64,000 nucleotides of DNA from Chaetoderma sp. LZ-2023a (taxonomy: Eukaryota > Mollusca > Caudofoveata > Chaetodermatida > Chaetodermatidae), in the NCBI GenBank assembly GCA_034401795.1, contig CM067373.1:41609781-41673780 (forward strand). Direction: 5' to 3'. Made by a program: the position numbers and the translations under genes. The notes below the pieces were generated by a model, which was not told the origin of the DNA, did no database searches, and saw nothing but the letters and a program-made list of their open reading frames with translations. Below are positions 1 through 64,000 of the stretch, in pieces (position 1 is the first letter of the stretch; each line of letters starts with the position of its first letter).

Positions 1-224
1 AACATAGACCTCTTATTAAAACGCTTATCAGTGACCATGACCTTCGCCTATGTACCGATAAGTAGAATTACATTTGAAGTTGAGCTTCATAGTTAATTGC
101 AGTCATAAAGGTCATGCTTCATGGTTCTATAGTAACCACATTTCTTTATAAATTTGTTGTATTTCTATATAATTTCATGCATGACAATGAGATGGTCTAA
201 TGTGATGTCATTTTGTGTTTGTAG

Positions 225-294
225 AGATGATATCAGGTGTGCTGCATTATCATTGATTGCATTTCTTCTACCTGAGATAGGGGATAAATCACAG
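225..294 (+). CDS. THADA: THADA-like gene, first exon in window
   Basis: The acceptor TTTGTAG ends at 224 and the donor GTAACA starts at 295. The exon enters with one base completing a codon and leaves in phase 0, which fits the next exon. It codes for about 23 residues, one helical-repeat turn rich in Ala and Leu. Further exons must lie upstream of the window. Confidence 0.6.
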
Positions 295-3200
295 GTAACA
301 ATGTCCTATCAGTCCGGTGACAGGCAGATAGTCTGAATTAAAATTTAATAGAGTATGTGGGAGTATAATGAGTAAATATTGTTTATAGGCAAATTATAGC
401 GTGTGTGCTTGGGTTGGTTAGGGTTAGGGTCAATGATGAATTTTAGAGGAAAAATGATTTTTGGGTTGTTGATAGCCACTGATGACTTTGATGAATGTAA
501 TAATGAGAGATGATGATGCTGGTCGTGATCATGATAAAGAGGTGGCGGCGGCCCTAACACTCAAGCCTGGTCAAAATGGCATTTCCAGTTGTCTCAAGAA
601 ATGCCCATTTTCAGGACATGAGAAGATTATTTCTTGTAATTGACCACTGGAATGACTGGCTCGATATCCAAGCCAATCATTTCAGTGGTAACTTTTCAGA
701 TGGTCTTCTCTTGGCCTGCAAATGGACATTTTTATTAACCTTTTGTCTTAAATTTTTCCGAGAAAATCTAAATTTTCTCTAAGAAAGTGCCAATTTGCAG
801 ACCAAGATTATTAGATTATTTTTGAAAGTTTAGCACTGGAATGACTGGCTCGGTTATCGAGCCAGTCATTCCTGTTGTAAATTTTCAAAAATAGTCTCTT
901 GGACTGCAAATGGACATTTCTCAAGACCACTGAAGAGAGCATTTTAGGCTGATATGAGTGTTAACAGGTTAACCAGATGAGGTGTTAGTGTGTATGGTGT
1001 TTGTATTACACATCAGTTTATTCTTATACTTTGTGTATCTTCTGTGTCACCTCGTATCAACAGTTAAAGTGTTTAATCCAGCTGCTCGAGGTTTGTTCAG
1101 GTGACAATCAACCTCCTGTTGTACAGCTAACTGCGGCTCATCTCATTCATCGCAATGCTATTCAGCTTCTGATTGATCCGACAGGACTAATTGGTAGGTT
1201 ATTAGGCTATTAGTTACAGGTGGACTCTCCTCATCAACAGTAATGGAGGATTCCAGTTTATCCATCAGTCATATGATGTCATAATCAACTACATGACATG
1301 TATACTGACATTATAATCAATTATGTCATGAATGATGTAGATAAGTTCTTCACAAATGCTTAGTAAGCATTGTTGTACAAATTGTATGTCTACTCTTTAC
1401 TCTTTAATAAACATGCTGTTGAATATTTTGAAACTAATTTGACTGGGTGCTGTTGATTCCATAGGCAGCAAAAGCAGAGCCAGAGACTGCAATGTTCGGC
1501 TGATGCCAACACGGGTGAAGTGTGGGAGGAGCTTAGCTAGAGATGGGCGGGGCATAGATAAAACTGGATTCATCCATTAACCCTTTAACGTTCTTGAGAA
1601 ATGTCCATATGTCAAACCAAGAGAAGACTATTTTTGAAAATTTACCACTGGAATGACTGGCTCGATAACTGAGCCAGTCATTCCAGTGATAGATTTTCAA
1701 AAATAGTCTTCTTTTGGTTTGCCATATGGACATTGTCTATGAGAAAATTGAAGGGTTAAAGGGTTAAGATATAGAGCATCCCAAATGCATTGCCATTTTG
1801 TATCAGATGTAAGACATGAGGTTTGTAAGATCTTTACATTTTGGCACATTCCTACGGGTTCCTTACTAAACAAGTGTGAGAAATTTGATAGAAAATGGGG
1901 ATGAATAAAGAGTTTGTGATTGTATTTATTACATAAGTTATCTTTTTAAATTGTCATGGCAACCCTTGCTATTTTTTGACATATTTGCCTTACTATGGCT
2001 GTAATGCTTCAATACGGCTAGTTCGGATCAAATAGAGTTGAGATTTAAAGTTATTTTTGTTTGATAGATTGAAATTTCTGAGCGTTTAATGGAAATATAT
2101 CATCGTATTTCATAACTAGTCATACATTTCACAACTGTCATCTGTGCTAGGCAACACATGTCCTACCCAGGCCCTGTATAACTGTCATCTGTGCTAGGCA
2201 ACATGTCCTATGGCAGCCCTGTATAACTCATCTGTGCTAGGCAACATATGTCCTACCCAGCCTCTGTATAACTGTCATCTGTGCTAGGCAACATATGCCC
2301 TACCCAGGCCCTGTATAACTCATCTGTGCTAGGCAACATATGGCCTACCAAGGCTCTGTATAACTGTTATCTGTGCTAGGCAACACATGTCTTACCCAGG
2401 CCCTGTATAACTGTCATCTGTGCTAGGCAACATATGTCCTACCCAGGCCCTGTATAGCCATCATCTGTGCTAGGCAACATATGTCCTACACAGGTCCTAT
2501 ATAACTGTCATCTGTGCTAGGCAAGATATATTCTACCCAGGCCCTGTATAACTGTCATCTGTGCTAGGCAACATATGTCCTTCCCAGGTCCTGTATAATC
2601 ATCATCTGTGCTAGACAACAAATGTCCTACCCAGGCCCTATATAACCACTGTCTGTACTCTGTACTAGGCAACATATATCCTCCCCAGGCCCTGTATAAC
2701 TCATCTGTGCTAGGCATCATGTCCTACCCAGGCGCTGTATAACTGTCATCTGTGCAAGCAACAGATGTCCTACCGAGGCACTATAACTGTCATCTGTGCA
2801 GGCAACATATGTCCTACCGAAGCCCTGTATAACTGTCAGTGCCGGTAACATATGTCCTACCCAGGCCCTATATAACCATCATCTGTGCTAGGCAAGATAT
2901 GTCCTACCCAGGCCCTGTATAATTTGACTTTGTCCCACATAAGGCTAGGTTGTTTTGACATTGACTTCTTGAGGCTACTATCATTTGACCTTGTCTCACC
3001 CATGGTTTCGTGTAATTTGACTTTGTGTCAACGAGGTTCGTATGATTTGATTTTGGCCTAATCAAGGCATGGATAATTTTTCATTCAGGGTATTTATGAG
3101 TTGACATTGGCTCTAAGATGTTAATTCTCACTGTGTGCTGTTCTGGTTCAGGTGTTGCAAGGTTACGTGTGTGGACGATCGTGATTGACCTGCTACAGGA

Positions 3201-6200
3201 TGATGACTTGGAGTTAAAGTGTACCATTGCTGGTGTTCTGCCACATGTTGACCCCAGACATACAGGTAATTTTGATTAGACAATCACGTGTTAGTTATAT
3301 TAGTACGTTGTTAATTCTCTATTAATAGTTATGCCAAAACCATCTTCTGAAGCGCTCGTGTGAAATCCCCATTTGCAGACTAAGAGAGGCAAAGGGAGGA
3401 CTAGTTAAATTTATTCAATTGATTTCCTGAAATTTAACTGGGATAGCTACTGAAGTTTTAACATTGAACTGTGGGATAGCTACTGGTGTGTGTGTGTGAC
3501 ATTGAACTGTGGGATAGTTGCTGAAGTGTTTGACAATGAACTGTGGGATAGTTGCTGAAGTGTTTGACAATGAACTGTGGGATAGCTACTGAAGTGTCTA
3601 ACAATGAACTGTGGGATAGGTACTGAAGTGTTTGACATTGAACTGTTGGATAGGTACTGAAGTGTTTAACATTGAACTGTGGGATAGCTACTGGTGTGTG
3701 TGTGTGACATTGAACTGTGGGATAGTTGCTGAAGTGTTTGACAATGATCTGTGGGATAGTTGCTGAAGTGTTTGACAATGAACTGTGGGATAGCTACTGA
3801 AGTGTCTCGTATTCTTGTTTTTCGTAGTTGCGGTGCATACTGTACAGACTCTGACTGTTCTGATTGGTCAGTTCATTAAGATAAACTTTGCAGAGTATCC
3901 TGTAGAGACACTTGAGCAGCTCATTCACTGGATCACCCGGAATAGTGCAGACGAACCCGTAAGATTATCCAGAAATTTACAGTATGGACCTTTCCAGTTT
4001 ATCCATCAATCATATGATGTCATAATCAACTCGATGACGTGTATGATGATGTCATAATCAATGATGTTATGAATGATGGAGCTAAGTTCGTCACGAACGC
4101 TTAATTGATGACGGACTAAGCATTGTTTTTTACGAAGCAGAAAGCGAGACATAGGCATCACTTTTCCGACGGTGGTGGCGTCAACATTAAGGTTCTGCGT
4201 TTAGGAAAACTTCTCAGCTTATTTTTCAACTAAACTTGGATACATGGTTACCTGATGATGTTTGGTCACAAGGTCAAATGTCAAGGTCACTGTGACCTTG
4301 ATACAAAACTGTTATTTCAACATTAAGTTTTTGCCTTTAGCAACCCTCAGCTTATATTTTATGATTGGTTACGCCTATTGCAACTAAACTTGGATACAGT
4401 GTTACCTATAATCTTAGGAAACAGCATGATGATGTTGGGGTCAAAGGTCAAGGTCACTGTGACCTTGATACAGAACTCTGCTTTTTCAACATTAAGTTTT
4501 TGCATTTAGCAAAACCTTTCAGCTTATTTCAGGATTGATTAAGCCTATTGCAACTAAACTTGGATACATGGTTACCTATAATGTTAGGAAGCAGCATGAT
4601 GATGTTGGGGTCACAAGGTCAAAGGTCAAGGTCACAGTGACCTTGATACAGAACTGCTTTTTCAACATTAAGTTTTTGCTTTTAGCGAAGCTTATATTTC
4701 ATGATAGGTTAAGCCTATTGCAACTAAGCTTGGAAACATGGTTACCTATAATGTTAGGAAGCAGCATGATGATGTTGGGGTCACAAGGTCAAAGTCACTG
4801 TGACCTTGATACAACGTTGTTTTTGCGTTTAGCAAAACTTTTCAGCTTATATTTCAGGATTGCTTAAGCTTATTGCAACTAAATTTGGCTACATGGTTAC
4901 CTATAATGATAGGAAGCAGCATGATGATGCTGGGGTCACAATGTCAAAGGTCAAGGCCACTGTGACCTTGATACAGAACTCTGTTATTTCAACATTTAAG
5001 TTTTTGCGTTTAGCAAAACTTCTCAGCTGATATTTCAGGATTGGTTAAGCCTATTGCAACTGAACTTGGATACATGGTTACCTATAATGTTAGGAAACAG
5101 CATGATGATGTAGGGGTTACAAGGTCAAGGTCACCGTACCTATTATGATAGGAATCAGCATCATAACACAGAGGTCACAAAGGTCAATGCCACAGTGACA
5201 AACAGGAGAGAGGCGAGACATTTGATTCTGCGGAATTATTGTTCAACCGTAAGTTTTTCCATTCAGCAAATCATTTAGATTTCAGGATTGGTTACTCCTA
5301 TTGGAACTAAGCTTGACTACATGGTTACCTATAGTGTTAGCAAGCAGCATGCTAACATGGATGTCACTGTGACAAACAGGAGACAGGCGAGACATTTATT
5401 TCCGTGGAATTCTTGTATGAATTGTATGTCTAGTATTTAATAAACATGCTGTTGAATATTTTGAAACTAATTTGCCTGGGTGTTGATGGCAGCAACAGCA
5501 CTCAGTCAAATTAGTTACAAAATATTCAACAGCGTACCTGTACAGTTTTTGTCTTGCCTGCAAAGCAGAAACCGAGACATACGTGTCATTTTTCCTATGA
5601 CGACGGCATCAACAATGTTAAGTTTTTGCGTTTAGTAAAACTTATCCGCTTATATTTCAGGATCGGTTAATCCTATTGGAACTAAACTTGGATACATTGT
5701 TACCTATAATGTTAGGAAGCAGCATGTTGATATTGAGGTCACACGGTCAAAGGTCAAGGTCACAATGACCTTGATACAACTCATTTTAGCCTATTTAATT
5801 CAAATGCTAAGGATCAAATTACTTATTAGCCTATATGATTCAAATTATAAATTTCAAATTACTTATTAATGTCCAGAGTTAAAATTACATAGTGTTTTAC
5901 CATCTGATGTTCAAACTACTAACCATCCAGCATGAATTCTGCAGAATTAAATGTCTCGCCTGTCTCCTGTTTGTCACAGTGGCATTGACCTTTGACCTTA
6001 TAACCATATTATTATGCTGCTTCCAAACATTATAGGTAACCATGTATTCAGTTTAGTTCCAAAAGGATTAACCAATCCTGAAATATAAATGATTTGCTGA
6101 ATGAAAAAACTTAAGCTTGAAAAAGCAGAGGTCAAATAGCAAAATTATAATGGCTTTGACCTGATGACCTCCATTTCACCATCCTGTATCCTCTTTGTAT

Positions 6201-7581
6201 AAGTAATCATGTACCCAAGTTTTGTTCGATTAGGGGTAAGCAATCCCAAAATATAACATGAGATTTGCTAATCCTAAGAATGAAAAATAACAAAGTTTTG
6301 TCATAATCACTAAGTGACATGTAGGATGACATCATAATTAATTATGGCATGAATGACTTGATTTAGTCGGTCTTTAACGTTTAATAGTCCGACAGGTTGT
6401 ACGAGTTGTATGTCTTTACCATTTAATAAACATTGTTGAATATTTTAAAACTAATTTCACTGGGATTTGTTGCTTCCATAGCCGTAGGCAGCAACAGCAC
6501 CCAGTCAAATTAGTTTTAAAATACTTAACAGCTTACCTGTATAGTTTTCTGGAGATTTATAGTCAGGGAGTTCAGCGATTGATCGATCCCAACACCAGCG
6601 AGGTGTGTGTGGAGCTTAGCTAAAGATGGGCGAGGCATAGCTAAACTTGGAAAGATCCATTACTTTTACAGTTTAATGTCTGTATTTTTTCAACAGAGAA
6701 CAGAAGAGCATGTGTTTGATAAAGGAGAAATGAATGCCTATCAAGAAGATATCATCTTCGCTCAGATTGTGTCACGCTATCTCCGCTACCTGATGCAGAT
6801 TGTCCAGCATGATGGAAACCGAATGATTGATGATAACACCAACACCAACATCTCAGAGCTGAATGTGAAAACAGAATATGAAGTATTTGATGAGAGTATA
6901 GATGAAAGTCCAGATGACGGTCCATCGATTCAGGATGATTGCGTACAAACAGATGATAATTTTAAACGCATCTTAGAATCATTTGATGATAAAGACTTGT
7001 TTTACAAATCTGGTGTTACTGCAATTCTCGAACAAGACTCTGTGACTGATGATACGAGTGTTGTAAACGGTAAAGGATTCCACAAAAATGACAGTGAAAA
7101 ACAAACTCTAAATCAGAATAGTGAATGCGATAAATGTCATGCCAGTTATTTACAGAATGGGGTATATTTACATGCTAGTGAAGTCAGCTTTATGGATGAT
7201 AGTTTGGTGAAATCTTATAAGAATTTGTGGGCATGCCTGGACGTGACAAAGAAGCAAGAACTGAAGCTCTTCATAGCTAAAGTGCTTAATAATACACTTA
7301 TGTCTGCAGCTAATTATTGTGAAGAGTTACCACCCTTGGATTGTACTTATCCGTTTATCGCTGGCGGTGATTACCAAAACCTTGTGAATGAAACTGCACG
7401 CAAGCTGTTGCTTCTGAATTCATTACTCTGTAGTGGTTTGACGGAGAGCTTTGCCAGTATCGATGTTTTGCCAGATATTTCAGATTTGATTGCATCATAT
7501 GAGTGGAAATTCATGATGGGTACAAGCTGTGATAATCTTGTCAGTGAAACTGTATCAGCTCTGAGAGGCTGGATTAAATAA
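225..7581 (+). CDS. THADA: THADA-like HEAT-repeat protein, 3' end of gene (five exons)
   Basis: Five exons (225-294, 1064-1193, 3152-3265, 3828-3958, 6697-7581) join with GT-AG introns and matching phases, giving about 440 residues to a TAA at 7579-7581. The first exon contains an Arg-Asp-Asp-Ile-Arg-Cys-Ala-Ala turn and the third a Leu-Gln-Asp-Asp-Asp-Leu-Glu turn, both typical of HEAT-type helical repeats. The last exon has a Phe-Asp-Lys-Gly-Glu-Met-Asn segment like the Phe-Glu-Lys-Glu motif near the C-terminus of THADA/Trm732 proteins, then an acidic, probably disordered stretch and a helical end. THADA partners the FTSJ1/Trm7 methyltransferase for 2'-O-methylation of tRNA position 32, and the vertebrate and fly proteins affect energy balance. 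The 5' part lies outside the window. The exon chain is strong; the name rests on remembered family features and another HEAT/ARM protein is possible. Confidence 0.6.
597..733. repeat. CCACTGG palindromic element, copy a (intron 1)
   Basis: A palindrome-centred repeat. The core reads CCACTGGAATGACTGGCTCG, then a short spacer, then its degenerate inverse ending near CAGTGG. Outer arms near AAATGCCCATTTTCAGGACA and GCCTGCAAATGGACATTT are also inverted. Seven other copies occur in this window. The structure is that of a small foldback MITE. Confidence 0.7.
784..925. repeat. CCACTGG palindromic element, copy b (intron 1)
   Basis: Same family as 597-733. The core GGAATGACTGGCTCG is followed by CGAGCCAGTCATTCC at 835-875. 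The flanks pair as ATTTTTGAAA and TTTCAAAAAT, and the outer ends again read like GCCAATTTGCAGACC and GGACTGCAAATGGAC. It could form a hairpin of about 140 bases. Confidence 0.75.
1064..1193 (+). CDS. THADA: THADA-like gene, second exon in window
   Basis: The acceptor CAACAG ends at 1063 and the donor GTAGGT starts at 1194. The exon starts in phase 0 and leaves one base over, matching the next exon. It codes for 43 residues with the amphipathic leucine pattern of a HEAT repeat (Leu-Ile-Gln-Leu-Leu-Glu near the start). Confidence 0.65.
1241..1579 (+). mobile_element. Family M MITE, intact-looking copy (intron 2)
   Basis: The ends read TAATGGAGGATTCCAGTTT and, inverted, AAACTGGATTCATCCATTA, giving 18-20 base terminal inverted repeats and perhaps a TA target. 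Inside, in order: an ATGATGTCATAATCAA block, an AATAAACATGCTGTTGAATA block, the palindrome around GACTGGGTGCTGTTG, then GATGGGCGGGGCATAG. There is no coding capacity. At least eight complete, broken or recombined relatives lie in the window. Confidence 0.7.
1588..1742. repeat. CCACTGG palindromic element, copy c (intron 2)
   Basis: The cleanest copy of the family. Arms run from GAGAAATGTCCATATG to CATATGGACATTGTCTAT around the perfect core TGACTGGCTCGATAACTGAG and its inverse. It sits directly after a family M MITE, so the two element types are nested side by side in this intron. Confidence 0.8.
2133..2932 (+). repeat. 47-bp minisatellite, about 17 copies (intron 2)
   Basis: The unit contains CTGTGCTAGGCAACATATGT, then CCTACCCAGGCCCTGTATAA, and a short CTGTCAT link. 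Copies differ by point changes and small deletions. The ORFs seen across it, on either strand, are products of the repetition. Confidence 0.9.
3152..3265 (+). CDS. THADA: THADA-like gene, third exon in window
   Basis: The acceptor GGTTCAG ends at 3151 and the donor GTAATT starts at 3266. The length of 114 bases keeps the phase unchanged. The product has the pattern Leu-Arg-Val-Trp-Thr followed by Leu-Leu-Gln-Asp-Asp-Asp, typical of the inter-helix turn of HEAT repeats. Confidence 0.65.
3437..3807 (+). repeat. 34-bp minisatellite, about 10 copies (intron 3)
   Basis: The unit contains GAACTGTGGGATAGTTGCTG then AAGTGTTTGACAAT. It runs up to about 20 bases before the acceptor of the 3828 exon. 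Two copies carry short TG runs. The 106-residue frame on the minus strand is a shadow of this repeat, not a gene. Confidence 0.9.
3828..3958 (+). CDS. THADA: THADA-like gene, fourth exon in window
   Basis: The acceptor TTCGTAG ends at 3827 and the donor GTAAGA starts at 3959. Two bases complete the split codon and 43 codons follow, ending in phase 0. A truncated family M MITE begins only about 25 bases into the following intron. Confidence 0.65.
3983..4135 (+). mobile_element. Family M MITE, 5' part only (intron 4)
   Basis: Begins TATGGACCTTTCCAGTTTAT and keeps the ATGATGTCATAATCAA and GTTCGTCACGAACGC blocks, then breaks off near TTGTTTTTTACGAAG, where the TGACCTTG tandem array begins. The central part of such a MITE reappears at 5405-5556 after the array, which suggests that the array split the element. 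Confidence 0.6.
4284..4298. promoter_or_regulatory. Perfect AGGTCA-CTG-TGACCT palindrome (estrogen-response-element type)
   Basis: This 15-base IR3 site equals the textbook binding consensus of steroid receptors of the estrogen class. Equal sites lie at 4451-4465, 4629-4643 (spacer CAG) and 5757-5771 (spacer CAA). Function here is not shown; it comes with the repeat. Confidence 0.4.
4616..4643 (+). promoter_or_regulatory. AGGTCA cluster: DR1 plus IR3
   Basis: AGGTCA-A-AGGTCA (4616-4628) is a perfect DR1, the site class of RXR and HNF4 receptors. It is followed without a gap by AGGTCA-CAG-TGACCT (4629-4643). Four half-sites thus stand within 28 bases. Binding is an inference from motif identity only. 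Confidence 0.4.
5170..6140. repeat. Nested and inverted repeats (intron 4)
   Basis: 5196-5400 holds two blocks with GTGACAAACAGGAGACAGGC, and 5936-6120 holds the inverse (GCCTGTCTCCTGTTTGTCAC) followed by inverted GGTTACCTATAAT and GGATTGGTTA parts, so the two regions form a large imperfect inverted repeat. Between them are the centre of a family M MITE (5405-5556) and one more TGACCTTG unit (5556-5790). 6140-6295 is related but decayed. Confidence 0.65.
6296..6662 (+). mobile_element. Family M MITE, near-complete copy ending just before the last THADA-like exon
   Basis: Runs from TCATAATCACTAAGTGACAT through the AATAAACATTGTTGAATA block and the GCAGCAACAGCACCCAGTCA palindrome to AGATGGGCGAGGCATAGC and GATCCATTA. 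It stops about 35 bases before the acceptor of the terminal exon. It supplies the misleading upstream Met of that reading frame. Confidence 0.7.
6697..7581 (+). CDS. THADA: THADA-like gene, terminal exon
   Basis: The pyrimidine-rich acceptor ends at 6696 (TTTTTTCAACAG) and the frame stays open for 294 residues to TAA. The frame is also open upstream to a Met at 6607, but 6607-6662 is the end of a MITE, so the exon starts at 6697. About residues 45-75 of the exon are acidic and rich in Asp, Glu and Ser, probably disordered; helical sequence follows. The absence of stops over nearly 900 bases in such AT-rich DNA supports a living coding exon. Confidence 0.75.
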   Translation, partial: RTEEHVFDKGEMNAYQEDIIFAQIVSRYLRYLMQIVQHDGNRMIDDNTNTNISELNVKTEYEVFDESIDESPDDGPSIQDDCVQTDDNFKRILESFDDKDLFYKSGVTAILEQDSVTDDTSVVNGKGFHKNDSEKQTLNQNSECDKCHASYLQNGVYLHASEVSFMDDSLVKSYKNLWACLDVTKKQELKLFIAKVLNNTLMSAANYCEELPPLDCTYPFIAGGDYQNLVNETARKLLLLNSLLCSGLTESFASIDVLPDISDLIASYEWKFMMGTSCDNLVSETVSALRGWIK

Positions 7582-7780
7582 GAATTAACACAATTTATTC
7601 TATATATTCATTCACAAGAGCTGAGCTTTTTGATAACAATTTGACTGAAAGCTGTTGGTGAATGTTATCCAAATGGTTAGTAATTATCAAGTTATAGTGC
7701 CTTAAAAGCTTGTATATTGATATTTCTAGATGACATGTGCTAAAGGAGACAGTGCTTTTACATAGTGCTGTGGAGAACTT

Positions 7781-7950
7781 AATAAATATTCTTTGAATAT
7801 GGCGTGACATATTTTGTCCATAAATATTCTTTGAATATGGCGTGACATATTTTGTCAATAAATATTCTTTGAATACGCTGTGACATATTTTGTCAATAAA
7901 TATTCTTTGAATACACTGTGACATATTTTGTCAATAAATATTCTTTGAAA
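7781..7950 (+). repeat. 38-bp tandem repeat carrying serial AATAAA signals (3' flank of THADA-like gene)
   Basis: The unit reads ATAAATATTCTTTGAATA, then a variable triplet, then GTGACATATTTTGTCA, repeated about 4.5 times. AATAAA occurs at 7781-7786, 7857-7862, 7895-7900 and 7933-7938; the second unit has CATAAA instead. The array begins 200 bases after the stop codon, so it may serve as the polyadenylation region. Confidence 0.75.
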
Positions 7951-8112
7951 CGTGAACTCATTCTGACTATTATCGATTTCAAGGACACCGAGCTTGTTTG
8001 CGGCCATGCTGTGCTAATAGCATCGCTGTTCATGAACAAACTAAGCTCATTTTATGTCGCGTTTGGTGAAACTGTACTTCCCATTGGCTCAAAGCAAATT
8101 GTCATTCTTTAA

Positions 8113-9212
8113 AATCAACTTCCTGTTCTCGGTAGATAACGAGTCTACATCTGCATAGTTTGACATCTGATTTTAATTTACCTAATTATATAATTTATTT
8201 GAGAACATCTTTTGCAGCACTGGTAACGAATTCTATCAATATGGAGTGGTTCAGTGCTGGATCCAGACATAGGCATGAAACAATCTTCGGTTTTAATTAG
8301 TTAAACTAAACAACATCATCTAATATTCTGCAATTAGTACAATGCAAAAATGAGCCACATGTTCCAATGTAAAAACTGCTTTAATTTAACGACAGTAGGA
8401 TAGTTTAATTATTTTACATGGTTATGCATTTTGAAGGAAATTGGTAATTAAATCTCCAGCTATGGGTTATATGGATTGAGGTATCATCAACGAAATAGTT
8501 CAGTCAATAAATATGTCAATTGCAATCTCTGTACTATTGGCTGCTTGAGTTACAGTGATCAGCTAATCAATGGGCATGAGCAATATAAGAATGTGGAGTA
8601 TCACCCTATAGCACACATTGTATTTTCACCCGCCATCTCATAGACTATTTATTTATTGCATTCTTCAACTCTTTTGAGCATTAGGATAATACCATTTGCC
8701 ACAGTCAAATTGATGGTTTCGGAGAGATTTATTGCAATAGCTGGATCAATCTCTAGCTATACCATGCCCATTTCAAGATAAACTCCACCCACATTTTATG
8801 TATGTCTAAATGACTGTATAGACTTTGAATCCTCAATTCCCAGATTCCCAATCGCAAGGTAATCATACATGTAATCTGATTAATATGACAGGATGCCGGT
8901 GCTGTGTATATTGACAATGACAATTAGTTTCCACTTATCCAACAGCATGTTTATTAAAACGCAAACACATCTAATACATACAATTCGTCTCTTTGGCAGA
9001 CTCCACTTCCCATTACTAATCTAAATGTGTCAGTATTGAGAAGTCAGACTACACATGACTAAATTGATTATGATGATACATACTTAAGTGACAGATCGGC
9101 TCACTCCATTGCAATTTCCTATTAATAACGTCTTAAAGTTCTCATCTATTCTTAAAAGATACATATTCTGGCTAAATTTAGGACTATTTGTTACTTTATG
9201 GACACATTAACT
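8113..9212. other. No recognisable gene
   Basis: AT-rich intergenic DNA. I see no convincing coding frame, RNA gene or strong repeat here. The short + frame before it (7918-8112) begins within the 38-bp tandem array and has no recognisable features. Confidence 0.5.
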
Positions 9213-9690
9213 AACTTGGAGTGTAGCCGCCATTTTAGCTAGATATTTGCGGGCGCCATTATTTCAGACTATTGTCTTCGCCGGTGAGCAATTGTTCATA
9301 TAAAAAAACATTCTTGTAACGCTAATGCTGGTCATTCTTTTGCTGGCTTTCAATTTGAGTGCGTACTAAGCATAGCATAGTACGATACTAGTTCTATATT
9401 TTCTATGGTGCAAATAAAAACAAATATATATATATAACAAGTTACTGAATGCTGTTGTTGCCTATAGTAGCAACAGCTTTCCGTCAAATTGTTGTCAAAA
9501 TAATCAGCTGATAATACAATTGTCACTAGGCAAAGTTTTGATAACAATTTGGCTGAAAATCGTTGATGAAACAACTTTCAATCAGAGTGTTCCAAAATAA
9601 TCAGCAGGGCAGTCAATGTTGCAAGACATGCTGAAGATATTTCGCACAACTTTATTGACAGTCATTTCTTACAGCATCATCTGTAATAGC
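9213..9690 (+). mobile_element. Foldback-family element, partial copy
   Basis: 9217-9415 (GCCGCCATTTTAGCTAGATA through GACTATTGTCTTCGCC to TTTTCTATGGTGCAAATAAA) matches the arm of the foldback element at 26314-27646. 9440-9690 matches that element's interior (27120-27370), inverted, including the GCTGTTGTTGCC...GCAACAGC hairpin and AATAATCAGC. The opposite outer arm is absent. Confidence 0.65.
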
Positions 9691-9906
9691 TTGCCAACTG
9701 AACGACTCTCTATTAGGCCGTCCTATTGATATCCCCAGGTCAGTGTATAGATATGAACTATCATGCAATTTTGCTGAAGGAATCTGTTTTTAGTGTATGT
9801 GTACTGACACTCTGCAAGAAAGATGTGTACAAACTGTCCTTATCGAAATGCTATTGGAATGTTCTGCATACACATGTGAGTAACATATGGTCAGCTCTTT
9901 TAGCTC

Positions 9907-10497
9907 TTGATATCACGTCTACAGATTGATGTCTGTGTTTTTATGAATACTCTTGTACATATTATGAAGGCGACTTGTCAGGGAAAGTTTTTCATGGGAC
10001 CCCAAATACAGGTGTCTCATTTTGAAGCTGGCTATTGCGTTAATGATGCGTGTGTATACTGCTGTGAAAGGGATGATTTGGCTCACTTGTGTATAACCTG
10101 CCCATGTCTACAACATTTACATTTAACCGTTAGAAGATCGGTTTTATATTTATAAGATGTTGCTGAATTGAAGAATGAAAAGTAAATCAAAGGATTTCCG
10201 TGTCCTCATTGCCCGTCAAGATATGAACACAAAACTAGACACTGTCTATCTAACTGGATTATAGCGAATGCCAAAATGGAGACATATGTAACTCGCCAAT
10301 GCCTGATTGATGGACACAGCCAAACGGACACCCTTCGAGAATGCATTTCTAGATTAAGGTATCGTATTAATATTAAATATACATATCATATAGAAAACGA
10401 TTTATTAGAGAACTACAAACATTTGTGGGCTTTAAAATTTGACCATTTTGTCTGTGGTATAGAGGACACTATTCCAAAATTCAATGACATTTGATGT
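9907..10497 (+). pseudogene. LINE-type ORF2 C-terminus remnant with Cys/His cluster
   Basis: One frame is open across this stretch except for in-frame stops at 10153 and 10183. It contains a Cys-x2-Cys, Asp-Asp-Leu-x-His-Leu, x3-Cys-x2-Cys-Pro cluster (zf-RVT style) and then Cys-Pro-His-Cys with His and His-Cys. A lysine- and tyrosine-rich helical tail ends in a Leu-Trp-Ala motif. This layout resembles the end of I/Nimb-clade LINE ORF2 proteins. The family call is weak; that it is a decayed retroelement is more likely than a host gene. Confidence 0.4.
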
Positions 10498-10930
10498 TGT
10501 TTGTCGTCACGTTTTATATTTCTGCATTCTAAGGTGCAAACCTACGCTTATGTAAAATTATATTGTTGTGAATTATGTCTCTGTGATACTGATGAATGTT
10601 TATATTGTTGTGAATTATGTCTCTGTGATACTGATGAATGTTTGCTTAAAGCTTACATTTTTTTACACTTTTTTAGAAAACTATATTTGCTGTTTTGTAA
10701 TGAATTTTATGCTGTATATTTATGTCATCACCCTCATTAACTGATTTTATCGGCAACAAGATATTCTTCATTTATCAAATTGTTCTAAAAGGATTTATGA
10801 TTTATTTTCGACGGATTCTTTTGCAATGGCATTTTTAAATATGTATATTCACTCACAGTTGTAATAGTTTGTAATTAATAAAGTATATGAACAGTCTTCT
10901 TCTTATTTTTCTTATTTTTATTTTTCTTCT
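10498..10930 (+). mobile_element. Probable LINE 3' untranslated tail
   Basis: Contains a 51-base direct duplication (TATTGTTGTGAATTATGTCT repeated near 10560 and 10611), an AATAAA at 10877-10882 and a TCTTCTTC/TTATTTTT-rich simple tail to about 10930. The tail resembles the one after the CR1-like fragment at 11682-11780. Confidence 0.4.
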
Positions 10931-10948
10931 TCAAACAGTGATCATTTT

Positions 10949-11087
10949 GCACGCCCATTTGCTGGCAAACTGAGGATTGTTTTTGAGGATTTACCACTGG
11001 AATGATTGGCTCGGTAACTGAGCCAGCCATTCCAGTGGTAAATCCTCAAGACCAGTCTTCTCATGGCTTGCCAATGGACATTCAATA
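10949..11087. repeat. CCACTGG palindromic element, copy d
   Basis: Core TACCACTGGAATGATTGGCT with the inverse AGCCAGCCATTCCAGTGGTA at 10991-11042. The outer arms are GCCCATTTGCTGGCAAAC and GCTTGCCAATGGACATTC. Same family as 597-733. Confidence 0.75.
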
Positions 11088-11332
11088 AGGACATATGTGG
11101 ATTTTCTTGACCAAATTTAGACATTAAAGAGTTAAACCTATTTTAACAGTGTGCTGGAGACGAGAACCAGCGGCAAATGTGTAACAAGACTTTTTTTTAC
11201 AATGGCATTTACTAGTACATATCAGTTTGTTATTTTATTTATTTATTTACGTCTTATTTTCTAAATTTATTTTAATTTAAAATACTGTGATATTTGATAT
11301 ACCGATGGATGTTGATTGTTTTAAATGTATGA

Positions 11333-11653
11333 ATAAATTGGGAGCATCTACTGCCATCAGACGTAGGTGATCGCACAAGAGGTACCAGTTACAAGCTCAC
11401 CAAACAACGCTTTTGCAGTGATACCAGAAAGAGGTTCTTTAGCATACGAGTGAACAAGCATTGGAATAGCCTACCTGATCACATAGTGACAGCTCCAACA
11501 CTCAACGCCTTTAAAGGAAGGATTGATAAGCACTACCGAGAGAACTTCTACACAATTCAGTTCCCGATCTCACCCATCCGCACCCAATCAGTTAAACAGG
11601 TTAATGAAACCCAGGTTCAAGAAGAAAGTGAAAATCTGTTACAGGCTTACTAG
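11333..11653 (+). pseudogene. CR1/L2-like LINE ORF2, C-terminal fragment
   Basis: The frame is open from just after a TGA at 11330 to TAG at 11651-11653, about 106 residues. It has the signature end of CR1/L2-type reverse transcriptase proteins: Thr-Arg-Gly-x-Ser-Tyr-Lys-Leu, Arg-Lys-x-Phe-Phe-Ser-x-Arg-Val, Trp-Asn-Ser-Leu-Pro, then Phe-Lys-x-Arg-x-Asp-Lys. The RT and endonuclease domains are missing, as expected for a 5'-truncated insertion. AATAAA follows at 11681. Confidence 0.7.
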
Positions 11654-11845
11654 CCTAACCAGCAGAAGAGGATATGTATGTAATAAAGTGCGTTGAAAAG
11701 TCTTCTTCATCTCTTCTCCTCTTCTTCCTCTTCTTCTCTCCTCCTCCTTCTTCGTCTTCGCCATTGTGTTCTTCTTAATCTTCTTCTTCGTCTTCATCTT
11801 CTTGTTCCTAAGTATAATATATACATACATAGTGGAGATCATTCT
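11654..11845 (+). mobile_element. LINE 3' end with TTC-rich microsatellite tail
   Basis: After the stop codon come GTAATAAAGTGCGTTGAAAA and a (TCT)n-like tract to about 11810, a common kind of 3' terminus for CR1/L2-like LINEs. The lysine-rich minus-strand frame across this tract is an artefact of the repeat. Confidence 0.5.
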
Positions 11846-13365
11846 AATATGTCATCATGCACAGCATAAATGTTGTATGTATTTGTATGCTATGTTGGTA
11901 CATTTTGATCGCGACGCGTTAAGTGTGGCTTAGATGCATTCTGGTGTTGTGTCTAATAGGGCATTGCTCAGAAGGCAGAATATCTGTATTAAGCTGAATT
12001 ATCTTACAACATCAGTTTCCGTTTCCGAGCATTAACATCGGCACAGTATCTGATTGCTTTACGTGTGCTAATTAAAAGCAACAATCTGGTCAGACATTCC
12101 CGGTGCTACCCAAGCATACTATTGGGATCAAAGTAAGAAGGCTGGTAATTAATGATGTCTAAATGCGTGGTGATCCGCTAACGTATGGAAAATACTGCCA
12201 ATGAATTGATCCATCCACATTGTCGCTGGGAAGATGAATAGCTCAATTTAATGCAGCTAAGTTAATGGCTTGCTTGGCAACATAATATAACTGCTCTTTG
12301 AAAAATGTGGTGCTGCGTGTATTAGTTGTACACACTGCGTTCTACCCATGAATCTGTACTAATAGATTCCAGTTATGCTTCAGTAGTTATGATCTAGCAG
12401 CACTGGCATTCTGGCCATTTTCGCACGATCACCTGTTTCTAAGAAGAAACTATGCTGTTCTAAAGATAATTGAAAAGTTAATATGTATATTACATGATGT
12501 GATTTCGAGTTATGTTTAAACAAATCTGCAGTTTAAATTGTGTGTTAGTTGCATTCTAAGTCAATCGTGGATCAGCAAACCAACACTACTATGTGTCTAC
12601 TTTGGTACACACACATGAGCTATCCAAACTCATCATTAATACATTTGTTGTTGAATATATTGCAACTAATTTACTTGGGAATTGCTGCTGCTTATGACGG
12701 TACCAGTATCGCGACGAATTGGTTCCAAAATATACAACAAAACAGTTATTACGTTTCTAACATTGATATTATGGGACTATATGTTACAAGGGATGAGCAC
12801 CAAATATAGGATGTGTATCTATGTTGTAATCAACGTCTAATGTGAATGTACATTTTAGCAATTTGTGAACAGATGGACAACCTGTCTCTTTTGTGTACAT
12901 GTTGATATTGGCCCCAGACTTGGCAGTTGAATGGGACCACTGGCAGATCTGAACGAGATTAGTTGAATTTTGCTGTGCACAATCTCTGTGGTATACATCT
13001 TCAGCAATCCCTTACAATAAGATTACACATTGATTGTTGGACATTTTGGGAAGGCCGCTAATTTTGAATGACATTTCAAAGGACTGGAGAACAGTTACAG
13101 GTCGCTTTGTGAGAACTGTAGAGGGCTCTATCATGGATCGTGGCAGAATTATTGGTGCGCTTTTCAGGAGAGCTGTCAGATTTGCATTGCTCTTAAAATC
13201 GTATTGATCTGGTACTCGCAATATCAGTCCACTTAGCTTCTGTCTCTGCATGCCAATCGATTTCGACAATGAACGTGTATTTAGCGACTGATGCTCTCTT
13301 ATAGAATCTGTCGAAACAGTACAATAATTGAAAATGTACATAATTTATTAAATAGACTGGTTTTT
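11846..13365. other. No recognisable gene; one decayed MITE centre
   Basis: Mostly featureless AT-rich DNA. 12640-12745 holds a degenerate family M centre (GTTGAATATATTGCAACTAA with the inverse AATTGGTTCCAAAATATACA). A 109-residue minus frame at 13012-13341 has no features I can support. Confidence 0.5.
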
Positions 13366-13818
13366 TTCAGTTCATCCAACATTCACAATACATCATAATT
13401 AATTATGTGACGTGCATGATATCTCATAAGTTCGTCGCGAACGCTTACTTGATGAAGGACTAAGCGTTGTTGTACGAATTGTATGCTTTTACTATTTTAT
13501 ATAGAGGGTGTTGGATATTTTGAAACTAATTTAACTGGGCGCTGTTGCTGCCAGAGGAAGCAACACCACCCAACCAAATTAGTTTCAAAATATTCAACCG
13601 CTTACCTGTGTAGTTTTCTAGAAATTGATGAACAGGTAGTTCAGCGATCGATCGATTCCAACACGTTGAAGTGGGTTTGTGGGAGCTTAGCTAAAGATGG
13701 GCACAGCTTATTCCGTCATCAATTTAGGGCTTGTGGTGAACTTAATTGTGTCATTCATGACGTAATACAATGATGCTTATGACGTCATGACTGACTGAGA
13801 AAACGGAATCCTCCATTG
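13366..13818 (+). mobile_element. Family M MITE, recombined copy
   Basis: The 5' part, AATAAA-type block, palindrome (GCTGTTGCTGCCAGAGGAAG with its inverse) and GAGCTTAGCTAAAGATGGGC follow the normal order. After that, 13705-13818 is an inverted second copy of the 5' part (TCATTCATGACGTAATACAA to GAAAACGGAATCCTCCATT). The element therefore ends with two left ends facing each other. Confidence 0.65.
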
Positions 13819-14493
13819 CGTACTGCCATTGTGATTGCTTCTTCATATTTAAGTCACACGCTACTGGCGCACAACTCTAATGAGAAATAAGTGTTCGCAT
13901 TTCCAAAGTTATTGAACTAATAGTTTATGTCTCTCAATGGCGTGTCTTCAAGAAAAGGTTATATTAAGGCGGTCACCTCTCAAAAAATTATGAGCGCAAG
14001 GAAATTGGGATCCCCACGAGGTCAGGAATTTTTCTCAAACAATCGAAAAATTCCTTTTAGGAATAGACCTGGTAGCTTCAGACAAACATCGCAAATGGCT
14101 GGGACTGGGTGTCGATGCAAACATGCGCTTTATATACCATATCTCTGCTTTGCGTCATCTTGAAAGCCATCTAAATCCACTAGATGTTAATCATATATGT
14201 AATAAGTATGAACCGTTGTAGATGGTTTAAAACCAACAATATGAATCAGGAATTTATTTCAAACATATTTTCAACACTATATGGCTCTTATGTAAGCCAC
14301 TTGTGTACAGTCAAGCATTTCAAAAGCCACCACATTATGCCGCATCAAGAAGATATTAAGTAGTTGGTTTTATAACAAGTTACTCAGCATATAATGTGAC
14401 TTTAAAGCATAGATACCAGCATATAAAAAGATTCACTATATACCCTATCGAGTATTTTGAAACTAGCGGTGGCTGCCCAAGTGTCTGTAAATA
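13819..14493. other. No recognisable gene
   Basis: The 78-residue + frame at 13927-14163 shows no family features. The DNA is AT-rich up to about 14480, where composition changes sharply to the GC-rich gag-like block. Confidence 0.45.
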
Positions 14494-15740
14494 TTGAATC
14501 AACATAGTCGCCAGCGTACCCTGAAACCACGGTGCTCATTCCGACAGGATGGAGAGAATCTCAAGATAGGCTTGCCAGGGGTATCAGCTTATCCGCCGTC
14601 AAGCTCTGCTGTTTGCGCTCAGGAGGAAGACGAAGGCCCCCGTCTTGTAGAGCACTCGCAGCTAGCCACGGAGGAGGATTGGTCTGACGCTTGCCAATGG
14701 CTGGTAAGTGTTAGGTCAGATCTGCCCGTGGAGCAGTCGACTAGCCAGCGTGATCACAGGCTGTGGTTAGCTGGTAAGGCTACTGCTAGCGTTATACCAT
14801 CTCTGCCGTTAGCGGCGGCGGAGATGCCCATCAAGGCGAATGGGCATCTCGCGAAGGCCCCTTGTGAGGTGGCCAGGCGTTGTCGCATCATGCCCCTGGA
14901 TTACCAGAGGTACGGTGTGGTACCCAAGCCTAGCGTGGTTGACCGCGCTGCTTTGGGTGAAGATGCGCGGCCAGGCTCCCGTTCTGACACGGGGGTTGTG
15001 TTCGAACGCGTTGCGTTCGGCCAATGCTGCGTTGCGTGATGCGGAGGAGTGTGTCCCACGTCTCCCAGCTGTTACAGGGGGTAGTAACAGCATCCGCATC
15101 GCGCCAGCCGAGCTCGGTCACAGTCCAGAGAGCCATCCAGGATGGTATCAACCTGGCTCTGGACTGCATGACTCGGGCGGTGACCAGGAGTGTCCGGGCA
15201 AGGCGCATGTTTGCCTTGGACAATCTGTGCCCGTCCCAGGACCTGTACAATAGGCTACTGCGTACGCCTATGACGGGTCCTGGTCTCTTTGGAGGTGAGG
15301 GATGTAGGCACCTCCAGGAGACGGTTACTCTGGTCGGTAACCAGAGGGCGCTGCGCGAGCAGTTTGAAGTGCTCCGTCGGGAGCGCGTTCGCGCCGCACC
15401 CCCTGCGTATCGTCCCCTGCAGGCTCGAGGTGGAGGTGGCCAGGTCAGAGGCCACCCACCATCGCAGCATCGGCCTAGGCCGTGTGCGATTTGGCCAGCA
15501 GTGAGGGGGGCGCAGGCTCCTCAGGCGCAGGCAGCCACCTGCGCACCGAGGTGCGCGCGGTGCTGGGCATGGCGCGCGGGGATCTGGTCGTGGTAATCGT
15601 GCCTGATGGGCCGGTTACCGCGGTGAGAACCACTCCGGTGTTTCTGGCGAAGGAGACAGTGCCACTCTTGCACTCCTTATGTCCACCTCTCTCCCTGGGT
15701 TACAGGTGGAAAGCTCCTGCTGCGTCGTCCGTTCGATGAA
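14494..15740 (+). pseudogene. DIRS-type gag-like ORF, frameshifted
   Basis: Three overlapping frames (14494-15039, 15024-15596, 15482-15739) together resemble the gag of the DIRS-like element on the minus strand at 58.6-60.5 kb. Shared points are Glu-x-Asp-Trp-Ser-Asp-Ala-x2-Trp-Leu, a basic Glu-Val-x-x-Arg-Cys-x-Ile segment followed by Tyr-x3-Tyr-x-Val-Val-Pro, and a Gly-x-x-Leu-Phe-x-Gly end. The last third is rich in Arg, Gly and Pro. It is GC-rich unlike its surroundings. Switching of frames shows it is broken. The gag N-terminal zinc finger is not visible upstream. Confidence 0.5.
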
Positions 15741-15932
15741 CCAGAAGAAGCTGTTGACCTCCAGGAGGGCATCCTACGGGTAGATGGTGTGTCACATGTC
15801 ACCAAAGCCAAGGGTGCTGTTAAACTGCTTCAGCGAGTTGGACTCACTGGCCTGCAAACGACTCATATAGTCCTAGATCTGGCACAGATATTTCTCGAGG
15901 GGTTCACTCTGTTCAGTTTAACTCATATATAG
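15708..15932 (+). CDS. Unrecognised short ORF following the gag-like block
   Basis: A frame that is open from before 15708 to TAG at 15930-15932, with at least 74 residues. It has an acidic Glu-Pro-Glu-Glu stretch and then a leucine-rich helical half. A TTACAG just before 15706 could be a splice acceptor. Two bases after its stop comes the ATG of the next ORF. I recognise no family. Confidence 0.25.
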   Translation, partial: GKLLLRRPFDEPEEAVDLQEGILRVDGVSHVTKAKGAVKLLQRVGLTGLQTTHIVLDLAQIFLEGFTLFSLTHI

Positions 15933-15934
15933 CC

Positions 15935-16099
15935 ATGATTCACATCATACTGCTCGTGCTGGCGTTTACAGCAGTGGCACAGGGCGCTGAAACTGCCATG
16001 ATATTGGATGCCAAGTGGGCCCACTTCCGGGATGACCCCCAGTACAATCCTTGGGTCGATCCCTTGCGGAAACATTTACGACCGCTTTCATGCACTTGA
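15935..16099 (+). pseudogene. Short ORF with signal-peptide-like N-terminus
   Basis: 54 residues. Residues 1-18 are a textbook signal peptide: Met-Ile-His, a run of Ile, Leu, Val and Ala, then Ala-Val-Ala-Gln-Gly-Ala. An aromatic and Asp/Pro-rich stretch follows (Trp-Ala-His-Phe-Arg-Asp-Asp-Pro). The frame closes at TGA 16097-16099, but a neighbouring frame stays open further and contains cysteines, so a frameshift is likely. It may be the start of a secreted or membrane protein belonging to a retroelement, or a captured host exon. The family is unknown. Confidence 0.3.
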
Positions 16100-16540
16100 A
16101 GAGATCGCGTCTGTCTGCCACTTCTCTGGTGTGGAGAGGGTAGGACGTGGTTGTCTGCTGGAGACACCTGCTCAGCACTAGATTCTCTGCATAACATGTG
16201 AACATGCCAGAGTCTGCGAAGTGCAAATGCTAAGCACTTTAGCATCCTACCAGGTGAGCGTTGTCAAGGTAGATGGAAGACACTTTGGGTGGTACCATCA
16301 TGCCGATGCGACTCTGGCAGAGACTACGTGTTTGACTGAGCCTACACAGAGTGCAAATGCCCATCCCGTATGGGTGGGGGCCCTGCCTGGGGTCTTCTGG
16401 AACAAGCCGCCTCTGAACAGTGGCAGCCAGAATGGCATCGGCGGGGGCTGCATTTTTTATTACACCCGTGGTAATCATCATTTACGATTAAACGATTCCA
16501 CCAGGGTTGGGTAGATTTTTCGGCACCATGGTAATCCGTG

Positions 16541-16664
16541 GTGGCCCCCACTGCCCTCTCAATCCCTGGGGGCATAGTTCCCATCTCCATCTAGAGGCAT
16601 ACACCAACCATGACATGTCTCACAACCCTATGCCCCCAGGGATTGAGAGGGCGGTGGGGGCCAC
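16541..16664. repeat. 36/37 inverted repeat with 50-base loop
   Basis: The left arm 16541-16577 (starts GTGGCCCCCACTGCCCTCTC) and the right arm 16628-16664 (ends GGGCGGTGGGGGCCAC) are complementary at 36 of 37 positions. The DNA could form a long, very GC-rich hairpin. It is not part of any ORF that I trust. Confidence 0.85.
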
Positions 16665-17573
16665 AGATCGCCGAACGGCTGCCAGTTGAGGGAGGTGGTA
16701 TCATTTTGACTCCGACCCTACTACTTGAATATAGGGACGTTGGTGTCACGAAAAACAAACCCGTATGTATTCAAAATTTCAACAACAGAAATTCAGCTCA
16801 ACATTGAAATTAATACCATTTTGAACCTGGCATGAATTGGACTTGTTTAACAGGGACCAAACTATGCGCCAACCAAGCCAATCAAACAAACTTCGAGACC
16901 GACCACTGAAAGATTGCTCATTGTATGCTGTGCCAATTACTCCAGTCGATGGTACTTGTTCTGCTTCCATGAATCAGTATGACAGGGAAATGCACAGCAG
17001 CACTATTGAGCCTAACTGCTCGAGGCAAGTCGTTATCTATAAAGACAATAGCATGGCAGGTAATTTTGAAATGACCATGTAGAAATCGGTCAAATAATGT
17101 CCTAAATTTTGTTTTCAGAAACTCCACTCACTGCTCGGGGAAACTCCACTATTAAAACCACTGTGCTCTTTCCTGACTTTGAATAAGAGTAGATTCGACT
17201 GCATCACGGCAGAGCTTGCTAATTTCTCTTGCGCTGAAACATCGCTGGGAAACGCCGCTGCTGACCATCGTCTGCTACTAAGGAATACAGGAAACATTTG
17301 CTCGGTACTCGCCTCTGATTACGCCCGGCTTCGCCTTGTTTTACCAATACATTTTAAAGGACTATTATCCGGCAAAGAAAGGACTATTTTGACAGGGCTG
17401 GTACTAATGCTACGGCTTCGCTCTATACTGCATACTTGAGAAGTAAACAACCTTGTTCCACACTGATCTATTTTGTCTCTTTATGACCACTCTCCGCGAG
17501 GAACTGCTGAATTGTTATCCACTCTAAGAAATGCCACTTGCCCGGCTTATTGTGATCCCTGGCCCATGAGGAT
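16665..17573. other. Between-element DNA, no recognised gene
   Basis: Several 60-85 residue frames on both strands overlap and none has recognisable features. The stretch precedes an LTR start on the + strand, so it may be the 3' interior of a decayed LTR element. Confidence 0.35.
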
Positions 17574-17950
17574 TGTAGCACGGATTGACCAGTCAGGTAT
17601 GGACAATCCCAGCCAGTCTGGGTACGGAAACGCCGGGCCGGGTGCATTCCAAACGCGCTCCCCTGGGTAGGATGATACGCATGTATAAAGCTGTATATGA
17701 GAGGTTCGTAAAATGCCTAAGTCCGCGAGATCCTCTAGCACGCATACGCAGGCATCAGAGATTGCTAGACAACGTGCGTTAGCATTGAGGAGAAATAGCA
17801 TCTTATTTTATACCGAGCGGGTACACGTAATTACTTTAAATTACCTTTCTCGCCGTTCTTAGTCTCGATCAGAATGAAACGAGGATTCCAAAACTCTTGA
17901 CTATTTTACAATCGGTTAAGAATTGACCGAGTTATGGCAAAATGAGCAAT
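17574..17950 (+). mobile_element. LTR fragment (U3 end) related to the 17-kb LTR element
   Basis: Starts TGTAGCACGGATTGACCAG and continues CCCAGCCAGTCTGGGTACGG, CTGGGTAGGATGATACGCA, TGTATAAAGCTGTATATGAG. This is the same order of blocks, in opposite orientation, as the upper end of the LTR at 58548 downwards and of the LTR at 44566 downwards. The part after 17800 (TACCGAGCGGGTAC, CGCCGTTCTTAGTCTCGATC) matches a roughly 500-base segment present at 57.83-58.35 kb but absent from the left LTR. The right boundary is unclear. Confidence 0.6.
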
Positions 17951-18119
17951 CGAATTACCTTATGATTATTGGATTTCAGACGTGGAGCCTTCAACCAAGC
18001 ATTTGTTCGACCATCCGTGACACACTTTGGTTGTAATCTTCTCGCTTGACCATGTCTGTTCCTTAACTTTTGCTTTTTCAAGTACCAAAACGGAGAAGAA
18101 CAGTGTGGCCGTTAAACTA

Positions 18120-18994
18120 TCATTTCAAAACAGCTAAAGGGAGTGGATTAGCGGAGTCTGACACACCCCTCATATAGTAATTCGTGAAAGAGGACTCACA
18201 GTGCCCTTGTGCAACAGCCATGATGTCCGCTAACAGAACACCATTGTAGAAGGCGGTTGAGATGGCTATTCCTCTAACATCCTGTGCCGTTGCGCATTGC
18301 ACCTGGTGCCCAGTCGCAGTCTCATGGGTGGTCTGAATGCAATCGACTACCCAACGAGAGATAGAATCCATGGATGCGGCACCATATGGCTTCTTATGGC
18401 AGATCCACACATGTCTATCATTCGACCATAATGAGCCTGTCCGTTTTTTGTACTTCGACACTGGCATCACGATCAAACCTAATTTGTTTCGGTATAATGA
18501 TCGGTTTGCCGGGATATTTCAAAGATTGATTCTTTGACATAAATTCTGCTCTTGGCAGAAGACGCAGACCCTCTGGAGACAATAAATCTGTCCCTCTCTG
18601 CTGAAAGCACATGGATCTCACTGCACCTTCTCGCTGGGGAAGCTGACATTAGAAAGACCGCCTTTAGAGTCAACCGCTTTAGACTGCCCGAACCCAAAGG
18701 TTCGATAGGGTGCTTGGCCAGTGCACTAAGCACTAACGATAGACTCCAGGCTGGAAAGACTACCGGTTGTCTCGGTCGGAGATTGGTCATTCCCTTCAGC
18801 ATCACATTTAACTGGGCCACCTCTGGACTATCCCTGTTGGCTAGACAAGGGATAACTGATGCCAAAGCTGACTTGTATCCAGCAATTGTGACAGGAGCTA
18901 GTCTGGAATAGAACAGCTCACAGAGAAAGTCTGCTATTTTCCTGAATAGTGGATTGAAAGGTATCAATACCCTTTCCTTCACACCTGTCTGCAA
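18120..18994 (-). pseudogene. DIRS-like tyrosine recombinase, frameshifted
   Basis: The N-terminal frame (18479-18994) has the DIRS/Ngaro pattern: Gly-Tyr-Lys-Ser-Ala-Leu, Leu-Lys-Gly-Met-x-Asn-Leu-Arg-Pro, and the first catalytic Arg in Pro-Ala-Arg-Arg-Cys-Ser-Glu. The C-terminal frame (18120-18476) has Asp-Val-Arg-Gly, an Asp-Ile-Met helix, and the His plus Tyr-Tyr-Met-Arg end that carries the nucleophile. The usual His-x-x-Arg appears as Gln-Asp-Val-Arg. Such recombinases integrate the circular DNA of DIRS elements. A frame break near 18480 makes it inactive. Confidence 0.75.
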
Positions 18995-19011
18995 ATTTGT
19001 TAACCCTGTGG

Positions 19012-19431
19012 TTATATGACTTGGACAGGGTCTGAACCAAGCATAGGAAGGGATTGCTCTACAGTCTTCGGCATCAGAGACGACACCAGCGTAGGTAGGA
19101 CGCGATGCAAGAAGCCTTGCATAGTGGGCCCAAACAACGCCGGAGGTGCCATCTCCGAAGCCTCCGCCTGCAGACGAGGAGCGCCGTCAGGTGTTGAAAC
19201 GGACGCTCCCCGATTTGATTTCGGACCACCTGACCCCCCCCCCCCCCCCCCATCAGACCCATACAAGTCCATCTAGGCAAGAAACTTAACTAGCAACTCA
19301 ACCGGCCACACTACACATACATTACATTTATTGTCAACATTACACTTGGAGCATCTAAAACAGACATGGTCCTTATAGGCAACCGTAACAAACTTGTGCC
19401 ATTCAGAGCAAGATGGCCGGGTAGGCTTGTC
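19012..19431 (-). pseudogene. DIRS-like gag N-terminus with zinc finger, truncated
   Basis: After an acceptor-like TTATTTTTTAG, the frame reads a Cys/His cluster (Cys-x2-Trp-His, then His-x-Cys-x2-Cys-x2-Cys-x5-Cys-x2-Cys). It meets a TAG at 19275 and continues in frame into a Gly-rich gag start (Met-Asp-Leu-Tyr-Gly-Ser-Asp). It ends at 19012. Only 17 bases separate this stop from the recombinase frame, so gag C-terminus, reverse transcriptase and RNase H have been deleted. The same arrangement, less the deletion, stands at 60.3-60.5 kb. Confidence 0.6.
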
Positions 19432-20500
19432 CTAAAAAATAAGCACAACAACGGCAGACAAATAACGTTCAAATAGTTTGACCATAAATTAAATGTTAAC
19501 CCTCCAGCACCCCACACATGCAACGTTACAATCAAGATCGCGTAACCTGGCAACAAGAACGATAGCGGGACATTAATACACCCGTAAACTGATCATGACA
19601 GATGTATCACACGGAACCAGGAACCATATCGAATTGCATTCGCGGTATATTTAAGACTTAATTTCAAAATTATACTACTAAAAACGAAGGCCAAAACAAT
19701 AAGTGAAGGAAACAACAAAATGCATAAACAAACTGCTGTAGAACACGGTAAAACCGCAGAACACATCTTTAATCAAGAATTTTGAAACCATCGATCAATG
19801 CAAACAGATCGTAATTACCACGCAAAACGTGACATAATTCTAAAGTTTTCTGGTACAAAAAGTACGCAGCACCAAGAATAATATGCGCGAATTAATGAAA
19901 CATTTTTTTCACCATAAAAATATTCGAGAAACAACACGGGTGTTACGTCACCCGCTCGGATAATACTGAGAACGACGTCAGCCGATTTTAGTGTTAAAAG
20001 CCGTATAGCCAACATCCAATTTCATATTACTGCCGATCGCCGTTGGGATTAAAGGAGGCGATCTTATCTGGCATATTTCGCTGTAGCCACACGTCCCAGA
20101 TTTGTGGTCAGAAATTCGGACATACAACACAGACAAAATTTTAGAGACTTATGTCTCCATATATGCTGGAGAATAACTCGAAAGAATACAACCTGAGTTT
20201 CAGTAGCTCCTTCCATGGTAATCCACTAATTCCTGGCGCGAAAACTAGCTTAATTAGGCACAAAGATTTAAACTTTGAGAAAACTCTAAGATTATTTCAA
20301 TATGCAAAGGCATACATTGCTCTTGTTGCTAAGCAAACAAGAATGAGTCTCACTGGCAGACGGGTACCCGGTTGTTGGTAGCCGGGTACCCAGTTCCATG
20401 AGCGGGTAAAGCTTTCTAAATCTAGATTCCTAAAGCAGCTAGCCAGCTGGCTTGTATTATCAAAGAGTAATATAATGGTACTATTGATCGAAGGAGAACG
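19432..20500 (-). mobile_element. DIRS-like 5' noncoding region, unit A
   Basis: Shares blocks with unit B (20505-21480) and with 60530-61530: GAACCAGGAACC, AAAACTTGACATAATT-like runs, a near-CRE TTACGTCA at 19943, the GATCGCC...GGCGATC hairpin at 20035-20063, and paired GGGTACCCG motifs at 20363-20393. Noncoding. Confidence 0.65.
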
Positions 20501-21480
20501 CGTAAGCTGGCGATAAGAACACGAACGGGCCAACATACACCCATAAATTGATCCTGCAGGATGTAAAAACTGAACCAGGAACCGTATCGGATATATTCAC
20601 GGTAAATTTAAGAATCAATTCCGAAATTATACTGCACAGACGAATGACAAATGATACGAGTAGGAACACCAGAATAAATTAACCCTACTGCTGTAGAATA
20701 CGGTAGAGCCACAGTACACACATCAAGAATTTTGAAATAACCGATCATTGCAAATAGAGCAAAAATGTACGCAAAACTTGACATAATTGGTTTCTTGTAC
20801 TAAACGCACACAGCTACAAAGAATAAGATGCGCGAATTAACGAAACATTTCCTTCACCATAATAATCCGAACCGCAAAAGGGCGTGACGTCACCTGCGCG
20901 GATCACGTGGTTGAACGACGTAAGACGATTGCGTGTTAAAAAACCTAGACCACGCCTGAAACATATCATATTACTGCCTGATCACCGTTGGGGCTTAAAG
21001 GACGCGATCATACCTAGCATATTTCGTTGCCTCATATGTCCCAGTTTCGGGATTCAAAAATGGGGCATACAACACACAAAATTTCAGAGACAAAGTCTCC
21101 GCTATAACTAGATTACAGATAGAAAAATACAACCTGGGTGTCGGTGGCGTTTATATATCCAGTTAAGAATCAGGCACAAGCGCAGAAAATAACCACACCA
21201 AAATTTAGATATTTCACTGCACAGAAAAGGCGGGTTGTTCTTGGTACTATGCAAACAAGAGAGATTGTCATTCGTATCTCGCGAGGACTCCTTCGATACG
21301 AGATCAAGAAAAGTATTCTCGAAGAAGCCACGCCTCTATTGTTAGATTGGAGTGATTGGCTCATGGTACCGGGTACCGTTTGTTGGGGGCGAGTACCCGG
21401 TTCCAGGGCCCGGTTCGAGCTGTATAAGCCTGAAGATTCTTAAGTGTCAGAACCTTAGGGTTCTGTTATCAATAAGTAAT
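20501..21480 (-). mobile_element. DIRS-like 5' noncoding region, unit B (tandem duplicate)
   Basis: Repeats the order of unit A about 960 bases further on: ACCAGGAACCGTATCGG, a perfect CRE (TGACGTCA) at 20885-20892, a weaker hairpin near 20989, TCTCCGCTATAACTAG, and GGTACC-rich ends at 21366-21395. Such a duplicated terminal region could come from unequal recombination between element ends. Confidence 0.6.
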
Positions 21481-21597
21481 GTAATGGTAAGTATTGCTCG
21501 AAGGGGAAAGGTTACAATTGAAGCAATTGTATTTCCTGTTCTCGTGTGAATGTGCACATTTAATAATAATGAATACAGTGATTAACACGACGACCAA

Positions 21598-21632
21598 CAC
21601 CTCCCCCCCCCCCCCACCACCGCCCCACCCAC
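21598..21632 (+). repeat. Poly-C tract
   Basis: CCTCCC followed by a run of C and CACC. Similar runs are at 19236-19250, 37247-37270 and 47341-47366 on +, with G runs at 44748-44759 and 48148-48158. Confidence 0.9.
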
Positions 21633-21904
21633 CACTCCGAATGTCCCACATACACACATGTCTATTCCCACGATTAAAAATGTTCAAGGCAAACAGATAA
21701 ATGTATGTAATTGTTTAATGTCTCATCCCTAATTTGTAATGTTATGACATGCATACATTATGTGTACGGGGTTCGTCACCTCATATTTGAATAAGAAAAT
21801 AAAATTTACTTGAATTGAATTAAAAAGTAAAGGGATGTAATAGCCCCGAGATCGCTGACATGTTGGCAACTATTCGAAATGTAACGCCCATATATGTGAC
21901 TAAC

Positions 21905-22112
21905 TCTACAATCGGTGGGATTATGCCCGGGTGGTATTTTGTCCGGCGAGATAATGTTCGGGTGGAATTTTGTCCGGCGGTAGCTTGTCCGGTGGGAATA
22001 TATCTGGTGGGATTTTCTCCTGTGGGATTATGTTCGGTTGAGATTTTGTCCAGTGGGATTATGTCAGGTGGCATTTTGTCCGGTTGGGTTTTGTCCGAGC
22101 ACCGTCTCGAAT
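21905..22112 (+). repeat. Degenerate GTCCGGTGGGATTTT tandem repeat
   Basis: About ten imperfect units of 18-20 bases (GGTGGGATTATGCCCGGG, TTTTGTCCGGCGAGATAATG and so on). The pattern is common in invertebrate DNA. The open frames across it on both strands are by-products. Confidence 0.8.
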
Positions 22113-22127
22113 GGACCTGTCAAGTTT

Positions 22128-22480
22128 AACGATCCAATATATAACGTCATAATCAACTACGTGACTTGTACGATGACATCATAATCAATGACCCTGATGA
22201 ATGACGTAGATAAGTTCCTCACGAACCATAATTGGTGACGGACTAAGTGCTGTTGTGCGAATTGTATGCCTTTACTCTTTAATAAACATGCTGTTGAATA
22301 TTTTCAAACTAATTTGACTGGGCGATGTTGCTGCCATAGTCAACAGCTTACCTGCACAGTTTTCTGGAAATTGGAAGTCAGGGAGTTTAGGGAACGACCG
22401 ATCGATCCCAACATGAGCGAGTTGGAGTTTAACTAGAGATGGGCGGGGAAAAGCTGAAACTGTATAGGTCCGTTCAATTT
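22128..22480 (+). mobile_element. Family M MITE, copy with shortened palindrome
   Basis: Keeps the ATAACGTCATAATCAACTAC start, AATAAACATGCTGTTGAATA, and CGATCGATCCCAACATGAGC near the end. The second half of the central palindrome is missing (GCCATAGTCAACAGCTTACC). Confidence 0.7.
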
Positions 22481-22695
22481 CATAACTAAAGAAATTATAA
22501 TTTTTGCGGTATAAAATATTTATATGTTAAAATGTATTTCGTATTATTACATAGAGATACACACATTAAACCTTTGCAGGTATCTATCAATTTTATTTTC
22601 AAGCATTATAATGTGAATATCGACCATCAATAGATTAGATATCTAATAGTTGGCAATGTTCTGCCACCTTCAATAAACGGGCATCCGCCTTAGAT

Positions 22696-24195
22696 TAACG
22701 CTCTCGCGTTCCGTTAAATATAGACACTTTTGCACGAGATTTAAGATGCTTGCCGATTTCTGTTCAATTTACCCAGCATGCAACTCTACACAGCATGCAA
22801 TTTCCTGACTCCATAATCGTTGTAACTATTGGACGCCATATTAGTTTAGTCTATTGTCTGTATAAGCCAGAATTTCTCAAACAAAACCTACCTGCTTGCA
22901 CGTGCAAATGGTCATTTGTCCTCCTGCTCTGGAAGTGTAAGCATGCATGGAGAACGTATTCACGGCATTCGACAGCCTGCATTTCAATACTGTTCAGCGC
23001 AAGTGTGTCAATTTCCATAACAAAATTAGAGAAAGCTTTTACATATATATTTTGACAATAATTTGCATGAAAGTTATTGCTATCAATGACAGCAACAACA
23101 TTCAGTAACATTATTGTCAAAATAAGTATTAGGTAATGCGATTACTAGCTGGTACAGATTTGATACTAATTTGAATGAAAACTGGTGCTACAACAGCTTT
23201 CAGTCTCTGTATTCTAAAATAATAATCATAATTTTAGCCGACTCTCGCAACGGATTTGAATAGCAATTTGACTGTAAGTTGTTGGTTTCTAAGGCACCAA
23301 CAACATTGTCGAATTATTATCCACACGCGTTCAATCAATATATTACTATTTAGATAAAGTGAGAGTAGGCCTATATACCCGTTCTCGCCAAGAATGAATG
23401 CTTACCAAACGGCGTCTGTTTCGTTGACAGATGTGTGCATTTGTTTGAAATGCGTTGGTAGAACAGAAACGTACACAAGGTAGCTAGACGAAATATTTTC
23501 TTCGTGCAGGCAAAGCGTATTTTGTCCATATACTCACACTACTTAGACAGTAATACTGATCGCCGTGTGATTCTATGGACAACAATTTGATAACGTTGTT
23601 GGTGCCTTAGTCAGCAGCAACTTGCTTTCAAATTGCTCTTCTAATCCGTAGCAAGTGTTGACTGAAATTTATGATTATATTAGAATACATAGACTGAAAG
23701 CTGTTGCAACGCTTTTCAATAAAATTTGTATCAAATATATAGCAGGTGGTAATTGCATTACATACTAATTATTTTGACAACAATTTGACTGAATGTTGGT
23801 ACTGTCATTGATAGCAACAACTTTCACGCAAATTACTGTCAATGTATATAAAAGCTTTTTCCTATTTTCTCCTGGACATTGACACACTTTCTCTCAACAG
23901 TATTGAAATACAGACTGTCGAATGTACTACCGTGAATTCGCCCTACGTGCATGCTTACGCTTCTAGAGCTGAACGTGCACGTGCAAGCAGGTTGGTTTTG
24001 TTTGAGAAATCCTGACTTGTGCAGACACTAGACTAAGCGAAAATGTCGTCTAATAGTTACAACGATTATTAAGTCAGGGCATTGCATGCTGGGTAACATT
24101 GCACGCTAGGTAGCATTGAATGCTGGGTAAATTGATCAGGCATCTCATATCTCGTGCAAACGTGTCTATATTTAACGGAACACGAGAGCTTTAAA
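22696..24195. mobile_element. 1.5-kb foldback element, about 600-base arms
   Basis: The left arm 22696-23290 and right arm 23590-24195 are inverted copies. The outer ends are CGTTCCGTTAAATATAGACA and TGTCTATATTTAACGGAACA. Further in, GCTTGCACGTGCAAATGG faces ACGTGCACGTGCAAGCAG, and the inner part carries AATTTGACTGAAAG/GCAACAAC hairpins. The loop is about 300 bases. There is no coding capacity. The short frames in the left arm (22750-23120) are not genes. Confidence 0.8.
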
Positions 24196-24205
24196 CAGCG
24201 TAAGT

Positions 24206-24936
24206 GCCGCTTTCCATGTAAGCTCGTATGCGCGCTTTTCTGCTAGCAGAAAAGTCGATCCAGTGCATTTAGATAGAACCATTTCCATGTGAGCTTTTCA
24301 GCGCGCTGAAATTCTCTCGCTTAAAAACAAGTCGCGCAGTTCGCGACTTTTCTGCTCGCTGTTCTGCTTGCAGAAAAGTCGGTCTAGTGCATTTCCTATA
24401 TATACATTTCCATGGGCGCTTGTCCGTGCCGCTGACACACGCGCTTGTTACGTATGTTGATCTTGTACGCATGCGTGTAGCCTGATAAGCAGGTTATCTA
24501 GTACTTGTGGCGTTTAAATGTGTGAAGATTTACATGCAATAATGATGCCATACAAGAGTCAGCTTCTGTATTATTTGCGCAAGAGACAAAGAACTCGCAT
24601 TCGTATGATGCAGTTAATGCGGTTGACAAACTAAAAAAGAGTGCACAGATATTGGGTGCAGATATTGTTCTACCGGATCAATTAACTGCTCCTGTTTTTG
24701 AAAGCTCAGCTTCAGGACATGGCCTCTGTACTTTTGCGACATGACGCATGTAGTGTGTAGGAAAGCAAAAATTGATCAAAAATATGCAGAACTAGCGCCT
24801 GAAATTCGCTTGTCTACGCTAGGAAAACAGCATGATTCGCTGGTAAACTCGCCCACATGGAAATAGACAAACCCGCGAGCAGAAAAGCTTGCGAGAACAC
24901 GCGAGCAGAATAGCTCACATGGAAAGCGGGCCTAAG
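24206..24936. mobile_element. TIR element with CCGCTTTCCATGT ends, possibly Harbinger-like
   Basis: The left end GCCGCTTTCCATGTAAGCTC and right end GAGCAGAATAGCTCACATGG then AAAGCGGGC are inverted. The left end also holds repeated GCAGAAAAGTCGATCCAGTG blocks with a CTTTTCTGCTAGCAGAAAAG palindrome. The middle (24500-24800) has a short basic frame (Tyr-Leu-Arg-Lys-Arg-Gln-Arg) recalling the N-terminal region of PIF/Harbinger proteins; this last point is weak. Confidence 0.55.
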
Positions 24937-25002
24937 AAGAGGTGGGAAGATTTACCCTTTCAAGGCGAAACCGGCCAACACCGACCTATGCAGTGACCGT
25001 GA

Positions 25003-25142
25003 GGAATGCACATTAGCAAGCAAAGAGAATACGATTTTTGAACATTTCACCACCGGAATGACGGACTCGGTAATCGAGCCAGTCATTCCAGTGATCAACT
25101 TTAAAAAGAGTGTCTTCTCTTGACCTGCAAATGGAAATTCAA
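25003..25142. repeat. CCACTGG palindromic element, copy e
   Basis: The core ACCGGAATGACGGACTCGGT pairs with ATCGAGCCAGTCATTCCAGT. Outer arms TTAGCAAGCAAAGAGAA and TTCTCTTGACCTGCAAATGG. Slightly more diverged than copy c. Confidence 0.7.
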
Positions 25143-25298
25143 TAAACAAATATTTAGATGTTCTTAGCCAAATTTGGCCAATAAAGCGCTGACTAAATAT
25201 TTATAAACACTGGCCAATACCAACACATTGATTACTAAGTTCACAGAGACTAATAATTTCTAGTTATGCCAAGCGCATTTCTAGATAAGATCCACCAA

Positions 25299-25829
25299 TG
25301 GGAGATTTCAGTTATCCATCCACCATATGACGTCATAATCAACTACGTGACTTGTATGATGACGTCATACTTAATTACGTCATGATTCTCATGAATGACT
25401 AGCTAAGTTCGTCTTGAACGCTTAATGGATATTTCCATTTTTTTGTTAAGCCCTGCCTACCTCTAGCTAAGCTTCCACTCCTACCCACCCCCACCCGCCC
25501 ACCTCGCTCGTGTTGGGATCGATTGATCGCTGAACTCTCAGATTATCAATTTCCAGAAAACTATACAGATAAGCCGTTAAATATTTTGAAACTAATGTGC
25601 CTATGGCAGCAACATCGCCCAGTTATATTAGTTTTAAAATATTAAAAAATATCTTTATAATAGTAAAGACATACAATTCGTACAACAACGCATAGTTCGT
25701 CTTTTTCGGGAAATTGATTGTCAGGGTGTTTAGGGATCGATCGATCCCAAATTGGGCGAATTGTAGGTGGGGTTTAGCTTGAGATGGGCAAGGCATAGCA
25801 AAAACTAGATTCCTCCATTGCTGTACACG
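25299..25829. mobile_element. Family M MITE, internally rearranged copy
   Basis: 25299-25430 is the normal left end on +. 25430-25680 is an inverted right-plus-central part (GATCGATTGATCGCTGAACT, CCAGAAAACTATACAGATAA, AAGACATACAATTCGTACAA). 25700-25829 is again a normal right end (GAAATTGATTGTCAGGGTGT to AAAACTAGATTCCTCCATTG). This mosaic suggests recombination or gene conversion between copies. Confidence 0.65.
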
Positions 25830-26083
25830 TGTTGGAAGCAATGCGAACCGTCTAAGCCTGAATTGTCAAAATCTAAGTTTCAAGTTAACTTTTACGGGTA
25901 AGCTGCCGAAAATGTTTTAAGCTAATTTTACTGGGGCCGTTACTGCATATCTACAGCGTTCTACTGCAATTCAAATGTGGAAACGATGGTTTGGAACGCG
26001 ACCACCTTACATACTTACGTGTGGAAGTGATGCTTGCGGGTTATCAGTATTGAGAGACTCGTCGTTTCTGTTTTGGGCGAACT

Positions 26084-26102
26084 ACACACACACACACACA
26101 CA
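26084..26102 (+). repeat. Short (AC)n tract
   Basis: CACACACACACACACACAC in otherwise ordinary DNA. Confidence 0.9.
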
Positions 26103-26313
26103 CTTCCCTTTTCAGACCTTTCAGTATGTATTCATTATAAAATAGCAGGTTATGTTCCACCTGGCGTGTCGCTCACGTACTGTCGTGAATATTATTGGAA
26201 CTGTAGATATATTATATCTATTATACTGTATCCAGGTGATATAGTGACGGATGAAGCCCAAACCTAGTTCTATAGTTAGCTGGCCACTACGGCTTCTCCC
26301 TAGGTGCAGGATG

Positions 26314-27646
26314 CTAAGGTATAATCTATTCATAATAGAAACATAGCCTAGCTAATTGTATGACTATTTGCTAAGTTATTCACACTTTATCTAACTAGAG
26401 CTGTTGCCGCCATTTTAAATCGATATTTGCTGGCGCCATTGTTTCAGACTCTATTGTCTTCGCCTGTGCGCAATTGTTGGCATAAAACCATTCCCGTAAT
26501 ACTAATAATAGTCATGTTTATGCTGGCCTCCATGGTGCGCGCATAGTAAGTGCCTAGCATAGTTCAATACCAGTTGTATGTTTGCTATGGTGCAAACCCT
26601 AGATGCAGGATGCTATGTTTCTATTATGAATAGAGTCTATTGAGCGATTTGTAGGCAGTAGTTTGAGTGCAAGCTGCCGACAGTTTGAGCTTGCGCTGTG
26701 ACGTAACTAATCTCCGTTTGATTTTCAAGCAACTATCGGCAGCTCTATGTGATCAGTTTAGTCTCCTTGACCTGTCTTCGAGTACCTGCGACCACTTTAA
26801 ACCTTTAACACTCATATCAGCCAAAAACGGCTTCCACCGTGGTCGTGAGAAATGTCAAATTGCAGACCAAGAGAAGACTATTTTTGAAAATATACCACTG
26901 GAATGAATGGTTCGATAACCGAGACAATAAGTCCAGTGGTCAGTTTTCTTCTCTTGGTCTGACATTCTGTTTTGTTAGCTAACAAGTGCATGTAAAACTA
27001 GTTAGGCCTATATAATAAACTGAACCGAGGCCCAGTGTCAGTTATGCTAGAAAATTCTGTCCATGCATTGTCAATCTGATATAGACCTAACTAATCGTGA
27101 ACAACACTTTTGCTGCGTTACTCAGAAATGACTGTCAATAACGTTGCTCGAAATATCTTCAGCACTTCTTGCAACATTGACTGCCTTGCTGATTATTTTG
27201 AGAACAATTTGATTGAAAATTGTTGCGTCAACGATTTTCAGCCAAATTGTTATCACATCATTACCTAGTGACAATTGGATTATCAGCTGATTGTTTTGAC
27301 AAAAACTTGACTGTTATAGGCAGCAACAGTTTTCAGTAAACTTGTTATAATATTTTTGTTGTTACTTGCACCATAGCAAACATACAACTGGTATTGAACT
27401 ATGCTAGGCACTTACTATGCGCGCACCATGGAGGCCAGCATAAACAGTACTATTATTAGTATTACGGGAATGGTTTTATGCCAACAATTGCGTACAGGCG
27501 AAGACAATAGAGTCTGAAACAATGGCGCCAGCAAATATCGATTTAAAATGGCGGCAACAGCTCTAGTTAGATAAAGTGTGAATAACGTTGCAAATAGTCA
27601 TACAATTAGCTAGGCTATGTTTCTATTATGAATAGATTATACCTTT
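26314..27646. mobile_element. 1.3-kb foldback element, nearly perfect 285-base arms
   Basis: The left arm 26314-26600 and right arm 27360-27646 are near-identical inverted copies. Examples are TTTAAATCGATATTTGCTGG facing CCAGCAAATATCGATTTAAA and CTCCATGGTGCGCGCATAGT facing ACTATGCGCGCACCATGGAG. The high identity suggests a young insertion or arm-to-arm conversion. The interior carries a CCACTGG element (26846-26968) and GCAACAG hairpins. A partial relative lies at 9213-9690. Confidence 0.85.
26846..26968. repeat. CCACTGG palindromic element, copy f, nested in foldback element
   Basis: Arms GCAGACCAAGAGAAGACTAT and TTTTCTTCTCTTGGTCTGAC around a decayed core (CCACTGGAATGAATGGTTCG, then AGTCCAGTGG). 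Its position inside the loop of the foldback element gives a relative age: it is either part of it or a later insertion. Confidence 0.65.
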
Positions 27647-27810
27647 AACGTGACCGCCCCGTGACAAGCGGCCATTTTGTATTTTGAAACTATCAATTAA
27701 GATCACCTTCCTCCGGACCTAGTTCAATGTACGTATGGAATTGTAAACCGATCATACAATTCTTAACATACTCATCATCTAAAACAGTTTTCCGCTTAAA
27801 CAGATAAAAC

Positions 27811-27821
27811 ACACACACACA

Positions 27822-27864
<43 letters not shown>

Positions 27865-27879
27865 TCCGCTTAAACAGAT

Positions 27880-27968
<89 letters not shown>
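27811..27968. repeat. (ACGC)n / (AC)n compound microsatellite
   Basis: Two ACGC runs are separated by a repeated CCGCTTAAACAGATAAAACA (27791 and 27864). The Arg-Ala-Cys-Val frame on the minus strand is an artefact. Confidence 0.95.
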
Positions 27969-29485
27969 GCACGCATACACTAGCTTTTGATGTTCTAAAA
28001 ATTGAGTTGATTATGTAACAGGGATAGCACGATTACATATAGATACCGATCGGGAATCGGCGCCGGATCAGGATTACAATTTGATTGTTGCAAGTAGCCT
28101 ACGATATCTCAAAATTCAGAATCAGAAGGAGCTTGGCAGACAGTTTGGTGTGCTACAAGGAGACAATTGTTCGATTTTGGTGTCAGATGCGGATTCTGAA
28201 CCGGATCAACTTCAGAAAGTTTGGAAGTAGGGATTCTCGCAAATGAAGTGATTATATCAGCGTGGCGGCGGTATGCGCTCCAAAAGACAGCTCAAATATA
28301 GCTCCTTTAATTACTCACGTTGGTGACTTCTGAAATGGGTCCAGGAATGCCGCACCGCCACCCCACAACTTATGCATACGCACACGCTCTTAAAATTGAT
28401 ATTTAAGCACCAGCATTGGCTAACCATACACCGATGCAACAGATCTGACTTGCATATAGATCCATCAATGTATATGCATGCATATTGCCAGAGCATATTT
28501 TTTGGAAAGAATTCATCAGTCGTGCAGAGACCATTATATGGGGTAGGAAAGTACCAGCTAATTAAGATAATCACCTTCAAAATGGTGGACTATTTCAACC
28601 ATAACCCCTCAATATCGAAATCATCAATCATAAATGTAGGCTGTTGGATAGTCTGCAAGTAACTGGAATGAAGGATGCTGCTGCCTTTGCTATTGTTGCT
28701 ATCACATAGAATTAATTTTTAAACCTATTGAGTAGAATTTTCCAACAACGTTAGTCAGGTTGGAAATCAGAGAAATATGCCTCAATAAAATGTTAGAAGC
28801 ATTTTGGGGGAAAGGTTGGCAGATAACTTTTAAAAGATTATTCGAGGCTGCTGAATCCATTTTACTGTCTGCCAACCTGTCCCGAAGCTCTATAGTGGCC
28901 AAAATGGTTCAAAACAAAATGGCCGCCTCTGACCTTTCAATGTAATACGCAGCATTGCTCTTGCATTAAACCCATCTTCGACATTTATAATTTTGACAAA
29001 TGTGCTTGACTACATCTGGCCGCATCTAATACTGGAAACAGTAGATATGGCATCCATTTTAGATTTCAAGATGGCCGCCATGATAAAGACTAGTTCACGT
29101 ATTTCGGCTTCTACGTTACATTTGTGTATGGGTTACATTTTAGGTATTAGGGTTCAAATCCCTCCACACATCAAGAACAATAACTCTACAAGTTTCTGAA
29201 GTGGTGGAATAACTATTTCCAGCTGGAGTCATAGAAGGAATTGCATAACAAACATTATCTATAGACATGTTGAAAGATTGATATAATGAACCAATTGTGC
29301 ATCGAGCTGAAGCAACCGATATGGCATTTTTCATTACACATGGAAATGAGGAACACACCTGCACAGAATGGACAGACTTCAACTGACAAAGTAGTACAGT
29401 AGAAACAGTGTTAACAACGGTGGGATATACATGTATATACCAATTACATTGCACACAGTGGTATAACCATATAGGCATGTGGTAG

Positions 29486-29945
29486 ATAGACTTAGTCAAC
29501 AGTATGTAGTATTAACAGCAGATGAAGTGCCCTATTGTAAACGGCTAGAATTAGAATGGGCAAAGAAAGAATACCAGGACTTCCTAATCATCAGGCTTGC
29601 TGGATTCAACACTTCACCGACCTAGTCACATTTCTCAAGGTTATAGGAAAGCACATTCAGTCATCTGGATTATTGGATGCATTTGTTGAAGTTAACCTGC
29701 TCGGGCCTATAGAACAGCTGAACAAGTCCTGTCATGCAAGTCCTATGTTAGAGGAACGAGAACACACAAAATAGCCATCCAATCTATGTGGAGAAGTATT
29801 CCACGGTTACCGGGTGGAATTGATCAGGAAATCCCGCAACTCAGAAAAGAGACAGAAGAAGCAATTAATGAAGGGGATATGGAGGTACTCACCTCTCTTC
29901 TTGAAATGGATAAATTCAGAGATTTAATAGAATCAGTTATGTAGA
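29486..29945 (+). pseudogene. Relic of widespread uncharacterised invertebrate ORF family, middle part
   Basis: With frameshifts and stops removed only in thought, the line shows Val-Leu-Thr-Ala-Asp-x2-x-Tyr-Cys-Lys, Glu-Tyr-x-x-Phe-Leu-Ile, Phe-Leu-Lys-Val-Ile-Gly-Lys-His, Ser-Gly-Leu-Leu-Asp, and a Trp-Arg helical part. I know this order from many 'uncharacterized proteins' in cnidarian, mollusc and echinoderm genomes; I know no function. The longest intact piece is the frame 29556-29774. Confidence 0.45.
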
Positions 29946-30069
29946 GTCATTGGACAATATCATCTTCAGATTCCGGTGTAGTTACATGCATACATATGGT
30001 TCATATTGCACTTCTCTTCACCGGAGCCCTTCACAATAGAATTTGGGAATTCTAGTTGTTTGCATTTCA

Positions 30070-30480
30070 GTCAATGCTCATCCTTTACATGAGGTATTAT
30101 TATATAAACGATGCCAGATACGGAACAAGTGGGCATTGAGATCAGAAAGACAGTCCCTGTAGTTGTTGGAAAGTCGGCCATGACAAAAGAGGCTCTCCAA
30201 TCGGAATCCCCACATATACAGAGATCAACCAGATCATCAAACAACACCTGACTAAGAAGTGGAAAGATACACATATTCTCTTAGGCAGAAGAGACCGTTT
30301 CCACTCAGTATCAAGATAACAGCAGGTTGTCATATTCCACCTCAGGACTGGCCATTGCAGACTCCGAGCACATCTTTTCATTAACTAAAGATATGACACG
30401 CAAGGATCAAGAAAGAGTAGAGCATATAATCCAACATTGTATCCAGTATCGCAACACCACCCGACGCAATGTCCAATGAA
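30070..30480 (+). pseudogene. Non-LTR retrotransposon fragment (C-terminal region) inside E1
   Basis: A broken frame reads Glu-Ile-x-Gln-Ile-Ile-Lys, Lys-Lys-Trp-Lys, then Phe-His-Leu-Arg-Thr-Gly-His-Cys-Arg-Leu-Arg-x-His-Leu. The Arg-Thr-Gly-His-Cys motif is typical of the segment after RNase H in several LINE clades. It interrupts the uncharacterised ORF relic, so it inserted later or recombined in. Confidence 0.45.
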
Positions 30481-30549
30481 TACTCCAATGCAAGAGAAAC
30501 TGTATGGTAGCTACAACGACCTGGTAACTATAGCATCCTGGATCCCAGA

Positions 30550-30816
30550 CCATTTGTAGCCAACACATATGAACGCACGAATGAGAAAACTGCTAGATGG
30601 TGGACCGTTTATGTCAATGAGATGTATCAACTCACAGTAGAAGAGCTACATGAATTTCAGAGTGGCAACTTCGTTGTGAAGAAATTTAAGTGGATCCAAC
30701 GAAGACGGGAATGGTTGAACGGAACTGACAAGAAATTGCCAAACATCCCCAGCCTTGAACTGGTTGGCGCTGTCCTACGACCCAAGATCATGTATATCAC
30801 GCCGAGAAGAGACTGA
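30550..30816 (+). pseudogene. Relic of the same uncharacterised ORF family, later part
   Basis: The frame 30622-30816 contains Phe-Gln-Ser-Gly-Asn-Phe-Val-Val-Lys-Lys, which corresponds to the Phe-x-x-Gly-x-Phe-Val-Val segment I recall from this family, downstream of the part at 29486-29945. An in-frame stop lies just upstream near 30560. Confidence 0.35.
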
Positions 30817-31719
30817 TACCAGGATACACGCATTGTGTTGAGAACCAATCCAATAGGCTAAGCATGTATCCCAGAGATAATGATATTATGCTTCTCCTTC
30901 TGCATCACTACCACCTAATGTTGTGCACAAAACTGTGGCTAAAAACTAGCACTGCCAAAAAGAGGAAGTACAGACACATTCACACAATTATCGCGCATAT
31001 CAATTAAACCCATCCTCCATGTATATTGGCATTTATCACGTGTCGTGTAACCAAAGCGACCATCTTGAAATTCAATATGGCCATCATAATTATGCTAAAG
31101 ATTTTAAGGAACAATATTTATTGATCATCAGATATGATTGCCAGATGAGTTAAGACACTTTTATCATAGATTTAACTATCACCTTTGGTTTTACAAGTGG
31201 AAGCTGAATATGTATATTGAAATACTTTCAATGGCGGCCATTTTGATTTTCGCCCATTTAGCAGCCGGCTGGTTTGGCAGACAGCACCCTCAAATCATTA
31301 AGAAAAAAGTGTTTGGCAGCTTTTCCCCAAAAATGCCTCTAGAAGTTAGATTTTTCCAAAATCAGGCCAGTCTACGTGTATAATTTAGTATATACACGTG
31401 AAAGGTTAACTTATCAAGTTTAATAATTATGACGAATATGGGAACATATTGACAAAATCCCAGGAAAATCGCCAGAATAGGCCTGTTTTCTATTCACAGC
31501 GATTCGGTAAACGCCGAACGCACGCCTTTCTTACTACTATCATCACTCAGAAGTGCTTAACTATAAATAATAAACAGTAACGCGACAACAACATCTAACC
31601 GGTCACATGGCGGCCATCGGTTGCCGTCAATTAATATCGACATGAGTGTAATTACGTTTATCAGTAACTGAATTATGGGGTGTAGCCAATCAGCACTCAG
31701 AAAATTACAAATAACGGAG

Positions 31720-32053
31720 TCGGTCATTTCTATCGATCCCTGAACTCCCTGATTATCACTTTCCAGAAAACTATACAGGTAAGCCGTTGGATATTTTGAA
31801 GCTAATTTAGCTGGGTGCTGTTGCTGGACAGCAACAGCGTTCAGTCAAAATAGTTTCAAAGTATATAACAGCAAGTTTATTAACTAGTAAAAACATACAA
31901 TTTGTAAAACAACCCTTAGTCAGTCATCAATTAAGCGTTCGTGACGAACTTAGCTACGTCAATCATGACGTAATTGATTATGACGTAATACTACACGTCA
32001 CGTTGATGATTATGACGTCACATGATTGATGGATAAACTGCAATCCTCCATTC
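31720..32053 (-). mobile_element. Family M MITE, minus orientation
   Basis: Reads in reverse from ATCGATCCCTGAACTCCCTG through CCAGAAAACTATACAGGTAA, the palindrome GGTGCTGTTGCTGGACAGCAACAGCG, ACATACAATTTGTA, and the left end GATGATTATGACGTCACATG to CTGCAATCCTCCATT. Confidence 0.7.
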
Positions 32054-32065
32054 GAAACAAGTAGC

Positions 32066-32074
32066 AGTAGTAGC

Positions 32075-32107
<33 letters not shown>

Positions 32108-32135
32108 TGGTGGTAGTAGTAGTAGCAGTAGCAGT

Positions 32136-32180
<45 letters not shown>

Positions 32181-32265
32181 CAGTCTTCCCCTCTCTCTCC
32201 TCTCTCTTTCTCTCTCCCTCCCTCCCTCCCTCCCTCCCTCCCTCCCTCCCTCCCTCCCTCCCTCC

Positions 32266-32305
<40 letters not shown>

Positions 32306-32425
32306 CCTCCCTCCCTCTCTCCCTCTTTCTATCCATCTCCCTCTCTCTCCTCCCCCTCCCCCCCCCCTCTCTCTCTCTCTCTCCTCTCTCTCTCCCTCCC
32401 TCCCTCTCTCTCCTCCCCCTCCCCC

Positions 32426-32471
<46 letters not shown>

Positions 32472-32474
32472 TCT
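32066..32474 (+). repeat. (CAG/AGT)n then (CTCC)n and (CT)n microsatellite block
   Basis: 32066-32180 is AGT and CAG repeats, and 32190-32474 is CCTC and CT repeats with a short C run. The 187-residue Ser/Leu/Pro frame and the Arg/Glu-rich minus frame arise from it and are not genes. Confidence 0.95.
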
Positions 32475-32728
32475 CTCTGTTAAAATACCATCAGAGTTTC
32501 TTTATATGAAGAGATTGCCACTTATTAACTCCGGGGTTCGGGAGAGGCGTACGTCCGTTGTATTTAAATTCTGCAAATTCCATTATTTTGATCTGCTCAA
32601 AGCCTGCTGTATTGAAGCCCTTTCGCGAGTAGATACTCATAGCCTCGGCTACAACCACCTTGATTACTAGCTTAGAGACTAACTTAAACGATTCCTGCAG
32701 GAGATTTGACGCAACTCCTAGTTGGCGG
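32475..32728. other. No recognisable gene
   Basis: Ordinary DNA between the microsatellite block and the acetyltransferase-like piece. Nothing supported here. Confidence 0.5.
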
Positions 32729-33141
32729 TGGCTATCTTTAAGCCACGGAACATTGCGTATTTATCAACTCCATATTCCTGGAACACATCCGTTCCTTCCC
32801 ATAAGTTGGCCATAAGTTTGCTTTATACTCGTGCAGCTTAATGGTGTCATGGTTATCCTCCGGAGTGTCATATTTCAGCTCTGTGCCTGGAGTTACAACA
32901 TAGCTAACCCGAATGCCCACAATCTCAACGGATGATTTATCCACTGCTGTCATTCCAATGCCGTCTTCAATACATCGATCCACATTCGGGTTTACAAATG
33001 CCACCACTTCAAGGGAACGGCGAACGAAGGGCTTGGAATCATGCGAATAATCTGGTCCTTCCATAGGTATTCATAATACATGTCCTTGCAAACGTCGATA
33101 TCTTCCGCCTGCATTATCATGTACTCGATGTTAGCTGCCAT
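32729..33141 (-). pseudogene. GNAT N-acetyltransferase-like exon, partial or broken
   Basis: On the minus strand an ATG at 33141-33139 starts Met-Ala-Ala-Asn-Ile-Glu-Tyr and an acidic helix, as in dopamine/arylalkylamine-type acetyltransferases. It is preceded by a good acceptor (TGTTTTACAG) 22 bases upstream. After a frame change near 33060 the second frame (32738-33064) contains Ile-Glu-Asp-Gly-Ile-x-Met-x-Ala-Val-Asp, then Ile-Val-Gly-Ile-Arg-Val, the usual beta-strand pair before the acetyl-CoA motif. That motif and the C-terminus are not seen. It could be a live exon with a sequencing indel, or a pseudogene. Confidence 0.4.
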
Positions 33142-33466
33142 TCTTAGTTACCGCCTGACAATCTGTAAAACATCAAATAACAAGAACAATTAGCCTTTGC
33201 AAAATCCTCGACCTATCGTTTTTTTTATCATGTTGAACTGATTTTTCGGAGTTTTCTCTTGAAGACCTTGAAGTTGGTACTGCGTGAGACAATATGTGTT
33301 GAGCTACAGCATAACTATACAGACATATTAAATAATATGTTCTATTGGCACTTGCATGACAGCACGCACTATCGCCTGAGGAGACAAAATGTCGGCGACC
33401 ACACAGCAACACCAAAGAGATCTTAACACTTTAATGGCTAAATTTGGTTAAGAATAACAAAATATA
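33142..33466. other. No recognisable gene
   Basis: Contains the candidate splice acceptor of the acetyltransferase-like exon. An 80-residue minus frame (33173-33415) has no features I recognise. Confidence 0.4.
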
Positions 33467-33705
33467 GGCTTGTTTGAATGTCCATTGGAAGGCCCAGATA
33501 TGGCTATTTAAGAAATTCTACCACTGGGATGACTGGCCCTGTTACCCTGCAAAGAGGCCGGCCTTATAGTCATTCCAGCCATAAGCAGCAACGGCATCCA
33601 GCCAAATTACTTTCGAAATATTCAACAGTTTACCTGTATCGTTTTCTGGAAATCGAGAGCCAGAGAGTACAGGAATTGATCCCACACAGCAAGAGATGGT
33701 CCGGG
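33467..33705 (+). repeat. CCACTGG element, copy g, fused to family M fragment
   Basis: 33467-33580 keeps GAATGTCCATTGGAAGGCCC and CCACTGGGATGACTGGCCCT, with TAGTCATTCCAGCC as a decayed other arm. It passes directly into a family M right half (CAGCAACGGCATCCAGCCAA, CGTTTTCTGGAAATCGAGAG). Confidence 0.55.
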
Positions 33706-33850
33706 CATGATTATAAACATAAGTCTATGGCTTAGCATATCCATACACATAAATTAGTGGGGCTAATAACCACAACTATCTTGCAAATAGTGATACGAGC
33801 ATGAAATATGGCATGATTCAATTATGCATGCCACCTTTCATACCTACTCG

Positions 33851-34789
33851 ATTGGGCATTCAAAATTCCCATAAAACTCACCATTTACATATAAATGGAT
33901 GAATTTGGTAAATTTAAGTGATTTGTGGTTAGATGTAGATGTTTTCAAACGTCGTGAAACTGATTGTATCATTTTATCATTTTCGCCTGTTCTCGAGAAA
34001 AATCTGTTGCTCTTACGTGCCAATGCTGCTTGTAGTCCTTAGAACTATCAACTAATGCCAATGCATGGGATCTGTAGGGGTGTAGTGGTAGAGGTAGTAT
34101 AATTGCTATTCTCTGAATGGTCTCTGGCACTGGTCTTCAATGCCCACATATTTCTCACCTATGACTCCAAGAAATTGTCATAGCAAGACAACTGTCACAC
34201 CCCGGTAAACCGTGTTAGCTCGTGGGGTAGACGTTGTGTGGGTAACCTATAGAAGTTCTCTGCACGTGAGTATTCAGAGACCAAAATTACAATTGCGTGC
34301 AGTTAATAATATTCAATGCCTGAACAGACTCAAAAGGAAAAAGAGGACGTCGGTAAAAGAGTAAATGTCGCTGCACTACCAGGGCACACTGGTGCCATCA
34401 TTTCTGTAAAACTCAGCTCATGGCCCAGTGTCAGCTAGGCGATGTGTTTAGCATATATGGAGAGATAGTTGAAACTCCTTAGTGTTCAACATGATATCTA
34501 ACCAGCTCAACAAAGGTTAGCTAGCCGTATCTGAATTGACAGGGTAACCGGACTTTATTTGGCTGGATGGTGTACAGGCCGCACAAGACTTAAATGCCCC
34601 TGGATGTGCGATCGTGCTAGGTGTAGGGTAAATTTATGCACGAACCTGATTGTATTCTATAGAAACAAATTGCACAGGATACACAGTGGTAAATGGATAA
34701 ACGACAACACTGATAAACAAAGGATAATAAAAGTGTTGCCTTTGTCAAGAACACAAGAAGAAAACTCTTAAGTCACCACATACAAACCC
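33851..34789. other. E2 interior before the relic ORF
   Basis: No coding frame that I can support. It may hold the first part of the ORF in a fully decayed state. Confidence 0.3.
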
Positions 34790-35345
34790 CGCCGCTAAAG
34801 TAGAAGACGGGTATAACAAATTGGCGGAAATATCCTGCGGTTCCACTCCTTGAATGCACTACCAATGAAGCTGGACGGGTCAATACTACGTGGGGGTGGT
34901 CGGATAGATGAGAACTTTATGAAAATAATGCACAATATCATTAGAGCTGCATGATTCCGATAAACAACACAATGCTGTATACAGTTGGAAAAACGACATG
35001 GAACAGATAGATAAAAGAGCTGCAGTCGCAAGATTCTACGAAATGATGGAGATCTTACAGTCACCGAGAACAAGTACACCTAAATGTACAAACGTATGAA
35101 ACAAGGACTGAAACAACTTGATAGAAAGGAAAAAGAAAGTGCTTTCTGTAAGCTGGTCACTTACATCAGAAGACGAGAATTGCCAGTAAACGTACAGATC
35201 AAGCCATTTTACGTTCGCAGATTTAGTCACACTCTAGAAGCAGCGACATGAACAGCTTGAGGTTGCATCTCCAGATATGCATACTAATCGGCTAAATGAT
35301 CAATTGGTTTCACATATTCCCCGGCTAGAAACTCACAACCAAGGT
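34790..35345 (+). pseudogene. Uncharacterised ORF family, N-terminal part, decayed
   Basis: Frame pieces show a Lys-Glu-Ser-Ala-Phe-Cys-Lys-Leu helix, Ile-Lys-Pro-Phe-Tyr-Val, and Thr-Asn-Arg-Leu-Asn-Asp-x-Leu-Val-Ser-His-Ile-Pro. The last corresponds to the Thr-x-Arg-Leu-Lys-x-x-Ile/Leu segment of this family. Several stops and frame changes are present. Confidence 0.4.
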
Positions 35346-35659
35346 GTTTCAATTGCTTTCAAGTAGGATGTGTGCTCCATTCTGGTATGTGCTGTAGTTG
35401 TAGTAGGATTGTTGTCGATGTTATCCAGTGCGGGAGTCGCAAAAAACTGCTTTGTAAAAACTGGTTGGTAGATGGCATTGTCTTCCACATATTGAGCTAC
35501 AACTGATTCCCCATTTTGGGCGGACATTTCAAGAATTCTATTATAGGAAATGCTGAGCCCATGTTCATGGAGCATGCCAATAAGTTTTCTTTTCTGGGTC
35601 GTGGCCCATATATAGGGAGAGGAAGTTCGTTTCACTGAGGATATGGCCGACGCTGTCAA
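35333..35659 (-). pseudogene. Uncharacterised ORF family, next part, inverted in place
   Basis: A clean 108-residue frame on the opposite strand from both neighbours. It contains Lys-Arg-Lys-Leu-Ile-x-Met-Leu-His, Gly-Leu-Ser-Ile-Ser-Tyr-Asn-Arg-Ile-Leu, and Ala-x-Asp-Asn-Ile-Asp-x-Asn-Pro-Thr. These belong, in the family as I know it, between the part at 34790-35345 and the part at 35643. The block is therefore a local inversion of about 320 bases. Confidence 0.5.
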
Positions 35660-36420
35660 TATAACACGGGCATCCCATCATGTTACACAGAAGAAGATTC
35701 AGCGATTTGAAGCAAGTGTTTCGTCATTCCTTCCACTGATTCGTAATCAAGCTCACCATGTTGCCACAATCAAACATGGCATGGCGAAGATGCACGACAC
35801 AATAGCTTTCCTGAACCCAGGAGAAATACCAGTCATAGCTGCTGACCAACCACTCTATGCGCTTAACAAGCAAATTCAATGGAAATGGCCTGAATATGGA
35901 GAAGACAAGTTTGTGATCATGTTTGGTGGGCGTCATATTGAGAAGGCAGAATTGAGATCATTAGGAAAACTACTCCGGAACAGTGGTAGGACCAGCTCCC
36001 TTGTTGAGGCAGAAGTATCACCATCTGCCACAGCAGAGTCTTTGCTGTCTGGTAAGCACATCACATAACGACATGCCGTCTGTACACGCTGGTAAATGCA
36101 GTATACACTGACAACCGCTCTGATGCATCTGAGAAATCAGCTCTGAGCTTCGGAGACTGTTGTGAGCGACGGTTTCCCGGGTGTCCACAATTCAAGTTCT
36201 GGATTCTTATCCTGCCCATGGAGTTAACCATATTCAAACTGATCCGGTCATTCAGGGAAGCCAACATTGAACTATACAGTTTCATAGAAGAAACATTCTT
36301 GTCCACGAGAGAGTTCTCTATGCTGGCGATAGGCCACGCTCATGGACAAAACAACGCAGCCATCAAAGTTGATGGTGGAGCAATTGGTTTGACAGAGGAC
36401 CCAGTAGCACTTAGGCGATG
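35643..36420 (+). pseudogene. Uncharacterised ORF family, central part
   Basis: The frame 35643-36068 (141 residues) is intact and includes Ala-Phe-Leu-Asn-Pro-Gly-Glu-Ile-Pro, Asp-Gln-Pro-Leu-Tyr-Ala-Leu, Gly-Glu-Asp-Lys-Phe-Val-Ile-Met-Phe-Gly-Gly-x-His-Ile-Glu. After a stop the line continues with Cys-Pro-Gln-Phe-x-Phe-Trp and Phe-Arg-Glu-Ala-Asn. The usual Trp-Phe-x-Ala-x-x-His segment is deleted before Gln-Asn-Asn. These motifs are strongly conserved in the family but have no assigned function. Confidence 0.55.
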
Positions 36421-37025
36421 AATCGTGACTGGCCCTGAACTCAATCGCCTGGTTGATGGCTATGATGCAGTATCAGGTACAAAAGATGCAACAACCACCA
36501 ATTATGAAGACATCATGAGTGGATCACAAGTGCTCAAAGATTTTTCTTTGATCAAATACAAAATCTTTCAACTGTGTTACAGGACAGGAGTAATACTTTC
36601 CAGGAAGAGTCAGCTAGACTACTGGTGCTAGGTACAAAAGGTATTGCCGATCACTCCATTGCTGATATGATTGGAACACACCGCCAGAGAGGCGAAGAAC
36701 AGCTCAAAGCATTCATGGAAGTGCTAGAGGAGGAAGATAAACGCTCATCCTACCAGCCAATCAAGAGCAACAATGACACTCTCTTCAAACATGAACAAGT
36801 GGCCTGTAGTTCCAATGACAAGGTGCCGAAGGATGATTGTCAGCTCTTCTCCAGACTATTCATCTCATGCCAAACAAGGCAGATGCAATAATCCTAGATG
36901 GGCCAGCACTGATTAATTCCATTCCAAAACGTTCCTTAAAGACTTTTAATGAGTATGCCAGTGAAAATGTTCTCCAGAAGCTGAACTCCTACTGCTTCAA
37001 GTACAAGATGGTAGACGTAGTCTAA
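36421..37025 (+). pseudogene. Uncharacterised ORF family, C-terminal third
   Basis: Frames 36425-36631, 36574-36891 and 36837-37025 overlap and carry Val-Thr-Gly-Pro-Glu-Leu, Glu-Glu-Ser-Ala-x-Leu-Leu-Val-Leu-x-Thr-Lys, Asp-Asp-Cys-Gln-Leu-Phe-Ser-Arg-Leu, and Thr-Phe-Asn-Glu-Tyr-Ala. Two frame shifts separate them. The order agrees with the family. Confidence 0.5.
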
Positions 37026-38270
37026 AGTATGATGCAATGCCGAACTGGGGGTAATGGTGGCAGAAGAATGGTTACTGGAACAAGCACAACTCTGACAAAT
37101 TGGAACATCTCTCTACGATTTGATAACAACAAGCCTGCACTGCTAAGTTTCCCTGCAAAATGTGTGAAGCACGTACACCATGCATAATCATTGTATCAAA
37201 TGGCGAAGACGTGGTATGCAATCAGATGAGGTCGCTAGCTAATCTACAACCCCCCCCCCCCCCCCCCCCCGGCGCTCTCATGAGGAATCAGATGTACGCC
37301 TCTTTCGACATTCTAGACAAGCCACAGTAGAGAACAGCAAGGCACCCGTCATAAAATCCAATGACACCGATGCCATTGTTATATTCTTATTTGTTTTGGC
37401 ACGCCTGAAGTTGCTTCTTCTCTAGGAAGTGTGGATTATCTTTGGACAGCCAAAACACGATGGATCCCAGTACATGTGATAGTTACTGCAATAGGCCCAG
37501 CGAAATCCAGTGGGTGTGACAGTGTTGTGTTAGCCTAAAAGGAAGACATCTGCATGGCAGCCATACAACGTATGTCATGAGCTCTCCACGACCCTCACCA
37601 AACTCAGCCAGTGGCCATCAACAGTTGCTGACGATGGCCTTCAGATTTCCGGTGGTGATCATGGGTTGATCATTTGTAGTGATCAGGTATTACGCAAGGC
37701 TCGATGTCCAGCAAGCAGCGAGCGACCATATAGTACAATTCCAACCACTCAGTCAGCACTCGAGGAACATGTGAAGCGTGCAGTCTGCCAGCAGTAATAA
37801 TCGGAGGTCAGACCACAATCGCGCAACCAGACATTTGGTATCCTGTTGACTGGGGATAGACACAGAAGGGAGACATCTAGCAAATATACTGGGCAGACCT
37901 TCCAGCGATTGCGACAAGTAGTCAGGAACTGGTCAAGTGTTTCTGCAAGAAAGACTGCATCCATAGGTGTATATGCTTCCGATCTGGTCTCACATGCACG
38001 GCACTATGTGGCCGCGTGTGGCCAGTATGGGCAATATGCGAGAATGACATTCATGACGAACTTTAAAAACTGCGAATTGAACAACAGTGCAATTGCGATC
38101 ATGCTGAAAATTATTTGAATAACTGGGCGATTTTAACGTTCTTAATTATACGATAGCGGAGAGATTTTTAAACTAGTATAATCGGTTTCTGCTGGTGGAC
38201 AATAAATAAATCGACACCAGGAGCACTTTGACAAACGCCCTCTCTTTATACGACATTAAGTAATTCTGGT
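37026..38270 (+). pseudogene. Uncharacterised ORF family, decayed end, with poly-C tract
   Basis: Short pieces such as Trp-Asn-x-x-Leu-Arg-x-Asp-Asn-Asn-Lys and Leu-Glu-Glu-His-Val-Lys-Arg-Ala-Val (near 37740-37790) still follow the family order. A poly-C tract lies at 37247-37270. After 38000 I see no coding trace. Confidence 0.35.
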
Positions 38271-38440
38271 AGGTGAATTTGGGGGCCATGTTTAAAAATC
38301 GCCGCCATTTTGGATTTGCAAATGACCAACGGGGTAGATTTGAAAGTTGACCTGTATAGATTCACCATTCCAAATTTCTTATTTGTATCACCATTTGCAA
38401 GATTTTTCTGAAAAAATCCGCTGTTTATCTGCCCCCCACC

Positions 38441-39160
38441 CTCCCGTTATTGACCAGCAAATACGAATAGATCACATGCAATTACGATGGAGTGAGGTAG
38501 ATGTGTATGTCGGCTCTTTTTTTGCTAGATGGTCTTTTGAAAACATCCTACAGAGCCGCTAGTCATTGCAGGCACATCATCACTACTCTCAATGTATAGC
38601 TTGTAAGTTACGTTAAAAGATCAGGGGCTATGTGCAGGGAAGCGTCGTTACCTTTACTTGTATTGCCATCGTAAAATCATATTTCACGACGCAGTCCACA
38701 ACAGGTAGACGTGCCATCTAATTAACGTATTTTTGAAGAAAATGTATTTACTTTCATTACATTTATGACAATAACATAATGTGCATCTAATTTTAAAATG
38801 AGTTAGTTTATATTGATTTCATACCATCTTCCCACTGGCTGTCCACATTTGCCAACCGTCCTATTATACAGAATCGTCTTATTGATTCACTGAAATCCTG
38901 GCTCATGGAAATTTGGCTCTTTACGAACGTTCTCCAAAACGGACGTGGCCACGATGATGCTCTCACAGCGTTCTGGGATAAATAAATAGAGCCATCGGAT
39001 TTGTACAAACGCCTCTACCGGACTTTACATACACGACATCCTGACTCGCATTAAGACCTTGGTGTCTGATGCGCACTGATAATAGTATACACGTTCTGGT
39101 CGCCAGTTTGGAATCGGGGCTAACAATAAAGCTAAGTGTGAATAGTCAGAGTCAAACACA
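38441..39160. other. No recognisable gene
   Basis: AT-rich DNA between E2 and the truncated 3' end of the DIRS-like element. No supported feature. Confidence 0.45.
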
Positions 39161-39162
39161 TG

Positions 39163-39673
39163 CTAGCCTCCAGTAATATTACGTTCCTTGAACTGAGTTG
39201 AAAATTCACAATAGCACCATATTGGTGCATTATGGATAGCACCTCGCCATCTTGAAACACTCTCCATAAATTCTGCTCTTGGAAGCAGTCGTAGACCGTA
39301 TCCAGAGACAATAAATCGGTCCCTCTCTGCTGAAAGCATGTGGATCTCACTGAACCTTCTGGCTGAGGAAGATGCCAATAGAAAGACTATCTTAAGAGTC
39401 AAATGCTTTAGACTAACCGAACACATGGGTTTGAAAGGGTGCTTGGTTAGCACATTGAATGCCAAAGATAAACTCCAGGCTGGAATAACTACTGGTTGTT
39501 TTGGTCGGAGATTGCGTATTCCCTTCACCATCACGTTTAACTGGGCCACCTCTGGACTATCCCCGTTGGCTAGACAAGGGATAACTGATGCCAGAGCTGA
39601 ATTGTATCCAGCTACCATGACAGGAGCTAATCCTGTAAAGAATAGCTCACAGAGCTATATGTTATTAAATTAA
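39163..39673 (-). pseudogene. DIRS-like tyrosine recombinase, C-terminally truncated
   Basis: Closely similar to the copy at 18479-18994: Gly-Tyr-Asn-Ser-Ala-Leu-Ala-Ser, Val-Lys-Gly-Ile-Arg-Asn-Leu-Arg-Pro, and Ser-Ala-Arg-Arg-Phe-Ser-Glu-Ile-His with the first catalytic Arg. Soon after Leu-Pro-Arg-Ala-Glu-Phe-Met similarity ends, so the second His/Arg set and the Tyr nucleophile are absent. Confidence 0.7.
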
Positions 39674-39712
39674 GTTAAATATGCTATTTGCTGAATAGTG
39701 GATTGAAAAGGG

Positions 39713-40500
39713 TCAAGATTTGTTAACATCGTTGTTGTATGACTTGAAGGTTGACCTCCTTTTTGCGGCTGCGATGAAACTCACAGCCTGTTGAGAAAAG
39801 CCTTCCGATGTGGACCGTTGTTTGATAACATCCACGCAGTAAATTTGAACATTTCGAGCCGCTCGAAGCGACCCTTGGCCTGGGAGATTATGTTCAGAAT
39901 CTCGTGCAGCTGCACTGGATTGTCCACCAACAGATCCCAAATATCCATGTTCCACGCCCTGCTGGGCCAAAATGGCGCTATCAGCAGGACCAGGCACGGT
40001 TCCTCCCGAATCTTCGCCAAGACCTTCGGAAGAAGGATGGTGGGTGGATACGCATACGCATGCATCGCTCTCGAGCTTATCCCCAAAGCATCTGTATTGA
40101 TGGCATTTGGATCTGGAATCGGCGAGACATAAGGTCGAGATTTGAGCATTTTCCTTTGTGGCGAACAAGTTCACCTTGGGTTTGCCACAATCCTCGAGGA
40201 TCCTTCATAGAATTGGAGGGGTGAGAGACCATTCTGTCAGCAGTATCTTCAGTCTGCGAGACAAAGCATCCACCAGAATGTTCAATCGACCAGGAATATG
40301 AGCTGCTTTCAAAACAACTGAGTAACTCCTGCACCATTGAATCAATTTCTACACTTTCATACACAGTGTCGGAGACCTGGTCCCGTCTTGGCGATTTATG
40401 CATGATACCACTGTCAAATTGTCCGACTGTAGCAATATCACCTTGCCCCTGACTTCTGGAAGAAATCACTCCCGTGCCAGTTCCAGTGCCATCATTTATA
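39713..40500 (-). pseudogene. DIRS-like RNase H region, frameshifted
   Basis: Alternating frames show Gln-Ser-Asp-Asn-Leu-Thr-Val-Val (an RNase H catalytic Asp), His-Ile-Pro-Gly-Arg-Leu-Asn, and Val-Ser-Pro-Ile-Pro-Asp-Pro-Asn-Ala followed by Pro-Pro-x-x-Leu-Leu-Pro-Lys-Val-Leu. These are typical of the stretch between RT and recombinase in DIRS/Ngaro elements. Confidence 0.6.
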
Positions 40501-40743
40501 ACAGATTAATATGCAACTGACTCTAGGGAGTCCATGTGTCCGAGACCGGGTGCTCTTCCAGTCAGCCCCCCCCCTCCAGCGATGCATTCGTGTATACCTG
40601 ACAGCTGGAGGTTGGTGGGCGAAACTCCTACTAGGAGAGTATGACGCTCCTTCCCCCATGCAAGAGGCGACATTCTCGGCTCCAAAACCGTTACCGGTTT
40701 TGACAGGGGGTCTGTTCTGTTTCACCAGAGACATCAGATACAA

Positions 40744-41576
40744 CTAGATAGGTTTTCGCATTAGAGCAGTGTACCGGATCACCTGCTCCATTGAGACCAT
40801 CATGTCAAGCATCTGAAGAAACCTCCTCACCTGAATGTGGTTTCCCACTCGAAAGCGCTTGAGAATGACTTTCAGAGACTCCAATCTGTGCTCTGATGGG
40901 TACGCCCTGCCTCTCCTTAGGTCGAATCGCATCCTCAAATAGACGAAGTGTTGAGTTGGTGTCAATTCGGATTTCTCCTTGCTGACTATCCAGCTGAACT
41001 CTGAAAGCAATTTCAGAGTCAGAGCAGTATCCATCTCTAACCTGGCTAGCGTGTCCGCCTTGATAAGCCTATGGCGGTGTGAAGCGCCATGAGTATTACA
41101 AACTCACAAACATGATTCTGAAACGCGAATTGGAGAAACCTGTGGCAGTCCCTGTTCATTGGAATGTGGAAATATGCATCTTTCAGATCGGTTTATACAC
41201 ACCACATTACTTTCCTCAACCTTGCCATTGTCATCCTCGGTGATTCCATTTTGAACCGAGGTGTACGGATAAACCAATTCAATGGCCTGAGATTGAGTAC
41301 GGCTCTCCACACCCTGTGCTCTTGGGGACAATGAACATGTTTGAATAGAAGCCGGGACTGTTCTGGTTTGCTGGCTTTATTCCTCCCATCAGAAGTAAGC
41401 ATGAGACTGTGTCTTTGATGGCATATACCTTGTCTGGATCCCTTGGTATGGGAGTCCAGACTGGTGCCAAAGACAGATTTTATGGAGGGATGTCCCACCA
41501 CTCTGGCATGTATCACTGAGATATCCATCCCAGGACCAGACTGTCTGACGTCATGCTTCGCCAAGCCTCGACGAAA
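40744..41576 (-). pseudogene. DIRS-like reverse transcriptase, deleted and frameshifted
   Basis: Visible parts are Pro-Gly-Phe-Tyr-Ser-Asn-Met-Phe-Ile-Val-Pro-Lys, Val-Leu-Asn-Leu-Arg-Pro-Leu-Asn, and Asp-Leu-Lys-Asp-Ala-Tyr-Phe-His-Ile-Pro (first catalytic Asp, 41172-41189). The sequence then jumps to Lys-Ser-Glu-Leu-Thr-Pro-Thr-Gln (thumb). The Tyr-x-Asp-Asp box is missing, an internal deletion near 41034-41100. Confidence 0.65.
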
Positions 41577-41580
41577 TGCA
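41577..41580 (+). other. Target site duplication TGCA, left
   Basis: TGCA directly precedes the left LTR and is repeated at 58549-58552 directly after the right LTR. Confidence 0.65.
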
Positions 41581-44566
41581 TGTGTAGCTCGCATGGGTTT
41601 GTTGGGTCGTTTCGGTATGATGTACCCACCCGGCGTCAGGTCTCAGGTTTCCGGATCCCGTGGGATGTCTGTGAAATACATAGACCGGCTCCTAAGGCAG
41701 GTGGAACTCAATCGTTCCAGTGGGGCCATGCGATTATTGCCGCTGAGATTGAACTGTGCAGTGTCATCCCAGCTAGTCACCGGTATGTCTTACCATGATA
41801 GTTTCAGTCTATGGAGAATAAATTATAATAAACGTATTTTAACTGGGCAAACAAGGTTAATCGTTTGACAGTAAGTAAGCATATAAAATAATACATAAAG
41901 TAGAGCTAGCTAATGTACTTTGCACGTGGGGTCGCTGGAGGTACCACACAGATTTGTAGATCCGCAGAGGTATCCCCGCAAGGGAGGCATCCGCACAACG
42001 AGGGCACTGATTAACTTAACATAAGCTATTATACCTTCATGATACAGATAAAAGATTACTGATGCTATGAGAGGGATGTGCCTCACGTGGGCCCTGGTCA
42101 CATATATGCTACTTATTTGTGCGAGAGGTAATAGCCTCGCACAGGCCTCTGTCACAGGATATCTTGCTTATGCGAGAGGCAAGTGCCTCGCGCGGGCCTC
42201 CATCACAGGAAAATGCCTTCGACGACGAAGCGGAGGAAAAGAGCTGGCAAAAAGGGCCACTCTTTTGTTCAACAAAATGCTAGGCAAAAAGACCATCCTA
42301 GTGAAATATAATTAACATGATGCATACTGGTTTATGTGAAGACGGAGCAAGTGATTCCCAAGGGATTCACAATTTCCCGTCTTATGTTATTCTAAAATAC
42401 TGCATTGATAGGTGCCACTTTATTTATGCGGGCCTTCTACTATTCCGAACCTACCATTTATGTGTTAGAAACAAGAATTAGTTTAGGTTGGAAGTGGCAG
42501 AGATTCCTACCTATCATTAGATATATATATATATATATGCTTTCCAATATATATCACTATCTCACGGGTGCAGACACCCCGCTTCCCGTAGGGCACTTTG
42601 GAAAGCATCTACCTCCATGGACAGCAAGCGTACATGTTACTTTGCAACACATCTGAAATGGTTGAGAATCCAGATGCCCTACTTCATAACCAGATGAAAC
42701 ATCACTGGACGATGGTTACATTTTACACAATCAAATTTAATGACTACCATATCGTTACGGTGGGGGTAGAGAGATGAATATCCACTGCGAGTGTCCTTCC
42801 CGCACGGGCGTGGCAGATTCCAAGATCTTGCCCAGACACCACAACGAGTTGGGTGGTGATGCGCATCTCGTCCGTCTCCAATCTTATGGATCTAACTATT
42901 GACCTGACGTTAGGTTTAAGTTCCAATATGCCCAATATGCACTGTGGGCCAGGAATAAAAGATCATCCTACAATACTAAATAATAACTATCTGTTTTCGC
43001 AGTGCTTCCGTTCTTTGGCAAAGTGTCTAACTAATAAGCATCTCGATACAGGGGAGGTGTATGTAAACCTCCAATGCTTTCCCAGAGTCAGATCAGTCCA
43101 ACATGCCGGTGGGATATCCAAACAATTAAGAAACCTTGCGGCTGAATGGATCGTGGAAATAGACAATAACTTGATAGATATGAGGTCCTATAGATAATTG
43201 ACCAATTTAACACAACCTTGCCGGAGTGTGGGGCTAGATTATCACAACAACTGGAAAAGAGGCGTACACTATATGTCTCCTAACGAAGAAATTGTCCCTG
43301 ACCACTTTAAACATATCCTATCAAGCTGAATAGTAAGGTTAGTCGGTAGATTGCCGGGCTCAAGTAATTAAAGCATGGTCAGTGACCTCAGTGAAAAATG
43401 GTTGATTTGTGGTGTGTATATTGTTGCTGCATAGCGTTTCCTAGTGTACTGCGGTCCAAAGTTTTCTACAAAATAAACAAAACGGGATGCCATATACGTA
43501 ACTAACCAATGCATTTGAAACAATATCACAATCTCACAGAATGATTAAATGAGGTAGTAAGTATATATAGGTTAGTAACCTAAATGGTGCGGTCAGCTAG
43601 GCACTTACAGTAAACAAGGATAATATAGACAGTTAATACAGAAATTATAACTTGCGGTCCTAAGACCGGTGCGGTACCTATTAGTCATCAGTACCTTTTA
43701 CGGCCGTAAATTATATGAAATGACATAACATCTATAGTTACTTGAATACCTAATAGACATTGACGGAACAGGCTACTACATGCTACTGAATTTGAGGCGC
43801 TACCATATTTATATCACGAGTCGACACGTTCTCTGAGGCTGGACGTGTTTCTGCATGTGATTCCCGCAGCTGGTTTCTGCAGGCTGGGCTCCACACGCAG
43901 GCTCCAGTGTAGATACAGTACGAACTCAGGACAGTGAAACAGAGCAGTGAAGTCATGTCAATTAGATAGTCTCTATAGCTAAACCATATTTATACGGTAC
44001 AATTTATACGGCGTAAAGAAAGTTTCCCATCTGCGACAGTGTAGTATAATTAAACATAACCCATTAACAGGTAGGGTTACTATAAAATATTTCTATGCAT
44101 GTACATAATGAAGCACACGATGCAGGGTACGTCACATAGCTCTTGTGGCGCACCGGGCAAAGTCTGCTACGCTGCGGTCAAACAGTATAAAGTTACATCA
44201 CACGACATGCAGTGTGTTGGTTGAATTCCACATTCGGGTGGTCGGCAGATCCGGTGAGTCATCCACCGAGAAACATCGCTGCTCTACATTATGTAGAAGT
44301 TACATAATGGGTCACCAGGGCCCTCCCGTAGAAAGTTCCTCTGATAGATGTTCGGGAACACACATGTCGTCAATGAAGCGTCTGGGCGCACGCATGCGCA
44401 CTACGTGTTCTGACGTTTTTACGATGAAATGCCTCTCGTATAGGCTTATACACGCTTATTGCTCTACCCAGGTGGGTGCGCTTATGGGAACGAATCCAGG
44501 ACGGGCGGCCCGTACCCAGCTTGGTTGGGATGTCCAGTACCTGCCTGGGCGATCCGCACCACCACC
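41581..44566 (-). repeat. 3' LTR (left copy)
   Basis: Aligns with 55167-58548 throughout. In about 170 bases compared near 41780-41950, six differences were counted. It lacks a segment of about 500 bases present in the other copy. The upper boundary is uncertain, because the end reads CCACCACCACC where the other LTR has CTACACA. No ORF is shared by the two LTRs. Confidence 0.75.
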
Positions 44567-45718
44567 ACCCTCACCCAGTTTGACACCCGTCACAAACTCT
44601 CACGCCTCGCGGATCGAACGCATGGATGCACGCTAGGCGGGAATTATAGACTTCCCAGGTAGGCACGTGGCCTCAGAGAAGTAGTGACGCATGAGATGCT
44701 TACTTCAGAGAAAGAGCACATAGAGGGGCTGCAGATGGGTGTGGGGTGGGGGGGGGGGGAGGCATACCTTTAGTTTTGAATTTTGACCTGGAATTATTCT
44801 TTCCGGTTCTTTTCTTTTTTTGATTTATTTCGTGGTGCGTGCTGACTTTTATTATTATTTTTGACTATATGATCACTAAAACAATAGCTCGCATGGGTGC
44901 TCTCTTGGTTGCGGATACTTATATCTCCGCAGAGAACAACCAAGCTCCAACGTACCATAATTACTATATATAATATAATATGACAATATGTTATATAATC
45001 ATATAATATACCCGTTTGTTATGAGTATATATATATTAACGTTTTAATTAAAAGTGCATCCCAGGTAAATAAAGGGATGCATGGTTTATACTGATTACAT
45101 ATATTATTGTGTGGCCCGTTATTGCGGGTCCACACAGAACAGCTCTCGCTGTTCTTATATATACCCCGCCATTCTGATGTGGGGGTTAAAAATAATAAGC
45201 AAAATAGGAAAAACAATAAGGTATAAAAATGCTAGTTTGTCAAGCAGCCTGAGCGTAGCTGACACTGCGTGATGGGATTTTGACATTATTTCGCTGTGGT
45301 GCGTTGTGTACTGTACGTCGCACACGACGTGCTTACAACGCAAGGATCATGAGCGACTATTTTTGTGTGAGACACAGTTGTACAAGAATATTGCGCAGCT
45401 GTGTAGAATGACCGTGGTCATCCTCAGGGACTGGGTTGCAATTGTTAAAACATATATAATAATAAGAAAAGTATATCAAAAATAAATAATAATGTGCAGT
45501 ATTCCTTGATTCACACACTACTGATAAATTCTGCTGCATCCGTGGCAGAAATGCCTGCAAGTATCTGCTGCGAAATTGTCTGTTTAAGTTGATGCTGCAG
45601 GAGATGTAGTCGTAGTATTAGAAATGTTCGCACTTGTGACTGGCATGGCGGGTAGTGGGGCTGGTCGTCATTACTGTCGTCGTTGATGCCGTTGGCGTCG
45701 TTGATGCTGTTGCTGTTC
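44567..45718. other. Interior of LTR element next to 3' LTR, no gene
   Basis: Contains a poly-G run (44748-44759) and a pyrimidine-rich stretch at 44796-44826 on +, thus purine-rich on the element's sense strand. Another purine-rich stretch (GGGTGAGGGTGGTGGTGG on minus) touches the LTR and is the better polypurine-tract candidate. AT-rich hairpin-like DNA lies at 44960-45030. Confidence 0.4.
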
Positions 45719-46738
45719 TTAATGTGGTTTATGACAGGACGTCGGAGAGATGCTGCTACTGCCACTGCCTGGGACGAAAGCTTCCGCAACTTGGTGGATT
45801 TCAGTAGACGGCTGTGCTGTCGTGCGTGGTATCGGAAGGATCTCTTGCGAATGCGCTATTCTCTTCCTTCCCGCATATGGGCATTCTGGCGTCATGGTCT
45901 TTCTGATGGCTGGGTCCGTGAAGCTGGCGTTCGTATGTGGGGTGATGATGCTGGGCGTGGTGACGATGGTAGGCGATTGTTCTGTGCGGTGAATCTCCTC
46001 GTCGAAAACGAGCTCACTAGGAGATGGTGAGCGTGAATAAGTTCATGTATCTACGTCTGGAGGCGACGTGATCACTACTGCTATTGATCTGCTGATCGCG
46101 GGTGTCAATGTTGCTGCGGGTGCGGTGGTTGATGCTGGTGTCTTGCAGGTAGCTGATGATGCGGTAACTGCATGTGCTGTTGGACTTGATACTGCAGGCG
46201 ATGTACGTATCTTTCCTGTCTTAGGAGCTGGAGTGGATGAGGTAGATGGTGGTGACCTGGTGGTCGCTACTGTGACGTAGTGTGAAAAGGTGTGTCGTGT
46301 TGATGCTATGGTTGCTGGGGTTACTGCGCGTTGACGTGTACTGTCTGGATATCTGCGGGTGGTGTGTTTTGTCCTGGCCATTTTCTCTGTCGGGAGTACT
46401 GCTACTGGCAGCCTGGCCTCAAAACGAGTGGCCAGTACTTCACCGTCCTCGCTTTCTTCTCTCGGAACTAATGTCACCACTAAAACATGGTGTTTATATC
46501 TCAGCTCGTGTGTCACTCCATAGCGGGTTGCGGTGTAGAGATACTGACAGTTTATGCAAAAATCACGCTGGAAAAGATGGTCTCTGTTAATGTGTAGGAT
46601 CAGGTCGGAATTATGGGTGAAGGTGCGGGTATACGGTTGTCCGTTGGGCTGAAGCGCGACACATGGAAACTTTTTTGTTGACACTGGCACCGATTCCTCC
46701 AATGTATCGGACAGAGCTAAGTCGTCGTGAACAGACAT
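45719..46738 (-). CDS. Accessory ORF of LTR element: C2H2 finger plus histone-H3-tail-like segment
   Basis: 231 residues from Met at 46738 to TGA at 46045-46043; the same frame then stays open for about 107 more codons to TAA at 45721-45719. Cys61-x2-Cys64-x12-His77-x5-His83 is a canonical C2H2 zinc finger. A decayed first finger (Cys26, Phe40, His49, His54) precedes it. Met120 (46381-46379) starts Met-Ala-Arg-Thr-Lys-His-Thr-Thr-Arg-Arg, close to the H3 N-terminus (Ala-Arg-Thr-Lys-Gln-Thr-Ala-Arg-Lys). The rest is Ser/Thr/Ala/Pro-rich and probably disordered. It lies between integrase and 3' LTR, where env or other extra genes sit. I know of no named family. A chromatin-targeting role is only an inference. 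Confidence 0.55.
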
Positions 46739-49261
46739 CTCATTCCCGCATGGTAATTGCGGTGCGGGTAACCTAACCTGTTCTAAATCCCTAAATCTTC
46801 TTTAACTTTCCAGGCCTAGTAATAATAGTAAAATGAGATAAATAAAATACTTAACAGCAGAATTTGGTTTTCGACAGGAAAGAAGCCCAATGCTCTATGT
46901 TCTTCCCTTGTGTCGAGATCTGACGGGAAGACGAAGTTCTAGTGCACGATTCTTCTTTTTTATATGATTTGGTGACGTCACATGTGGGCGGATGACCACA
47001 ACCGAACGTTTGAGGGTGATTCGGCCACGCCCCACATGGAAAGTTTCAATTTATGCATTCCAGGGGCCAGATACATTATTCTGTAATTATATATTACAGT
47101 ATAGAGGGAGTACTTTTAATTATAGGAAGAATGATCTATCAAATTCATCTTTAGTCTGCGGGAAAACGATTCTCTGATCAACGCAAAAACTTCGAACTAC
47201 TTATTCCCGTGGAAGATCACCTTTTAATTAGAGTGATGCGGTTTTACAGATTGGATGCTTATAAACTCGCCTGTCTTAATTTCAGGCTGGAGTGCCCGAT
47301 GGGGTGTGTGAGAGCGTGGTGACGTCAGCGGCGATTGTCCCCCCTCCCCCCCCCCCCCCCCCCCCCGACTCACCTCTCTCAACTCCTCCATCACGCTGTG
47401 GTAGGCGCGTATTTGGACGGCCGTTTTGTTTAAAGTCTTTGATCCAATTTACTGGAAATAAAAGTAGAAGTCACGTGTTTCTTTTTAAAACACGTGGTTG
47501 ATCAGAAACTTGGATATTGTTTACGTTAATGGCGGATCATTGATGCTGATAAATATTCGTCGATGTGTGAAAGATGGAAATATATGTTTTAACTCCTGTT
47601 CCTGTAGATAGGTAATTTCCGGCCAATGCTGATTTGTGGCTGGAATTGCAGGTAAGAGAATTTTTGAAATTCTCTGTAATTATACTGTCGAAGTTTTGAT
47701 GCCGCTTTATCGGCCCGTGTAGCAGTAATCTATATACACGGTACAATGATTGTGTTCTTAATCAATACGACGACAGTAAAAATGTATGTAATTTATTGTG
47801 CAGTTTAAATGATCTCATGTCTTGCGGGAGAATCAAGTTACTGACTCCGCCAAGCTGGTCGTGTTTCCCAAGCGGGTGGGCTGCCAAACATCCTCCATTA
47901 TAGGTAGGACTACCCTCATCCCTACCCTGACTTGCACATTTTGATAATTACACTACAGCTCGGAAATAATTCGTGCACACAGTTTACAATTTACAATACC
48001 GTCGTATGGAGATTGTGAATACAGTCAACCTGAGTGTCTGTGTTTCTGTCATGATGGTGAATTTGATTGATACACGTGGCTGCTTATCTGCGGATGAGTC
48101 ATGCGCTGTGGTGAAAATGTGACATTTTTATTGCAGCTGGGTGCAAGGGGGGGGGGGGTGGTGGTTGCTGCGGTGCGTTGTCAACTGTATCGGACATGTT
48201 GTATTTAGCTCTGTAATGGCCGAGCCCGTGCGCGGGACAGAGTTACATTAGAGCGTGGATGACCTGAAGGATGCTGCCGTAACTTTGATCAATCCATTAT
48301 CGAATTCAATGGTTCGGTAGTAAATTCCTACTTGTGACTAACGACATTGTGGGCATCTTGCTCTCTTAATAATATTGACTGTTATTACGTGTAGATGATA
48401 TGTAATATTGTTAGCTGTTTCTGTACGACTCGTCCGAGGGAGGGGGTGGGGTTGGATGTGGAGTTTCCCTCGTAGCGCGTACTGTAGATGGCCGCATTTA
48501 TTCCTCTTGTCTGCATAACCAGTCTCTCCGCACTGGACAAGCGGTGCTTGTGGGAGAATGTTGGCTGGTGTCGATAATGATCGTGTCTTGTTGTAGGGAG
48601 ATTCAGATTGCTGTATGACGCTGTAGTAATGCGAAGTGGGCGTATTCCAGGTTTCCATGCTGGTGAATGCCGAGTATGTTGTTATTGTGGGAAGTCGGGT
48701 TTGCAGGTGGTAATAATCATCCCGCATCTGTGCGGATGGAATGTTGTGGAAATTTATGTCTTTAACTTTTTCTGATTAAAAATGCTAGGTGATGCTATAC
48801 GATGTTGTCGTTGATGATGAGTCTTTTGTTTATCCTTAGCATAACTGAGGATGTATGTGACGTTCGCGCAATGATGAGTTGACGTATGCAGTCTTGTGGG
48901 CAAGTGTGTTCTGTATGCGACTGGCATTCTGTCTGCGGTGTAATGTCCTGACTGCTCAGGGGTGGTCCTTGGATATGGGAAAGTAGTTATCTCCCATTAC
49001 ACGATGGTTGGTATCCTGTCATAATTTTTAGATACCGGGAAAATTCGATCCGAGAGTCTACTGAACAGACTGCTTCCCTGCCCACCGCAGGGTTTTTGAG
49101 TGGTCTGTGCGGTGCGGGATGCCACCTCCTCTGTAGGAGTGTGAGATGGACTGGGTCGATAATGACTGAACTTGGTGTGTAGATGAGGGACGCGAGTTGG
49201 ATTTGTGGCGGTGGTGTGACTTTGGGTACTGGTGTTGCTTGGTTGGGGTGTGGTCTCGCGA
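46739..49261 (-). other. LTR element interior between integrase and accessory ORF
   Basis: No protein family recognised. Frames at 48338-48727 (129 residues) and 48997-49313 (-) are Pro/Thr-rich and may be unstructured accessory sequence or chance. Poly-C at 47341-47366 and poly-G at 48148-48158. A TTTTTAAAACACGTGGTTGA motif near 47480 is unremarkable. Confidence 0.35.
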
Positions 49262-50383
49262 TTACGGGGCATGGTCGGTACACCAAGTTGTACAGTTCTG
49301 CTGTTCTAGACATGCCAAGGCCTCATCTGGCCTCTTCACTTCCATGCCATTCACTATGTGTTCCACCCCACAGGAAGTGTGGCCTGGGTCTGCCTCAGCT
49401 TCCGCTTGTGGTAACTCGATAATGGGGGGCATAGCATGAAGTGGGTGGGAATGGGGGAGAGGTCCCTTAGACAAAACAAACGAGAAAGTCTTCAGATACG
49501 ACTTCCCAGATCGAGTAGACCCGTGCTGAGGAGGGAGAGGACGAGTACATATCTCGTCATCGTCCTCGGCATCAGCCACTTTTTCACCGGACTTCTGGCT
49601 TGGTAGAAGAAGGGTTGATCTGGCTCCGCGGTGCTCTGCACTGACATTGGGAATACTAGTTTCCGTAGATACTCCTGTCTGGGTACCTGTGCCATGGAGA
49701 ATGCCCAGCCCGAGCTCTGGTGCAGGGTCGTTACTAACATACGGTTTAAGCGGATCGAAGTGGATGACTGAGGTCAGGCCTTCCAAAGCACAGATATGAT
49801 AGGTCACATCCGACGTCTTACCTACTACCACATAGGGGCCTTTCCACTGGTAACTCAGTTCACTCAGCACGTTTGCAGATCGTCACGAATCGTGTACCAA
49901 ACCATTTTTCCTGCTTCATACAGGTCTCCATGCACCCTCCGGTCATGCCACATTTTTTGCCGCCAGTGTGCAGTGGATAGTGTTGCTCTCACTAACTCAT
50001 GAATCTGTTCTATCCACTGCCGCATGAGGTCGAGGTAGAGAGATGGTGAATTTTTCTCTCCTGGAATCCGAGGTATGGCCAGAACCAGGGGTAAGGCTAA
50101 TTCATGGCCTAAACTTAACCGAGCAGGAGTATAACCCGTGCTGGAATGTACTGAAGTGTGGTAAGCCATGAGAGTCATGGCTTACATGGGAGACACATGG
50201 GAGTCGTAGATCCCAATCTCGACAATCAAGGCGAGTTTCCTTCATCAACATTTCTGCTAGGGTGTGGTTGAAACGTTCCAGCATGCCGTCACCATGAGGG
50301 TGATAAGATGTTGTTCTTGTCTTGACGATGTGAAACAATTTGCAGAGCTCGGAGATCAGCATGGTATACATTTGGCAACCCAT
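49262..50383 (-). pseudogene. Ty3-type integrase, C-terminal part with GPY motif; core deleted
   Basis: Three frames follow each other. 50102-50383 has Lys-Thr-Arg-Thr-Thr-Ser-Tyr-His-Pro and Asp-Gly-Met-Leu-Glu-Arg-Phe-Asn (catalytic Glu). 49864-50178 has Tyr-His-Thr-Ser-Val-His-Ser-Ser-Thr-Gly-Tyr-Thr-Pro. 49262-49870 has Trp-Lys-Gly-Pro-Tyr-Val-Val and Phe-Asp-Pro-Leu-Lys-Pro-Tyr. The first two catalytic Asp residues and their surroundings are absent: the zinc-binding domain ends at about 50360 and runs straight into the region just before the Glu. There is no chromodomain. Confidence 0.75.
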
Positions 50384-51216
50384 GCCTTCACACTATCGCG
50401 AATCCCGATCCAGTGGAATCTCTGTTTTATCTGCATGAGTGTTCTTTCCATGGCTAGATGTCCCGCGTTATCATGCAGTTGAGCAAGTATTGTTTTACGA
50501 TAACATTCCGGGATTACCAGACGGTTGTTGATGTAAAGAACGTTGTTATTTATATGACATTCTTCAAACTGCTGGTAGTAGTATTTTGCCATGGCAGATA
50601 AAGGTGTAACAGTTTCCCAGGGAGGATGTACCCCATCCTGGATCCACGCGTATATATGTCGTGTTTGCGTGTCTGTTGTTTGGTCATGTGCAACTGTCTC
50701 CGGATTCCACTCTGTGCATCGCAATTCAAGGAACTCCGGGGATGGCTGTATTGCATGTGTCACGGTTGCAGCCTTTTTGTGTTCATCCTCTAGTCCAATT
50801 CTGCTCAAGGCATTGGCATTTCCATGTAATTTGCTAGGACGGTGAACAAAGTTAAAGTTATAGGCCTGCATGGATTCCTGCCATCTCGCTACCTGGCCCT
50901 CCAGGTTCTTGAGGCGCCTGAGACATTTTAGTGAGGCATGGTCTATACGGAGTGTGAATGGGTGGCCGTACAGAAAGTGTTCGTAAAACTTGATGAAATG
51001 TACTGCCACAAGTAGTTCTCGCTTCTCGGTCATGTACCTTCTTTCTGTTTTGTTGAGCATACGCAAACCATAACCCAGTACCTGCTCCGTTCCATACTCT
51101 GTGAACTGAGATAGAACCGTGCCAATAGCATAAGCTGACACGTCAGTGTCCAAGATGAAATCGAGATTAGGGTTAGAATGAGCAAGAATCGGGGCAGTCA
51201 TTAAGAGTTCCTTCAA
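50356..51216 (-). pseudogene. Ty3-type RNase H and integrase zinc-binding domain
   Basis: A long clean frame (286 residues). It shows Ile-Leu-Asp-Thr-Asp-Val-Ser (RNase H catalytic Asp), Tyr-Met-Thr-Glu-Lys-Arg-Glu-Leu, Leu-Arg-Ile-Asp-His-Ala-Ser-Leu (a further RNase H Asp), Asn-Ala-Leu-Ser-Arg at the end of RNase H, then His-x4-His...Cys-x2-Cys, the HHCC zinc finger of integrase. It ends in TGA just after Cys-Ile-Pro-Cys because of the core deletion. Confidence 0.85.
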
Positions 51217-51258
51217 TGCCCTGAAGGAACCTTCACACTCACTCGTCTACTCGAATGG

Positions 51259-52518
51259 TCAATCTTTTTTGGTGATCTTGAAAAGAGGAGATGCAATCTC
51301 ACTGTAATGATGGATGTATCTGCGATAGTACTGGCAGAGACCGAGAAAACTCTGAGTTTCAGTGACTGAAGAGGGCGTTTGCCACTCTGCTACTGCCTTA
51401 GTTCTTGACAGCTGAGTAGCCACTCCATCACCGGATATGATGTGTCTCAAGAACTCGACACTGTCTGAAGAGATGACATTTCTTGGGCTTGTGCTTTAAG
51501 TTGGCCGTGTGGAATCATGAAAGCACGCTGTCCAAATTTGTTAATGTTTGCTCAAATGAAGACCCAAAGACGATTACGTCGTCAATGTAACACAGGCAGA
51601 TCTCCCATTGCAGGGTGGTTAATACCTGCTCAATGAGACATTTGAATGTTCCGGGAGCATTGCACAAGCCATAGGGCATCTTGCGGAATTGGAAAAGACC
51701 ATCCCAACATACGAATGCAGTCTTTTCCATGTCAGCTTCATCCATGGCTACTTGCCAGTATCCACTAGCTAAATCACGGGTACAAAACCACTTGGCTCCG
51801 GACAAGGAATCCAAGGCCTGACCTATTCGTGGTAACGGATATGCGTCCTTGCCGCTGAGATCATTAAGGTGGCAGTAGTCTATACAAAAACGCAAGTCCC
51901 TATCCCTTTTGCCCATGGGGATGCTGATAGTTCAATAATACCAGTCCGCAACATGTCGTTCACTTGTTGGTGCACTTCTGCTTCTTTATGGATGGGAAGA
52001 CGTCGTACCGGTTGTCGCACTGGCCGATTGCTTCCTGTATCGATGGAGTGTCGCACTAGCTGAGTTTCTCCGAGATCCATGTCTCCGACCGAGAAACTAT
52101 CATGATACTTATAAGGTAATGTCCGTATATGCTCTTTTGGGGATTGCATCAATCCAACTGTGGCACGCAGATATAAATCATGTAGATGCTCCGGTAGGTC
52201 ATCGATTGTCATTGTCGGTGTTGTGGTGGGTTCGGGTGTTTCTGGTGAAATAACGTCCACCAAGTGGCCACAATGGACTCCTGATTCAAGAGTAATTGGG
52301 TCCGCTGTGCCATTGAACACTCTTAAGGGTATGTGTTCGTTGTTGGTGGTGTCCACGATCATGCGGGGACTTGCACATTGTGAAGTTATCATGTAATAAG
52401 GATCGGGTTTCAGCATGGTGGTGTGAGTGTTGCTTCCTAACTGTAGTGTGGTGGCCCATAAGATTCGTTCTTCTCCCGGCTCAACTGTGGGACTAGTTGG
52501 CAATATGAGTGCACACAT
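51259..52518 (-). pseudogene. Ty3-type reverse transcriptase, frameshifted
   Basis: 51880-52518 ends with the RT entry (Arg-Pro-Val-Arg-Arg-Leu-Pro, Met-Leu-Arg-Thr-Gly-Ile-Ile-Glu-Leu-Ser, Ser-Pro-Trp-Ala). 51515-51916 holds Leu-Arg-Phe-Cys-Ile-Asp-Tyr, Thr-Arg-Asp-Leu-Ala-Ser-Gly-Tyr-Trp-Gln (first Asp), Met-Pro-Tyr-Gly-Leu-Cys-Asn-Ala-Pro, and the Tyr-Ile-Asp-Asp box at 51578-51589. 51259-51450 has Ser-Phe-Leu-Gly-Leu-x2-Tyr-Tyr-Arg-Arg-Tyr-Ile. All catalytic residues are present; only frame shifts near 51905 and 51480 and a stop near 51250 break it. Confidence 0.85.
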
Positions 52519-52857
52519 CTCATATAATGATGATTCCGGTTCAAAGGGTATCCGTCGGCCGTGTATGTCAAGTTTTTGTTGTCAGCAGTGTATAATGGCT
52601 TTGCTGGCACTGAGGAAATCAGAGCCAAGCAGGGCATCGTTTTGGATAGAGCCGATGACAACTCGCTGAATGAATTGCATCTCCTCTATCTGTATTACGA
52701 GGTTAACTATGCCAGCCATGGGTACATAGGCTCCCGTAGCTGTTTGCAAGAATATGTTTGTAGGCCTGAGGGGTGGATTCTTATGAGGTGGGATGCTCTG
52801 TTGAAAACGGTGATGGAAGCTCCAGTGTCAACAGTGACACTGGTGGAAACACGCTAA
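52437..52857 (-). pseudogene. Retroviral-type aspartic protease region
   Basis: On the minus strand Val-Thr-Val-Asp-Thr-Gly-Ala-Ser gives the active-site triad (52815-52829). An in-frame TAG follows about 43 codons later. Near the end, Asn-Asp-Ala-Leu-Leu-Gly-Ser-Asp-Phe-Leu reads like the Ile-Leu-Gly-x-Asp/Asn-Phe-Leu flap-side motif. Together they place the protease between gag and RT. Confidence 0.7.
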
Positions 52858-53758
52858 ACAGACAGGCACTCTTGTAGATAACTTTTCTGTGTACCTGCAG
52901 AAGAGTTTCCAATGATGCCATCTGGGAAAGGTGTGTTGGAGCGCATCATTCTGTACATAGTCGGCTTGTTACCAAATAGCTTCCTGTAGTGCAGGTGGTG
53001 GTTGAGTGAGGAAAGGGCCAGCCCATCGTCGCTGCTGCAGTGAGTGCTTTGGTGACGACGGAGCTGGTTGTACCAATGGTGTTGGAGATGTTGCTGATTC
53101 TGTGTATGCGGTGTTGGTGTATACTGCAGTGTGGATAGGAATCTCCTGTTTTCGGATAAGGCCTAGCTGGGTTAAGCACTATTTACACCGCATCATGGGA
53201 TGTTTGTGTGATGCACAGAAGAAACAACGTCATTGTGGTGCGTTTGTCTTGCACGTGCGATGTTTCCTCTTGCATACCCAAGACATAGATCAGATGCTGT
53301 TTTCTGAATCACTGCTGATAGTGTGTGTAGGCGATGTAGCAATAAGGGGTTGTGAATTGCAAACCACCAAAGGACACCGGGTGTCAGGTGCTTTGGTGGC
53401 AGGTCGTGGTGATTGCAAAAACGTTGTTTCAGCAGAAGTGCTAGAACTTACTGCCGTTTTACATAGGAAAGAAGGTTATGTACGTGCGGGGATAGCAGGG
53501 TCACTTTTCCGGATAGAATGGCATGGCAGTGCTGCAGATGGGGAGGCATCGTAGGCACCAACATATGTGAAGCCATGGATGCGTATGTATGTGGAATTGT
53601 AGACGATTATGGAATAGTGTTGGCCATCGGACGTTGTTGTAAGGAGGCCGCAGTTGAGCCAGGTTGCGAAGGCAGGTACCGAGATGGCTCTTCAATCAGT
53701 GCCCTTAGGAGTTTAACTGTGGGGTTCAGCGGTCAGCGGTTGGAGTTGTGGATGGAAG
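52858..53758 (-). other. Gag-protease linker region
   Basis: Mixed short frames, none recognised. The 182-residue + frame at 53006-53554 is antisense to the element. Its lack of family features makes it a shadow. Confidence 0.4.
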
Positions 53759-54902
53759 TCAGTTAGGATACCATTCCCTCCAATGGCCCAGCAGACCACA
53801 TCCGTAACATGTGTTCGGTGGCGGTGCGGTGGTGGTAGTGCTTGCTGTCCTAGTGTTTGATGTGGTGATTACGGTGCTGAGTGTAGTAACTAAATTGGTG
53901 AGTGCTGAGATCTCCTTGTTTATCTCGTCTCTCCGCTCGTGTACATTGGGTCGATTGTTATTATTTTGCTGGTTCCTGCATCCTGAGGCACCGTTGTGGC
54001 CTCCTTGGTGGCCACGCCCACTTCCTCTAGGCACGTGATTCTGGTTGTTGTCTTGTGTTTGTTGTATTGTGTTCTGTTCATTTGATGTTGAAGTAGTGGT
54101 AGCGCTGGTGTCGGTCGTGTTGGCTTGATTGGTGTCACTCATCTCGTTTATTGGATGGAGTTGGCGGCGATTGTTCTTCTCCCACTCCAATAAGTTTTCG
54201 ATCTGTAGCATGGTGGCCATAAGTTGCTGGAGGCTACCATGGTCTGTGAGAAATAACTTCTCCTTTAGAGCAGGCTCTCCGCTTAATGCATCGATGAATG
54301 TATCCAGATGAAAATGGGTGATGCCCTCGAGGTTTCTGCTGGGATACGCGTGTGTAACTAGTCTCTGGATCTGACTAGCCAACTCCAGTAGTGTTTTTCC
54401 CACACGTCATCTAAGGTTTTTCAGCTGTAGATGACTCATTTTCCCGGAGTACCATGTCGCAGAACCATTCTGTGAGTGCACTTTCCAACTCTGTGTAGGT
54501 GGGTGTGTAGTCAGCTCCAAGATCCATGAGAACCTGTAGGGCCTTTCCCGAGAATTTCGCGGCTAAATATTCCCCCATTTGCTCATTCGTCCTACTGATT
54601 ATTTTTAACTGGTCGTGGTAATTTGCCCAGTTGTATTCCCCGCTAAATTCTGGGGGGGGGGAGAATGACCCGGCCTGGTCCACGGGGTGAGATGATGGGT
54701 GTGACTCATGGTGGTGGAGGTATGCGGGAGACTGACGCGAATGCAGAAGTTGGATGGGGTGTCGGTGGTGGTGGCGATGGTGGTGTTGGTGTTTCCCGTC
54801 AGCGATGCTGGTGATGCTGAGGATGCCGTGTTCATGCATGATACTCTCGTGTATGATAACGCGCATTTGAATCGATTGAATCCCGCCCTGATGCGGGTCC
54901 AT
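53759..54902 (-). pseudogene. Ty3-type gag: capsid and one zinc knuckle, frameshifted
   Basis: 54411-54902 starts with a His-rich head, then Phe-Ser-Gly-Glu-Tyr, Leu-Ala-Ala-Lys-Phe-Ser-Gly-Lys-Ala, Leu-x-x-Ala-Leu-x-x-Trp-Phe, as in Ty3-type capsids. 53759-54403 continues in another frame with Phe-Ile-Asp-Ala-Leu, a Gln/Asn/Thr-rich linker, Arg-Gly-rich segment and a knuckle Cys-x2-Cys-x4-His-x4-Tyr. The last Cys of the knuckle is replaced by Tyr. The frame shift is near 54405. Confidence 0.7.
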
Positions 54903-55156
54903 AGACGGGTGTAGGTCTATAGACGATGTACTGTGAAGGCAACGTGGACGTTCTTCGGATAGTTGTGGTGCGCATTCCTCATATGGTGGTGGTGCTGAAG
55001 GCTGATGGGTGTGATGTGTGTGGTGTGTTGAGTGCCCGATGTAGTGTTAGAAGGGAGGTACTGATTCATCCACTTCTCGTCGTCCCACATTCTGAAAATA
55101 AGATGTTACATTTACAGAGGGAGACAAAGGATTTGGCACATGATCATCTGGCCACA
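54903..55156 (-). other. 5' leader of LTR element
   Basis: Short untranslated stretch between primer site and gag. No ORF is supported on the element's strand. Confidence 0.5.
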
Positions 55157-55166
55157 TCGGGCGCCA
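55157..55166 (-). other. Primer binding site, lysine-tRNA type
   Basis: On the minus strand TGGCGCCCGA follows the LTR end directly. Its complement TCGGGCGCCA equals the 3' end of lysine tRNA as used by several retroelements. The next bases (TGTGGCC) do not match, so the pairing would be 10 bases. Confidence 0.65.
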
Positions 55167-58100
55167 CTTTGCTCGCAGAGGTTCGTCAGGTCATTCTGGT
55201 ACGAAGTACCCACCCATTGCGCTGCACATGCATGACGAATGAGGGGACTGGCTAGCTCCGAGTCTCGGGGTTCCGGATCCCGTGGGACGTTGCTCCGCAA
55301 AATACATAGACTGGCTCCTAAGGCCAGTGGAACTCAATCATTCCGGTGGAGCCGTGCGACCATTGCCACTGAGATTAAACTGCATGGTGTCATCCCAGCT
55401 ATTTGTGTCACCGGTATGTCTTTCCATGATACTTTCAGTCTATGGAGAATAAATTATAATAAACGTATTTTAACTGGGCAATCAAGGTTAATCGTTTGAC
55501 AGTAAGTGAGCATATAAAATAATACATAAAGTAGAGCTAGCTAATGTACTTTGCATGTAGGGTCGCTGGAGGTACCACACAGAATCGTGAATCCACAGAG
55601 CTATCCCCGCAAGGGAGGCATATGCACAACGAGGGCATTGATTAACTTAATATAAGCTGTTATACCTTCATGATACAGATAAAAGATTCCTGATGCGACG
55701 ACAGGGATGTGCCTCATGCAGGCTCTAGTCACCTAGATGCTACTTATTGGTGCAAGAGGTAATCGCCTCGCGTGGGCCTCTGTCACAGGATATCTCGCTT
55801 ATGCGAGAGTCAAGTGCCTCGGGCGGGCCTCCATCACAGGAAAATGCCCTCGACGCTGAAGCGGAGGAAAGGAGCTGGCAAAAAGGGCCACTCTTTTGTT
55901 CAACAAAAATGCTAGGGAACAAAGACCGTCCTAGGGAAATATAATTAACGTGATGCATACTAGTTTACGTGAAGACTGAGCAAGTGATTCCCAAGGGATT
56001 CACAAGTCACCATCTTATGTTATTCTAAGATACTGCATTGGTAGGTGCCATTTTATTTATGCGGGCCTTCTACTATTCCTAACCTACCATTTATGTGTTA
56101 GAAACAAGAATTAGTTTAGGCTGCAAGTGGCAGAGATTCCTACCTACCATTAGATATATACAACTATCTCACGGGCCCAGATGCCCTGCTTCCCGTAGGC
56201 ATCTACCCCCATGGACAGAAAGCATACATGTTACTTTGCATCACATCTGAAATGGGTGAGAATCCAGATGTCCTGCTTCATAATCAGATAAAACATCACT
56301 AGACGATGGTTACATTTTACACAAGCAAATTTAATGACTGACATATCGTTACGGTGGGGCTAGAGAGACGAATATCCACCGCGAGTGTACTTCCCACAAG
56401 GGCGTGGCAGATTCCAAGATCTTGCCCAGACACTACAAGTACTTTCCTTCGTTGGCCAAGTGCCTACGTGTAAGTATCCGTAGATACAGGGGAGGTGTAT
56501 GTAAACCTGCACTTTGGCCATCACAGCTCTAAACCTCCGATAGTTTCCCAGAGTCAGATCAGTCCAATGTGCGGGTGGGATATCCAAACAATTAAGAAGC
56601 CTTGCGGCTGAGTGGATCGTGGAAAGAGACAATAACTTGATACATATGAGGTCCTATAGGCAATTGGCCAATTTAACACAACATTGCCGGAGTGTGGGCC
56701 TATATTATCACAACAACCAGAAAAGAGGCCTACACTATATGTCTCCTAGTGAAGAAATTGTAACTGACCACTTTAAACCTATCCTATCGAGCTGAATAGT
56801 AACGTTAGTCGGGAGCATGCCGGGCTCACGTAATTAGAACACGGTCAGCGACTTCAGTGAAAAATTGTTGATGGTGGGAGTAAGTGGTGTGTATATTGTT
56901 GCTGTATAGTATTTCCTAGCGTACTGCAGTCCAAAGTTTTCCACAAAATAAACAAAACATATGAACGGGATGGCTATCTGCCATATACATAACTAACCAT
57001 TGCGTTTGAAACGATATCACAATCTCACAGAATGATTAAATGAGGTAGTAAGCATATATAGGTCAGTAACCTAAATGGTGCGGTCAGCTAGGCACTTACA
57101 GTAAACAAGGATAATATAGACAGTTAATACAGAAATTATAACTTGCGGTCCTAAGACCGGTGCGGTACCTATTAGTCATAAGTACCTTTTACGGGCGTAA
57201 ATTATGACGAAATGACAGAACATGTATAGTTACTTGAATATCTAATAGACATTGACGGAACAGGCTACTACGTGCTACTGAAATTGAGGCGCTACCATAT
57301 TTATAGCGCGAGGTTACACGTTCTCTGAGGCTGGACGTGTTTCTGTATGCGATTCCCACAGCTGCAGGCTGGGCTCTGCACGCTGGCTCCATGGCAGATA
57401 CGGTACGAACTCAGGACAGTGAAACAGAGCAGTGAAGTCATGTCAATTAGATAGTCTCTATAGCTAAACCATATTTATACGGTACAATTTATACGGCGTA
57501 AAGAAAGTTTCCCGTCCGGCGATGGTGTAGTAACGTTGAACATAACCCATTAACGGGTAGGGTTACTATATAATATTTCTATAATGAAGCACGTGGTGCG
57601 GGGTACGTTGCATAGCTCTTGCGGCACACCAGGCAAAGTATACTAAGCTGCGGTCAAAAAGTATAAAGTTACATCACATGACATGCAGTGTGTTGGTTGA
57701 ATTCCACTTTCACGTGGTCGGCAGATCCGGCGAGTCATCCACCAAGAAACATCGCTGCTCTACATTATGTGGAAGGTTCATATTGGGCCACAAGGGCCCT
57801 CCCGCAGAAAGTTCCTCTTACAGATGTTCGGAAATGGGAACCATTACTTTAAATTAGTTATTAGTTATAGTTCAGGAGCATCCAAAATTGACGTAATGCG
57901 GGTAGCCGAGAACTGCTTTCCGGAGTGAGATGAGCTGAAAGCTGCAGGAACCGAGGTGATGTGCTGTACCTTTCCGTCGGTGTTCCGGTCCACTCGTCCT
58001 TCCCACTCTTAGGGCCAGTCCTCGACTCTTGGCCTCCACGCCGACGATGCTTTCGATCTTCGAATTTCACCCCCTTTTTACTCGCTGGGACGTCAGAACT

Positions 58101-58548
58101 GGCGGTAAAGTGACGTAGCAGGTCACGTGTCCACAAATCACTGTGCATTACGCTATGTATAGATATGCGATTACGACATTATAGAAATATTTCAAGTATA
58201 ATTTGACTGGGAGCCTCGACGCTAACACGGCCATTTCTTGACCGATTTTAAAACCTGATCGGTACCAAGAACGACGAAAGTAGATAGATTAAAGGTATTT
58301 ACAAGTACCAACTCGGTACACTAGAGGTACACACTTGCTCCCATTTTCGACAGTGTGTTGTAAATGAATCGTCTGAGCGCGCGCATGCTCACTACGAGTC
58401 CTAACGAAATTAGTCCCTCTCGTAAAGCCTTATACACACTTATTGCTCTACCCAGGAGGTGCGCTTATGGGACCGAATCCAGGACGGGTGGTCCGTACCC
58501 AGCTTGGCTGGGACGGCCAGTACCCGCCTGGTCGATCAGCGCTACACA
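55167..58548 (-). repeat. 5' LTR (right copy)
   Basis: Aligned with 41581-44566 (for example GAATAAATTATAATAAACGT, AGTAGAGCTAGCTAATGTAC and ACTTGCGGTCCTAAGACCGG in both). The lower end GCTCGCAGAGG touches the primer site. The upper end is GCTACACA. It includes 57830-58350, which the left LTR lacks and the LTR fragment at 17.6-17.95 kb shares in part. Confidence 0.8.
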
Positions 58549-58552
58549 TGCA
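58549..58552 (+). other. Target site duplication TGCA, right
   Basis: See 41577-41580. The DIRS-like sequence resumes directly after it. Confidence 0.65.
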
Positions 58553-60527
58553 CCTTCGACCCACTTTAGGCACGTTGATGCCTATGGGGGACGTCTGGCT
58601 TATGCTCCGCTCCATCCTCCTCTTGACGAGGGAAAGGAAGAACCATTTTGGTCTCGGCTGGACTGGTCTGACTGGCACCTCTGTTCCTGTGCGCGCGCTT
58701 TCCGCACTAGCTCCAGCTGCATGCTACCTGACAGCCTGTTTTGCGCTATGTTAGCGGAGTGTTCTAAGATGGTCCACACTTAGCCAACAAAAAGGCTAGC
58801 TCCATTCAGGCGGGTCCCAAGTAACCGGTCCCTGACGGCCGCAGCATGACGCATATGGTCCAGTGCCATCTCCCTGCTCGATTTCGTAACACGCACTTGC
58901 ACCTGTGCCAGTGCGTCCATAGACATCACTGGGCCATCATTAGCGCATAATAGTGCTGCTGGTGGCACAGGGTGACCTGCCCCAGCTTCAGTCAACACAG
59001 ACTAAAGCAATCGATAAGAATGGTTGACGGCATTCATTGCCACCCTCACACCCTCATTACATAGGGACAGGACTTCTTCAGAGTGCGCCTGGCTCCTATC
59101 CACTAGTGCCTGAGCGGGGCCACCCGCTTCAGCACTGGGGACACTCAGGACCCAATGGTCATCCTCCGTGACCGTAGGAACCACAGAATACTGCCCATAC
59201 TTTGCTCTGGGTATGTGGCACCTTGCCCGCACCTCTCTGGAGGCCGCAGGGAGCTGGCATTTCCAAGACAACTGCTTCGAATAAATTGCTTCAACCAGGT
59301 CTTTGAACTTAGGATCCATACCAATGCTTTGGATCCTAGCCGCGGGCAAGACCCATGTGCATATGGCCGCAACCGACAGACAGGGCATGTCCTGCTCAGA
59401 AGTGGTCAAACCACGGATGGATCAACCCTGGCCAGTCAAGCCAGGGCATCGCTCCAATCCATTTCTGAGGATGACACTCCCATAAACACATCACCCGTTG
59501 ATGTGCCTACGGGTCTACCAACAGTGGCCTCCTGCCTAGGAGCCGCTGTTGGAAAGCCCTGAGCACTGGTACCATACGATTCCATCGCTACCGCATGGAC
59601 CAAAGCATTCCATGGAGTAGGCCTGCACAGAAAACCATGCGGATCCATGATGGTTCCGAAACCAGGGCCGTGCACCACGTGTTTAGCCGCCGGCTTAGGC
59701 CTGATAAGTTAGTACCATGCCTGGCCAGCAACACCCATCACCATATTGGTTGCTGGCAAATCAACCATCACTTGACGGGTGCCCGGTACCGGTGTGGCCT
59801 CAGCCACGGGCGGACCGGCTGCTATGGCTTGTGCCAAGCCAGACAAATAGAGGGCGGTTGCATCCAGGATGGAATCGACCTCCACCCGCTCCACCCGCGG
59901 TATCTCGGCCTGCAACAACCGCTCCTCCATGGCATCCTCATCCTCCGACTCCGAAGAGAGATCAACGGACGAGGACGCACTGGAGCCATTATGGCAGATG
60001 ACTCCCATACCTGATGGACTGGCTACCGCCCGGAGATGGCCACGAAGAAGCAGAACCCACCAAGCCAGAGCCCGACGGGACCGCCTGTGGGATCTTACAA
60101 GGTGGCACCCCGACAGCCATTTCAGGCCCCTGTTCGAGCTCAGGGTCCATAACAAGTATTGGGAGAGGTTGCACCACAGCCTTTGGATGACGCCAGCGTA
60201 GGCAGGACTCTATGCAAGAAACCTTGCATGGCGGACCAGAACCACTCACGGGGTGCCAACCCCACTTCCTCCAACTGCGGAGGGGAAACAATAACCTGGT
60301 CCAAAAACAGGCGTTTCCCGGTTTAATTTTGAACCGCCTGACCCTGTATCAGACCCAGCCAACTACTTCTGGGACAAAAACCTAATAATCAACTCGGTGG
60401 ACCAACCTGAACATGCATCACAACGATCATCAATATTACAAGTACAGCACCCAAAACAGACATGGTCCTTGTAAGCAACACGGACGAATGTATGGCACGT
60501 ACTACACGAAGAAGGTGCGGGCTTGGC
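58553..60527 (-). pseudogene. DIRS-like gag, frameshifted
   Basis: After an acceptor-like TTATTTTATAG (ending at 60528) the frame opens with a zinc cluster: Cys-x2-Cys-His, then His-x-Cys-x2-Cys-x2-Cys-x5-Cys-x2-Cys. A TAG follows and the frame goes on into Ala-Gly-Ser-Asp-Thr-Gly. Later frames (59709-60155, 59436-59678, 59002-59409, 58780-58998) show an acidic Ser-rich segment, Asp-Trp-Ser-Asp-Ala, Lys-Tyr-Gly-Gln-Tyr-Ser-Val-Val-Pro and Leu-Phe-Val-Gly. It pairs with the + strand copy at 14494-15740 and with the N-terminus at 19012-19431. Confidence 0.6.
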
Positions 60528-61530
60528 CTATAAAATAAGCACAAGACTACAATAAGCAAGCGATTCAAACAAGGAACGGAAGGCAGACAAATAATTATCA
60601 AATAGTTTGAGAATAAATTATTAGTTAACCCTCCAGCACCCAACAACCCGAAACGTTACAACCAAGATCGAGTACGCTGGCGATAAGAACGTTAAAGGCC
60701 AAACACACACCCATAAATTGATCCTGCAGGATGTATAAACGAACCAGGAACCATGTCGAAGACATTCGCATTCGCGGTAAGAATCATGCTGTAGAATACG
60801 GCAGAGCCGCAGTATCACACATCTAATAAAGAATTTTGAAAATAAACATCCATCGCAAACAGAACGGAAATTATACGCAAAACTTGACCAATAATTCATA
60901 AGTTTCTGGTACTAACACGCACGCAGCCACCAAGACTAAGATGCGCATTAAAAGAAAACATTTTTACCTACGAAATAATTTGAGATAAACGGGTGTGACG
61001 TCAGCCGCCCCCACCACCAAGTTGAACGACGTAAGCCGATTTAGCGTTAGGAAACCATGTATTTCGTCGGTAAACAAACTGAAAAACATTGCATACTGCC
61101 AGATCGCCGTTGGGGTTAAAGGAGGCGATCATAACCGACATTTTCCGTTGTCTCATACGTTCCAGTTCCGGTGAAATGGAACATATAATACACACGAAAA
61201 TAGGAGACAAGGTCTCCACTATAACTAGGTTACTTCTAGGAATTATAGAACATGAGTATCAGCGGCGTCTTCCATAGTAATTTGAGTTAATCCGATACGA
61301 AGAAATAGGCACCGATTTTTTCTATAGCACAAAATGGTTGTCACTCTGGTTGGCTATGCAAACAAAAGTAGCCAGTTCATGGTTACGGGTACCCAGTTGT
61401 TGGGGGCGGGTACCCAGTTGCAGGAACCGGCTAGAGCTTGTCAAATCAGAAGATTCTTAGGCCACAGCGCCTAGGTGGCTGTTATCAATATGTAATGTAA
61501 AGGTAACTATTGGTCGAAGGAGAAACAAAC
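60528..61530 (-). mobile_element. DIRS-like 5' noncoding region, single copy
   Basis: Equivalent to units A and B at 19.4-21.5 kb. It has a perfect CRE (TGACGTCA, 60996-61003), the hairpin GATCGCC...GGCGATC (61102-61130), and repeated GGGTACCCAG motifs (61387-61413). It ends near GGTCGAAGGAGAAACAAAC, after which unrelated DNA and a CAA microsatellite begin. Confidence 0.65.
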
Positions 61531-61688
61531 AACTTTCTGGACAGCAACAGTTTTTATGGTACACTTCATTGTTAGGTACATTTTATTTCAGTGAATCGGA
61601 GTATACTGAGTTCAGTGGGCGTAATACTAGGCCTGTATTGATTTGGATCCAGACGGAGAAACACCCACCCATCTGCACCTGAATCCAA

Positions 61689-61691
61689 CAG

Positions 61692-61722
<31 letters not shown>

Positions 61723-61740
61723 AATAATTATAATAACAAT

Positions 61741-61777
<37 letters not shown>

Positions 61778-61803
61778 GCAGCAATAATAATAATAATAAT
61801 AAT

Positions 61804-61860
<57 letters not shown>
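61689..61860 (+). repeat. (CAA)n and (TAA)n microsatellite
   Basis: CAA/ACA repeats to about 61780, then AAT repeats. The Thr/Ile and Val/Ile frames on both strands come from it. Confidence 0.95.
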
Positions 61861-62040
61861 TTCATTATATACTAATGACGACAACGACAATGGCGATGAC
61901 GATATCAATGTTAATGACAATGTCAATGTTGATGGCGGCGATGACAATGAAATCAGCAACAGCTGTCATGTTATCAGACCAATGCTGATCATCGCAGGAT
62001 TATTGCGGTAATTCTCATAGTAAGAATCGTGATGATAACT

Positions 62041-62110
62041 TAGAAAACAATTTGACTGAAAGTTGTTGCTATTCACAGCAACAGCAACTTTCAATCAAAA
62101 TCTGTTAATC
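62041..62110. repeat. AACAATTTGACTGAAAG hairpin
   Basis: AACAATTTGACTGAAAGTTG and CAACTTTCAATCAAAATCTG are inverted around CTATTCACAGCAACAG. The same motif is found inside the foldback elements (23050-23115, 27200-27260) and at 9460-9500 and 7630. Confidence 0.65.
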
Positions 62111-62933
62111 TTTTTGGCGCCAGCTTCGCTTGGAATTTAGAATAAAATTTGCCTTGAAATTATCACCGCAGTCTTGGCACGTTTATAGATATGAGTCGTC
62201 ATAGGACTCCCAGAAAGGCTAGATAGTGTTGATTTATTGCCGACATTAAGTCATATGAGGGATAACTGCTATTTGCTACTGCCCATGACCTTTACATATT
62301 CAACATCATTCAGCTAAATGCTGTTGCAGTTTTTTACTACTGCTGTTACTGATTTTGCTACCACTGTTGTTGATATTATTGCTGTCCCTGCACACAGAAA
62401 ATGTGCAAGATCTTTGTGAATGCAACACCATTTTGTCTGTTACTCTGTCTGTAACACTGTCTATTTGCAAAATCGTTGAGTTCAGCAGTTTTGTTTTTGC
62501 AACAGCTTTGGATGTAACAACGTTGTTGATGCAACCGGTAACAGCGATCTGAGTGGGAGCACCAATGTGACGGGCGGTGAATGCAATGCATTGTATAGAG
62601 CAGATTATTCAATGCGCTTTCTAGATTTAAGATTTCTGTGGTTGGGATCGTTTAGAAACTTTGAAGTCTGAATTCCCATAGTCTAAATTTCAATGTCGCT
62701 ATAAGGTAAACTGTTAAAGGAAAGGAACTGGGAACTAACATATGCTCTTGAAAGGTAGCTTTATAGATTCAGATTCAGATTTTTTATTTATACCCAGGCC
62801 ACATAATGGCATATGGGGAATATGAATTTACAGAAATTATAAATGTTATGGCGATCAGACATTATATATCAATTCATAATTACATATTTTGGTATTTATC
62901 TAGTTATATAACCACTGTTTGTGCTTTGGTTAT

Positions 62934-62934
<1 letters not shown>
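62111..62934. other. No recognisable gene
   Basis: A 65-residue + frame (62355-62552) is hydrophobic and Thr-rich but sits in low-complexity CTG/TTG-rich DNA. No supported gene. Confidence 0.4.
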
Positions 62935-62966
<32 letters not shown>

Positions 62967-62987
62967 CAGCAGCAGCAGCAGCAGCAT

Positions 62988-63047
<60 letters not shown>

Positions 63048-63060
63048 TAGCAGTAGCAGT

Positions 63061-63114
<54 letters not shown>
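62935..63114 (+). repeat. (AGT)n/(CAG)n trinucleotide array
   Basis: About 60 triplets: AGT, then CAG with ATC and AAT interruptions, then AGT again. It can be read as poly-Ser, poly-Ala or poly-Leu; none is a gene. Confidence 0.95.
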
Positions 63115-63115
<1 letters not shown>

Positions 63116-63410
63116 ACTTAGAATTATTATGAAAGTTACAGTTATTATTTGCACGTACTTCATAATTAGTAATGACAGAATTTTTACTGTTATTGTACCG
63201 CCATTTCAATAACAAAGTACTAAAATTTTAGTGGTCATATTGTGGGGGTCATCAGGATTTAGATTATAATAAATATATAATAACTGATTATAAAAAATGT
63301 CAGATTGGTATTCTTAGAAATGGGTTATTGCTGTACATAAGGTAGTCATTTTTTAAACTAAAATACAGAACAACCTTATTTTCAACAATAGACAATTATA
63401 TCCATTCATA

Positions 63411-63515
63411 TCGCGACAGAGACTATTTTGGGTATTCACCACCGGAGTGACTTGCTCGATAACCGAACCAGTCATTGCTGTGTTAAATCTACAAAACAGC
63501 CTCTCATCGTGTTAC
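63411..63515. repeat. CCACTGG palindromic element, copy h, decayed
   Basis: ACCACCGGAGTGACTTGCTC and CGAACCAGTCATTGCTGTG keep the core order of the family (compare 1588-1742). The outer arms are mostly lost. Confidence 0.5.
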
Positions 63516-63639
63516 TCTATAATTTTTTTACAATTAGGTTTCTTGTTATTGTTTCTTGGATAGCCACAGTGTGGGGCAACAAACTGGTTGTTAAGGCAGG
63601 TGGTTGTTTGCATTATGTGATTTTGGCGTCGGCTAAAAT

Positions 63640-64000
63640 GTGACGTGTTTTTTATGACATCAGATACTTGGGTAACAGACGGGTCAGTTCTTAGTTGGTT
63701 TACGGGAAATCTTTAAGAAGACCACATTATAACGTTACACTATAACGTTAGCCGACAGCTGACGCATTTCTATTATGACATCAGATACTTGGGTTACATA
63801 GGGTCGGTTCTTAGCTAGCTTAGGGGAGATCTTGAATAACCAGTGTGGGACACCAAGCGGGTTACTAGGGCAGTTGCCTGCTCACGTTGTATGATTGTAA
63901 CGTCAGATAAAAAGTGACACATTTTTATTATGACATCAGGTACTTGAGTAACAGATCGGATCGAATCTTAGGTAGTTAGATTATATAATAATCAACCTAT
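63640..64000 (+). repeat. Tandem repeat, unit about 135-165 bases, three copies
   Basis: Units contain TTATGACATCAGATACTTGG, GTAACAGA, GGTCGGTTCTTAGCTAG-like and GGGAGATCTT blocks at 63650, 63773 and 63928. The array runs out of the window. Confidence 0.7.

Follow-up and report, generated by a model that had tools for sequence, protein, structure and literature searches.

Two decayed DNA transposons in a Chaetoderma genome, very probably of the nuclease-bearing Academ lineage

Transposons of the hAT superfamily produce target-site duplications of 8 bp, and excision of the hairpin type occurs in Hermes and RAG1. The nuclease of AcademX elements is of the XPG type, and a C-terminal Cys8 zinc finger is part of the AcademX definition. 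The Academ superfamily is credited to Kapitonov and Jurka 2010 in the available text of PMC4455052, and only a RecQ helicase is mentioned for it in the available text of PMC3627910. According to the excerpt of PMC10045372, target-site duplications are 3 or 4 bp in AcademX and 9 or 10 bp in AcademH, their length being seemingly tied to the nuclease and the helicase encoded by these lineages, respectively. In a mollusc set, Academ was the third most numerous DDE group, was found nearly in bivalves only and had a curated mean length of 5,565 bp (excerpt of PMC10294476).

Two relics of a gene were found in a 64-kb stretch of the Chaetoderma sp. LZ-2023a genome, the whole of which is called the window. 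They are very probably decayed copies of two Academ families belonging to the nuclease-bearing (AcademX) lineage, an assignment set by features and not by a Repbase sequence match.

Terminal inverted repeats and genome copies

The boundaries of the two elements and their terminal inverted repeats (TIRs) were as follows.

28749-28751, no strand: left target-site duplication of element 1, CGT, same as 31375-31377
28752-31374, plus strand: element 1, a deletion derivative with termini TAGTCAGG...CCAGTCTA; ends matched by genome copies
28752-29076, plus strand: left TIR of element 1, from local alignment; the outermost 42 bases are weakly alike and were set from the copies
31079-31374, minus strand: right TIR of element 1, from local alignment and copy comparison, as for the left TIR
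31375-31377, no strand: right target-site duplication of element 1, CGT
33755-38440, plus strand: element 2, from the TIR pair and copy edges; right end approximate
33755-33864, plus strand: left TIR of element 2, from local alignment
38315-38440, minus strand: right TIR of element 2, outermost bases decayed

The sequence-only reading had proposed that both relics were enclosed by inverted terminal sequences, and this was borne out in gapped comparisons against 200 dinucleotide shuffles. The arms of element 1 (28794-29076 and 31079-31341) gave a score of 59 compared to a shuffle mean of 15.9 and maximum of 25, and those of element 2 (33771-33864 and 38315-38410) gave a score of 42 compared to a mean of 14.5 and maximum of 24. 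Each arm was found in the window only as part of its own pair, besides two weak matches (E 0.006-0.007). The inverted pair 31732-31826 and 33586-33680 was rejected as a TIR; it has many copies in the window and was therefore regarded as a separate MITE-like repeat.

When the genome was searched with the relic 1 region, at least 53 matches were found (40 of 102 candidates scored), and 20 loci were fetched. In 12 of these loci homology began at 28751-28755, and in 9 it ended at 31374 with the orientation unchanged. Family-1 copies with both ends were 4.4-6.6 kb long compared to 2,623 bp for the window copy, indicating that the latter is a deletion derivative; internal blocks of the copies were absent from it at 30798 and 31000. 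Of 8 TAG/CTA combinations compared, a 3-bp match was present only for the CGT-flanked 28752/31374 boundary. For family 2 there were at least 118 matches (40 of 204 candidates scored), and both ends were present in 6 of the 11 loci examined, of which five were 4.8-5.3 kb and one was 3.6 kb; the best-kept ends were TAGTGGGGC...GCCCCACTA. The four loci that were fetched first all lost homology to element 2 at 38433-38435, and in two of them it began at 33754; the right end of the element lies near 38435-38440. In the window this terminus is decayed and the target duplication is not readable there.

With the family-1 boundary set at TAG...CTA, an exact 3-bp duplication was present in three of nine two-ended copies (CGT in the window, ATA in L019 and TAC in L021), compared to 3 of 72 control pairings of left and right flanks from different copies. 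Counted by position, 16 of 27 flanking bases matched, compared to 49 of 216 in cross-pairings. In family 2, the exact duplication was present in two of six two-ended copies (L039 and L041) and in none of 30 cross-pairings, with 9 of 18 and 30 of 90 positions matching, respectively. For both families pooled, 5 of 15 two-ended copies had an exact 3-bp duplication and 10 had none, compared to 3 of 102 cross-pairings. The common termini in genome copies and the short target duplications support the earlier suggestion that the ends are true TIRs.

A contig deposited as that of a Bathymodiolus symbiont (L002), which is presumably mussel DNA, carried a further fragment of the protein family and had the ends TAGTAGGGTGCCC at both sides with TTA flanks. 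A TIR sequence common to both families and L002 was rejected, the ends being unlike beyond TAG; in one of 12 cross comparisons of ends (element 1 right with element 2 right), only 4 of 200 shuffles reached the score.

The gene and its protein family

A single-frame reading of the best stretch of relic 2 retrieved 20 relatives among 429 candidates, with coelacanth and octocoral as named sources. A profile of those 20 retrieved 1,663 relatives at E <= 1e-5 (7,990 candidates scored), and sources among the best 120 of the 1,663 were eel, carp, porcelain crab, stony coral, limpet and amphioxus. Complete relatives were approximately 1,490-1,540 amino acids long. Contig JAJRVU010000273.1 of a Planctomycetota MAG (L001) also carried a member of this animal transposon family, as an open frame of almost full length; L001 and L002 are probably eukaryotic DNA in bacterial assemblies. 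No relative was found in viral contigs with four queries, and nothing was found in phage records with P0022.

The following pieces of the gene were located in relic 1 and relic 2.

29458-29616, plus strand: relic 1, part of the transposase core near the second catalytic Asp (i-E 6.5e-4 in phmmer with the L001 protein, 0.041 with the combined profile)
29628-29791, plus strand: relic 1, weak further core pieces (i-E 1.4 and 7.4; support from order alone)
30571-30687, plus strand: relic 1, core piece just before the catalytic Glu (i-E 3.6e-4)
30801-31034, plus strand: relic 1, XPG-like nuclease piece (i-E 5.7e-5, 1.9e-5)
34725-34829, plus strand: relic 2, N-terminal zinc-finger start (profile i-E 4.9e-6)
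35160-35420, plus strand: relic 2, region between zinc fingers and core (i-E 2.4e-13)
35366-35614, minus strand: relic 2, inverted segment of about 250 bp with the first catalytic Asp region (profile i-E 2.5e-27; tblastn; translation)
35619-36071, plus strand: relic 2, core with the second catalytic Asp (ADQPLYA) and FGG motif (i-E 2.5e-63)
36038-36280, plus strand: relic 2, helical insertion between second Asp and Glu (i-E 2.6e-20)
36302-36499, plus strand: relic 2, core end, catalytic Glu not kept (i-E 1.1e-22; translation)
36487-36909, plus strand: relic 2, linker (i-E 4.3e-36)
36852-37196, plus strand: relic 2, XPG-like nuclease, first half (i-E 6.8e-19)
37276-37794, plus strand: relic 2, XPG-like nuclease, second half (i-E 1.7e-21)
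37791-38009, plus strand: relic 2, C-terminal cysteine-rich (eight-Cys) end (i-E 3.5e-20)

The earlier placement of both relics in one family stood for relic 2, which covers nearly the whole profile, its pieces running from position 14 to 1490 (of 1,496) between 34725 and 38009. Relic 1 is a more distant clade. Its four collinear plus-strand pieces from 29458 to 31034 (i-E 5.7e-5, 3.6e-4, 0.041 and 1.4) were the top profile matches of the six-frame window outside relic 2, and a fifth (i-E 7.4) was at noise level; a homologue search with a relic 1 region gave 49 candidates, none at E <= 0.001. Relic 2 lacks profile positions from about 495 to 568, and its inverted segment corresponds to positions from about 413 to 494. 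The copies L033-L036 match this segment in the opposite orientation. Locus L040, which is similar to element 2, aligns straight through it, indicating that the inversion is older than the duplication that gave rise to L040. Three open reading frame pieces of relic 2 had chance-level matches only in Pfam.

The gene was also recovered between the termini of genome copies. In family 1, pieces of the core and nuclease were found on one strand in all six copies scanned (of nine two-ended), and the eight-Cys end was not detected in these six. In family 2, 737-1,343 of 1,495 profile positions were covered in all six two-ended copies, on one strand in each, with coverage reaching position 1493-1494, the Cys end included. 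Among these, the gene made up most of the element in the five that measured 4.8-5.3 kb, with approximately 0.8-1.1 kb to its left and 0.4 kb to its right. The single gene encodes zinc fingers followed by a DDE transposase core, then an XPG/FEN1-like nuclease and the eight-Cys end, and both window copies are dead.

Conservation was counted in alignments of 64 and 65 rows picked by the author among the matches listed. The DDE triad was kept throughout (D472 and D643 in 64 of 64 rows, E861 in 58 of 58 with 6 gaps), as were eight acidic residues of the nuclease (65 of 65 rows), and eight C-terminal cysteine columns were kept in 61-62 of 65 rows, with 3-4 rows gapped. Where hAT, P, MuDR, Kolobok and Dada have C/DxxH between the second D and the E, the sequences here read DQAH directly before the Glu (D and H in 58 of 58 rows, 6 gaps) and GGLH 28 residues after the second D. 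The sequence-only reading had advised examining the fold for an RNase-H-like or other nuclease site, and both were predicted: the core as an RNase-H-like DDE transposase nearest Hermes, with helices inserted between the second Asp and the Glu, and the C-terminal domain as an EXO1/FEN1/XPG nuclease (10-18 % identity in structural alignments).

Pfam PF20231 (DUF6589, listed as function-unknown) overlaps the core from around the second Asp to the Glu. Its gathering cutoff was passed by one of 14 scanned proteins (P0002, 32 compared to 27 bits), the others being below it or without a match, and no helicase family was found in these 14. In protein database annotation, DUF6589 was assigned to 3 of the 20 relatives and to 12 of the best 120 of the 1,663 matches. 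Nothing was found in NCBIfam with four relatives or in Rfam. In the literature searched, DUF6589 was in no paper, and PF20231 appeared only in an unrelated optics paper.

Assignment and alternative explanations

The elements resemble AcademX in the DDE transposase with a nuclease, the TIRs, the 3-bp duplications and the length of approximately 5 kb, compared by features and not against Repbase sequences, and no difference was found in the element itself. Because the combination of a transposase with a flap-type nuclease has already been described for Academ, the element is very probably of a known kind, and the proposal of an undescribed class of DNA transposon was not upheld. The host range seems wider here, with a limpet relative, than the near-restriction to bivalves in the excerpt of PMC10294476. 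AcademH belongs to the same superfamily and differs in its helicase and duplications of 9-10 bp (excerpt of PMC10045372). It was rejected: no helicase was found in the 14 proteins, a 9 or 10 bp duplication was present in none of the 15 two-ended copies of both families, and the space outside the gene in the five family-2 copies is the only room for a helicase. Hermes (hAT) and RAG1/Transib share the predicted RNase-H-like core with the helical insertion. They differ in that here a nuclease is fused and the duplication is 3 bp; a PDB sequence search with P0017 (without the first Asp) gave one chance short match and none to Hermes or RAG1/Transib. EXO1, FEN1 and XPG share the predicted C-terminal fold and the invariant acidic residues, and differ at 10-18 % identity and in that the nuclease here is fused to a transposase. 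Kolobok lineages with nucleases also combine these with a DDE transposase; in the excerpt of PMC9587614, however, the nucleases are PD-D/ExK, His-Me or DEDDh and not XPG-like.

An undescribed DDE superfamily, like Academ only in its nuclease and short duplications, is improbable. The likeness to Academ does rest on features and not on direct sequence comparison, the overlapping domain has no assigned function in Pfam, where it is listed as DUF6589, no paper in the literature searched names DUF6589, and the limpet relative misfits the bivalve restriction among molluscs in the excerpt of PMC10294476; the transposase, nuclease, 3-bp duplication and length nevertheless all fit published AcademX. 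It is very improbable that the protein is cargo in elements moved by another transposase, such as that of a hAT or Kolobok element: although the predicted core fold is nearest Hermes, a hAT transposase, the gene fills most of the five family-2 copies of 4.8-5.3 kb, and the 8-bp duplication expected of hAT was present in none of the nine copies of family 1, the family examined at this length.

MITE-like inverted repeats abound in the window, and one pair of them lies between the two elements, as might be expected if a host gene family had unrelated MITEs inserted on both sides. This explanation is close to untenable, as no arm was found in the window outside its own pair, apart from the two weak matches, and unlinked copies have the same exact ends and enclose the gene, some of them being flanked by target duplications. 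A host family is refuted by the common termini, and neither of the counter-cases named with the original claim held: gene-bearing copies lie between common termini, and the ends differ from the nearby many-copy MITE-like repeat. These findings show that the open reading frame is, as had been proposed, the gene of a TIR-bounded element and not a host family. Thus, an 'uncharacterized protein' that is very common in marine animals is encoded by a transposon, and gene catalogues that count the family as host are therefore wrong.

Proposed mechanism and surrounding sequence

In the AcademX-type element proposed here, the zinc fingers would bind the TIRs, and the DDE core would cut both ends and join them into a new site with a 3-bp stagger. 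Excision would probably leave hairpins on the flanking donor ends, since the core is similar to Hermes and RAG1, its second Asp and its Glu being separated by a long helical insertion. The XPG-like nuclease may then trim flaps, or open or process the hairpin ends. A broader and tentative suggestion is that the animal group annotated as 'uncharacterized protein' or DUF6589, perhaps with fungal members too, might be one hAT/RAG-like DDE lineage, whose fused FEN1/XPG nuclease would be a built-in end processor opening or trimming hairpin or flap intermediates, a task carried out by host repair nucleases in the case of hAT and RAG. With the folds read as a hAT/RAG-like core and a flap nuclease, the contribution of the accessory nuclease to Academ transposition becomes open to testing.

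The genome measures 2.44 Gb, and the window is rich in repeats. Two similar minus-strand open reading frames (18482-19186 and 39166-39654) resembled a DIRS-type tyrosine recombinase by eye, with no Pfam match. Long direct repeats (41640-44581 and 55262-58567, 80-87 %) lie around a minus-strand Gypsy-like pol, with reverse transcriptase at 51518-51931 and RNase H and an integrase zinc domain at 50359-51246. A decayed acetyltransferase-like (GNAT) reading on the minus strand (32494-33147; Pfam E 0.064, below cutoff) sits between two inverted copies of a MITE-like repeat and is possibly a captured gene or retrocopy. L012 and L040, on the same contig as the window (C15:74.78-74.82 Mb), match elements 1 and 2 plus flanking sequence at two places approximately 35 kb apart, and this locus looks like an old segmental duplication of the window.
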